Positions 1 through 38,608 of a stretch of 38,608 nt of DNA are shown piece by piece (the stretch's first letter is position 1; each line of letters begins with the position of its first letter). Location of the stretch: positions 1 through 38,608 of IMG/VR virus record IMGVR_UViG_3300005663_000116; one strand, written 5' to 3'. The position numbers and the translations under genes are program-made. Source of the DNA: a virus. Below the pieces are notes generated by a model. The model was given only the letters and a program-made list of their open reading frames with translations. It was not told the DNA's origin and made no database searches.

Positions 1-794
1 ATGTTATCCTTTATCATCAGCAGCGTCTGTTTCCAGTTGTCGATCCTATCACCCATCGACGATGTGTTCGTCAGGTAATCTAATTTACAGCAAACGCAAA
101 AGACGCCCGCCGCCGCAACTTCGCGAGGCACTTTGAAAAAGTCTGTTATTTGGTAGTATTCGTCTGTAAACTTCTTCGGTAGTTTCGCCTGCATCTTTAC
201 GTCAGGTGATCCCGTAGCGTATTGTCCTGCGACTTTGAGTTTAATATTAGGATCAGACAAAGAGTCTTGCGTTTTACGTATTGCAATCGTTTGGCCGCAC
301 AACTCTTTACGCGCCTTGACTTCTTTGCGTAGCTCGTCGAGCGTATTCTCGGCCTCGCGACAAAAGAACCCAAAGTCGCACATCGTTTCGTTGCTCATGC
401 TTTGATCTGCGTGCCGATCGGCTTTGATAATCTTTGTGCTCTTCGACATAAATCCGTAGAGCAGATTGTACAGACTCGCAAGCTCTTCGTTGATCGCTAA
501 AAACTCTGATATTACGTCGTTTGTGTCACTCGTTGGCTTTTCTTGTTCGAGCTTCTTAGGTTCGAGCTTCTGCCACTCTTGCCATGTCATGTTTTTGCAA
601 ATGTCTTTTGCCATTTGTTTTGCAAGAACTTCAGGCATACCGGGTATTTGACCAACTTCAGGAATGCCCGTGAATATATTTTCTGACTTGCGGTTTTTGG
701 CAGGCATCGCAGCGGCGCATGACGGGCAACTTTTCGCCATCTCTTGCAATACAAAAACCTCTTTACATGCTTTGCATCTTTGTGCGTAGGTCAT
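1..794 (-). CDS. Hypothetical protein with N-terminal zinc finger (3' end beyond window)
   Basis: The reading frame is open from the ATG at 794 to the window edge (264 codons), so the C-terminus is missing. The N-terminus (MTYAQRCKACKEVF, then AKSCPSCAAAMP) has two CxxC pairs, CKAC and CPSC, that look like a small zinc ribbon. The middle is charged and helical (around residues 80-150), and a CVCC cluster lies near residue 240. The start is fixed by the exact RBS cassette AGGAGACGAACGATG, and the ATG overlaps the stop of the upstream gene (ATGA), so the two are translationally coupled. I do not recognise the family. A nucleic-acid- or protein-binding role is only an inference from the zinc finger. 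Confidence 0.75.
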   Translation of the reverse strand, partial: MTYAQRCKACKEVFVLQEMAKSCPSCAAAMPAKNRKSENIFTGIPEVGQIPGMPEVLAKQMAKDICKNMTWQEWQKLEPKKLEQEKPTSDTNDVISEFLAINEELASLYNLLYGFMSKSTKIIKADRHADQSMSNETMCDFGFFCREAENTLDELRKEVKARKELCGQTIAIRKTQDSLSDPNIKLKVAGQYATGSPDVKMQAKLPKKFTDEYYQITDFFKVPREVAAAGVFCVCCKLDYLTNTSSMGDRIDNWKQTLLMIKDN

Positions 795-1039
795 CGTTCG
801 TCTCCTGACTTTGATACTTTTGGTGCATGAAACATCCGCGTGTACTCATCTTTCATCTTGTCGTATTGATTCAACGGATGATCGTCGGACCATTCACCGA
901 TGTCCGCTTCTTCTATGCTTATGACGTCTGGAGAAATACAATCGCCTGCGTAGTTAGCATTCTCAATTGCGTCCTTCGTCTCTTCTTGACTAAGTTCCTC
1001 AAAGTTAATTATCAGAATTTCTACTTTGTATGCTTTCAT
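791..1039 (-). CDS. Small acidic hypothetical protein (82 aa)
   Basis: It begins MKAYKVEILIINFEELS at the ATG directly after a perfect AGGAGACGAACGATG cassette. The in-frame extension upstream of this ATG is only the cassette read as coding sequence and should be ignored. The N-terminal half has a beta strand followed by a helix (KVEILIINF..EELSQEETKDAIENA), a pattern common in small phage proteins. The C-terminus SGDER is encoded by the RBS of the next gene, and the stop overlaps that gene's ATG. Family not recognised. The pairing with the downstream zinc-finger gene suggests coordinated expression. Confidence 0.75.
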   Translation of the reverse strand: MKAYKVEILIINFEELSQEETKDAIENANYAGDCISPDVISIEEADIGEWSDDHPLNQYDKMKDEYTRMFHAPKVSKSGDER

Positions 1040-1065
1040 CGTTCGTCTCCTCAGACAATTACAAT

Positions 1066-1419
1066 TCAAAAATAAACGATAAACGTAGGCTTCTTCGCAA
1101 GACGGGCAAGTTTGATCGTGTGTTCTGTGCCCTTCGACTTTCCGTCCCAGAACGCAAGCACCATGTCACACGCATTGACGATCTCTTGATTTCTTATAAA
1201 CCCAGCCGCTTTGCCGTCCGACTCCCAGTCTGGTAGAAATTCGAAGTACTCGTATCCGCGTTCTTCTGCGAATCGTTTGGCCATTGTATCTGCGCCTTTT
1301 GCGCCGCCAGATATGATTGCAACGTCTGGCCCGTGCCCCGCTGTCAAATATATGTACGCCCATTTGTTGAGCAGACTATAGTCTGGAAACGTTCTTGATC
1401 CTACGATTGCTAGTTTCAT
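1066..1419 (-). CDS. SLOG-family (DUF2493/YspA-type) nucleotide-binding protein
   Basis: The 117-residue product starts MKLAIVGSRTFPDY and carries the glycine-rich segment ISGGAKGADTMAKRFA, then DW..DGKAAGFIRNQEIVNACDMVLAFWDGKSKGTEHTIKLA. This is the full signature of the Rossmann-like SLOG superfamily (DUF2493), whose members bind nucleotide-like ligands. The GSR motif, the GGAKGAD loop and the RN..IV segment are all present, so it looks intact. A GTG 21 bases upstream (1440) is an alternative start; the ATG is preferred for its GGGCG Shine-Dalgarno and because family members start at this strand. SLOG proteins occur in phages and in nucleotide-signal defence systems, so a role in sensing or sequestering a host nucleotide is possible but inferred. 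Confidence 0.85.
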   Translation of the reverse strand: MKLAIVGSRTFPDYSLLNKWAYIYLTAGHGPDVAIISGGAKGADTMAKRFAEERGYEYFEFLPDWESDGKAAGFIRNQEIVNACDMVLAFWDGKSKGTEHTIKLARLAKKPTFIVYF

Positions 1420-1627
1420 TTCTCGCCCTAATCCATTCACCGTCTTTGAAGTCTAATACGCCATGCTCGTATATCTGTGCTTCTTCTTTTGACGTGAGTT
1501 TTTGCCCGCAACAATCTGTGGTTAGTGTCCCTTCAAATCCGCCGCAAACAGTACACAGCCCCAAACCACCGGCACAAAATTGGCAATTTAATTCGCTACA
1601 AGCACATTCAAATAGTTTATGCTTCAT
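1376..1627 (-). CDS. Phage zinc-ribbon protein, CTVCGG-x-EG-x-L-x-TDC family
   Basis: The protein (83 aa from the chosen ATG) has an N-terminal Cys cluster (CACSELNCQFC) followed by LCTVCGGFEGTLTTDCCG, then TSKEEAQIYEHGVLDFKDGEW. This resembles a small zinc-binding family common in proteobacterial phages and prophages, whose members usually read CPG where this one has CCG. The function is not known. Three in-frame ATGs (1654, 1642, 1627) lie close together. The last follows CAGGAG closely, and 1642 is equally possible. The 5' end overlaps the end of the DUF4326 gene and the 3' end overlaps the SLOG gene, as in a tightly packed operon. Confidence 0.7.
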   Translation of the reverse strand: MKHKLFECACSELNCQFCAGGLGLCTVCGGFEGTLTTDCCGQKLTSKEEAQIYEHGVLDFKDGEWIRARNETSNRRIKNVSRL

Positions 1628-1937
1628 CGTCTCCTGTTTCATCGTCGTATCCATTCAAAAATTCAGCGTACACGTCGCCGTGACACGCGGCGGGCGAACA
1701 ACAACACCCGATTTTCTTGCCACGTAAATTTTCAACCACAGCACGAAAATTCGAGTCTGTAAGCATCATGTGTACAAAATACTTCTTAAACTTTTCAATA
1801 ACCTCATTGCGTGTCCCGTCGCGGCTAATCACAAATGGATTGCCTAAGATACTTGGCCGCATTATACAAACGTCGTACGGTTCACTGCGTACGTTGACTA
1901 CTGTCGTCTTGAGTTTCTTGTTCGTTTGATCTATCAT
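1617..1937 (-). CDS. DUF4326 domain protein
   Basis: The 106-residue protein matches DUF4326 over most of its length: VVNVRSEPYDVCIMRPSILGNPFVI near residues 13-37, RDGTRNEVIEKFKKYF, and the C-terminal GKKIGCCCSPAACHGDVYAEFL with the Cys and His residues expected in this family (usually CWC.P..CHGDVL). The domain is common in phages and has no established biochemical role. The ATG overlaps the stop of the preceding small gene (TTATGATAG), so translation is probably coupled. The acidic tail DDETGDDEA is encoded over the start region of the next gene. Confidence 0.85.
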   Translation of the reverse strand: MIDQTNKKLKTTVVNVRSEPYDVCIMRPSILGNPFVISRDGTRNEVIEKFKKYFVHMMLTDSNFRAVVENLRGKKIGCCCSPAACHGDVYAEFLNGYDDETGDDEA

Positions 1938-2068
1938 AATTCATTGCGTCCTTGATACAATCCCCCAATATATTTCAGACCTGCAACAATTGCTACTGCT
2001 TCGCTAGAAATAATTACGCCTTTAGTATCTTCTAACGTCCTTACTGGATTCCAATTTGATTCTTTCAT
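1934..2068 (-). CDS. Small hypothetical protein (44 aa)
   Basis: The frame reads MKESNWNPVRTLEDTKGV, then a hydrophobic stretch IISSEAVAIVAGLKYIGG, and ends at a TGA that overlaps the DUF4326 start by ATGA. Its first 47 bases overlap the 3' end of the J-domain gene in another frame. The Shine-Dalgarno is weak (ACGGGT). The frame is open further upstream, but no better start is seen and that part lies inside the J-domain gene. Composition and the tight ATGA junction favour a real small gene, possibly membrane-associated; the family is unknown. Confidence 0.5.
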   Translation of the reverse strand: MKESNWNPVRTLEDTKGVIISSEAVAIVAGLKYIGGLYQGRNEL

Positions 2069-2489
2069 TTTTGATACCCGTGAATTTAACCTTGCCATCT
2101 TTGTCAATAATATCGCGGTCGACGACGTTGTCTGGATTCGTGATAAAATCGACGAACAGCGAACGGCGCGGAATTTTCTTTTCTGCGCCATCCGTGTTTG
2201 TGTCTCCCTGCTTTGGCGCAACACGAACGGCGGGATGCTCGTAACTATCATACAACTTGTGCATCACTGGGTCACTCAAAACTTCATACGCCTCACTGAT
2301 GCGTTTGAATCGTGCAGCGGCTTCTTCCTGCGACTTTTTGCCTTTGACACCGTCACTGCTTATATTCTTGTCTGGATGAAACTGCTTGGCTAATACACGG
2401 TACGCAAACTTTATCTGTTGCTTGCTTGCAGTCTCTTCGACGCCCAACTCGTGGTAATAATCGAATTTACTTTTGTGACGTCGTCTCAC
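2022..2489 (-). CDS. J-domain (DnaJ-like) co-chaperone
   Basis: Residues 8-80 are a J domain: FDYYHELGVEETASKQQIKFAYRVLAKQFHPDKN with the HPD tripeptide that stimulates Hsp70 ATPase, then FKRISEAYEVLSDP..KLYD. The remaining ~75 residues lack the Gly/Phe region, zinc centre and substrate-binding domain of DnaJ, so this is a J-domain-only (type III) protein. It probably redirects the host Hsp70 (DnaK) to a phage-specific task such as virion assembly or replication-complex remodelling. The start is a GTG overlapping the previous stop (GTGA), with AAGGAACA upstream, so expression probably depends on coupling. Confidence 0.85.
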   Translation of the reverse strand: MRRRHKSKFDYYHELGVEETASKQQIKFAYRVLAKQFHPDKNISSDGVKGKKSQEEAAARFKRISEAYEVLSDPVMHKLYDSYEHPAVRVAPKQGDTNTDGAEKKIPRRSLFVDFITNPDNVVDRDIIDKDGKVKFTGIKNERIKLESSKDVRRY

Positions 2490-2743
2490 AGTACCATTGT
2501 TCCTTTATGCCCATCAGCCAATGCGTCAAAGTCTACTATTTCTTCAACAGTCGTTCTTCCGTTTGCTAAGTGACACGCAACGACGCGAGCTTCGAGTTCT
2601 GCAAAGTTGACTTGTACAAAATCGTGTACCGCAGTATTCCAATCATGCTCGTCATGCTTATCTGGGCAGAGCCTGGATAATATTTCTTTGGTCGTCGTTC
2701 GCCGCGTGTCGTGGTTTTCTATTGATCGTTCTTGTGTGTGCAT
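2486..2743 (-). CDS. Hypothetical protein (85 aa)
   Basis: It starts MHTQERSIENHDTRR at an ATG preceded by a variant cassette (AAGGATACGACGAACGATG) that keeps the CGAACG spacer. The C-terminal half reads DFVQVNFAELEARVVACHLANG, faintly like motif A of family A DNA polymerases, but without the surrounding polymerase motifs the resemblance cannot support a function. The gene ends over the GTG of the J-domain gene. The family is not recognised. Confidence 0.65.
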   Translation of the reverse strand: MHTQERSIENHDTRRTTTKEILSRLCPDKHDEHDWNTAVHDFVQVNFAELEARVVACHLANGRTTVEEIVDFDALADGHKGTMVL

Positions 2744-2798
2744 CGTTCGTCGTATCCTTGAATTAACTTTGTTTACTTACGTGGTATATACATACCAA

Positions 2799-2882
2799 TT
2801 ACAAATGTGCAAATCCCATCAACACTAAGATTGCAACTGTACTTTGTTCGATTGCTTGAATTATCTGTTCTACGTCAGTCAT
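2799..2882 (-). CDS. Micro-ORF, 27 aa, hydrophobic C-terminus
   Basis: A 28-codon frame (MTDVEQIIQAIEQSTVAI, then LVLMGFAHL) starts at an ATG that shares a base with the stop of the upstream zinc-ribbon gene (TAATG). The product would be a short amphipathic then hydrophobic helix. There is no independent Shine-Dalgarno; translation would rely on termination-reinitiation, as at several neighbouring junctions. The tight coupling and sensible composition support it, but chance cannot be excluded at this length. The 55 bases between it and the next gene hold a small palindrome (GGTAT-GTAT-ATACC). Confidence 0.35.
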   Translation of the reverse strand: MTDVEQIIQAIEQSTVAILVLMGFAHL

Positions 2883-3295
2883 TATCCGTGAATCCCATCA
2901 TAATGTACCGGCCAGTTGCGAGGCCCACGACGAGAGTCACCACGTTTGTGATCTGGTATTCGTGGTATTGCTGGTGGTGGGTCGAACGGATTGTCTTGTT
3001 CGTCATTCGTCGCAGGTGGCTTATCCAAACCATCAGCTCTTATATCTATTGGTTTATCGTTATCTAAGCCATCTGGGTACCGCAAGTCGAACGTCTTGTG
3101 GCATTCTCGACAATACACAAGCATAATCGACAATTCTCTGCCTAGAATCATCGACTCGCCGCAATACGGACAATTCGCACTGTGAAAAGTTCCGCCGCCC
3201 GTTGTTATAATCGTCGCTGTTTTTCTGTTACCATGCTCGCCCGGCTTTGGCATGTCTGTCATGTCTTTTGGTGTTCCGTATCCATCACTTACCAT
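2882..3295 (-). CDS. Zinc-ribbon protein with Pro-rich C-terminus (137 aa)
   Basis: The chosen ATG (MVSDGYGTPKDM) follows TCAGAGGGCGAACGATG, a variant of the shared cassette. The central region has a four-Cys ribbon, NCPYCGESM...VYCRECHKTFDLRYP, at about residues 42-70. The C-terminal third is Asp/Pro-rich and then basic (PFDPPPAIPRIPDHKRGDSRRG), which looks disordered. A nucleic-acid-binding role is plausible for the zinc ribbon but unproven. The stop TAA is joined to the following micro-ORF as TAATG. Confidence 0.7.
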   Translation of the reverse strand: MVSDGYGTPKDMTDMPKPGEHGNRKTATIITTGGGTFHSANCPYCGESMILGRELSIMLVYCRECHKTFDLRYPDGLDNDKPIDIRADGLDKPPATNDEQDNPFDPPPAIPRIPDHKRGDSRRGPRNWPVHYDGIHG

Positions 3296-3309
3296 CGTTC
3301 GCCCTCTGA

Positions 3310-3630
3310 CTATCTTAATTCCCAATACGTTCGAACTTGTGTTCTCTTAAGTCGTCGCCCTATTAATCTCTTCAACTTTTCTTTTTCAAGCTTATCTGAG
3401 TTGTGCAACTCTATCCAGTTGACAATTGTCTCTACTAATTCCCAAGTTATATAGCTGTCAATTAACCATCTCCATTGCGCATTGCTTACTGACACGCAAG
3501 TATATATTTCAACAGGAATTTGTTCGCTTTTTGCACTAAACTCTCCGAGTCCATAATTAGTGCTACCAATAATCCAATCTGTTATATTGCCCGGAGTATT
3601 ACAGAACGCTACAATTTCTTTGTGTGTCAT
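3310..3630 (-). CDS. Hypothetical protein (106 aa)
   Basis: The ATG overlaps the stop of the helicase gene (ATGA). The sequence is Trp-rich in the middle (QWRWLIDSYITWELVETIVNWIELH) and ends in a very basic helix (DKLEKEKLKRLIGRRLKRTQVR). No family is recognised. Coupling to the helicase suggests the two are made together, and the basic C-terminal helix would suit a nucleic-acid-binding accessory factor, which is only an inference. Confidence 0.65.
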   Translation of the reverse strand: MTHKEIVAFCNTPGNITDWIIGSTNYGLGEFSAKSEQIPVEIYTCVSVSNAQWRWLIDSYITWELVETIVNWIELHNSDKLEKEKLKRLIGRRLKRTQVRTYWELR

Positions 3631-5849
3631 GATCTGTACCCTTTAAGCACTGAGTTTAAGATGTCGCGTATATCCTGGATTGATTTCGCCATATTGTCTT
3701 TGCTCGACAACCTATCGCGAATCTCCGTGTCTAGCGTCAACGGAACAACTAATTCTGTATACCTAACGTTGGCGCGAGTCCCACGACGGTGACTCCTCTT
3801 CATTGATTGTAACCGTTCGACGATCGACCAGTTGCACGAGAAGTATATATTGTGATCCACGTACATCGACGAGGCGCCGGGATTCTCTTTGTCATAGCCC
3901 AGGAAGTTCAAGCCCTCGCCCGCACTCGCTGGGTTTACGACGAGAACACGACACGAATCATCTAAGTTAATTTTGTCTTCTACTTTCTCTGCATCTTTGA
4001 CACGGTACTGTGATTGTATCACTTTATGGTGCCCTGCATGATTTATACACTCAGCAGCAAGTCGCTCGCTAATCGCCCGCAGGTCTTCGATGAACGTCGC
4101 CCATATAATACACTTTGAATTGCAATCTTGCTCCCAGTCTTCTCGAATCATTTCAACGATTGCGTCAAGTTTGGGGTTCTTCTTGCCAATTTGATAAATC
4201 TGGCCGGGCGTCACTGATTCGTTTTCTAAATCCTCTTCGTCGTCCGTCTTAATAAACCCGCTTGTAATCTGAGCAAGACGAATCATCTTAGTCAATATAC
4301 ATTCGACTGTGATACTTTTGCCTGTAGCTTCTGCCGTTTCAAGCATGTCATCTATTTCTGCAACGAGTTTTTTTGCGATACGCTTATACACGTCTGCTTG
4401 CGGCCCCGTCATTGTGACTTCGTATATATTAAATACCTTCTCTGGCAATTGCAATCCAGTTTCCTCGCTTCGCATTAAAAATGCCAAACGAGCAAGCCGT
4501 TCCTGGACAAGTGGAATATTCTTAAACCCTTCTAACTTCCGTAGCCCGCTACCACCCGCGACTGCGTTTTTCCATTTGCCGTGAAACGACCTGTAGTTCG
4601 GGAACGTAGAAAATCCAGAAAGCCCATCGCCAAGCCATTGAAACGGTGCCCATAAATCAAATACAGTATTCGTGATCGGCGTGCCTGTCAATATCATTTT
4701 CTGCGGCGCGCGCAATTCGTCAATATCCATCAGAGCTTTGAAACGATTCGTACTCGGGTTTTTAATCCTGTGAGATTCATCTATCGCCACAAAGTCCCAC
4801 TGCATTCGTTTGAACGCATCCCACATCGTTAAGACCGAATCTATAGAAATCATGCATACGGACCACGCGCAATCTGCTTCATCTCGGATACTATCGACGA
4901 GCGTCCTAATCATTTTTAGCTTGCCACCACGTAAAATAGCAGTCTTTCCTGGTGACGTCGCGAAACGGTGAAACTCTCGTTTCCAATTCAGTCGTACTTG
5001 TTTCGGGCAAACAATTAAGGCGCGATACATCCCGCCGGTCCCATTATTCCTAGCACGTTTCCTTGCAGCTTCTAAACAAATACGTGCAATGGCAATTGCT
5101 GTTTTGCCCGTACCCTGTTCCATAAATAATGCAAACGCCGGGTTATTTAACGAAATCATTAGCGCTACTTTTTGGTAATCTGTTAGTTCCAGTTCTGGGT
5201 GCCCTTTGGGAAACGAGATAAAATCTTCCGGCATCTCGGGGACTTCGCCGGTCAACTTGAATTTCGCTGCGATTGTCGCTGCGTTGGTCTGCATATAAAA
5301 TCGTTTCAGCAAATAAGTGTATAAAAGCTGCGCTGCTTCTGACTTGAATATCAAATTGTTATGCGGCCATACGTGGTGTATAATTAGCGCAGTATAATCA
5401 GTGCCCGCAAGCTTCCATTTGCCGTATCCAAGCTGCTTTCGCTCAGGGACGCGCAAGAACCACGCTGACGATGCGTTCCAACTAGGGTAGTGATAATGAA
5501 CGTCATCTTTATAAAACGCGCCCTGCGGCGTCTGGACGTAATCTGGGTCAGTGGATTTCCCACTATCTCCGTTTGGTACACCAGACCCGCCAAATGTGCC
5601 GCCCGACGGCAAGATGTTCGTCGGGCAACGTTTGAGGCACACCGCTTGCACTTCAAAGTGCATCATATCGCCGCCGGTACTTTCGCCTGCGTGTTCCCCT
5701 GTCTTGATCATTCGGGCTTCATTCTCTGCGACGTCAATTTCTAAGAAGTCCGTTTCAAGAAGCTGCGCCGGAGCAAGTGCAGTCGCCGTTGCTTTTGACA
5801 ATGGTTCCAGTACAGGAAACGCCGGGATTTTAGTTTCTTGTTGTATCAT
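3627..5849 (-). CDS. SNF2-type superfamily 2 helicase/translocase
   Basis: The 740-residue protein has a Q-like segment LTDYQKVAL (about 222-230), Walker A EQGTGKTAIA (244-253), the DESH box (357-360) with the SNF2-typical HRIKNPST, motif III LTGTPITN (387-394), and C-terminal motifs V (NPASAGEGLNFLG) and VI (VERLQSMKRSHRRGT). These are the two RecA-like lobes of a SNF2 ATPase, which translocates on DNA; phage relatives remodel or repair replication intermediates or act against host DNA-bound factors. About 220 N-terminal residues precede the motor and are not recognised. The start ATG lies in CAAAAACGAACAATG, a cassette-like context in which the Shine-Dalgarno GGAG is replaced by A residues. 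Confidence 0.9.
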   Translation of the reverse strand: MIQQETKIPAFPVLEPLSKATATALAPAQLLETDFLEIDVAENEARMIKTGEHAGESTGGDMMHFEVQAVCLKRCPTNILPSGGTFGGSGVPNGDSGKSTDPDYVQTPQGAFYKDDVHYHYPSWNASSAWFLRVPERKQLGYGKWKLAGTDYTALIIHHVWPHNNLIFKSEAAQLLYTYLLKRFYMQTNAATIAAKFKLTGEVPEMPEDFISFPKGHPELELTDYQKVALMISLNNPAFALFMEQGTGKTAIAIARICLEAARKRARNNGTGGMYRALIVCPKQVRLNWKREFHRFATSPGKTAILRGGKLKMIRTLVDSIRDEADCAWSVCMISIDSVLTMWDAFKRMQWDFVAIDESHRIKNPSTNRFKALMDIDELRAPQKMILTGTPITNTVFDLWAPFQWLGDGLSGFSTFPNYRSFHGKWKNAVAGGSGLRKLEGFKNIPLVQERLARLAFLMRSEETGLQLPEKVFNIYEVTMTGPQADVYKRIAKKLVAEIDDMLETAEATGKSITVECILTKMIRLAQITSGFIKTDDEEDLENESVTPGQIYQIGKKNPKLDAIVEMIREDWEQDCNSKCIIWATFIEDLRAISERLAAECINHAGHHKVIQSQYRVKDAEKVEDKINLDDSCRVLVVNPASAGEGLNFLGYDKENPGASSMYVDHNIYFSCNWSIVERLQSMKRSHRRGTRANVRYTELVVPLTLDTEIRDRLSSKDNMAKSIQDIRDILNSVLKGYRS

Positions 5850-5884
5850 TGTTCGTTTTTGCGTGTGTCATGGTTGAATTCTGT

Positions 5885-6097
5885 TTATACACACCCGCCA
5901 CAATGAACGTGGTCCCCACAATTAGGGCATTTATCTGACCCGCAATAATCGCATACTTCGCACTCATCGTTGCATTCTTTACTAATAACATTGTCTTCAG
6001 TAATCATTATGCCACATGTACATTGAAGCGGAAGTCCGGGGCACGGTCCGCATGAGTATTCGCTACCTACTACTTTTATAATAGTCTCCTTTTTCAT
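5885..6097 (-). CDS. Cys-rich zinc-binding protein (70 aa)
   Basis: The product has about 15 cysteines in 70 residues, in CxxC-type pairs (SCGPCPG, CTCG, CNDEC, CEVCDYCG, KCPNCG, HCGGC), and probably binds two or three zinc ions. The ATG overlaps the stop of the phosphoesterase gene (ATGA). The C-terminal half resembles rubredoxin-like knuckles, but no named family fits well. Function unknown. Confidence 0.7.
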   Translation of the reverse strand: MKKETIIKVVGSEYSCGPCPGLPLQCTCGIMITEDNVISKECNDECEVCDYCGSDKCPNCGDHVHCGGCV

Positions 6098-6699
6098 GTT
6101 CTACGCAGCTCGTCGTGTGTGTGCTGCGTTTTATGTTTCATTATTTCAACCAGATCGACGAGCGACACAGGATAGTAATTATTTGCGTCTACGCCAACAT
6201 CATGTTGCAGGCCGATCGACTCAAGACGCCCGTGGCTGTGTTCATGTAATTGCCACGAACCGTAGTGACTTCGTTCCCACCGCCGCATCGCGTAATGACA
6301 TACGACGATGAATTGATCTCGCCAACCTGCTGCAAGCCCGCACGACCCAAATCGTAATGTGTCTTCGACTTTGAGCATCTTACGCCACATGTATTTGGCA
6401 GACGACGGGAGCCGTGCGTCATGTGACCCCTTGATGAAAATATGCGTGCCGTTTAGTCTGCGCACAATCTCTTCCGCACCGCAATACATGTTGCCGTTCT
6501 TCGCAAGCTTCTTGTACCAGCAAAAATCGCCTGCGTGAATTGTGACATCTTGCGGCGTGACACGCTCGTTGTGATTCGAGATTAGTTTTTCGTTCATCTC
6601 TGAAACGTTAGCCACGTTCATTTTCGCCGCCCGGTCGCTGTACTCAGGTGTCAAAATTTTCTCGTGGCCGAAATGTTCGTCTGCTACAAAAAAGTACAT
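6094..6699 (-). CDS. Calcineurin-like metallophosphoesterase
   Basis: From the chosen ATG (MYFFVADEHFGHEKIL) the 201-residue protein shows the metallophosphatase signatures in order: DEHFGH (D-x-H plus second His), HAGDFCW (GD), GSHDAR in place of the usual GNHD, VCHYAM and HEHSHG (the GHxH-type motif). Such enzymes use two metal ions to hydrolyse phosphomono- or diesters; phage members may act on nucleotides, cyclic nucleotides or nucleic-acid ends. The Asn to Ser change in GNHD is unusual because the Asn normally binds metal. The ATG overlaps the stop of the upstream small ORF (TAATG), which argues for this start over a longer frame beginning at 6729. Confidence 0.88.
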   Translation of the reverse strand: MYFFVADEHFGHEKILTPEYSDRAAKMNVANVSEMNEKLISNHNERVTPQDVTIHAGDFCWYKKLAKNGNMYCGAEEIVRRLNGTHIFIKGSHDARLPSSAKYMWRKMLKVEDTLRFGSCGLAAGWRDQFIVVCHYAMRRWERSHYGSWQLHEHSHGRLESIGLQHDVGVDANNYYPVSLVDLVEIMKHKTQHTHDELRRT

Positions 6700-6821
6700 T
6701 AGTAAGAACCTTCCCGGATAGCGTACCACAAGCGGCGTTGTGCAGCTCTCTTTCCATCCACGTCGCCTGGCGAACGGCTCGGATACAATTCTGCGTATGC
6801 CGCATTTCCTGTGAAGCTTAT
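6699..6821 (-). CDS. Small ORF (40 aa) with apparent ATA start behind a perfect RBS cassette
   Basis: Directly downstream of a perfect AGGAGACGAACG the expected ATG is ATA. The frame stays open for 40 codons (ISFTGNAAYAELYP, SRSPGDVDGKRAAQ, RRLWYAIREGSY) and its TAA shares a base with the phosphoesterase ATG (TAATG). Cassette position, an open frame of sensible composition and the coupled stop all indicate a gene that used this site. Either AUA is used as a weak start, or the start was lost by a G to A change, or the base is a sequencing error. The product is unrecognised; the Tyr/Arg-rich C-terminus may be a helix. Confidence 0.55.
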   Translation of the reverse strand: MSFTGNAAYAELYPSRSPGDVDGKRAAQRRLWYAIREGSY

Positions 6822-7102
6822 CGTTCGTCTCCTGATTTGTGTCGTTCTTTCAAATCTTCGGATAACAATATATCCAGCGGTGGGTGTTTCTTGACTATCT
6901 GTCCTTCGCGTTCTGCTATGAACAACGCTTCTCTTCTCAAAACGAAGCGCATGTTGGTCGTCAAGAATCCTTGACCAAGCTTAAGGTCTGGCCTTTCAAA
7001 TCCCGCATCTCTTGCTATTTGTAGGCATTGACCATGATATGCACCTGCTATAATATGGTCTCCGTGTCGCGTTGCTGCGCATTTGATTCTTTCTATTGGC
7101 AT
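6818..7102 (-). CDS. Uncharacterised phage protein, HGxC...QGFLT...RFV-R-EA...SEDL family
   Basis: The 94-residue protein contains RHGDHIIAGAYHGQCLQIA, then LGQGFLTTNMRFVLRREALFIAEREGQIV and LDILLSEDL. This order (small beta strand, HGxC, QGF-x-T, RFV-x-R-x-EA, GQI, SEDL) is typical of an uncharacterised family found in many phages and some bacteria, with no known function. The start MPIERIKC follows CCGGAGACGAGCAATG, a close variant of the shared cassette. Its last codons (SGDER) are the perfect cassette of the next ORF read as protein. Confidence 0.75.
   Translation of the reverse strand: MPIERIKCAATRHGDHIIAGAYHGQCLQIARDAGFERPDLKLGQGFLTTNMRFVLRREALFIAEREGQIVKKHPPLDILLSEDLKERHKSGDER
6819..6833 (-). 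promoter_or_regulatory. Shared RBS cassette with ATA in the start position
   Basis: The sequence is AGGAGACGAACGATA, identical to six other copies except for the last base. It also encodes the C-terminal SGDER of the upstream gene, whose TAA stop overlaps the ATA. It sets the start of the 40-codon ORF that leads into the phosphoesterase gene. Confidence 0.7.
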
Positions 7103-7116
7103 TGCTCGTCTCCGGG

Positions 7117-7671
7117 TCAAATAATCAAATCACTAAAGTCTTCGTCTATTTCCATTGCGTGCATTACTGCTTGACTAGTCGTCTCAGGCTGCATTACATT
7201 CTGTGTTGCTCGTTCCGCTGCTCGTTGCCCGTCAGCGATTTTCTGTTTCAACGCAACGGCTTTTCGTTCTGCTGTTTTTTGTTTCGCTTTTTGTTTCGCT
7301 TTCTGTTTCTTGTCGTTAGCTTTTTCAGCTTTGGCTGCGTCTTTCTCGGCTTTCGTTGCGGCTTTGTTCGCCGCTCGTTGTGCGTTGAATTCGTCTCGTA
7401 TTGTCTGAGCGGATTTCATCTTTGGTAACTGTGCTAGATCAAGCATATATTGCGCGCAAAAGTTTAAGCCGTGCAAGCGATTGCTGCCACTACCGCTCGC
7501 CGCGCCTGCCTGCATATAATCTGATTTTATCTCATAGCCCTCGCCGTCTGCGGACCAAACACAAACTTCGTTTATAGGCGCTGCGTTGCCCGCAATACTA
7601 TCTTTGCCCACACAGTGCTGCTTGGTTCGCGTTAGGCACTCACTACAATATCGGTTTATTGTGGTAATCAT
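7117..7671 (-). CDS. Lys/Ala-rich coiled-coil protein ending DFSDLII
   Basis: The N-terminus has a Cys cluster (RYCSECLTRTKQHC) that may bind zinc. Residues ~95-160 form a strongly basic Lys/Ala/Gln coiled coil (KAATKAEKDAAKAEKANDKK and onward), suited to binding nucleic acid or self-association. The C-terminus IDEDFSDLII matches the ends of two or three other proteins in this window. The ATG at 7671 has a weak GGAC upstream; an in-frame TTG at 7683 is the alternative start. The 3' end abuts the RBS of the next gene. Family unknown. Confidence 0.7.
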   Translation of the reverse strand: MITTINRYCSECLTRTKQHCVGKDSIAGNAAPINEVCVWSADGEGYEIKSDYMQAGAASGSGSNRLHGLNFCAQYMLDLAQLPKMKSAQTIRDEFNAQRAANKAATKAEKDAAKAEKANDKKQKAKQKAKQKTAERKAVALKQKIADGQRAAERATQNVMQPETTSQAVMHAMEIDEDFSDLII

Positions 7672-7706
7672 TATCTTGTCCAACTAGCCCAGTTCCGTGT
7701 GCGCCG

Positions 7707-7889
7707 TCAAAAATCTTCTTCGAAGTACTCATCGTACTCATCATACTCATACTCGTATTCATCTTCAAAGTCATCTTCAAAGTCACCCCAATCATACCAA
7801 TCATCTTCGTAGTCCGGGCTATTGCCAAATTCGTTGTAGCTATTCTCAAACTTTTCAGGATACTCTTTGTTTTTCTCGTCTTTTACCAT
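7707..7889 (-). CDS. Hyperacidic aromatic-rich small protein (60 aa)
   Basis: The ATG at 7889 follows AGGAGTATTGAGATG, a good Shine-Dalgarno with normal spacing; the frame extends further upstream but over the end of the previous gene. Of 60 residues 27 are Asp or Glu, 4 are Lys and 17 are aromatic, with runs such as EDDWYDWGDFEDDFEDEYEY and YDEYDEYFEEDF at the C-terminus. Such composition is seen in phage DNA-mimic proteins that block host DNA-binding enzymes, but acidic tails also occur in chaperones and decoys. No family recognised; the DNA-mimic idea is inference. Confidence 0.7.
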   Translation of the reverse strand: MVKDEKNKEYPEKFENSYNEFGNSPDYEDDWYDWGDFEDDFEDEYEYEYDEYDEYFEEDF

Positions 7890-7914
7890 CTCAATACTCC
7901 TGCGCTCATAGCGT

Positions 7915-8193
7915 TCACAGCGACGCATTACCATCATCATTCTCTTCATAACCGCACAACACACAACGCCACTTGTTAGTGGCCCCTAAGTCTGCCAGCA
8001 TTAAATCACTGTGACAAATCAGGCACGCTTCTTTTCTTGTTTCAGGTTGTAAGTCACTTGTCTCGGGTTGCGTTTCAGGTTGCGTTTCGGGTTGTGCATC
8101 TTTCTTAAATCTATGGTCATCGTTTCTTGTTAGCGGGCACGTGTTGAAATCTACTCCGCAAATACCGCAGTCTCCGTTACATACTGATCTCAT
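7915..8193 (-). CDS. Zinc-ribbon protein with QPET repeats (92 aa)
   Basis: The ATG (MRSVCNGDCGICG) follows AGGAGATGTGCGATG. An N-terminal Cys set (CNGDCGICGVDFNTC) and a C-terminal ribbon (CLICHSDLM...WRCVLCGYEEN) probably each bind zinc. They are joined by a linker of QPET units (three in tandem, then SDL and one more), which is a short in-frame DNA repeat at about 8043-8096. The N-terminal part resembles other small phage CxxCGICGxD proteins. Function unknown; the repeat linker may vary in length between relatives. Confidence 0.7.
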   Translation of the reverse strand: MRSVCNGDCGICGVDFNTCPLTRNDDHRFKKDAQPETQPETQPETSDLQPETRKEACLICHSDLMLADLGATNKWRCVLCGYEENDDGNASL

Positions 8194-8218
8194 CGCACAT
8201 CTCCTGATTATAATGGCC

Positions 8219-8350
8219 CTACCTACTAATCTTGCAAGACGAATTGTTGAAATCGACGTAGTACATATTCTTGGCTGTCTCAAATATCTGCTTTCCTACT
8301 CGCATCAAAAATGCCTTGATACTCTCATAATCTCCGCTTGTCTTTCTCAT
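8219..8350 (-). CDS. Small hypothetical protein (43 aa)
   Basis: A 44-codon frame (MRKTSGDYESIKAFLMRVG then KQIFETAKNMYYVDFNNSSC) begins at an ATG preceded by TCAGGAGACAGAAAATG, a strong Shine-Dalgarno and a relative of the shared cassette. It fills the gap between its neighbours and stops 25 bases before the next start. It looks like one amphipathic helix plus a strand. Family unknown, but the RBS makes it a convincing gene. Confidence 0.65.
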   Translation of the reverse strand: MRKTSGDYESIKAFLMRVGKQIFETAKNMYYVDFNNSSCKISR

Positions 8351-8385
8351 TTTCTGTCTCCTGACTTAATTGGTTGGTTACTTAA

Positions 8386-8616
8386 TTATAATAGCCACAT
8401 CTTGTCTGGGCCAACTGTTTCGAAATATTGTGACGTCTCACGACGGACGACTTTGGATTTCTTGGTCCGCTTTACGTAAATTGCTGCTGTTGCTGCAATT
8501 ATTATGCCTGTGATTGTCATGACTACTGCTATGTCAATTGCTATCAATGATCTATTCCGAATCAATTTACTCTGATGCAGTCCGTTGCGTGTCGTGCTTC
8601 TTAATTTGTATGCCAT
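8386..8616 (-). CDS. Single-pass membrane protein (76 aa)
   Basis: A basic N-terminus (MAYKLRSTTRNGLHQSKLIRNR) is followed by one hydrophobic segment (SLIAIDIAVVMTITGIIIAA) and a basic, then mixed tail (YVKRTKKSKVVRRETSQYF). This suits a small inner-membrane protein with one transmembrane helix. It is the first gene after the promoter at 8641-8668, with GAGG about 10 bases before the ATG. Early-expressed small membrane proteins of phages often alter host envelope functions; the role here is unknown. Confidence 0.65.
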   Translation of the reverse strand: MAYKLRSTTRNGLHQSKLIRNRSLIAIDIAVVMTITGIIIAATAAIYVKRTKKSKVVRRETSQYFETVGPDKMWLL

Positions 8617-8640
8617 TTATCAACTTGCCTCTTCACTTAA

Positions 8641-8668
8641 AGTATACAACATATTTGGCGAAGTGCAA
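8641..8668 (-). promoter_or_regulatory. Sigma70-like promoter P1 with CAGAATT upstream box
   Basis: On the minus strand TTGCAC (-35) and TATACT (-10) are separated by 16 bases. Upstream lies CTCAGAATTAATTTGCAC, identical over 18 bases to the promoter at 10992-11020. It would start transcription a few bases before the membrane-protein gene at 8616. The stop codon of the zinc-ribbon gene (8670) lies inside the upstream box. Confidence 0.7.
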
Positions 8669-8669
8669 A

Positions 8670-9101
8670 TTAATTCTGAGATTTATCCTTTATTTCTGCT
8701 AACTGTTTTGCACGTTCCCGCATGAGACTTTTACCCGCAGACTTTAGCGAGATATACGTACACCACTTTCGGTTTCGGTTCTCGCAAAGATCGTCGATAA
8801 CATCTTGCTGATGCGAGTGCAGTTTTGGCTCGAATTTCTTTATCTCATGTTCAACAAGACGCACGTCGCGAGACGAGCAGCTTGTGCAGAACAAAGTATT
8901 ACCACTGCCATCGTCTTCACTCTCGCTGTCTCTGCCAATCGTTTCAGCTGTCAGCTTGTCGCCACACTCCGAGTTCTGGCATAGCCATACGTCTGGCGTG
9001 TGGCCTGTGCATGTGTCGTCGTTGTGTTGCTTACCTTGTAGCTTGTTCAATATATGAAACTCATCATCTGATATGCAATGTTGTAGTTGATCGTCACTCA
9101 T
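8670..9101 (-). CDS. Zinc-ribbon protein (143 aa)
   Basis: The ATG follows AGGAGTAACAAGATG, a good Shine-Dalgarno. The central part has WLCQNSECGDKL and LFCTSCSSRDVRLVEHE, a probable four-Cys zinc ribbon interrupted by an acidic Ser/Gly loop. The C-terminal part is helical and charged (DDLCENRNRKWCTYISLKSA and onward) and ends KDKSQN. No family is recognised. The 3' end overlaps promoter P1. Confidence 0.7.
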   Translation of the reverse strand: MSDDQLQHCISDDEFHILNKLQGKQHNDDTCTGHTPDVWLCQNSECGDKLTAETIGRDSESEDDGSGNTLFCTSCSSRDVRLVEHEIKKFEPKLHSHQQDVIDDLCENRNRKWCTYISLKSAGKSLMRERAKQLAEIKDKSQN

Positions 9102-9172
9102 CTTGTTACTCCTGCCTTGGCGATAGTCACTGCGTCTTCAGCTTCTCTAAGCAATCCTGCAAGCCACACCAT
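9098..9172 (-). CDS. Micro-ORF (24 aa) coupled to the zinc-ribbon gene
   Basis: A 25-codon frame (MVWLAGLLREAEDAV, TIAKAGVTR) starts after AAGGGTGAAAAGTATATG and ends in a TGA that overlaps the next gene's ATG (ATGA). The frame is open upstream to about 9195 without a standard start. It could be a short leader peptide that feeds ribosomes into the next gene, or a chance frame. Confidence 0.3.
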   Translation of the reverse strand: MVWLAGLLREAEDAVTIAKAGVTR

Positions 9173-9203
9173 ATACTTTTCACCCTTAATTGCCTTTAGT
9201 GTA

Positions 9204-9485
9204 TTACATAAGTCCTGATCGAAAAATTTCGCCGAACAATTCACACGCACTTAGTAATTTCTTGGATGCTGCCATAAGCGTCGCGTCTGCTTCTGTCGAT
9301 TTCTTTTCTGGTCCACTCACTGTATATCCAACGCTCGTTAGCAAACCATACGCAGCCTGAATTTCTTTTATTGTGCGCGTCTGTTCTGCTGGTTCATTGC
9401 TGCCAATTATGGCCCGCTGATTCTTGTTTCGCTGCGCTAATTGCTCTTCTTCCGTGTACCTCTTAGACGGTTTGTCTTTTGCCAT
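9204..9485 (-). CDS. Hypothetical protein (93 aa)
   Basis: It starts MAKDKPSKRYTEEEQLAQRN after AAAGGAGACGAGTGATG; the ATG overlaps the previous stop (TGATG). The sequence is charged at the N-terminus and helical after (TIKEIQAAYGLLTSVGYTV, LMAASKKLLSACELFGEIF). No recognised family. The RBS is a one-step variant of the shared cassette, again reused as the C-terminal codons GDE-stop of its upstream neighbour. Confidence 0.7.
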   Translation of the reverse strand: MAKDKPSKRYTEEEQLAQRNKNQRAIIGSNEPAEQTRTIKEIQAAYGLLTSVGYTVSGPEKKSTEADATLMAASKKLLSACELFGEIFRSGLM

Positions 9486-9736
9486 CACTCGTCTCCTTTG
9501 CCGAACTTGTTGTCGCGGTTACGTTGCGCGTCGAGCTTCGCTGCGTCGTCCGCTGCGATTGCGTCGTCGTACAACTGACGTAGTTTGTTAAGCGTGTTGC
9601 CGTGGACTTGAAATAAGCCTACATACTCTCCGAGCGAACCCCCACTTGCGCGATATACAGCACTCGCACCAAGTGGCTTGATCTTTTTGCTGCTGATAAA
9701 TATTTCGTCTAATGCTTTTCGTGTTTCGTCGCTCAT
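9485..9736 (-). CDS. Hypothetical protein (83 aa)
   Basis: It starts MSDETRKALDEIFISSKKIK at an exact AGGAGACGAACGATG cassette. The middle (ASAVYRASGGSLGEYVGLFQ) is mixed, and the C-terminal half is a helix rich in Asp, Ala and Arg (YDDAIAADDAAKLDAQRNR). No family recognised. A strong inverted repeat at 9763-9814 lies immediately upstream, in its leader. Confidence 0.7.
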   Translation of the reverse strand: MSDETRKALDEIFISSKKIKPLGASAVYRASGGSLGEYVGLFQVHGNTLNKLRQLYDDAIAADDAAKLDAQRNRDNKFGKGDE

Positions 9737-9762
9737 CGTTCGTCTCCTTAATTAAATCTAAT

Positions 9763-9814
9763 GGCTCTGCCAGCTACTTGACGCCGATTGCTATAATCGT
9801 TAACTGGCAGAGCC
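9763..9814 (-). repeat. Inverted repeat, 11-bp perfect stem with inner hairpin
   Basis: GGCTCTGCCAG at 9763-9773 pairs with CTGGCAGAGCC at 9804-9814. The 30-base interior contains a second hairpin (CGATT/AATCG). On the minus strand it lies between the stop of the 9820-10251 gene and the RBS cassette of the 9485-9736 gene. A T-run follows only on the plus strand, so for minus-strand transcripts it looks more like an mRNA structure or processing element than a classical terminator. Confidence 0.65.
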
Positions 9815-9819
9815 TGTTT

Positions 9820-10251
9820 TTAATTATTCTCAGTCGATACGACTCTCGACTTGATTCCGTATTTGGCCAGAACTTGCTGATGGCCCTTGCACGCTGCTAC
9901 GTTGACCGACATTTCTTGACGATTTGTACTGTCGTAAATCGACAACCATCCGCCGCCGCGATATGCGACTTCACAATAGAATCTTCGCTGCGTCCCTGTT
10001 GCAACGTCTATTTGTGAACTGAGTCGCTTCACAAGTTGAAAGAACTTACCGCGTGCCGATATTTTGAGGTTTGCAAATCCACACACATCAAGCATTGTAT
10101 CAACGACTTTGCCACTTCGCATCTCGTCGCAGACTGCATACTTCGGACCCGCGTTTTGCAACTCTACGAGTTTTCGCACAGCAACCTGCTCTGTCCATTT
10201 TGTTTTGACTAATGGTTTTGTCTGCCCGACCTCTTGTTTCGTTTCGACCAT
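9820..10251 (-). CDS. Hypothetical protein (143 aa)
   Basis: The start MVETKQEVGQTKPL is fixed by an exact AGGAGACGAACGATG cassette. The protein is mixed alpha/beta with a basic region (ISARGKFFQLVKRLSSQI) and strand-rich segments (TQRRFYCEVAYRGGGWLSIY). The N-terminal part is basic and may be disordered. No family is recognised. It is flanked on both sides by strong inverted repeats (10280-10311 and 9763-9814). Confidence 0.7.
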   Translation of the reverse strand: MVETKQEVGQTKPLVKTKWTEQVAVRKLVELQNAGPKYAVCDEMRSGKVVDTMLDVCGFANLKISARGKFFQLVKRLSSQIDVATGTQRRFYCEVAYRGGGWLSIYDSTNRQEMSVNVAACKGHQQVLAKYGIKSRVVSTENN

Positions 10252-10279
10252 CGTTCGTCTCCTAATTTGTATTGTGCGT

Positions 10280-10311
10280 CGGTCGAGCAACGATGACGCT
10301 GCGCTCGACCG
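10280..10311 (-). repeat. Hairpin, 9-bp perfect stem, in leader of the 9820-10251 gene
   Basis: CGGTCGAGC at 10280-10288 pairs with GCTCGACCG at 10303-10311 around a 14-base loop. It sits between the stop of the 10331 gene and the RBS cassette at 10249-10263. No T-run follows on the minus strand. Confidence 0.6.
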
Positions 10312-10330
10312 CCGATTTATATCCTACAAA

Positions 10331-10513
10331 TTATCCACTATTCATCGCGTCGATTGCAGACTTCCAACAATCCCACCATACTTCCCAATCTTCTTGGTAT
10401 TCCAAATCAACCCCCGCATCTTCACACCAATCACGAAATTCATCCCAACAGTACCTGCTATTCTCTTCTCGTGGAATTTCATCTTTTTGATTGTCTTCTA
10501 CATTACTTGCCAT
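10331..10513 (-). CDS. Small acidic Trp-rich protein (60 aa)
   Basis: It starts MASNVEDNQKDEIPREENSR after GAGGGACAAACGATG, a divergent cassette. The rest is rich in Trp, Asp and Glu (YCWDEFRDWCEDAGVDLEY, WEVWWDCWKSAIDAM). Seven Trp in 60 residues and strong acidity are unusual. It may bind a host protein, but no family is recognised. Stem-loops flank it on both sides. Confidence 0.65.
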   Translation of the reverse strand: MASNVEDNQKDEIPREENSRYCWDEFRDWCEDAGVDLEYQEDWEVWWDCWKSAIDAMNSG

Positions 10514-10532
10514 CGTTTGTCCCTCGATTAAA

Positions 10533-10593
10533 AGCCCGCGACCTGCGATATGCAGTGCTTCTTGTCAGCCTTGTTCGTTCTTCGTCGCGGGCT
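10533..10593 (-). repeat. Inverted repeat, 10-bp perfect stem with inner hairpin
   Basis: AGCCCGCGAC (10533-10542) pairs with GTCGCGGGCT (10584-10593). The 41-base interior has a CTGC/GCAG hairpin next to one arm. On the minus strand the 3' arm is followed by TTTTAATC, so partial termination is possible. It starts a few bases after the stop of the 10600 gene, the same placement as the element at 9763-9814. Confidence 0.65.
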
Positions 10594-10599
10594 GTTTAA

Positions 10600-10740
10600 T
10601 TAGCAAAGTGCAATGTACGACGCTATGCTGAGAAACATAATCCGAAATCGTGCGTCGCCCCACGCTTTTGCCTGCATGTCGTTATACTTTGCAGTTGCTT
10701 TTTTTGTTGCGTTCCCAATTATGTTTTTTATACGTTTCAT
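10600..10740 (-). CDS. Small basic protein with hydrophobic C-terminus (46 aa)
   Basis: It starts MKRIKNIIGNATKKATAKYN at an exact AGGAGACGAACGATG cassette and ends ARFRIMFLSIASYIALC. A basic amphipathic N-terminal half is followed by a short hydrophobic segment, so it may insert in the membrane C-terminus first. No family recognised. Confidence 0.65.
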   Translation of the reverse strand: MKRIKNIIGNATKKATAKYNDMQAKAWGDARFRIMFLSIASYIALC

Positions 10741-10777
10741 CGTTCGTCTCCTGATTAGATTACGATTAGCATTCCCG

Positions 10778-10930
10778 TTAGTTGTTCTCGAAAATCGAAT
10801 CAATTTTAGCCATCCGGTTGATCGATGCTTGCTCAAGTTCCTGGGCTACGTTTGTAAGCTTTGTACCGCACCAAATAAGTATCAGTGTGGTAATCACGAC
10901 AATCATAATTGTGGTTATTTTTGTTGTCAT
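10778..10930 (-). CDS. Small membrane-anchored protein (50 aa)
   Basis: The 51-codon frame (MTTKITTIMIVVITTLILIW, CGTKLTNVAQELEQ, ASINRMAKIDSIFENN) begins after ATCAGGAGCAGAACGATG, a close cassette variant. The N-terminus is one hydrophobic helix and the remainder is amphipathic. A Cys follows the helix, but no proper lipobox is seen. It is the first gene after promoter P2. Confidence 0.65.
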   Translation of the reverse strand: MTTKITTIMIVVITTLILIWCGTKLTNVAQELEQASINRMAKIDSIFENN

Positions 10931-10991
10931 CGTTCTGCTCCTGATTTTGTTTGTTTTGTTTTCTTAACTTGTAAACAACCAATCTACATAA

Positions 10992-11020
10992 AGTATACGA
11001 CACAATCAGGTGGTGTGCAA
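10992..11020 (-). promoter_or_regulatory. Sigma70-like promoter P2 with CAGAATT upstream box
   Basis: Minus strand: TTGCAC and TATACT separated by 17 bases, with CTCAGAATTAATTTGCAC upstream, identical to P1. The sequence TATACTTTA after the spacer is also shared with P1. It would drive the small genes from 10930 downward. Confidence 0.7.
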
Positions 11021-11164
11021 ATTAATTCTGAGAATAATAACTAAATAATCCTGGAATAGTAGCTGAAATTCGCAAGTTTCTGCAACGTCCGATAATATAC
11101 GTAATACGTGCGATTCTGTGTCAAATATCGCCCGTGTGCTGCGTTCTGAGCGACAGGCATACAA
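11006..11164 (-). CDS. Possible small ORF with TTG start (52 aa), weak
   Basis: Between the gene at 11221 and promoter P2 a frame beginning TTG TAT GCC follows GCAGGATACGACTCA, with AGGA at plausible spacing. The translation (LYACRSERSTRAIFDTESH, VLRILSDVAETCEFQ) looks protein-like, but the frame runs through the P2 -35 region to stop at 11006. It could be a real small gene overlapping the promoter, as the 8670 gene does at P1, or a chance frame. Confidence 0.22.
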   Translation of the reverse strand: MYACRSERSTRAIFDTESHVLRILSDVAETCEFQLLFQDYLVIILRINLHTT

Positions 11165-11193
11165 TGAGTCGTATCCTGCAAACAAATCGACTG

Positions 11194-11214
11194 ACGGGCG
11201 TCCCAGACGCCCGT
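11194..11214 (-). repeat. Strong hairpin 3' of the 11221-11403 gene
   Basis: ACGGGCGT and ACGCCCGT form an 8-bp perfect stem with a 5-base loop (CCCAG on the plus strand) a few bases after the stop at 11221. The T-run follows only on the plus strand (ATTTTG), so for minus-strand transcripts it is a stabilising or weak terminator structure; it could stop stray plus-strand transcription. Confidence 0.5.
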
Positions 11215-11220
11215 ATTTTG

Positions 11221-11403
11221 CTATTCTGCCGCGTTTTCTTTGATCGCTGTGCAAATCTTACGCCCCAACTCACGACCGCGTTCTGTCGGTATTGCGTCAG
11301 CGAGTTTCTGCAACTCAATCAGTTTCGTTCGCTCGTCGCTGAGACTCATCGTCTTTCGTGTATAACGCGAACAGCCCCTATTAAGATACGTTTTAGAATT
11401 CAT
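11221..11403 (-). CDS. Small basic hypothetical protein (60 aa)
   Basis: It begins MNSKTYLNRGCSRYTRKTMS at an exact AGGAGACGAACGATG cassette. The remainder (LSDERTKLIELQKLADAI, PTERGRELGRKICTAIKENAAE) is probably two helices. No family recognised. It is the first gene downstream of promoter P3, with a leader of about 165 bases containing two hairpins. Confidence 0.7.
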   Translation of the reverse strand: MNSKTYLNRGCSRYTRKTMSLSDERTKLIELQKLADAIPTERGRELGRKICTAIKENAAE

Positions 11404-11415
11404 CGTTCGTCTCCT
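11401..11415 (-). promoter_or_regulatory. Shared translation-start cassette AGGAGACGAACGATG
   Basis: This 15-base element is exact at minus-strand starts 794, 1039, 9736, 10251, 10740 and 11403, and with ATA at 6821. Near copies precede 2743, 3295, 7102, 8350, 9485, 10513, 10930 and 21377. The conserved CGAACG spacer goes beyond a normal Shine-Dalgarno. It often begins with AAATTA or AAATC, or encodes SGDER of the upstream gene. Confidence 0.75.
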
Positions 11416-11573
11416 AATTAAATTCGATTCGATTAAGCTCATAGTGCAAGACAGGCATTCAATCCTGTCCTGCGTTACAAGTTTAATCAGCGTAACGTTT
11501 ACACCCGCCAGTTCCGCTCGTTCAAACAAATTGAAAGTCGTCGCCCACAGTCGAAGTGGGCCATACGCTATAA
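11404..11573 (-). other. Leader of the 11221-11403 gene with two hairpins
   Basis: No gene is supported here. GCCCAC (11543-11548) pairs with GTGGGC (11556-11561), close to the P3 start point. GACAGG (11450-11455) pairs with CCTGTC (11464-11469). Both would be in the P3 transcript before the RBS cassette. An open frame crosses the region in phase with the gene, but it has no RBS and no reason to prefer it. Confidence 0.45.
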
Positions 11574-11601
11574 AGTATGCACTATTTCCAGCAATATGCA
11601 A
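11574..11601 (-). promoter_or_regulatory. Sigma70-like promoter P3 with CAGAATT upstream box
   Basis: Minus strand: TTGCAT and CATACT separated by 16 bases, with TTCCAGAATTCCATTTGCAT upstream and TTTATA downstream. It is related to P1 and P2 but less perfect at the -10. Confidence 0.6.
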
Positions 11602-11815
11602 ATGGAATTCTGGAATAAATCCAAATTAAATTTCTGCATAAATGCAAAAATCCCAGAATCCATCTTGCGTTGTACCCTACTATACACTTACGGTTGCCCG
11701 CGCGTCTTAGTCTGACTACGATGCTAATGATAAATTCTGGGATTTGTTTGATAATTATTTAACCCGATTTATTTGCTTGTTATCACAAAGTATCCGAGTG
11801 TTATTTGTTAACTTG
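11602..11815 (-). promoter_or_regulatory. Intergenic control region with CAGAATT/ATTCTGGG boxes
   Basis: The 214 bases between P3 and the end of the tail operon hold no convincing gene. A 12-base perfect inverted repeat is present (AAATCCCAGAAT at 11648-11659 and ATTCTGGGATTT at 11734-11745), and each arm matches the box upstream of P1-P3. A minus-strand TATAGT at about 11680 has no good -35. A 31-codon frame (MDSGIFAFMQKFNLDLF...) overlaps P3 but has a poor RBS. Likely repressor or activator sites. Confidence 0.45.
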
Positions 11816-14800
11816 CTAAACAGTTAATGATCCAGTTGCGCCGGACGACGCAGAGACGTTGCCAATAAACCCTGCTAAAATACCCGCCACACTTGACACT
11901 GCGTCGGACGACCCAACAAACAAAACTTCATTTATTCCTGGTGACGACGCAGACGACGTAGCAGACGCAGAACCCACAAAGGCTATCAAGTTACTGAGAC
12001 TACCAGTCGTGGTAGACACAGCGTTGGCCGCACCTGCAAGCGTCCGCTTAATTAAAATATCGTAGCCAAGCAACCAAGAATCGAAACCATCGCGAACAGC
12101 ATAAATTTCAAATCGCAATTGTTTTTGAAGTGCGCCGTTGTCTGAAATTTCAAACGCTTCAGTATACTCGTAAGCGGTCCCCGCTATTCCAGTAACAGTC
12201 CGAGCAAGAACGTCGTCTTCGTCATAAACCTTAATTGTATACGTAGTGCCTGCTTCTGGACCGTAGTCCGTTGCGTCAGTGTGCAGCACAATTGTTCCGA
12301 CTTGCGTCGCGTGTGTCCTGTCACGATGTGCCCATGTAATCTCAAAGCCCCCTGTAATCGCTGTAGATAGAAATGTTGGGTACGACTCAGTATTGAACTT
12401 CAAATTGCCCGGTGGATATGGTCTGATGAATCTACTATCAAGTAAATCTGCTGTTTGTGTTGACGCTGATGCTTCGAGGAGTTGCCCGTTACCCGTTCTT
12501 GGTAAAATCTTAAACGCGGGCTGGTCACCGTCTGTATATTCTGTTTCTATATTAACATACCCGTCGCCAATGAAATATACGAAATCGCCTAGCGCATGTG
12601 CCTCAGGCACTGTATCAAATACGCCCCGTTCTACTGTGACTTGATTGTTGTCTGTATCTACTGATACAACTTTTACCATTTCGTTACCAATCACCGCGTA
12701 GCTGTCGTCTAACACTGATGTTAACCCAAATGTATTTTCAATATCAATTGTTACGTTCTGTGCTTCTTTGAACATGCCCGTTGTCAATGTGGCGTTGAAC
12801 GCAAACGCAGCGACGCCTTCCGAATTAAACGGAAGCGACCCAGATTGCTGCATAAAAGTTTCAAAATCCAACGAATCAGAAGTGGGTGGCGCAACAGCGA
12901 GCAACAAAAATCCACTAGCATCGGGATAGTCTGCGTCAACAACACTTTGATTTTCGATGTCGTTTACAAGTATCCAATATGGTATTTCGATTATATCAAT
13001 ATTAGAGATATCAAGCGCATCGTTGACTGGGTCTGTCCACTCTGAATCTGGCGGATCGGCGTAAACCGTTTCAGCAGTTGAAAACGCATCCTCAATACAT
13101 GTCATATACACTTCTGTTTTTTGCAAGCTACCATAGTCTACATCTATGACCCGTACAATCATCTGAACAATACCTAATTCCGCCCAAGATAACTTAAACA
13201 CGTCATTTGGTTTCAAATGTGACATTTGTCTGGTGCACCTTAATCTTATTGACGCAAGCATTGACGACGCTAATTTCAACTCTCGTTCAGCAATCTTATT
13301 TGCCAAACTTGCATTACAAACGCTATAATGATTTAAGTTTTGTTCAATTATGTTGTTGTTCTGTTTTTCAATCAACGCAAGGTCTTGCGCCATCACGGGG
13401 CGCGGCTTATTCTCAATTTTGTCCCACCAATTTACAGTTACTTGGTTAATGACCTCGCCATACGAGGGCCTCGCAAATTCTTCGACAGCTATTATATGAT
13501 TTTCATCAAACGTTTCTGGTGCTACAGATAGTATCCTAAAAAATAAATCACTTCTGCTACTTGATGGTGTAGTCCAACTCGCACCAAAATCATCTGATTT
13601 TACATAGGTTCCTCCTGTGTACCCATAAGGCGGTCCAGACTCCGCAGTGTACGTCGAAATTTCAAAGTTTATTGACGTTGCCACGCCGGGCGTAGTAATG
13701 TAAAACAAAACCGCATACTGCGAACCGTCAGTCAAAACAATTTCTCGGTCTAGCGTAATAATAACCCACCCGAGAGTGTCTGTTAATAAATCGTCTACTG
13801 ATAGCATATCTGAACCTTCTACAGTTCCTGTTGCCAGCACATTACCGTTTGGCAATCCCGCTGTTGTACTTTGAATTTCTACTTGTACAGACACCGTATC
13901 GTCCGACCCGAGTTTCACAGATACTCTCTGTGTAGCAAACGTACTACTTGGCGTAAACGTTTGGCCTCTTTGCTGCTCTTCTGGGTCTACGCCTGCTTGA
14001 AATGATATTAATGTTGGATTGCCTGACGGTATAAGCCCGCCGTACGCCGTTGACTCGTCTATAACGGGCAAGTCCGGATCTCGTGTAAGTGACAGCACCC
14101 ACTTGCCTGTTGACAAATCCTGATACAGAAACCCTGCAATTGTCCTGAGTATGCTACCTATAAAATCTTCAATGGGCTCGGTCTGATCCCACAACAATGA
14201 TAGCCCGAACTCTTCATCAAAAAGAATATCCGCCGCAAGTTCAAAAGATGTTGAACCGATATCAGAAGTCTCAAACCCAAGGCCCCAATCATTATCAATC
14301 AAACATTCTCGTATAATGTGCGCCGCGTTAAGATCATCACCATCGTCTGTACCGCCCCTTATTACCGCTTTTGTAATATTCCATTGCGCGTCGCCATTGA
14401 CTTGTTTCAAAAGTCTGCGGCAGAAAAAAGCCCACGGCTTCGGGTACGGACTTGTACCTACATAGACTTGATTTAAGACAAAGCCCATTGACCCCCTAAA
14501 CGCAGGTAAATTCGCATCAAGTTTAGACACTAGATATGAATTCTGAGTTTGATCTGATGCTCCAAAAAGTAAATCTACACCACCTCTAACGCCACCTTCT
14601 TTTTGATTGCCACCAAAAAGATTTGATGAGCTTATTGTTATCGTATGGTTTGGTGCATTACCCTCTGCTAAATATATTTCAAACATAGCATCATAGGCGC
14701 CTCCCGCAGCTTCAACCCAAATGCCACCACTATTAAAGTATACTGAGCCCCCTGTGTAACTACCTGTTTGATTTAACCGCCAATGCACAGTAGACCCACT

Positions 14801-15301
14801 CGGTCTTATTACTATAGCATACTTTGTGCCCGTCGCTAAAAACACCTGACTATCAAATGCAAAACTCATCCACGTTCCGCCTGCTGTTGTTGGGATAGAC
14901 ACTGTGGTTATTGAGTTGCTTGTTGCGATAATATTGCTGTCATCTGGCTCACTATTAACATCTACGCCTTGTATATTTACGACTGTTGTACCAATAATGC
15001 CCGCGCCTCTAAGTAGTTTCAATTTAACTAATATTGCATAATACCCAGACCCAGAAACTGTGATTGTTTGCGCCGCCCAGAATACATTCGACGAACTAAC
15101 ATGCAAATCATCTCCAGATGTATAACTGTCTTTTATAATTAAATCGGGATGTAGCACTGCTGGAATCCATGCAACTTTCTCGCCGACGCGAATACGTTCA
15201 ACTGCGTCCATGTTCTTATGGCCAACGACCATGTGCATTCCTAGTGAATACTCGTGACCAACAGTAACTCTCTGCTTTTTCCTGCCGCCAAATAACCCCA
15301 T
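11816..15301 (-). CDS. Lambda J-like tail tip / receptor-contact protein
   Basis: The 1161-residue protein starts MGLFGGRKKQRVTVGHEYSL after CGAGGTAACTATG. The core INxAHIIRECLxDxxWGxG, FGLSLLWDQTEPIEDFIGSI, LYQDLSTGKWVLSLTRD is characteristic of the central tip proteins at the end of siphovirus and GTA tails. Two jelly-roll-like modules (about 55-213 and 430-590; signatures ATGTKYAIVI and LTDGSQYAVLF) interrupt the core and may bind surface glycans. The C-terminal ~70 residues are four copies of the 20-residue repeat (FVGSASATSSAS, FVGSSDAVSSVAG, FIGNVSASSGATGSL). It is the last gene of the tail operon. Confidence 0.85.
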   Translation of the reverse strand: MGLFGGRKKQRVTVGHEYSLGMHMVVGHKNMDAVERIRVGEKVAWIPAVLHPDLIIKDSYTSGDDLHVSSSNVFWAAQTITVSGSGYYAILVKLKLLRGAGIIGTTVVNIQGVDVNSEPDDSNIIATSNSITTVSIPTTAGGTWMSFAFDSQVFLATGTKYAIVIRPSGSTVHWRLNQTGSYTGGSVYFNSGGIWVEAAGGAYDAMFEIYLAEGNAPNHTITISSSNLFGGNQKEGGVRGGVDLLFGASDQTQNSYLVSKLDANLPAFRGSMGFVLNQVYVGTSPYPKPWAFFCRRLLKQVNGDAQWNITKAVIRGGTDDGDDLNAAHIIRECLIDNDWGLGFETSDIGSTSFELAADILFDEEFGLSLLWDQTEPIEDFIGSILRTIAGFLYQDLSTGKWVLSLTRDPDLPVIDESTAYGGLIPSGNPTLISFQAGVDPEEQQRGQTFTPSSTFATQRVSVKLGSDDTVSVQVEIQSTTAGLPNGNVLATGTVEGSDMLSVDDLLTDTLGWVIITLDREIVLTDGSQYAVLFYITTPGVATSINFEISTYTAESGPPYGYTGGTYVKSDDFGASWTTPSSSRSDLFFRILSVAPETFDENHIIAVEEFARPSYGEVINQVTVNWWDKIENKPRPVMAQDLALIEKQNNNIIEQNLNHYSVCNASLANKIAERELKLASSMLASIRLRCTRQMSHLKPNDVFKLSWAELGIVQMIVRVIDVDYGSLQKTEVYMTCIEDAFSTAETVYADPPDSEWTDPVNDALDISNIDIIEIPYWILVNDIENQSVVDADYPDASGFLLLAVAPPTSDSLDFETFMQQSGSLPFNSEGVAAFAFNATLTTGMFKEAQNVTIDIENTFGLTSVLDDSYAVIGNEMVKVVSVDTDNNQVTVERGVFDTVPEAHALGDFVYFIGDGYVNIETEYTDGDQPAFKILPRTGNGQLLEASASTQTADLLDSRFIRPYPPGNLKFNTESYPTFLSTAITGGFEITWAHRDRTHATQVGTIVLHTDATDYGPEAGTTYTIKVYDEDDVLARTVTGIAGTAYEYTEAFEISDNGALQKQLRFEIYAVRDGFDSWLLGYDILIKRTLAGAANAVSTTTGSLSNLIAFVGSASATSSASSPGINEVLFVGSSDAVSSVAGILAGFIGNVSASSGATGSLTV

Positions 15302-15355
15302 AGTTACCTCGTATTATTGGTAGGCTGGTATTAACTAATAACAACCAAGTAGTAA

Positions 15356-15706
15356 TTACATTCTCACCTGAACCGCTACTGACTTCAAGTCACCATACCA
15401 TACGACGTTCGGTCCTGTGATATACCTCTTACCGAATAATACTTGAATCGCCCTACCTTCGTCGGCTGTCGGTACGCTAAATTGTTCAATACCCGCCGGG
15501 GGCGAGTGACGAGGCTTTGGTGGTTTCTTTGCAGTTAGCGCACCAACTGCCATTGACAGTGCCATCATTATTACAATATTAATTATGAAGCTGACTGGAT
15601 CAAATGCCACCTGCGACTTATGGATTTGATTTTGAACGATAGACACATTCTCGGATGTTACCAAATCCTGACGTATAACGTGATTGCAACTATCTGAGCT
15701 AGCCAC
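15356..15706 (-). CDS. Tail assembly protein preceding the tip protein
   Basis: The 116-residue product has a hydrophobic segment (VSFIINIVIMMALSMAVGAL) followed by a Pro/Lys stretch and then TADEGRAIQVLFGKRYITGPNVVWYGDL. The last part matches the GR-x-I-x-V-x-FG...GPNVVWYGDL signature of small proteins encoded just before J-like tip proteins. It probably helps assemble the tip. The best start is a GTG with a poor RBS; the frame is open for 16 codons upstream without a standard start, so the N-terminus is uncertain. Confidence 0.65.
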   Translation of the reverse strand: MASSDSCNHVIRQDLVTSENVSIVQNQIHKSQVAFDPVSFIINIVIMMALSMAVGALTAKKPPKPRHSPPAGIEQFSVPTADEGRAIQVLFGKRYITGPNVVWYGDLKSVAVQVRM

Positions 15707-15799
15707 GATCCGTTTGGCTTGTGATTTAGACTTAAATCTAGCTTTAGAATCAAAATTTTAAGGCTTTGTAATATTAACTTTAACGTTTTAGGCTGGTAA

Positions 15800-15820
15800 C
15801 TTGTAGCTTGTAGCTTGTGA
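15800..15820 (-). repeat. 7-base tandem repeat (CTTGTAG) x3
   Basis: Three units lie just after the stop of the hub gene, in the leader of the 15356-15706 gene. The minus strand reads CTACAAG repeats. The rest of the 118-base gap is AT-rich with no convincing gene. Confidence 0.6.
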
Positions 15821-15824
15821 TTTA

Positions 15825-16706
15825 TCATAGTATCGCGTCACCTTCAAACGGGTTCTTATTTGGCAAATACGGGTACCCGCCGTAGTTTAATTCGTTTGCG
15901 AATTTGTTCCTGCACGTTGCTCTCGCCCAATCACAACCGGCTCTTGCAGTAAACGCATCACCAACTTCGAGTGACGCTACAGCGCGTGATACTCTAATCG
16001 TTGTACCCTCGTGAAAAACTATTTTCTGGTTCATCGAAAAATCGTTAGTTCTAAATGATCCGCCCAAGAACCATCCGTCAACTTCTGTCCCGAACTCCGT
16101 TGCAGTTATTGTTACACTGTCTACAGTAAGAACAGTCCCAGTGACAAAGAAATCTGTATCTGCTTTGAGTATACCACAACGAGTAGAATATAGCGCAAGA
16201 CCACACGTTCGCTGGTATTTCAACATTAGCCCAAGCCGCTTTATACTTACTGTTCTGAGCCCCGCAATGATACCCGCGCGCTTAGGATTAAACTTAACCG
16301 CCCGTACAAACCCGTCCCAATATGTAACAAAGTCCGTCGGTGAGTAGTTGTGACGCCTGTATATCGTAAGCTGTACGGGTCGCTCAATTGGTCCGTTCCT
16401 GAAATTAATTACGAACGAATTATTGATTGCTACTTCTAATTCTAACTGTGTCTTTAACGAGTTGGCATTAAGGTTAATATTACCACGTTTAATTAGTACA
16501 GCTTGATATGTTCTGCCGCTAAACAGGATGTCCGAATCACTACTTGTAAACGCCCAAAAGTTAGTATCTGCTTCGTTAAACAAATACAACTCTTCAGGGC
16601 CAGCGTTTGTCAAACTCCGCTCGTCACCCGTGTATCCCGAAATAGTTATCTTAGCCAGCGCTGTTGAGACGCCACTGATTATGCCAGCTATGCTAACTGT
16701 TGCCAT
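15825..16706 (-). CDS. Tail hub protein, DUF2163/phage BR0599 type
   Basis: The 293-residue protein has the DUF2163-type N-terminal half (ELYLFNEADTNFWAFTSSDSD, PVQLTIYRRHN, YWDGFVRAVKF) and a C-terminal BR0599-type end (GCDWARATCRNKFANELNYG, GYPYLPNKNPF). Relatives are the GTA baseplate hub and lambda gpL-type minor tail proteins. Cysteines in QRTCGLALYSTRCGI and GCDWARATC are at the positions that coordinate an iron-sulphur cluster in such proteins; cluster binding here is inferred. The RBS is CGAGGATAAACAATG, preceded by a 7-base tandem repeat. Confidence 0.82.
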   Translation of the reverse strand: MATVSIAGIISGVSTALAKITISGYTGDERSLTNAGPEELYLFNEADTNFWAFTSSDSDILFSGRTYQAVLIKRGNINLNANSLKTQLELEVAINNSFVINFRNGPIERPVQLTIYRRHNYSPTDFVTYWDGFVRAVKFNPKRAGIIAGLRTVSIKRLGLMLKYQRTCGLALYSTRCGILKADTDFFVTGTVLTVDSVTITATEFGTEVDGWFLGGSFRTNDFSMNQKIVFHEGTTIRVSRAVASLEVGDAFTARAGCDWARATCRNKFANELNYGGYPYLPNKNPFEGDAIL

Positions 16707-16783
16707 TGTTTATCCTCGTATACTGTACAGTGATATGTTTTGTTATTTGTTTCGTGTTGTTAGTTTTGTTTGTGTGTTGTATT

Positions 16784-16832
16784 GTGTTTTGTGTTTTGTG
16801 TTTTGTGTTTTGTGTTTTGTGTTTTGTGTTTA
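16784..16832 (-). repeat. 7-base tandem repeat (GTGTTTT) x7
   Basis: About seven units follow directly on the stop of the 16830 gene and lie in the leader of the hub gene. The minus strand reads AAAACAC repeats, without G, so the mRNA would be unstructured. The flanking sequence to 16745 is of the same simple composition. Confidence 0.75.
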
Positions 16833-18590
16833 TGCAGTGACGGGCTGTTTGTCAATCATAAACGGACAAGTTATATTGACCTGAAAATTATCTCCAATAC
16901 GGCCCGTATTGTTAATACGCGGAATACCAAAAGTTATTCTGCCCAAGTTTATGGCACGAAACGCAGTGGTTATCGTATCCGAGTTTTCGAGAAGAGCACC
17001 TATGCCCGTGCCGAGTGCGTCTTGTGACCTAATACTAAAATTACCTACAACGCGAAATGATGACGTTGTCCCCAACTCATGCTGATTTGCTACGCCAAAA
17101 TCAACGCTGGCCAAATACCAAACGTCGTCGGCGGGAGTTGTACGAGGATCATTATCAAAACGCACGACGAAACTATTGGTGTCTGCGATGCCCTGAAAGT
17201 AGCTCGTTATTTGATTCGCCGTGCGTTCATAAAATCCTATCGTTCGTTGTGCTACGCTGAGTTGCCCTGCCGTGGACGACGTGGCTACAACAGACCCACC
17301 CAATACGCCCGCTAAAGCCCCAACAGTACCAGAACTTGCGGTCACAACACCAACTAAATTTTTAGTTGCCAATAGAGAACCCCCTACACTTGATGCTGCT
17401 GTAATAGTTGCAGCAAATTGTGTTGTGACTAATAGGGGGGGGGTACTTACATTTGATACGCTAAGTGCAGAGCCATTTAATTGTATAGTAAACGATAAAG
17501 ATGCAATGACACTAGAATTTACAGCCACTGAACTAACTAGCGATGTCATGACTGACAAGACCGCGATGCCCCTAGAATTTGCAATCACTAAGCCATCTAG
17601 CTGTGTAGCGATGGACAAAGACGCGACTGCACTTGAAGTTGCAAATACTGAACCAGTTAACGGAGCAACAAATTCACTCGCGCCAATATCCCACGTTCCA
17701 GTGATCGTAGCTCGCGTTGCACCCTTGTCGATTGAAACATTAATTTCTGGGTATGTGATCACACTGAGTGTTGCGCCTTCGTCTATTAAATCTGCACCTG
17801 CCTTGAGCAGTAAATCCGTGTCAGCAAATGTTGTTGTAGCATTTACAAATTGATCAGCAGTTACAAGATTTGCTATGCCATTTGCACCTTCGTCATCGCC
17901 CGTGCCGTCGGAAGTTCCATTGTAATCAAGTGTACCCGTAGTATCTTTTAGATCCCCCTGTAAATTATCAAATGCAGCGTTATTCGTAATGACATAATCC
18001 GCGTCCCCAATACGTATTCCTCCAAAAGCAGCATGGTCAAGACTGTTACATTTGTAAATGGTGTTTTGAAGAATGTTACCACCATCAGCGGAAAAACCAT
18101 GTATCCCGTCGATACCGAAGCCGTAAACTAAGTTACGATAAACATTCGCTATAGATGCTATGTCCATACCGAAGTCAAAAGAATTATTAGCGTGGTTGTT
18201 ATGGACTATGTTGTGGCGAACTTGATTATTGCCAGCTTGGAATATTAATATACCATTTCTATCATTAGCTCCAGGACCTTTTACTTCGAGCCATGAGACT
18301 TCAACACGTTCATCATTCATGAATACAACATGATTAAGCCCAGAAACCTCTATCCGTGCATTACCAGCAGCACTCACTTCATGTGCTCTGCCGTCATGTT
18401 CAGCACCTGACCGTGCCGTTAAATGTGGATATTCAGATGCAGTATATACTACACCACTAAATGTTACGTTTGTAAAAACCTCAGCCTTACACTCACCCTG
18501 ATGGAAATGGGCATTATCCAGAGCATCTTCCCACGCCTGGATAGTAGTGTATGTTTCGCTTGTGCCAAGTGTCTCTAGGGCGTTCGGCAT
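16830..18590 (-). CDS. Beta-helix protein fused to repeats and a tail-terminator-like domain
   Basis: Three parts are visible in 586 residues. Residues ~1-308 are a right-handed beta-helix with NxI/NxV ladders (NNQVRHNIVHNNHA, NVYRNLVYGFGIDGIHG, NILQNTIYKC, YVITNNAAF) and the closing motif WDIGASEF. Residues 311-447 are seven ~20-residue repeats (LTGSVFATSSAVASLSIATQ type). Residues ~452-582 match the tail terminator at 32092-32556 (TNSFVVRFDNDPRTTPADDVW against TNSYVVRYDNDPRDTPTDDVW). It is probably a tail-attached receptor or glycan-binding protein, with the terminator fold as anchor; this is inferred. The ATG lies 12 bases after GGAG. Confidence 0.8.
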   Translation of the reverse strand: MPNALETLGTSETYTTIQAWEDALDNAHFHQGECKAEVFTNVTFSGVVYTASEYPHLTARSGAEHDGRAHEVSAAGNARIEVSGLNHVVFMNDERVEVSWLEVKGPGANDRNGILIFQAGNNQVRHNIVHNNHANNSFDFGMDIASIANVYRNLVYGFGIDGIHGFSADGGNILQNTIYKCNSLDHAAFGGIRIGDADYVITNNAAFDNLQGDLKDTTGTLDYNGTSDGTGDDEGANGIANLVTADQFVNATTTFADTDLLLKAGADLIDEGATLSVITYPEINVSIDKGATRATITGTWDIGASEFVAPLTGSVFATSSAVASLSIATQLDGLVIANSRGIAVLSVMTSLVSSVAVNSSVIASLSFTIQLNGSALSVSNVSTPPLLVTTQFAATITAASSVGGSLLATKNLVGVVTASSGTVGALAGVLGGSVVATSSTAGQLSVAQRTIGFYERTANQITSYFQGIADTNSFVVRFDNDPRTTPADDVWYLASVDFGVANQHELGTTSSFRVVGNFSIRSQDALGTGIGALLENSDTITTAFRAINLGRITFGIPRINNTGRIGDNFQVNITCPFMIDKQPVTA

Positions 18591-18597
18591 TAGTTAA

Positions 18598-19323
18598 TCA
18601 ACTCCACTGCTTTCGCATCGTTATATCTGGGCGGGCTACTTTAATTTGTAATACAGGTTTATCAAATCGTGGCTGTACAATTTTTTGCCGGTCAGCAATA
18701 TCCGTCAACGTACCTCCCGACAAACCAATTTCCGTTTTGTATTCGACCTGCTTTTTCCATACGACTGCAAAGTTTACCGCCGAGTCACGAACTTCACCCC
18801 CAGCCAAGTCCGGCAACACTTCACCAGTATCCTCGTCCCGTTCTTCTACTCCTTGCCACGACTCTACTTCATCGTTGCTTGCGTCTTCATTCACAATAAT
18901 GAAATATCGCTTGCGTTCTTCTTCAGACCACAACCACGTATCATGAACCCGAACATCAGCTTCAGGAGCGAACGGCAAATCTTTCAGAACTCCAATAGGC
19001 TCAATCAACTCTTTCCACACAACCTGCGGATACAACTTGTCCATGAGAAGACGACCGATTTTGTATTGCTTAGTCGGTCGATCATATCCGAGCCAAGCCT
19101 CTCGAAGTTGTGAAGTCCACGCATCACAAAGTCTCTGCCAACCAGGGATATTCCTAAAGTTGTCTCGTTTCTTTGGGGACACCAGATCACAGCATATCTC
19201 AAGCCACTTGCGGCGGATGAGTGAGTCGCTACAGCAGACAATCGTAGACCCCACTGGACGCCAAGCGAGATACTTGGCCTTCTGTAATTTGCGTTCAGTT
19301 GTCCTTAATGCAATTTCACTCAT
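18598..19323 (-). CDS. Hypothetical tail-region protein (241 aa)
   Basis: It starts MSEIALRTTERKLQKAKYLA with GGAG about 10 bases upstream. The protein is mixed, with Trp-rich segments (VHDTWLWSEEERKRYFIIVN) and an acidic loop (EERDEDTGEVLPDLAGGE). I recognise no family. It sits between the distal-tail-like protein and the beta-helix protein, so it is likely a tail-tip or fibre-associated component. Confidence 0.65.
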   Translation of the reverse strand: MSEIALRTTERKLQKAKYLAWRPVGSTIVCCSDSLIRRKWLEICCDLVSPKKRDNFRNIPGWQRLCDAWTSQLREAWLGYDRPTKQYKIGRLLMDKLYPQVVWKELIEPIGVLKDLPFAPEADVRVHDTWLWSEEERKRYFIIVNEDASNDEVESWQGVEERDEDTGEVLPDLAGGEVRDSAVNFAVVWKKQVEYKTEIGLSGGTLTDIADRQKIVQPRFDKPVLQIKVARPDITMRKQWS

Positions 19324-19344
19324 ACTGTTTTCAACTCCGGCTTA

Positions 19345-20895
19345 TTAAGGAACTCTCATAAAGTTAGTTGCGCATTGATTGTAATGCGAACGAAGCCATT
19401 GTATCTCAACTTTGTCCGATGAAAGGCGGCACTTATCAACGAAGCAAATTTTGCAGTCGCCCGCTGAAACTGCTGCTGCCAAGTCAAGATTAACATCAAA
19501 GTCAATACGCTCTTGATCTGGGCCTAGTTCTGCGATACCTGTAATCTTTCGGACAATCAAGACGTTCGTCACTGGGAAGTAAAACCCAACGTATGTCCGA
19601 AGATCATTTAGCCCCATGTTTTTCGCAAGTAGTATATTCTCAATAGTCACAGAAGTATCTGCTGGGTCAATGTCAATACTACTTACTTGTGCCAAGTCAT
19701 CTCGGAACGTCGGGATGAGAACCGTTTTCTGTCGCCCATCAAGAGAGTACAAAAACTGCCGAAATTCCCACGCTTCTTGTTTTGTGTCATTGTAAAATAT
19801 ATGGCTTTGCGATAAAAAGTTAAATAAGCTGTCACTTACTACACTGAATACACCTGTACCATAATCCAGAGTTATCGAATCCGCGTCGCTCGACTCAAGA
19901 TGTACGCCTTCCATAAACGCCGGAACGACGAGTAGGTTTAACGAATCATAATCTGCTGCCTGCGTATACCCTGCTATATCAGTATTGTCAGTAACTGCAA
20001 ACACTGCGTCAACAAAAGCGACGGGAGAGCTGAATTTAGACTTCTGATTACGGGATACCATGTACGCTGTACGCACCGGCATAATAAGCTTAGTTCCTGT
20101 ATACGAATTCTGGACTGAATAATTTGGGTCCAACGTCAATAACGAATCTGTTACTGACAATATTGCTACAAATTCATACTCTGTTTCAGATTTCCAAATT
20201 AGTGCTTTGTTATTCGCTCTATAGTCTGCGAACGTCGTATCAACGGTAATCATTGTATCGTGCATATCTATATTCGTAGTATGCTCGATGAACTCTGACC
20301 ATACAGGAATAAGCCAAGTTTCTTTTTGGCGTGAGAACAACATAGCCTCGTATTGACTGTTCTTCTTATCCGTGTCAAAGAACAATCGTAACTTAAAAAA
20401 CTGACGTGGTGATTGGCGTGACTTGATACGTTGTTCAGTTCCATTAAACGCTTTTAAGATACTTGTTTTCCACTCAAGCGTCTCCAAAATCCCGTCGTGT
20501 GGTCTCCACTGAATCCCTGTTGCACCGAATCCGGGAATTACAGCCATCCGCGCCGTCATAGTAGACACAGCGTCAACTTGACCAACAAGACCCGGTTGCA
20601 CGTTAAGCGTAACACCAACAAGGCCAGATATCGCGGTAGCTGACCCTTCAAGCTGCGTTATGACTGACAATGATCCAGTGACACTCGACACCGCAGTAAT
20701 CATACTGCGACTCTTCGTTGCAACGCTTAAAACTGCTGACGCTGTAGCAACGCCGTTCGATACACCAGCAAGTTGTGTAGCGACGGACAACGTGCTACTT
20801 GCGCTGCTCGCCGTGGTGACGCTGCCGACTAGATTAACCCAGCTTGCACCTTGGTCGCCGTATTGAGTTGAACCTAGTTGGAATGATCCGAGCAT
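19345..20895 (-). CDS. Distal-tail-like baseplate protein with N-terminal 20-residue repeats
   Basis: Residues 21-122 are five 20-residue repeats (e.g. TAVSSVTGSLSVITQLEGSA). The remaining ~390 residues resemble phage distal tail proteins: LEWKTSILKAFNGTEQRIKS, RQSPRQFFKLRLFF, then TWLIPVWSEF, with duplicated beta segments and the ending KVEIQWLRSHYNQCATNFMRVP-type strand pair. This family joins tail tube and baseplate. The repeats are an extra module also found in four other virion proteins here. A 13-base tandem repeat lies in the leader upstream of the ATG. Confidence 0.7.
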   Translation of the reverse strand: MLGSFQLGSTQYGDQGASWVNLVGSVTTASSASSTLSVATQLAGVSNGVATASAVLSVATKSRSMITAVSSVTGSLSVITQLEGSATAISGLVGVTLNVQPGLVGQVDAVSTMTARMAVIPGFGATGIQWRPHDGILETLEWKTSILKAFNGTEQRIKSRQSPRQFFKLRLFFDTDKKNSQYEAMLFSRQKETWLIPVWSEFIEHTTNIDMHDTMITVDTTFADYRANNKALIWKSETEYEFVAILSVTDSLLTLDPNYSVQNSYTGTKLIMPVRTAYMVSRNQKSKFSSPVAFVDAVFAVTDNTDIAGYTQAADYDSLNLLVVPAFMEGVHLESSDADSITLDYGTGVFSVVSDSLFNFLSQSHIFYNDTKQEAWEFRQFLYSLDGRQKTVLIPTFRDDLAQVSSIDIDPADTSVTIENILLAKNMGLNDLRTYVGFYFPVTNVLIVRKITGIAELGPDQERIDFDVNLDLAAAVSAGDCKICFVDKCRLSSDKVEIQWLRSHYNQCATNFMRVP

Positions 20896-20937
20896 TGTTG
20901 TTTATCTTTAGTGCGTGACAAGTTGTTAGTCTTGTTG

Positions 20938-21054
20938 TTTGTCTTTGGTGCTTATCTTTGGTGCTTGTCTTTGGTGCTTATCTTTGGTGCTTATCTTTGG
21001 TGCTTATCTTTGGTGCTTATCTTTGGTGCTTATCTTTGGTGCTTATCTTTGAGT
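20938..21054 (-). repeat. 13-base tandem repeat (CTTATCTTTGGTG), about 8 units
   Basis: Seven complete units plus partial ones at each end; one unit has CTTG for CTTA. The minus strand reads CACCAAAGATAAG repeats. It fills most of the leader of the distal-tail-like gene and contains no gene. Confidence 0.8.
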
Positions 21055-21071
21055 TGTGTTGTGTCACTGAC

Positions 21072-21377
21072 CTAGGTTTCATCCTTGAGTCGCTGGGCTT
21101 CTGTTGCAAGTACCTCGTCAACAAAGTCGTTGAATGCTTTCCGGGCGTGCGTGAACACTGCCATCTTAGGGTCTTTAATCAAGCTGCGGACTTCTTCTAT
21201 TTGTTTAGCAGACAAATCAACTGACTCACCTTTGTTTATTTTCATTGCTATTTCTACAAAATCACACGTCTTCGCGTGGTTATACAAACGGTCCGCAATC
21301 GTCTTGTGGAAGTTACTACTCATTGCTGCGTTGCCGTTTATATCTCTGAGTATAATTTCTGTGAAATTTACTTGCAT
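21072..21377 (-). CDS. Hypothetical protein (101 aa)
   Basis: It starts MQVNFTEIILRDINGNAAMS after AAGGAGACGAGCGATG, one base off the cassette of the left-hand genes and the only such RBS in the tail region. The protein is mainly helical (ADRLYNHAKTCDFVEIAMKI, DLSAKQIEEVRSLI, FNDFVDEVLATEAQRL). No family recognised. Its position after the large fibre gene suggests a fibre assembly or chaperone function, which is only inferred. Confidence 0.65.
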   Translation of the reverse strand: MQVNFTEIILRDINGNAAMSSNFHKTIADRLYNHAKTCDFVEIAMKINKGESVDLSAKQIEEVRSLIKDPKMAVFTHARKAFNDFVDEVLATEAQRLKDET

Positions 21378-21436
21378 CGCTCGTCTCCTTGTACACTAAT
21401 AAATTTATTAAATCCACCACCCGACTATAATATCTA

Positions 21437-24094
21437 TCATGCGTCCGTAATGTAGAACATATTAAACGTAAGGGGTCCTGTGTCGAGCAGAACGGTCATG
21501 TCCTGTGCAGCAGCATCATCATAAAAGAATATTTGGATGTCATTGGCTGTAATTAGAAGCTCTATTTGTAATGTATCGTTCCCTGATGCATTAACTCGAA
21601 TACTTCCCAGTGCAGCAAGAGCATTCCCAGTCAAACCAGAAGCTTCTATAGTTAGTATGGTGCCTCCTGCATCCAAAGTCCAACCACTTGTTGTAGCTCC
21701 TTTGACTATATTATTAACTTCTGCTATGTCGTCTCCATTCCATGTGTCGAACATCTGAGCTTTTAGCGTATTTGCGTTAGTACCATCTTGGAGAACAACA
21801 CGGGCGAACCTAATTACTCTGCCAGCCGTGGCGTCCCCAACCAAGTCGGTGGTTAATGTAACAAAATCGCCACCATCTGTATAAGTAAGTCCGGCTCCGG
21901 TGCGGAGCGCTCCGTCACTATTAGCAGCGCCTAAATAATCCGCTGTTGCTGCAACGTCTACTTTAACTTTACCATCAGCGGCTGCGGCGGAAACTTTCCA
22001 AATTGCATTGCCCGTCCCTGTGTCTTTCGTAAGTACATGCTCATTAGTCCCTCCTGCTACTGCTGACAATGCGTTGATCGCTAACTGTGCTGTGCCCTGT
22101 CCTGAACCGCCATCAGCTATTGCAACATCAGTTCCTCCAACCCGATAAATTAAGTTGCCCTCGATATTCAAGTCGCCCGCGCTAGCTCTGGCTATTGTGG
22201 TATCTGTATCATGTCCAAGTTCTATGACTCCGGGAATAACAATCGTTCCAGCAGCATCAATAGTCATCTTGAGCGTGTTATTTGTGTAAAACTCTATTGG
22301 TGCATTTTGGCGGTTTATAAAAGCAATGTTGTCATTTCCGGTTGTGGTGCTTCCAAGATACCAAAGCTGTGTATTTCCATTATAAGCACTGTGTCCCGTA
22401 ATAACTGAACTAGAAAACTCCGAAGTCCCATCACCAGTTACATGAAGCATGCCACTTTGATGCCCACCTATATTTCCTGCTGGCTTAGCACCTTTAACTT
22501 CTAATGGAGCGTTTGAAATGGTTGTTCCGATACCTACCTTGCAGCCTGATATTTTAAGGTCGTTATTCGTATCATTGAATGTAATTAATGGTCCAGCAGC
22601 TTGCCCTATTGTACCGCCATCAGCGATGATTACTCCACCTAAGAGCGGCGTATCTGCCTCGCCAACACCAAGAGACGTTCGTGCAATTGTTGTAGACTCG
22701 TAAGCGAACGCACCTGCGCCAGTAGCGACGATAAATTGGCCGTCAACTGTAGGTGCTGTGAGTGTATTAAAATCATCAAGTACATCACCTTGTGCCTGGA
22801 AACCTGTATGTCCCGCAGATGCGTAATCAAGACTTACGAGGTCCGCGTGATCCGTTGCAAGTGAGCCTGAAAATTTAGTTTGAAACGCAGACTCAACTTG
22901 TGTAAACGCTGCGTCATCTTTACCAATAATAATCTTGCCCGCAAGAATACCTTCAACTTCAACAACTAAAGGCACTGCTGACGGAGGTTGTACGTCTTCA
23001 GCTTGTGACAAAGTATAACTACCTATACCATAAATAACAGCAACGTCGTCACTGTCTGCTTGGAGGTACACCCAATGTACGCCATATCTATTATTGGCCA
23101 ACGTTGCCAAACCAACACCAAAATTGTTGTAGTTTGACTGGTGAATATCCGAAACAGATGAGACTTTTTGCCAAGACCCATCATTGTAATAATAACTAAA
23201 TGTGTCTGCGCCTTGCGTGTCCACCGCGCCAGTCGAAAACTCTGTCAAACCGCGCCAAAATGTGCCTGCTGTCAGTGCTATGTTTCTCGTACCCGTTTCA
23301 CTAAGAATACCTCCCGATACGTGACCATAAGGCTGAACACCGACCATTCTACGAATCATAGAATTAGCATGATCACCGACCGTGTGTTGATCCGTCTGGT
23401 TTATATGTAATACAGTACCTTCTCGGCTGATCGACGCAAGTAGTACATTTGTATTGAAATCTGTTCTTACAGTCGTCGTTGCAACTGCTTGCGGACTTCC
23501 TCCATTATACTCTATATAGACATAGTTTATGTCATTGTCAGCAAGCGCTACATTCGCGCCCGCTTCTGACGCCCAATCAAAATACAATATCTGCGCTGTT
23601 GCGCTATCAGTTGCACGGATAAGCCCCGTGCCCGCTGCGACTGTGATTGTTCCATCAGCGTCGTCAGAAACTACGCCCCCTGAAATCCAGCCAGCAGAGT
23701 GAAAAATGTCTTGGGCGTGCTGAACTGTTGAAAACGTAGAACCCGAGATGCGAGCCATTGGATGATTGGCTGCATCGAGATCATCTACGTTCACCGCTGC
23801 TGTATAGTGCAGGCCCACTTTCTGGCCTGCTGCGTGTTCTACATCGCTTGTACTCTCTTGCGCTCGTGTTATATTATATACGTTGCCCGTATCGAACGAC
23901 GCGGCCACAATTTCCACATTCAGATCACCAGACGCATTTGGAAATGATACTGCGTCCCAAATAACAAGTTGAAAAGTTCCTGCTGCTGTTGGCAAACTAT
24001 GCCCGGCAGTCACTGTAAGAGTTACTGCTGCTGCATTAAGTGTCGAAGCGAGCGTTCCAAATGCGAAGTTTTCTTTTAGGTATCCTACTGCCAT
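21437..24094 (-). CDS. Large tail fibre protein
   Basis: The 885-residue protein begins MAVGYLKENFAFGTLASTLN after AGGACTTACAACTATG. An N-terminal phage-fibre domain (TLTVTAGHSLPTAAGTFQLV, EIVAASFDTGNVYNITRAQE) is followed by Gly/Thr-rich beta regions, a collar-like stretch (SGSTFSTVQHAQDIFHSAGW), a segment with LKMTIDAAGTIVIPG and GNLIYRVGGTDVAIADGGSG typical of trimeric fibre shafts, and a beta-rich C-terminal head. This is the likely primary receptor-binding fibre. No intramolecular chaperone domain is evident at the end. Confidence 0.75.
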   Translation of the reverse strand: MAVGYLKENFAFGTLASTLNAAAVTLTVTAGHSLPTAAGTFQLVIWDAVSFPNASGDLNVEIVAASFDTGNVYNITRAQESTSDVEHAAGQKVGLHYTAAVNVDDLDAANHPMARISGSTFSTVQHAQDIFHSAGWISGGVVSDDADGTITVAAGTGLIRATDSATAQILYFDWASEAGANVALADNDINYVYIEYNGGSPQAVATTTVRTDFNTNVLLASISREGTVLHINQTDQHTVGDHANSMIRRMVGVQPYGHVSGGILSETGTRNIALTAGTFWRGLTEFSTGAVDTQGADTFSYYYNDGSWQKVSSVSDIHQSNYNNFGVGLATLANNRYGVHWVYLQADSDDVAVIYGIGSYTLSQAEDVQPPSAVPLVVEVEGILAGKIIIGKDDAAFTQVESAFQTKFSGSLATDHADLVSLDYASAGHTGFQAQGDVLDDFNTLTAPTVDGQFIVATGAGAFAYESTTIARTSLGVGEADTPLLGGVIIADGGTIGQAAGPLITFNDTNNDLKISGCKVGIGTTISNAPLEVKGAKPAGNIGGHQSGMLHVTGDGTSEFSSSVITGHSAYNGNTQLWYLGSTTTGNDNIAFINRQNAPIEFYTNNTLKMTIDAAGTIVIPGVIELGHDTDTTIARASAGDLNIEGNLIYRVGGTDVAIADGGSGQGTAQLAINALSAVAGGTNEHVLTKDTGTGNAIWKVSAAAADGKVKVDVAATADYLGAANSDGALRTGAGLTYTDGGDFVTLTTDLVGDATAGRVIRFARVVLQDGTNANTLKAQMFDTWNGDDIAEVNNIVKGATTSGWTLDAGGTILTIEASGLTGNALAALGSIRVNASGNDTLQIELLITANDIQIFFYDDAAAQDMTVLLDTGPLTFNMFYITDA

Positions 24095-24186
24095 AGTTGT
24101 AAGTCCTGTTGTTTTGTCTTATGGTGTTTGTCTTATGGTGATTCGACTTGTTGACGCGCGTTGTGTAATTTGCTCGTTGAGTACTG
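24095..24186 (-). other. Intergenic leader with 14-base repeat x2
   Basis: GTCTTATGGTG occurs twice at 14-base spacing (about 24115-24141). On the minus strand this is CACCATAAGAC, resembling the CACCAAAGATAAG unit at 20.9 kb. No gene seen. Confidence 0.5.
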
Positions 24187-25482
24187 TTAGCTGGCGAACG
24201 CGGTCACATCGTTGATGGTCACTGGTTTGGGCCTGCGTTTCCAGTAGTGGCACCGTGTTATGTGGCTGCCGCTTTTCTTTTCGAGTTTGAAAATACCACG
24301 AAGATGCTTGCGTTGGTGAATCCACTCTTCGTCCCGCCCTGCGTCATGGACGATAATATTGTCAGACACTTGAGATGCGATTCTCATTGCTGCGTCTCTG
24401 CCTATTCCGCCTTTTTGTCTTTCTTTTGGTCCATCTACGAAGACCAGGTCAAATTTCTCTGCGTGCCAGTTATCACCTTCAAGCAACTCGGGTGCATTAA
24501 TGCCATCCCAAAGACGAATCTCTAAATCGTTTTGACCCCCTGCGTCCTTTACTTTTGATTCAATGACTTCTTTGTACTCTGGGCTCGTCTCGTAAGAAAT
24601 TACTTTGCACGTTTCTGATAAAAGCAACGACGAAAGTCCGACGCCGAATTCTAGCACCTTCGGTTCTGATAACTGTCCCGGAACTCGCCTCGGCATGTAC
24701 TGCTGGATAAACGCCCAGTCGCGTTGAGTAATTGAGTATTCGCCCCAGGGCATATTGTACTTTGAATTTGAGTGATCAAAGTAATCAATCGTGTCCCACG
24801 CTGTCATGTCTGAAAAACCAATTTGTTTGAAGTGCTCACAGCGACGGTGCGTTGTTGTGTACACTTTATACCCTGCGTCAGTCGCTCTGCGACAAAATGC
24901 AAAATCTGTACCGTATTTCTGTACGCCGTCCTCGTCAAACTCTGAATGAAAAGGTTGCTTGATGCTCTCCAAAACTTCACGCTTGACCAATATACAGCCC
25001 GTGCCAACGACTGCAACTTCAAGAACGTCGAACATATCGTCGATCGAGTCTAAGTCAACCGCTGAATATCCTTCGCCCGCTGTATGCGGAACATACGCAG
25101 TCCAATTCAGCATCTGACCTGCGCTGCGTACTAATGCGGGCGACGCAACGACGTCACGGTCTATAAACACCATTTCACATGGGTTGTGCAGCGGCACTAC
25201 GTCGTCATCTATCATCAAAAGATGCGTGCAGTCAGTTTCAAGAAACCGCTTCACGATCATACAACGATTGCTTGATATCGGATTTGCCCAAGTTCTTCCG
25301 GGGTTCTCCCAAACAAGCTCTACGCCCTTCGTTCGTTGCATGGCAGGAATAACTGTGCTGCTCATCTCCCGCCGTAATTCGCCATTATTTAGGAGTGCGA
25401 AATATACTTTGTATTTCTCGTTTGTTGGTGCCACTCCGTCTTGGGCTGTATTGCTTGGCTTTGTTTGTTCTGCTGCGTTCAT
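24187..25482 (-). CDS. Glycosyltransferase-methyltransferase fusion
   Basis: Residues ~25-225 are a GT-A type glycosyltransferase: SNRCMIVKRFLETDCTHLLM then IDDDVVP (DxD metal/sugar-nucleotide site, 91-97), VVGTGCILVKREV (158-170) and THRRCEHFKQIG (211-222). Residues ~273-400 are a Rossmann methyltransferase-like domain: KVLEFGVGLSS (SAM motif I, 275-285), ISYETSPEY (acidic ribose-binding Glu, 295-303) and FDLVFVDGP (344-352). A strong RBS (GAGGAGAAAAATATG) precedes it. Located among fibre genes, it may glycosylate and methylate virion proteins, or modify host surface sugars; the substrate is unknown. Confidence 0.8.
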   Translation of the reverse strand: MNAAEQTKPSNTAQDGVAPTNEKYKVYFALLNNGELRREMSSTVIPAMQRTKGVELVWENPGRTWANPISSNRCMIVKRFLETDCTHLLMIDDDVVPLHNPCEMVFIDRDVVASPALVRSAGQMLNWTAYVPHTAGEGYSAVDLDSIDDMFDVLEVAVVGTGCILVKREVLESIKQPFHSEFDEDGVQKYGTDFAFCRRATDAGYKVYTTTHRRCEHFKQIGFSDMTAWDTIDYFDHSNSKYNMPWGEYSITQRDWAFIQQYMPRRVPGQLSEPKVLEFGVGLSSLLLSETCKVISYETSPEYKEVIESKVKDAGGQNDLEIRLWDGINAPELLEGDNWHAEKFDLVFVDGPKERQKGGIGRDAAMRIASQVSDNIIVHDAGRDEEWIHQRKHLRGIFKLEKKSGSHITRCHYWKRRPKPVTINDVTAFAS

Positions 25483-25530
25483 ATTTTTCTCCTCTAAACT
25501 TATTGCTATGACAAACTATTGCTAGGATAA

Positions 25531-25614
25531 AATCCCGACCTCGCCGCCAGGATTTGTTCGTGCCGAGCCTCATCTTGTGACCTGGCGTCAACCCGAAATT
25601 CGTTTGTCGGGATT
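25531..25614 (-). repeat. Nested inverted repeat (9-bp outer, 7-bp inner stems)
   Basis: AATCCCGAC (25531-25539) pairs with GTCGGGATT (25606-25614), enclosing CGCCAGG (25545-25551) paired with CCTGGCG (25581-25587). On the minus strand the outer arm is followed by TTTTATCC, so it may act as a terminator or attenuator between the 25659 gene and the glycosyltransferase. The 176-base gap holds no gene. Confidence 0.65.
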
Positions 25615-25658
25615 ACCACGACGCGGTGCTTTGCGGCGTGTGTTGCGTACTGATACGT

Positions 25659-26069
25659 TTAAGTCAGAGTGATGTCCAAGTCGCCGGTGGCAAACTTCGG
25701 AGTGTCACCCGATGCCACAGACTTCGAGATGGTCAATGCTCCGTAGCAGAGAACATTGCCCGTAGTAAGCGCATCACAGACTGCAAAGTCGAGGATTGTC
25801 CCCCAACTCGCCGTCGCCTGCGCAAAGAGAATGTCATTAGTATTCTCAGTTGCGCCCGCAGTTGCCTTGTCCCACGTCTCCATAATTTTACGGGCATACG
25901 ACGGCGAACTTGGCTCAGTAATGGTACTGCCAGTCCCTGTGTCGGTCACTGCAACTGTACACAACGCAACATACTTGCTGGGCAATGTAAACCCAAGCGT
26001 CTTGCCTTCTCCCGTCCCAAATGTTCCATCTAACAAACTTATTTCCAAATAATCAGAAAACGATCCCAT
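25659..26069 (-). CDS. Phage fibre-associated protein (SxSDYLE...LYVALxT type)
   Basis: The 136-residue product reads GSFSDYLEISLLDGTFGTGE, KYVALCTVAVTDTGTG, PSYARKI, ASWGTILDFAVCDALTTGNV, CYGALTISKSVASGDTPKF and ends in DLDITL. This order is that of a common small phage virion protein with a beta-sandwich fold, often encoded near tail fibres and annotated as tail fibre or tail-associated protein. AAGGGAAAAAATG is a good RBS. It is the first gene below the second homing endonuclease. Confidence 0.75.
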   Translation of the reverse strand: MGSFSDYLEISLLDGTFGTGEGKTLGFTLPSKYVALCTVAVTDTGTGSTITEPSSPSYARKIMETWDKATAGATENTNDILFAQATASWGTILDFAVCDALTTGNVLCYGALTISKSVASGDTPKFATGDLDITLT

Positions 26070-26150
26070 TTTTTCCCTTTCAAAAGGTGTGTAATAAAAT
26101 GTTAAATCCGCGCGGGATTCACAATACGTCTTTTAGTTCCTGTAAGTTGT

Positions 26151-26960
26151 CTAAATCTCTGTCGGCAGCCTGGCCTCTAATCTTGCTAATTGCCTCTTTG
26201 TTTGTGCAATGCACATTTTGAGTATTGATTTGTCACTGTGCTTCTTACCATAAAACGGATTCTTCTCACCAGTTACATCAGTAGACTCGCTCATCTTTAC
26301 TAATGATTCCGCATTATGCTTCTTACCATAGAACGAATTCTTTTTGCCAATTTTGGATTCACTTTTCTTTACCCGTGTCTCTTCAGAATCTACTCTACCC
26401 TTATTAGCGTTGCTAATTCTCTGCTTAGTAACATCAGTATGTTTCTTGCCATAAAATGAATTACCTTCGCCCCGCATTCTCTCGCTGTGTGCTTCTCGTA
26501 AGTCTGCTCGCTTTGACGGGTGCATGTCACCAAGCGCTTTCATAGAATCGCTTAGCTTAGTACGATTCTCCGGATTAGTAAAATACGCTTTTCTTGCGGC
26601 ACTCTGCTTAGCTCGCATACCCTCTTTGTTTGGATTGTTTGTAAACGTATCACAACCTTCGCCACCGCGAGTAAGATTATAACCATTTGGATGTATCGAA
26701 TCAAAATTACGAATCTCTTCAATCTCGATTCGATTGGCGTCATCGTGGGAATAACAAACATGCAATGGCGTTACTTCCCATTCATCATACTTATTGAACG
26801 CTCGATGAATTAAGCTTTTATGCTCTTTTACTAAATGCTCCTTCATTCTACGCTTTAAGTCTATGGTTTGACCAATGTAACACTTATCAGATTCAGGGAA
26901 GTAAATCCTGTAAATATGTACAACTTCTCTTGTATGCAGCCTTTCTTCTCTACCATTCAT
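26151..26960 (-). CDS. GIY-YIG homing endonuclease with NUMOD3 repeats
   Basis: Residues ~14-100 are a GIY-YIG nuclease domain (HIYRIYFPESDKCYIGQT, LKRRMKEHL, IEIEEIRNF, NGYNLTRGGEG). The catalytic Tyr, Arg, Glu and Asn equivalents are visible, but GIY reads HIY. The C-terminal half has three NUMOD3-type DNA-binding units (NSFYGKKHTDVTKQRIS, NSFYGKKHNAESLVKMSE, NPFYGKKHSDKSILKM). It is a free-standing mobile gene between tape measure and fibre genes and would cut relatives lacking it. The RBS is AAGGGCGATGCAATG. It is paralogous to the copy at 32558. Confidence 0.88.
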   Translation of the reverse strand: MNGREERLHTREVVHIYRIYFPESDKCYIGQTIDLKRRMKEHLVKEHKSLIHRAFNKYDEWEVTPLHVCYSHDDANRIEIEEIRNFDSIHPNGYNLTRGGEGCDTFTNNPNKEGMRAKQSAARKAYFTNPENRTKLSDSMKALGDMHPSKRADLREAHSERMRGEGNSFYGKKHTDVTKQRISNANKGRVDSEETRVKKSESKIGKKNSFYGKKHNAESLVKMSESTDVTGEKNPFYGKKHSDKSILKMCIAQTKRQLARLEARLPTEI

Positions 26961-26974
26961 TGCATCGCCCTTAA

Positions 26975-29383
26975 TTAAGTCGAAATGTTAGTAACCTCAC
27001 CTGCGTTGCGTCGCATAATATTAACAATCTGACGCTCGCCGTCGCCGGTGCCTAAGTATTCTTGGACTTGTGATTGATCCATTACGTTAATAATTTTAAT
27101 TAGCGTTTTGTTCGACTCACCGCCGTCGCCTGACGAGGAAACGCCGAGTCGCCCGCTGCTATCACGTTTCAATGGCATTAGGGCTTCGTGCCCCGCTTCG
27201 CCGCCCAACGCCAGACCTCCGTTTGCCATAGGAAATATTGTTGGGCCGTCGAGTATACCGCCCCTTGCGAATGGCGTGACACTTGCGTTGTTGAAAACTA
27301 ATCCGTTTGCCGCGAGCATTGTGCCACCAAACAATCCCGCGCCGCCCGCTCCTGTGCCTAATGTTCCGCCACCTATAGCGCCGCTGATACCGCCGCCGAT
27401 TAACCCGCCAATACCTCCAACAACCCCACCAAGAATACTGCCCAGCAAATCAGTAGCCATTGACGCAATGCTCGACAAGTGTTCCATCATCTTATCAGCT
27501 ATTTTTTCCATTGCAGGATCAATAGTGTCCTCTAACGCTTGCATTAGCGGATCGACGATCGTTTTTTCATACATGTGTTCGACTATTGTCGTTCCTAGCC
27601 GTGCGAGTCCCTCTTTGAATACTTCTTCAAGCTCTCGGTCTTCTAACATCGCAATCAACGGACCGCGCAAGATATTGCGGCGATCTTCTTCAAACTCTCT
27701 TGCGAACGCTTCGTCCTTTTCTGCTTCCTTTTGAAGTTCCTGAACTGCAATTAATTCTTTTTTGTAATTCTCTATAAGTTTATCAGACGTGTCACCAAGT
27801 AGTATTTTTGCCTGTGTCTCAAACTCTACAAATTTTATTGCTCGCTCTCGTTCGTCATTAGTTAGCCCAATTAATTCTTTTTCTAATTGCAACTCACGAG
27901 ACATTTTTGCTATTGCTAATTCTGCTTTTTTCTCTACATCTGTTAACTTTCGCGTTACTTCGTTTATTTCTTCAACTGCTTTAGCATTACTTGACGCAGC
28001 AGACGTACTGATATTTAACGACTTGGTGTATTCGTCGACTACTGCTATGAGTCGCTTCGATGACGCCTCTCGCTCTTTCTGCTGCGCATTGAGCTTATCG
28101 AACATCTTTAATCTAGCATTTGCCATACGGCTTACACCTATGAGGCCCTGTTGTTTAACGCCTATCGGACCCAATTCTTTCATAATATCTGCTACTGCTA
28201 CCATTTGCAGCATCTCACGGCGGGCACCAGAAAACGCAATACTTATTCCTAATGCTACTACCTGTATCTCCTTGAGAAAACTATTGACTAAAGGTGCGAG
28301 GTCTTCACCGATTTCTCGTTTAATTGATACCCATAATTCCCTATTCCTCGCTAACGTTTGATTAGTTGTCTTCGCTGCTTTCTGGAAGTTGCTCTCACTA
28401 AGACCTAACGAATTTAATGCGGTCTCATGATTCTCAATAAGCTTAGTTATTGTTTTTCGCGTTGCTTCAACACCGAGTAACGCACGTACGTTGCTAAATA
28501 TCTTAGCTGTGTCTTCTGCTGACGCTTTACTCAATTTTCCAAGCGCTCCTGTCAAACCAAGTGTACTAAGAGTCGTAGCATCCAACGTCAAATTAAATTT
28601 ATCTAACGCAAACGCGGCGGCCTCGGGTGTTGGCGAGAGGAACGTAGTAATAATTGCTTTAAGCGCAGTCATTGTCATACGTGCACTTACACCCTTTTGG
28701 GTTATTGTAGCAATGGCTGCCGCTAGCTCTTCAAGTGACAGACCCGCTGCTGCTGCAATTGGGACGACTTGACCAATACTCCCAGCTAACTCTTCATACT
28801 CAATTACGCCTTTCTTAACGATCGACGACATAACATCTGTCACACGACCTGCTTCTTTAGCACTAAGTCCATAAGCGTTAAGAATCGCGACCATCGCTTT
28901 GACTGACGTCGCTACGTCTGTAAATCCGCCAATTGCTGACCGCGTCGCAACTTCAAGAAACTCCATCGCGTCCGCAGCCTTAAAACTACCAGATATGATG
29001 TCAAACGTACCCTTGGACAATGCTTTAGTCGTCTGGCCGTATCTAATAGCAAGCGCCGCAATCTGCTTCTCATACTCTGGTAAGAAGTGCGCAGTCTGGT
29101 CGTCAAGCATTGTTGAGACACGAGCGAGTGACGTCTCAAAGTCTGCAAACGCTTTGAGAGACGATCCCGCGAATCTCAACCCTCGCCATGCGGCTGCAAG
29201 CCCAATAAGCCCCGTTGCTGCTCTGCGTACAGACTGGCTCATAGAGTTCATCGACTTATCAACGCGCTTAGAACTTGCGTCTACGTCTCTCGCGCCGCGA
29301 CGTATTTTCTGTGTTGCAGTAGCAAACTGATCTGCACCTTGTTTAGCTTTCTGTGCTCGGATGGCAATATCAAGGTTGGGCAT
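26975..29383 (-). CDS. Tape measure protein
   Basis: The 802-residue protein has an N-terminal coiled region (IAIRAQKAKQGADQFATATQ), the conserved tape measure core (FADFETSLARVSTM, AAAGLSLEELAAAIATITQKG, SARMTMTALKAIITTFLSP), long helices, a Gly-rich hydrophobic stretch (LGSILGGVVGGIGGLIGGG) and the typical C-terminal FARGGILDGPTIFPMANGG. It sets tail length and probably forms the DNA channel; by the usual scaling the tail would be roughly 120 nm. It directly follows the frameshifted chaperones. Only a weak GAAG precedes the ATG. Confidence 0.92.
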   Translation of the reverse strand: MPNLDIAIRAQKAKQGADQFATATQKIRRGARDVDASSKRVDKSMNSMSQSVRRAATGLIGLAAAWRGLRFAGSSLKAFADFETSLARVSTMLDDQTAHFLPEYEKQIAALAIRYGQTTKALSKGTFDIISGSFKAADAMEFLEVATRSAIGGFTDVATSVKAMVAILNAYGLSAKEAGRVTDVMSSIVKKGVIEYEELAGSIGQVVPIAAAAGLSLEELAAAIATITQKGVSARMTMTALKAIITTFLSPTPEAAAFALDKFNLTLDATTLSTLGLTGALGKLSKASAEDTAKIFSNVRALLGVEATRKTITKLIENHETALNSLGLSESNFQKAAKTTNQTLARNRELWVSIKREIGEDLAPLVNSFLKEIQVVALGISIAFSGARREMLQMVAVADIMKELGPIGVKQQGLIGVSRMANARLKMFDKLNAQQKEREASSKRLIAVVDEYTKSLNISTSAASSNAKAVEEINEVTRKLTDVEKKAELAIAKMSRELQLEKELIGLTNDERERAIKFVEFETQAKILLGDTSDKLIENYKKELIAVQELQKEAEKDEAFAREFEEDRRNILRGPLIAMLEDRELEEVFKEGLARLGTTIVEHMYEKTIVDPLMQALEDTIDPAMEKIADKMMEHLSSIASMATDLLGSILGGVVGGIGGLIGGGISGAIGGGTLGTGAGGAGLFGGTMLAANGLVFNNASVTPFARGGILDGPTIFPMANGGLALGGEAGHEALMPLKRDSSGRLGVSSSGDGGESNKTLIKIINVMDQSQVQEYLGTGDGERQIVNIMRRNAGEVTNIST

Positions 29384-30090
29384 TTATTTATTCTTCTCTT
29401 TGTCTCTGTAGTGCTTGATAAATTGTTTGTCTAATTTGTGAATTAGATAAATAAATTCTTGGCGACGCTCTGAGTTTATTATACAACTCTCGTCGAGCCA
29501 GATTTTAATCTCTGACAATTTAATTCCGTCGTTTGACGAGCGTGTGTCTGACAAAAGGCAAAACGCTGACCATATATAAACTATGTCGCTATGCACCAGT
29601 GGTGCTTTTAAGTTCTTACCAAACCCTGCGGCTCTTATCTTCTCGTTGTGTTCCCCAAACTTAAGTTGCCAGTCGAGAAACTCGGTTAGTTTTTTGCAGA
29701 TTCCTCAAGAACTTCTTTTGCATACTGATCTGCATTTTCTGATATAGCAACGACGAACGAACAAAAGTCTTTCAACTCCGGGTCGGCAAAAAACTTCTCT
29801 GATTGTCCAACAGAGAACGGTATTGGCTTACCATCATTATCGTCAATATTTTCCCAGCCAAGCAAAATAGTTCTTGCCCTAACTGTATTCAAAAGATTCG
29901 CAAGTACTTGAATATCGAGTTTATCTTCTCGCGCGTCTTTCGTTTTGGGATCCACGAGGTTTCGTAACTCTTCTTGATATTTTGGGTTACGAGCGCGGGC
30001 AACTTTCAATCTGATACCTAAAATGTAATCAACCCATACGCCCTGAATTTCTTTTGCTTCATCTGTCTTGATTCGTTCTATGTTCGCCAT
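29384..30090 (-). CDS. Tail assembly chaperone G-T fusion made by -1 frameshift
   Basis: The second chaperone frame (stop at 29384) has no standard start near its beginning; it opens only four codons before A AAA AAC at the end of the G gene. A -1 slip there gives a 235-residue fusion: the 134 residues of G followed by LTEFLDWQLKFGEHNEKIR, AAGFGKNLKAPLVHSDIVYI and the rest (101 residues). This is the classical G/GT arrangement in which the minor fusion product recruits tail tube subunits to the tape measure. A weak GTG (29596) in the frame is probably not used. Confidence 0.85.
29686..30090 (-). CDS. Tail assembly chaperone G (unshifted product)
   Basis: The 134-residue acidic protein (MANIERIKTDEAKEIQGVWV ... 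ADQYAKEVLEESAKN) lies between tail tube and tape measure, the standard position of the G-type chaperone that coats the tape measure during tail assembly. The RBS is GAGGAGAACGACGATG. It ends in GCA AAA AAC TAA, which is the slippery site. Sequence similarity to named families is weak; position and the frameshift identify it. Confidence 0.82.
   Translation of the reverse strand: MANIERIKTDEAKEIQGVWVDYILGIRLKVARARNPKYQEELRNLVDPKTKDAREDKLDIQVLANLLNTVRARTILLGWENIDDNDGKPIPFSVGQSEKFFADPELKDFCSFVVAISENADQYAKEVLEESAKN
29689..29695 (-). other. -1 frameshift slippery heptamer A AAA AAC
   Basis: The heptamer is in the right phase (GCA AAA AAC TAA), directly before the stop. GAGGA about 7 bases upstream could act as a stimulating internal Shine-Dalgarno, as in dnaX. 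A CGAG-TTT-CTCG hairpin begins a few bases downstream. Confidence 0.85.
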
Positions 30091-30132
30091 CGTCGTTCTC
30101 CTCTATTTACATCACTAATTAATCTATTGCTA

Positions 30133-30161
30133 CGCCCGCCGCCATTTGATGGCAGCGGGCG
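30133..30161 (-). repeat. Strong hairpin 3' of the tail tube gene
   Basis: CGCCCGC pairs with GCGGGCG, continuing after one mismatch into GCCAT/ATGGC around a TTG loop. No T-run follows on the minus strand, so it may stabilise the tube mRNA or act as a weak terminator between tube and chaperone genes. Confidence 0.6.
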
Positions 30162-30208
30162 CACTCTTTCTATTCTTGGCGGATAAACTAATTGCTACTT
30201 GCATACTA

Positions 30209-31432
30209 TTACTCTGGGATGATAGTCAATGCACCTGTCACAGTTGCTGTGGCTTGTGCAATACCCTGCAAGTTAGACATGATTGGGAACCTGGCGATGC
30301 GAATTGTAGTGCTTTCAGTCGCTGATAATTTGGCACTATACCCAAAGTCACCAATTACGTCTGTGTTTATACCGCCCGCTGATCGTGTACCAGTAGTAAC
30401 CACTACTGCTAGTAGCTCAATCACATACCCACTACCCTGCGAGTCTTGAACAGCAACCGCAATAGACGTATCTTGATGCGCCAGAAACTTATTGTATAAC
30501 GCAACCGTCTCAAAGTATACTGAAAAAGTACCAGTTATTTCTACCGTGCCCGTACCAACACTTACGACGCCCAGCGTTCCAACTTGCATCCTTGTCCGCA
30601 ATTTATTAGTCAACGATATCGCTAAACTGATAATTCCTTGCTCACTATAATTCTCCATGAAATTAGGGACGTGATTTGCCCCAGTCATTACTGCTGTAGT
30701 CCCAACTGCGTCATATCCAGTACCCGCTGAAGATGTCAGTGACGTTTCTTCTGAGCCCATAAACCCGAACGTCCCCGTAATAATACCATCAACGGGAATA
30801 TCTAAATTCAACATATTAATGCTCTGGCCAAGAAACAATGAAAGAATATTGGACAAATCCTGGTAGTCTCTTTCAATATTATAAGAAACTAGCGTCGTGC
30901 CATTTATTATCTGACCACCCATCTGTACTGTCACTGGATCACCAACAACCTCAGTGACCATTGTACCATTAACAAAAATAAGTTTAGCAGACGTTGCAGA
31001 CAAGATTTTCTTAAACCCATTATTAGCTGCTGTTGTGAACCCAGATACGAGAACCCACTGATTTGCAGTAAAACTACCAAAGCCACTGGCAGAATCACTC
31101 AATGAATTGTCACTCGATGCTGCGCTCATTGTAATCGCGGCGCTTATTTTAACCTCAGACGACCAACCGGACGACAAAAGAGCGGCCTGAAGAAAATCGT
31201 CATAAGTACCATAGCTCAATTCAAATGCAATATTCCCGCTGGTGCTGACACCAATTCGAGGGATATCACTAATCTGTCGATCAGCTCGCATTTCCTCACT
31301 TATAGTCGTAGCTTTGTCGTGGACAAGTGACTCGTTATTAAGCCTCAGAATCTGAAGATTTGATCCTGTTTCCTGCGCGCCGAAAGTTGACTCTTGAACG
31401 TAACTGACTTGTACTCTATTGGCGTCACCCAT
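30209..31432 (-). CDS. Major tail tube protein
   Basis: The 407-residue protein (MGDANRVQVSYVQESTFGAQ, TSGNIAFELSYGTYDDFLQA, VSYNIERDYQDLSNILSLFL, IPVDGIITGTFGFMG) has the features of siphovirus tail tube proteins of the larger type, with an internal insertion around residues 100-170. The last 20 residues (LQGIAQATATVTGALTIIPE) are a single copy of the repeat found in other virion proteins here. A good RBS (AAAGGAGCAACCTAAATG) and the position before the chaperones agree. It should be one of the most abundant proteins. Confidence 0.85.
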   Translation of the reverse strand: MGDANRVQVSYVQESTFGAQETGSNLQILRLNNESLVHDKATTISEEMRADRQISDIPRIGVSTSGNIAFELSYGTYDDFLQAALLSSGWSSEVKISAAITMSAASSDNSLSDSASGFGSFTANQWVLVSGFTTAANNGFKKILSATSAKLIFVNGTMVTEVVGDPVTVQMGGQIINGTTLVSYNIERDYQDLSNILSLFLGQSINMLNLDIPVDGIITGTFGFMGSEETSLTSSAGTGYDAVGTTAVMTGANHVPNFMENYSEQGIISLAISLTNKLRTRMQVGTLGVVSVGTGTVEITGTFSVYFETVALYNKFLAHQDTSIAVAVQDSQGSGYVIELLAVVVTTGTRSAGGINTDVIGDFGYSAKLSATESTTIRIARFPIMSNLQGIAQATATVTGALTIIPE

Positions 31433-31459
31433 TTAGGTTGCTCCTTTATATTCAATGGT

Positions 31460-31511
31460 GTGTTATCATTGGTGTTGGTATTATCGTTGGTGTTTGTATT
31501 ATCGTTGATAT
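31460..31511 (-). repeat. 18-base imperfect tandem repeat x3
   Basis: Units of the type GTATTATCGTTGGTGTTT occur three times, in the leader of the tail tube gene. The minus strand is A/C-rich. No gene is seen here. Confidence 0.65.
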
Positions 31512-31512
31512 A

Positions 31513-32001
31513 TTACGCTATACCATTAATGAATAGCTGAACTGTTGGGACGAGTGATACAGCACTAACAGACCCCGCCAGATTCTTATTAGTAACAGTT
31601 ATTGCACCCGATACTGTAGACACCGCAGCGACAGTGCCCGATACTCTGTATACATACACCAATATGCCAGACGCGCCACCGACAGCTGCCGCAGCCGCTT
31701 GCAAGTCTTTAGCTATGTTTATGCCACCACTCGCTGACCCAATCGCTGCTGACATGCCGCTGTCTCGTGTAGATAGCATGTCGCCAGATACATTAGCAAC
31801 AGCCGCTACGCTGCCAACGAAATCATGGAGTACTGATATGCCACCCAGCGCGCCCGATACACCAATCGCAGCTGACGCGTCACCAGAAAACCATAAATTC
31901 CCACCATTTTGTAAGTATGTTGATTGCTGTTTGAGTGCTCGCAAAATATCTTGGAGTACGCTGAGTAGCTCTTCGTGGTGTAAATTAACTCTGTCTGGCA
32001 T
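31513..32001 (-). CDS. Repeat protein made mostly of the 20-residue module
   Basis: After an N-terminal helix (NLHHEELLSVLQDILRALKQ) the 162-residue protein is almost entirely repeats of about 20 residues (FVGSVAAVANVSGDMLSTRD, VSGTVAAVSTVSGAITVTNK, NLAGSVSAVS...). It sits between tail terminator and tail tube, so it may be a decoration or fibre-like protein of the tail or neck. The AAAGG Shine-Dalgarno is about 12 bases from the ATG, which is long. Confidence 0.65.
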   Translation of the reverse strand: MPDRVNLHHEELLSVLQDILRALKQQSTYLQNGGNLWFSGDASAAIGVSGALGGISVLHDFVGSVAAVANVSGDMLSTRDSGMSAAIGSASGGINIAKDLQAAAAAVGGASGILVYVYRVSGTVAAVSTVSGAITVTNKNLAGSVSAVSLVPTVQLFINGIA

Positions 32002-32091
32002 GTGCCTGTACTACCTTTCTTTTGGTGTTCGTCAAGTTGCTTAATTAACGTTTATCTTGTTGCCTGTCTTGGTGCTTATCGCCAGTGCTGA

Positions 32092-32556
32092 TTAGCTGGT
32101 AAAATCGTATTGAAACGGTATTGTAACGTCTACTTGATATTGGTCGCCACCACCTGCGTTGGCTGCTTGATTACTATTGATCTGACGACCACTGCGGTTA
32201 TTGCTTATGTTGTCACTCGTCCTGCCGCGTTTAGAAATCATCGCGGTTCGGAATAAAACGTCAGTAATTTTCGTGTTGCTAAACTGAGCTTCAATAAGAT
32301 CAGATATTGCGAGAACTTGATAAATGCCTTTACCTATATTATCGGTAATCGTAACACGCAACACTCCTGTTGTTCTGTATTTGCTTGTAGCAAAATCACG
32401 AGACTCCGTTGTGTCAAACTCTACAGATACTTCAAGCCAAACATCGTCCGTAGGCGTGTCTCGCGGATCATTGTCGTAGCGAACTACGTAGCTGTTCGTA
32501 TTAGCGAAGTCTTGAAACGCTGTTGTTATTGTGTTTGTTAGCGTTGCGTATCCCAT
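32092..32556 (-). CDS. Tail terminator protein (DUF4128-like)
   Basis: The 154-residue protein (MGYATLTNTITTAFQDFANT, NSYVVRYDNDPRDTPTDDVW, then EVSVEF and TGVLRVTITDNIGKG) has the N-terminal helix and strand pattern of the gpU-like tail terminators that cap the tube and bind the connector. A paralogous domain forms the C-terminus of the 16830-18590 protein. The ATG lies 1 base after the stop of the homing endonuclease and has no clear Shine-Dalgarno; an in-frame TTG (32565) inside that gene is the alternative. Translation probably depends on ribosomes finishing the endonuclease. Confidence 0.75.
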   Translation of the reverse strand: MGYATLTNTITTAFQDFANTNSYVVRYDNDPRDTPTDDVWLEVSVEFDTTESRDFATSKYRTTGVLRVTITDNIGKGIYQVLAISDLIEAQFSNTKITDVLFRTAMISKRGRTSDNISNNRSGRQINSNQAANAGGGDQYQVDVTIPFQYDFTS

Positions 32557-32557
32557 C

Positions 32558-33400
32558 TTATACAATCAAATCCGGTAGCGAGTCTGTGTCTATTCCTTCT
32601 TGTTCCAATTTTGCAATTAGCCTGTCAAGTTTATTCTTCACTCGCCTATACTGCGTCACTGGGCTTCTTGCTGACTCGCTCATTTTCTTTTTAGTTTCAT
32701 CAGATAGTTTCCACCTGTGTCCTTGGGCGTTCTGATTGCCCTTGCGGGCTTCTGACATATTCTTTTTGCCTTCGTCGCTGACAGTCCAGTGCTTGCCCGT
32801 CATTGTCTTGCTTTGTTTTGCTTTCTGCTCTTCTGATTTCGGTTTGCCTTTGTTGCCACAACCCGACTTGTTGCCCATGTTTGCGTCACTTATTCTTTTC
32901 TTAGTTTCGTCTGTGTGTTTGAGCCCTTTGGCGTTTTGATTTCCTTTGCGTGCCTCTGCCATGTTCTTTCTGCCTTCAGCACTAACAATCCACCCGTGCC
33001 GTTTATGGCCGAGCATTTTCTTGCTATGCTCTGGACGCTTCCGCCCTCGAAGACAATCACCTATCTTCTTCCTGTGTTCATCTGAGAATGTCTTGCCTAA
33101 CCAATAATTCATGCCTTCTCCACCAGGTGCTAAGTTATACCCGTTTGGTGGCATAGAATTGCAGCAACTAATTTCTCCTACTTCTAACTTACTGGCCTCG
33201 TCTCGCGAGTTGCAAGTGTGCAGAACTAATATCTCCCAGTCATCGTACTTTTGAAGTGCATAATAAACTGCACTCTTAAACTTGCCCTGCAAGTGCTGCC
33301 GCATCCTACGATCCAAGTCACTTGTTTGCCCAATGTAGCACTTGCCGGATTCTGGAAAATACACTTTGTAGACAACTACAATTTCATCCTTTTCGTACAT
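32558..33400 (-). CDS. GIY-YIG homing endonuclease with NUMOD3 repeats
   Basis: The N-terminal GIY-YIG domain (VVYKVYFPESGKCYIGQT, LDRRMRQHL, LEVGEISCCNSMPPNGYNL) is closely related to the 26151 copy. The C-terminal ~170 residues hold many NUMOD3-like units (GKTFSDEHRKKIGDCLRG, GLKHTDETKKRISDANMG, GKPKSEEQKAKQSKTMTG). The ATG is preceded by CAGGTATTTGACATG inside the 3' end of the gp10-like gene. It ends SLPDLIV, similar to the C-terminal peptide of three other proteins. It is inserted between head-tail joining genes. Confidence 0.88.
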   Translation of the reverse strand: MYEKDEIVVVYKVYFPESGKCYIGQTSDLDRRMRQHLQGKFKSAVYYALQKYDDWEILVLHTCNSRDEASKLEVGEISCCNSMPPNGYNLAPGGEGMNYWLGKTFSDEHRKKIGDCLRGRKRPEHSKKMLGHKRHGWIVSAEGRKNMAEARKGNQNAKGLKHTDETKKRISDANMGNKSGCGNKGKPKSEEQKAKQSKTMTGKHWTVSDEGKKNMSEARKGNQNAQGHRWKLSDETKKKMSESARSPVTQYRRVKNKLDRLIAKLEQEGIDTDSLPDLIV

Positions 33401-33401
33401 G

Positions 33402-33800
33402 TCAAATACCTGAAATCCACATTGCAAGTTCTGTTAACGAAATTTCTACCATGCCTTCTGGATGCTGTGGGCTTCGTTTATCGTGTTCTAGGTAACTTAT
33501 ATAGGATAAATTATTCGAGATGTGTACAAGAGAGAACGGCGGAATGTCACTGATCTTTGCGATTTCTTTTAGAATCGTGCCGTCGCCTGACTTGTCAACT
33601 ACTTCTAAAGTCCCCTGCGCCGGGCCACCAAGTTCAATTTGCCAGTTGCCCCTCGCTCTGCCTGTATCAACAGGCGTACGCAAGACGATACGCTTAAATA
33701 ATTCTGCAATAACACGTTGATGAAACTTTTTGAGGTCACTTTTTATTTTCATCTCGGCGGCGGTGAGTTCCGCGTTGAATTTTGCTAAGTTTGTTGGCAT
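33402..33800 (-). CDS. HK97 gp10-like tail completion protein
   Basis: The sequence has the family signature IVLRTPVDTGRARGNWQIEL near residues 38-57, and ends with a Tyr-rich segment (NNLSYISYLEHDKRSPQHPE) also typical. Such proteins join the tail end to the head connector. ATG at 33800 (MPTNLAKFN) or GTG at 33809 may be the start; neither has a strong Shine-Dalgarno. The length of about 132 residues fits the family. Confidence 0.85.
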   Translation of the reverse strand: MPTNLAKFNAELTAAEMKIKSDLKKFHQRVIAELFKRIVLRTPVDTGRARGNWQIELGGPAQGTLEVVDKSGDGTILKEIAKISDIPPFSLVHISNNLSYISYLEHDKRSPQHPEGMVEISLTELAMWISGI

Positions 33801-33816
33801 TGTTGTCACTTGCTAA

Positions 33817-34179
33817 TTAGGAACCTGTTTCAATATCACACTCATATGCAATGATGCCTGTATTGTCACCGATGGGCGTAAAGCCAATGACTGACCATTC
33901 ATCGCCACGAATAATCATAACTAGTCCAGCCGCAACTGTAAATTGCAAATCAAGATTGGCGAATATTGTTTTGCCCTTGCCTGACGTTATAAGCTCGTCG
34001 GTCTTGAACCCGGAGCGATTGCGATATGGTGCTGCAGCTTTAATAGTATAATCAACAGCAGTGCCCAACGTTGTTTTGTTAGTATCTGAGTCGAATGTCG
34101 AAGATGGGAACGTACGCACAGTCACGTCGATACCTTTTCGTGTTAAAATCGCGTTTACTGATGTTGGTGTTAGTGCCAT
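33817..34179 (-). CDS. Head-tail stopper-like connector protein
   Basis: The 120-residue protein (VTVRTFPSSTFDSDTNKTTL, then YRNRSGFKTDELITSGKGKT, FTVAAGLVMIIRGDEWSVIG) is a small beta-rich protein in the position of the head closure or stopper protein, directly upstream of the gp10-like gene. Sequence resemblance is moderate; position is the main argument. The RBS is CAGGCTAAACAATG. Confidence 0.65.
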   Translation of the reverse strand: MALTPTSVNAILTRKGIDVTVRTFPSSTFDSDTNKTTLGTAVDYTIKAAAPYRNRSGFKTDELITSGKGKTIFANLDLQFTVAAGLVMIIRGDEWSVIGFTPIGDNTGIIAYECDIETGS

Positions 34180-34199
34180 TGTTTAGCCTGCGTTGCGTA

Positions 34200-34418
34200 T
34201 TAGTTAGTGGGTGACGAGATAATCGACGATATCGCGATGATTAAACTAATAACGCCTGTGAGACCTGTTCCGATGAACAGCAAAGCGACAGCCCAGAAAT
34301 GTTTGTAGAAATTCTTTTGATTGTCTTCGATTGTTCGCAGCTTTTCGACGACGATTATCAAAATATCGTGGTCTTCGAGTTCGTTGAGTTCTGGGAAGCT
34401 GGGTAGTTCGTCGCTCAT
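34200..34418 (-). CDS. Holin-like membrane protein with coiled coil (72 aa)
   Basis: An acidic amphipathic N-terminal helix (ELPSFPELNELEDHDILIIV VEKLRTIEDNQKNF) precedes a C-terminal hydrophobic segment (FWAVALLFIGTGLTGVISLI) ending at the C-terminus. The layout resembles XhlA-type holin-associated proteins, but small single-pass proteins of other roles look similar, and no endolysin is visible nearby. AAGGATGCCCATG favours the second of two ATGs. Confidence 0.5.
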   Translation of the reverse strand: MSDELPSFPELNELEDHDILIIVVEKLRTIEDNQKNFYKHFWAVALLFIGTGLTGVISLIIAISSIISSPTN

Positions 34419-34463
34419 GGGCATCCTTGTGTGTAGTGCTGTTATGCGGCTTGTTTCGTGTTG

Positions 34464-35549
34464 CTAAATGATTAGGTCATTAAAGTCGTCGGTCGTGAGT
34501 TGCTCGGCTTCAGCTGCAAGTTGCAGTGACTTGTCGTCAACTATTCTTTGCCATTTGCTGGCGTCTTGTTTTCCTTCGTTGTACGTTGCAATGCTACGCT
34601 GCTGCCGAAGCTCGTTACTCGGGCAACGTTTGTACATAAACTCTTCAAACGACATATTCTTAAATATGCCCGGCTGATTGGCCCACGCACCTAAGTCAGT
34701 ATAGAAGCCGGACTCATCCGAGTCCCAACAAGAAATATCCCGCATCAAGTATGGCAGAACTTGGTTTGCTTTGCACCAGTTCACCCTGTAGCAAACGCTA
34801 TTGACTATGTCCATCTCGGGGTGGCAATAGATAAAGAACTTGCACGCCCAGTTTGACGTGCTGTGCTTTTTAAGAATCCCAAGTTTATTTACTATTATAT
34901 CCTCATCAGAAACGTTGTCAAATGCAAAGATGTACGACCCAATATAATCAGCTTGTGACAATAACCTAGCATTCTCATCAGTTACAAGCCGGATATCTAG
35001 GCCCTGATTAAACTGAAACCTAATCTTGTGCGCCACAAGTCTTTGTAAAATCTCGTCTGCTTGTGGGTGGCATAAGAAGTTATTATCCAAAAACTTTACT
35101 TGCTTGTGCTGTACGATCTTCTCTACAGACTCATCGAGGTGTATGTTTCCCTCTTTCTGTCTAACGATACAAAATTCACAGTTGCGAAAACAACCGCGGG
35201 TCAAAAACCCATACGACGTATCCGCGTTTGGATAGATTGAATAATCCGATTTCCACGCGATGACTTCGTCAGGGAGCTTCTTAGTTATCGAGTACGCAGA
35301 CCCACCATATTCTATGCAGTTGCAATTGGTTACTTTAAGGTGGTTTGGTGTCGAAAAGAATATAGCTGATACGAACACTTTATCATATCCTACTGCGTTA
35401 ACTACTACGTCTTTGCGTTTGTGCGGATAGTAGGAAATATTGCACTTAACAATATCAACTTGCTTGTAGTACGCAGCCAGCTTCATCAACGCGATGTTCG
35501 GGATTGTTGAGTCTGCATCGACTAATAGGATTTTATTTTGACTCTGCAT
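34464..35549 (-). CDS. Radical SAM enzyme ending DDFNDLII
   Basis: The 361-residue protein has the cluster motif GCFRNCEFCIVRQKEG (CxxxCxxC) around residue 122, for a [4Fe-4S] cluster and S-adenosylmethionine. It is preceded by a Rossmann-like N-terminal region (KILLVDADSTIPNIALMKLA) like that of B12-binding-domain radical SAM proteins, then KVKFLDNNFLCHPQADEILQ and RFQFNQGLDIRLVTDENARL of the barrel. The substrate is unknown. It lies among head-tail joining genes. The ATG at 35549 has no clear Shine-Dalgarno. The C-terminal peptide matches the proteins at 7117 and 36177. Confidence 0.82.
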   Translation of the reverse strand: MQSQNKILLVDADSTIPNIALMKLAAYYKQVDIVKCNISYYPHKRKDVVVNAVGYDKVFVSAIFFSTPNHLKVTNCNCIEYGGSAYSITKKLPDEVIAWKSDYSIYPNADTSYGFLTRGCFRNCEFCIVRQKEGNIHLDESVEKIVQHKQVKFLDNNFLCHPQADEILQRLVAHKIRFQFNQGLDIRLVTDENARLLSQADYIGSYIFAFDNVSDEDIIVNKLGILKKHSTSNWACKFFIYCHPEMDIVNSVCYRVNWCKANQVLPYLMRDISCWDSDESGFYTDLGAWANQPGIFKNMSFEEFMYKRCPSNELRQQRSIATYNEGKQDASKWQRIVDDKSLQLAAEAEQLTTDDFNDLII

Positions 35550-35583
35550 TGCGTTTGCTGCTTTGTGCTGTTTCGTGTGTCGT

Positions 35584-36123
35584 TTAAGCCCGTTCGACTT
35601 CAACAGTAAGCGGCTCGGAACCGTCTGCATCGCCGATGACAAACGGAGCGACAAGCAAATCAACGACGGTATACGTTTTGTCGGGTGACTCACCGTGAAC
35701 GTACTCGCGTTTCTCAGTGATCGGCCCGATTGTGTCTTCTGTCTTCTTAACCTGTGCTTCATTCTGCTGGTCACTGACTAGCGTGTCGCCGTCAACGTCT
35801 TGCAACGCCAGATACGCACACGCTTCAAGCACTCGTTGCGGAATCGTATCACTTGCAATTAATAACTCGTCTTCGTCATACGTTTGAACACGGGGCCATT
35901 GTAACGCCTGAGTTGATACTGTTTTATATCCTTCCCAGATATAATTATAATTCAAGTATCTCGTCGCTTGACGAAGAGCATTCTCTTTTACTGCTGTTGT
36001 TGCGCCAGACCATGACGACGGATCGTCATAATTTTCAGTGATCTGGTCAGCATCCGCGACAGACATTAGGGAGTTGGCAGTGCTTAATCCTGTCCCGTCT
36101 TCTACTATAAATGTTGTTGCCAT
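35584..36123 (-). CDS. Head-tail adaptor (DnaT-like ssDNA-binding family)
   Basis: The start MATTFIVEDGTGLSTANSLM SVADADQI, then KENALRQATRYLNYNYIWEG and ALQWPR, matches phage adaptor proteins often named DnaT-like ssDNA-binding protein. They form the first connector ring under the portal. The length of 179 residues is normal. AGGGAGTAGAAATG is a good RBS; a 7-base tandem repeat lies just upstream. Confidence 0.82.
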   Translation of the reverse strand: MATTFIVEDGTGLSTANSLMSVADADQITENYDDPSSWSGATTAVKENALRQATRYLNYNYIWEGYKTVSTQALQWPRVQTYDEDELLIASDTIPQRVLEACAYLALQDVDGDTLVSDQQNEAQVKKTEDTIGPITEKREYVHGESPDKTYTVVDLLVAPFVIGDADGSEPLTVEVERA

Positions 36124-36143
36124 TTCTACTCCCTATACTCGTT

Positions 36144-36178
36144 ATGTGCTATGTGCTATGTGCTATGTGCTATGTACT
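36144..36178 (-). repeat. 7-base tandem repeat (ATGTGCT) x5
   Basis: Five units, the last ATGTACT, overlap the stop codon of the 36177 gene and fill the leader of the adaptor gene. Confidence 0.75.
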
Positions 36179-36461
36179 ATATGATGATGTCGTTTAAGCT
36201 TTGATTGCCGTCTGTGGATTTGTCTTTAACTTCAGCAGCATTCGCTTCATGTATCGCATTAATATCTGAATCTGCTGTTGCTTCTCTGTCTATCAGCAAC
36301 TGCTTGTCTTCAGTTTTAGTCTGCTCGCCACCGGACGTTTTTCCCACGTTGCTGGCGAGTTTCCATCCTCGATTTGTATAGAATATAACTTCATCAGCAT
36401 TGACTTTTACAATCTTACCGTCGTTAGGTCTAACTACTGCTACTGTTGCTATCCACACCAT
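36177..36461 (-). CDS. Small head-region protein (94 aa) ending SLNDIII
   Basis: The start MVWIATVAVVRPNDGKIVKV follows AAGGAGACAGACATG; the longer frame upstream is only the tandem repeat read as NNKQQTT units. The N-terminal half (IVKVNADEVIFYTNRGWKLA) is a small beta unit, the rest is charged and probably disordered, and the C-terminus (NQSLNDIII) resembles that of the radical SAM and 7117 proteins. Its position between coat and adaptor genes suggests a capsid accessory or decoration protein. Confidence 0.65.
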   Translation of the reverse strand: MVWIATVAVVRPNDGKIVKVNADEVIFYTNRGWKLASNVGKTSGGEQTKTEDKQLLIDREATADSDINAIHEANAAEVKDKSTDGNQSLNDIII

Positions 36462-36472
36462 GTCTGTCTCCT

Positions 36473-36546
36473 TGTTTGTTGTTGTTTGTTGTTTGTTGTT
36501 TGTTGTTTGTTGTTTGTTGTTTGTTGTTTGTTGTTTGTTGTTTGCT
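36473..36546 (-). repeat. 7-base tandem repeat (GTTTGTT), about 9-10 units
   Basis: Nearly perfect units run directly upstream of the AAGGAG of the 36177 gene. The minus strand reads AACAAAC repeats, free of G and T, so the mRNA leader should be unstructured. Confidence 0.8.
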
Positions 36547-36562
36547 AATACACATTTATTGT

Positions 36563-36604
36563 CAAAAGAAAAATAAACTGGCAGAGAGTTGCCCCTCTGC
36601 CAGT
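36563..36604 (-). terminator. Rho-independent terminator after the major capsid gene
   Basis: On the minus strand ACTGGCAGAG and CTCTGCCAGT form a 10-bp stem with an 8-base loop, followed by TTTATTTTTCTTTTG. This is a classical intrinsic terminator about 150 bases after the coat protein stop, likely reducing transcription into the connector genes. Confidence 0.82.
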
Positions 36605-36756
36605 CCGAGGAGATGATAACGAACATCTTTCAATGCTCGTCACCTGGCGGCGATGCCTAATCAAATGTTGCTGTCGCATTAATACGTTTAACGTACTCAG
36701 TGCAATTATCGCCATTGCTACGATTTATTACGTGTTGTTGCACCGCTATGCTGCGG
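36605..36756 (-). other. Intergenic segment between major capsid gene and terminator
   Basis: No convincing gene. A 56-codon frame starting near 36713 reads through the terminator and has no RBS. A TTGCAC...TTAATG pair at 17-base spacing on the minus strand is too weak to call a promoter. Confidence 0.35.
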
Positions 36757-37965
36757 TTATATAGCACCTGCAATTCTCACAGCAAATTCAGGACGCACAA
36801 GCGTACAACCATATAGAATATCAAAGGACCAAGTCGTCTGGTAATGTTGCGGTGTAACAATCAGTCGCAAAGTGATGCCAGAAACCGGATCAGTCGCTGA
36901 GAATACCTGACGACCTTCGATATCCATTTCCATAACTCTCATCACGAGCGCAATTGCGTCTCTGTGGAATACCAGGTTGACAGTATGCGAATTCTTGACA
37001 GTTACAACCTCTTCGCCAGACACCGCAACCTTCAACGCCGGAACAATAGATACCTGCGTATCATTCGATGCGTGAAGTGTATAGGGCGCACCGGAACCTG
37101 TAACACAGTACGTCTGAGTATCTCCAGCGATTGTGAAAATATCGCCAGCGACGAGCGTTCCTGCACCTGCGTCTAGAATACTAATTGCAGTCACACCTAC
37201 TGCATCTGACTCGCGGCAAGTGACGTCTCCAACCGATGCTTCATAACTCGTACCAACAGTGTGCGTCGGAATGTCGTCATCAGCAAACCAGTCAATGCCA
37301 AACTTCCGGCCAACTTCGCCTGTAATCTTAACGTCAGACGAGCCTATCTTTTCAGCATCACTAATCTCAGCGAGGTCAAGCATTGCAGCTTCGGCATTGA
37401 AACTTAGAACACCTCTTCGATCTGTGCGCGGGCAAAGCTGTTCGTTCAAGACTTTCTTTGCGCCTGTTGCAGCACTTACGCCCGACGTGTCGGTTGTACC
37501 CGTTGCAAACGGATCAACAATTACGCCCGTGCCAGCAGACGGATTCGAAATAAACCCATAAATGCCACTCGTCGTGGTAGTAAACTTACCCCAGATAAAC
37601 TGGTTCAGCCTATTTGCAAGACCCTTGATAGACTCTTCCATCTGACTCGGAAGGAAATTATCCTTGAACTCGATCTCGGTTTTCTCTTTGTCCGTGAGAC
37701 CAATAGGCGCGCTGTGACGATGCTGATCGACGGGCAATATGACGCTCGTTGGGGTTACGTCTGTTGGTGCCAGCAAAACGTTGCTGGGTGCGACATCTTG
37801 GTCTGCCACGGCGACGGGAATCGGAATCTCGATCTGCGTGCCTTTCTTAACAGCGTCCGCGCTGTAGTCCCCGTTTACCAGCCGGGGCATAATCACCCGC
37901 TGCCGCAACACGCTCAGCGCGCGAGCCAGAATTTTTGGGATTAAAACTGTGTTTGTGTTTGCCAT
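36757..37965 (-). CDS. Major capsid protein, P22 coat (gene 5) type
   Basis: The 402-residue protein begins MANTNTVLIPKILARALSVL RQRVIMPRLVNGDYS and continues KKGTQIEIPIPVAVADQDVA, then HRHSAPIGLTDKEKTEI and FLPSQMEESIKGLANRLNQF. This is the N-terminal pattern of the P22-like coat proteins (HK97 fold with an inserted I-domain, here perhaps residues ~225-320). AAAGGACATCCAAATG is a strong RBS. It follows the scaffold-like gene. Confidence 0.88.
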   Translation of the reverse strand: MANTNTVLIPKILARALSVLRQRVIMPRLVNGDYSADAVKKGTQIEIPIPVAVADQDVAPSNVLLAPTDVTPTSVILPVDQHRHSAPIGLTDKEKTEIEFKDNFLPSQMEESIKGLANRLNQFIWGKFTTTTSGIYGFISNPSAGTGVIVDPFATGTTDTSGVSAATGAKKVLNEQLCPRTDRRGVLSFNAEAAMLDLAEISDAEKIGSSDVKITGEVGRKFGIDWFADDDIPTHTVGTSYEASVGDVTCRESDAVGVTAISILDAGAGTLVAGDIFTIAGDTQTYCVTGSGAPYTLHASNDTQVSIVPALKVAVSGEEVVTVKNSHTVNLVFHRDAIALVMRVMEMDIEGRQVFSATDPVSGITLRLIVTPQHYQTTWSFDILYGCTLVRPEFAVRIAGAI

Positions 37966-38236
37966 TTGGATGTCCTTTGTTGTTTAACTAGCTAATTGAT
38001 AATTCTTTGATTTACGATGAACATCCCGTCCATTCGCGTCGTCCTGACGCTTGTGCTTGTTTGATACCAGAAGCGACATCACATCACTCAGTATTCAGCA
38101 CTAATACTTTGCGTCGTTGGTGTTCGTCGTTGCATACAGTGCATCCCGCTCTGTACATAATTCTAAACACCAACGCGCTTTTCTGGGTTTATATTCCTAT
38201 TACTCTTATTTATTCATGTTATATTCATTACGTATA
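37966..38236 (-). other. Coat protein leader region with 10-bp inverted repeat and possible micro-ORFs
   Basis: CGTTGGTGTT (38115-38124) pairs with AACACCAACG (38166-38175), enclosing TACAG/CTGTA. Within it a 24-codon frame, 38084-38158 (MYRAGCTVCNDEHQRRKVLV), has a CxxC pair but no RBS; a 31-codon frame (MSLLVSNKHKRQDD) follows. Neither is convincing. The structure may regulate coat protein synthesis. Confidence 0.4.
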
Positions 38237-38608
38237 TTAACCGTCCTGAATCATCATTCCGGGATTGACGATGGGCATGTCAACAATGACTGTTCCGTTG
38301 GCAATGCCTTCGAGATTCTCACTAATCCCTGCTGCATCATCATGTTTAAGATGCTTAACGTTCTTGTTCTTTTTTGCTTGCTTGTTGTCTTTGTCATTAA
38401 CATGTTTACCAGAACCAGATGAACCAGTGCCCTTGAAACACGCGGCGTAAGTTGCACTGTCTTCCATCTCAGCAACTAGGTCACCAATACTCATAAAGCT
38501 ATTTACATCCGCCAAATCCTTCAACCGCCTATCCCCAGATGCATCTAATACATGTGGTACAAATTTACCATTATCTTCTTTGACCATTTTAACCTGGCGC
38601 TCCACATG
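38237..38608 (-). CDS. Scaffold-like protein (5' end beyond window)
   Basis: The visible 123 residues are very charged. They include KDLADVNSFMSIGDLVAEME, SATYAACFKGTGSSGSGK (a YAAxFxGSGxSGxG segment often seen near the end of phage scaffold or capsid-associated proteins), a Lys/Asn-rich helix, and the ending VIVDMPIVNPGMMIQDG. The frame is open at the window edge; a GTG at 38605 could be a start but is more likely internal. Position immediately before the coat gene supports a scaffold or head assembly role. Confidence 0.55.
   Translation of the reverse strand, partial: HVERQVKMVKEDNGKFVPHVLDASGDRRLKDLADVNSFMSIGDLVAEMEDSATYAACFKGTGSSGSGKHVNDKDNKQAKKNKNVKHLKHDDAAGISENLEGIANGTVIVDMPIVNPGMMIQDG

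Follow-up and report, generated by a model that had tools for sequence, protein, structure and literature searches.

A tail-terminator-like domain at the C-terminal end of a putative phage adhesin encoded in the tail-tip gene region

Described systems and layout of the locus

Phages reuse the tail-tube fold in many rings. Tail terminators (PF13554, phrog_179; T1, lambda gpU, T5 p142, RcGTA) form hexameric rings which end the growth of the tube and attach to the head, and are encoded by a short separate gene between the neck and tube genes. The described fibres closest to the protein reported here are built from a ring, a stalk and an exchangeable head. The neck passage structure (NPS) proteins of the lactococcal 936 and TP901-1 phages join a conserved, virion-bound BppU-like ring domain to a stalk and to exchangeable heads, which bind carbohydrates or are beta-helices (PMC6669499), and evolved Dit proteins with carbohydrate-binding modules are mentioned in the same paper. 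Terminators with extra domains have been reported from myophages and from PVC16, in which the terminator fold is duplicated within one protein (PMC11784142).

The window analysed here, a stretch of 38,608 nucleotides from the IMG/VR viral record IMGVR_UViG_3300005663_000116, has on its minus strand the structural module of a tailed phage, the products of which include a P22-like coat protein, neck proteins, a free terminator, a tail tube (30209-31432), a tape measure, a Dit-like protein, a hub and a megatron-like tip protein. One gene of this module encodes a fusion protein which ends in a second terminator-like domain. The features concerned are as follows.

11816..15301, minus strand: large GTA megatron-like protein of the tail tip (phrog_1101), three repeats at its C-terminal end
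15825..16706, minus strand: baseplate hub protein, the next gene downstream of the fusion gene (phrog_778; BR0599 and PhiJL001 gp84 N-terminal families)
16736..16831, no strand assigned: intergenic tandem array of 7-bp units which runs up to the fusion gene's stop codon (counterpart at 8444-8501 in the nearest relative, L003)
16830..18590, minus strand: fusion gene, an ORF of 586 aa with N-terminal head, seven repeats and C-terminal terminator-like domain
16833..17234, minus strand: tail-terminator-like domain, residues 453-586, putative virion anchor (sequence match and AlphaFold2 fold)
17244..17660, minus strand: stalk of seven repeats of ~20 aa, residues 311-449 (PSSM; beta-rich in the AlphaFold2 model)
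17661..18590, minus strand: N-terminal head, residues 1-310, probable right-handed beta-helix (PF13229 and TIGR03804, both below cut-off)
18598..19323, minus strand: 241-aa ORF directly upstream of the fusion gene, within a region which has no match in the nearest relative
19345..20895, minus strand: Dit-like protein (phrog_1082), N-terminal repeats at residues 22-101, no head domain recognised
31513..32001, minus strand: small protein with ~20-aa repeats, between the terminator and tube genes (repeat search)
32092..32556, minus strand: free tail terminator, 154 aa (PF13554 at 1e-8, over the cut-off; phrog_179 at 1e-15)

The fusion ORF contains no internal stops and no N bases, and a GGAG motif lies just 5' of its ATG. 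The initial annotation described the part ahead of the terminator-like domain as a beta-helix with seven repeats; the repeats are borne out, whereas the beta-helix can only be called probable. Residues 94-210 of the head (17961-18311) match PF13229 (E 3.7e-5) at 23.8 bits, just under Pfam's cut-off of 25.9, with a further sub-threshold match to TIGR03804 (0.016). Besides these beta-helix models no Pfam family matched the N-terminus, and no relatives of the head were found in viral_contigs or among PDB sequences. When AlphaFold2 was run on the full-length fusion (pLDDT 49.7) the head, being without relatives, was not modelled.

The repeats of the stalk (residues 311-330, 331-350, 351-370, 371-391, 392-411, 412-429 and 430-449) are 18-21 residues long. 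Six of the seven exceed a PSSM threshold which shuffled copies of the fusion protein reach 0.02 times on average, and the fourth is degenerate. The AlphaFold2 model shows the stalk as beta-rich at low confidence (pLDDT about 45-64) and not like a coiled coil. At least four proteins of the phage (encoded at 31513-32001, 19345-20895, 11816-15301 and 16830-18590) share the ~20-aa repeat above shuffled expectation. The repeat is therefore not special to the fusion gene, and is a stalk module common to different virion proteins. In relatives, a counterpart of the 31513-32001 protein is also encoded just before the tube gene, and similar repeats are visible by eye in L025 at the N-terminal end of the hub.

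The fusion protein is comparable to the NPS proteins in its apparent combination of a conserved virion-bound domain, a stalk and exchangeable carbohydrate-binding or beta-helix heads. However, the NPS anchor is an N-terminal BppU-like beta-sandwich followed by a coiled-coil stalk, whereas the putative anchor of the fusion is its C-terminal terminator-like domain and its stalk consists of ~20-aa repeats which are predicted to be beta-rich. Evolved Dit proteins, and the LamG-repeat-Dit fusions found in two relatives of the phage (L023 and L027), likewise place a head on a ring-forming tail protein, and one LamG head is common to both kinds of fusion; there the anchor is Dit, here it would be a terminator paralogue. 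The fusion chain holds no Dit core, which is found in the separate ORF 19345-20895, and the fusion ORF was absent among the strong matches of a profile built from the Dit-like core. The domain resembles the tail terminators in fold, length and conserved residues but, unlike them, lies within a 586-aa protein encoded in the Dit/hub region, fused behind a stalk and a head, in a phage which also has a normal free terminator. The PVC16 and myophage proteins also join the terminator fold to added domains, but these are working terminators with sheath-linked additions, not second copies with adhesin heads. Evolved Dit and neck-passage proteins already show the design principle of ring, stalk and exchangeable head; what differs here would be a terminator in the place of the anchor. 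The initial annotation named no described case of such a fusion, and text searches of an open-access library likewise brought up no description of a second or fused terminator.

The terminator-like domain and its free counterpart

It had been claimed that the last ~130 residues of the fusion match the separate terminator at 32092, and this was confirmed. Residues 454-580 are 35% identical to the free terminator (32092-32556; E 5e-25), and in a protein profile scan the fused domain matched phrog_179 'tail terminator' at 1.4e-10. The resemblance is therefore far beyond chance, and the chance likeness of a short motif was rejected. The 134-aa domain does not reach the PF13554 profile in the window or in L003, and that of L010, a contig of another lineage, matches PF13554 below the cut-off.

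Structure prediction had been set beforehand as a test of this assignment, and a different fold was not seen. The AlphaFold2 model of the fused domain, run with six related sequences, has a mean pLDDT of 80.5 and a pTM of 0.75, and the predicted structure is a terminator fold with two helices and a four-stranded sheet. Nearly all of its best matches in the PDB are tail terminators or tail caps, the best being the T1 terminator (Z 15.1, rmsd 2.0 over 124 residues), with further Z scores of 14.8 for the FCWL1 head-to-tail interface, 12.6 for RcGTA, 11.7 for T5 p142 and 11.1 for lambda gpU; the SaPI1 neck protein is also among the best fold matches. The best two Foldseek matches in the PDB have E values of 2e-5 and 6e-5. 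Among predicted viral proteins, the best named fold matches include PhiJL001 Gp77 and annotated tail terminators. A terminator profile gave no match among PDB sequences, so that at this distance the relation shows by fold only. No match was obtained by tblastn against 50,697 phage records, whether the query was the free terminator, its fused counterpart, the complete fusion or that of L010, and nothing was found in genome_contigs with the terminator and hub alignments. In BFVD, a DUF1566 protein from an uncultured phage (A0A6J7WP33, 404 aa) matches the terminator fold over 145 columns. It is possibly another fusion of a head to a terminator, and terminator domains may thus have been fused elsewhere too.

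The free terminator gene occupies the canonical slot between the neck protein and the tail tube. Its start is most likely the ATG at 32556 and not the TTG at 32565, since the protein of a relative begins MGYVELTNT. The free protein carries a 23-residue insertion which is missing from the fused domain. This loop was rejected as a divider between free and fused forms, as the free terminator of L010 also lacks it. The window contains two free-standing GIY-YIG/NUMOD3 homing endonuclease genes (32558-33427 and 26151-26960), one of which is inserted exactly between the neck protein and the free terminator.

Recurrence, age and exchange of heads

The same fusion, accompanied by a separate free terminator, was found in independent contigs, giving three lineages and four contigs in all. 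In a phrog_179 search of 21 records, many of which, outside these four contigs, are fragments, only the four contigs (window included) gave matches, each with two copies, one free and one ending an ORF of 345-999 aa. The fused domain of the nearest relative, L003 (IMGVR_UViG_3300037245_000851), is 88% identical to that of the window and follows about eight repeats and a short N-terminus without a beta-helix, which amounts to almost no head. The free terminator of L003 (8507-8968) is encoded directly after the fusion gene, between it and the hub gene, and no terminator was found in the neck region of this contig. The remaining two contigs, L009 (IMGVR_UViG_3300035211_000076) and L010 (3300042731_004594), come from two different metagenomes and are identical at 12,821 of 12,822 bases over the compared stretch. 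In both, the neck region encodes a free terminator, and the fusion, 999 aa long, is composed of an N-terminal LamG lectin (PF13385, 5.5e-9), many repeats and the same C-terminal domain. A single terminator copy is present in each of the isolated phages NP1 and R6L, the tail tips of which are related, and in a 75.9-kb relative record (L057/G033). Open frames beside terminators in other records, such as one of 699 aa in phage R6L, do not count as fusions; in R6L the annotated gene is 441 bp.

In a tree of the six domains, fused and free forms fall apart (SH-aLRT 91, ultrafast bootstrap 89, standard bootstrap 89), and identity between the two groups is 33-40%. The fused domain is thus a paralogue of the phage's own terminator, in agreement with the duplication that was initially suggested. 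Between the window and L003, omega amounts to 0.066 for the fused domain, the other values being 0.088 (free terminator), 0.061 (tube) and 0.037 (hub). The fused domain is thus under purifying selection and is maintained, and the duplication is older than the lineages; a recent duplication was rejected on account of the low identity and the old clades. Twenty-five positions do not vary among the six domains, among them those of VRxDxDxRxTP, which follows closely on helix 1, and five positions (16, 47, 49, 63 and 104) separate fused from free forms.

The putative anchor domain is constant while the head varies, being a probable beta-helix in the window, almost absent in L003 and a LamG lectin in two contigs. 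The DNA match between the window and L003 at 16770-17280 (83%) stops at about the start of the domain, and window positions 17280-19346, which cover the head, the repeats and the upstream ORF, have no DNA match in L003. A 7-bp array is located in L003 at the same place as the array at 16736-16831. A head related to the LamG head of the L010 fusion (37% identity over 226 residues, E 5.6e-37) occurs in L023, where it is attached, together with repeats, to the Dit-like core and not to a terminator domain. The N-terminal extensions of Dit-like proteins reach about 700 residues in relatives; that of the window and L003 comprises only 139 residues, with repeats and no recognised head. The terminator-like domain thus fills the place in the chain which is otherwise taken by the Dit core, namely the C-terminal end of a head-stalk protein.

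The placement of the fusion in the tail-tip gene region, as first annotated, was also upheld, its gene being located between the Dit-like and hub genes. We infer from gene order and sequence features that the phrog_1082 protein is Dit-like. Of 18 close relatives in which no fusion was detected, 17 have the hub gene directly next to the Dit gene, and the exception (L047) has a single 242-aa ORF between the two. In the window and L003 this position holds an insert of 2.6-3.9 kb with the fusion gene. In L010 it directly adjoins Dit, on the opposite flank; the fusion gene is close to the Dit gene in all fusion lineages.

Possible role of the fused domain

We consider it likely that the fusion protein is an accessory adhesin or polysaccharide-binding virion fibre of which the C-terminal terminator copy is the anchor. 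The duplicated and diverged terminator would form, or contribute to, a hexameric ring docked on a ring of the tail, and the heads would be held outward from the N-termini of the docked domains. The phage would then meet host polysaccharide before or while the tail tip engages its receptor. Reuse of the terminator as an anchor had been proposed in the initial annotation, and this role is supported because heads are exchanged while the domain stays and one LamG head sits elsewhere on a Dit-like protein. The Dit/hub gene context favours the tail tip as the site of the protein, a place at the neck, next to or inside the true terminator ring, being less likely. However, the free terminator of L003 is itself encoded in the tail-tip region, which makes gene position a weak guide. 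It can be suggested only tentatively that a second terminator ring beside Dit, at the opposite tail end, has the sole task of mounting exchangeable adhesin heads, one fold capping the tail at the top and carrying fibres below.

In T5 the terminator interface involves both termini, helix 2, strands 1 and 3 and the loop 22-29, while the tube contact of p142 is a loop at 63-67 (PMC11784142). By offset alone, the invariant VRxDxDxRxTP overlaps the T5 interface loop, and the group-specific positions 47 and 49 fall in the loop between strands 1 and 2, at about the place of the T5 p142 tube contact. An invariant interface loop with a changed strand 1-2 loop would fit a conserved ring with a changed partner, which is only suggestive. 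Some further points run against an anchored adhesin. The fusion is carried by only three lineages; the near absence of a head in L003 means that the head is not strictly required; and, as the N-terminus of the T5 protein is in the subunit interface, an N-terminal fusion might hinder ring closure. If the domain does act as an anchor, the terminator joins the ring proteins which are used as fibre mounts. The system shows the same kind of head and stalk on different virion proteins, and the fused domain bears on the way in which copies of ring proteins come to occupy new sites on the particle.

In a variant of the anchor model which differs in the site, and which is possible though in our view unlikely, fused subunits are built into the ordinary terminator ring where head and tail join, either mixed with free subunits or replacing them, and display their heads at the neck. 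Neck-passage proteins with beta-helix heads have been reported from the neck of 936 phages (PMC6669499), and fused and free domains, at 33-40% identity, keep 25 invariant residues and differ consistently at only five. Such an arrangement is difficult to reconcile with the position of the fusion gene in the Dit/hub region in all lineages, with the separate clades of fused and free domains, which give no sign of concerted evolution, and with the group difference at positions 47 and 49, roughly at the T5 p142 tube contact.

In other phages, the beta-helix spikes often have C-terminal trimerisation or chaperone domains, and such a part in trimerisation or folding is conceivable for a C-terminal domain behind a beta-helix here too. 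That it is solely such a module of a tail-spike-like protein, with no anchoring function, is improbable: terminator-specific residues are kept under strong selection, and the domain is also found on a LamG lectin and, in L003, on a stalk with hardly any head. Moreover, known terminators are hexameric rings (PMC11784142), and the same LamG head is elsewhere joined to a Dit-like protein instead. It is hardly credible that the fusion is an artefact of assembly or the decaying product of a recombination, for although the repeats and intergenic tandem arrays could mislead assembly, the artefact is refuted by independent contigs from other metagenomes, in which the same fusion with its junction IGFYER is kept, and the frame is free of stops and N bases with an omega of 0.066.

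Further short tandem arrays are found in the window at 20942-21051, 31463-31507, 36143-36180 and 36479-36544. Each array has its own unit (7-18 bp), most are located in gaps between structural genes, and the arrays are possible recombination points or leader sequences. A radical-SAM-like ORF (34464-35774; PF04055, below the cut-off) lies within the neck gene region. The gene at 24187-25482, which is also present in the tail module of relatives, encodes a glycosyltransferase-like half and an O-methyltransferase-like half, and its product might modify the Ser/Thr-rich repeats.
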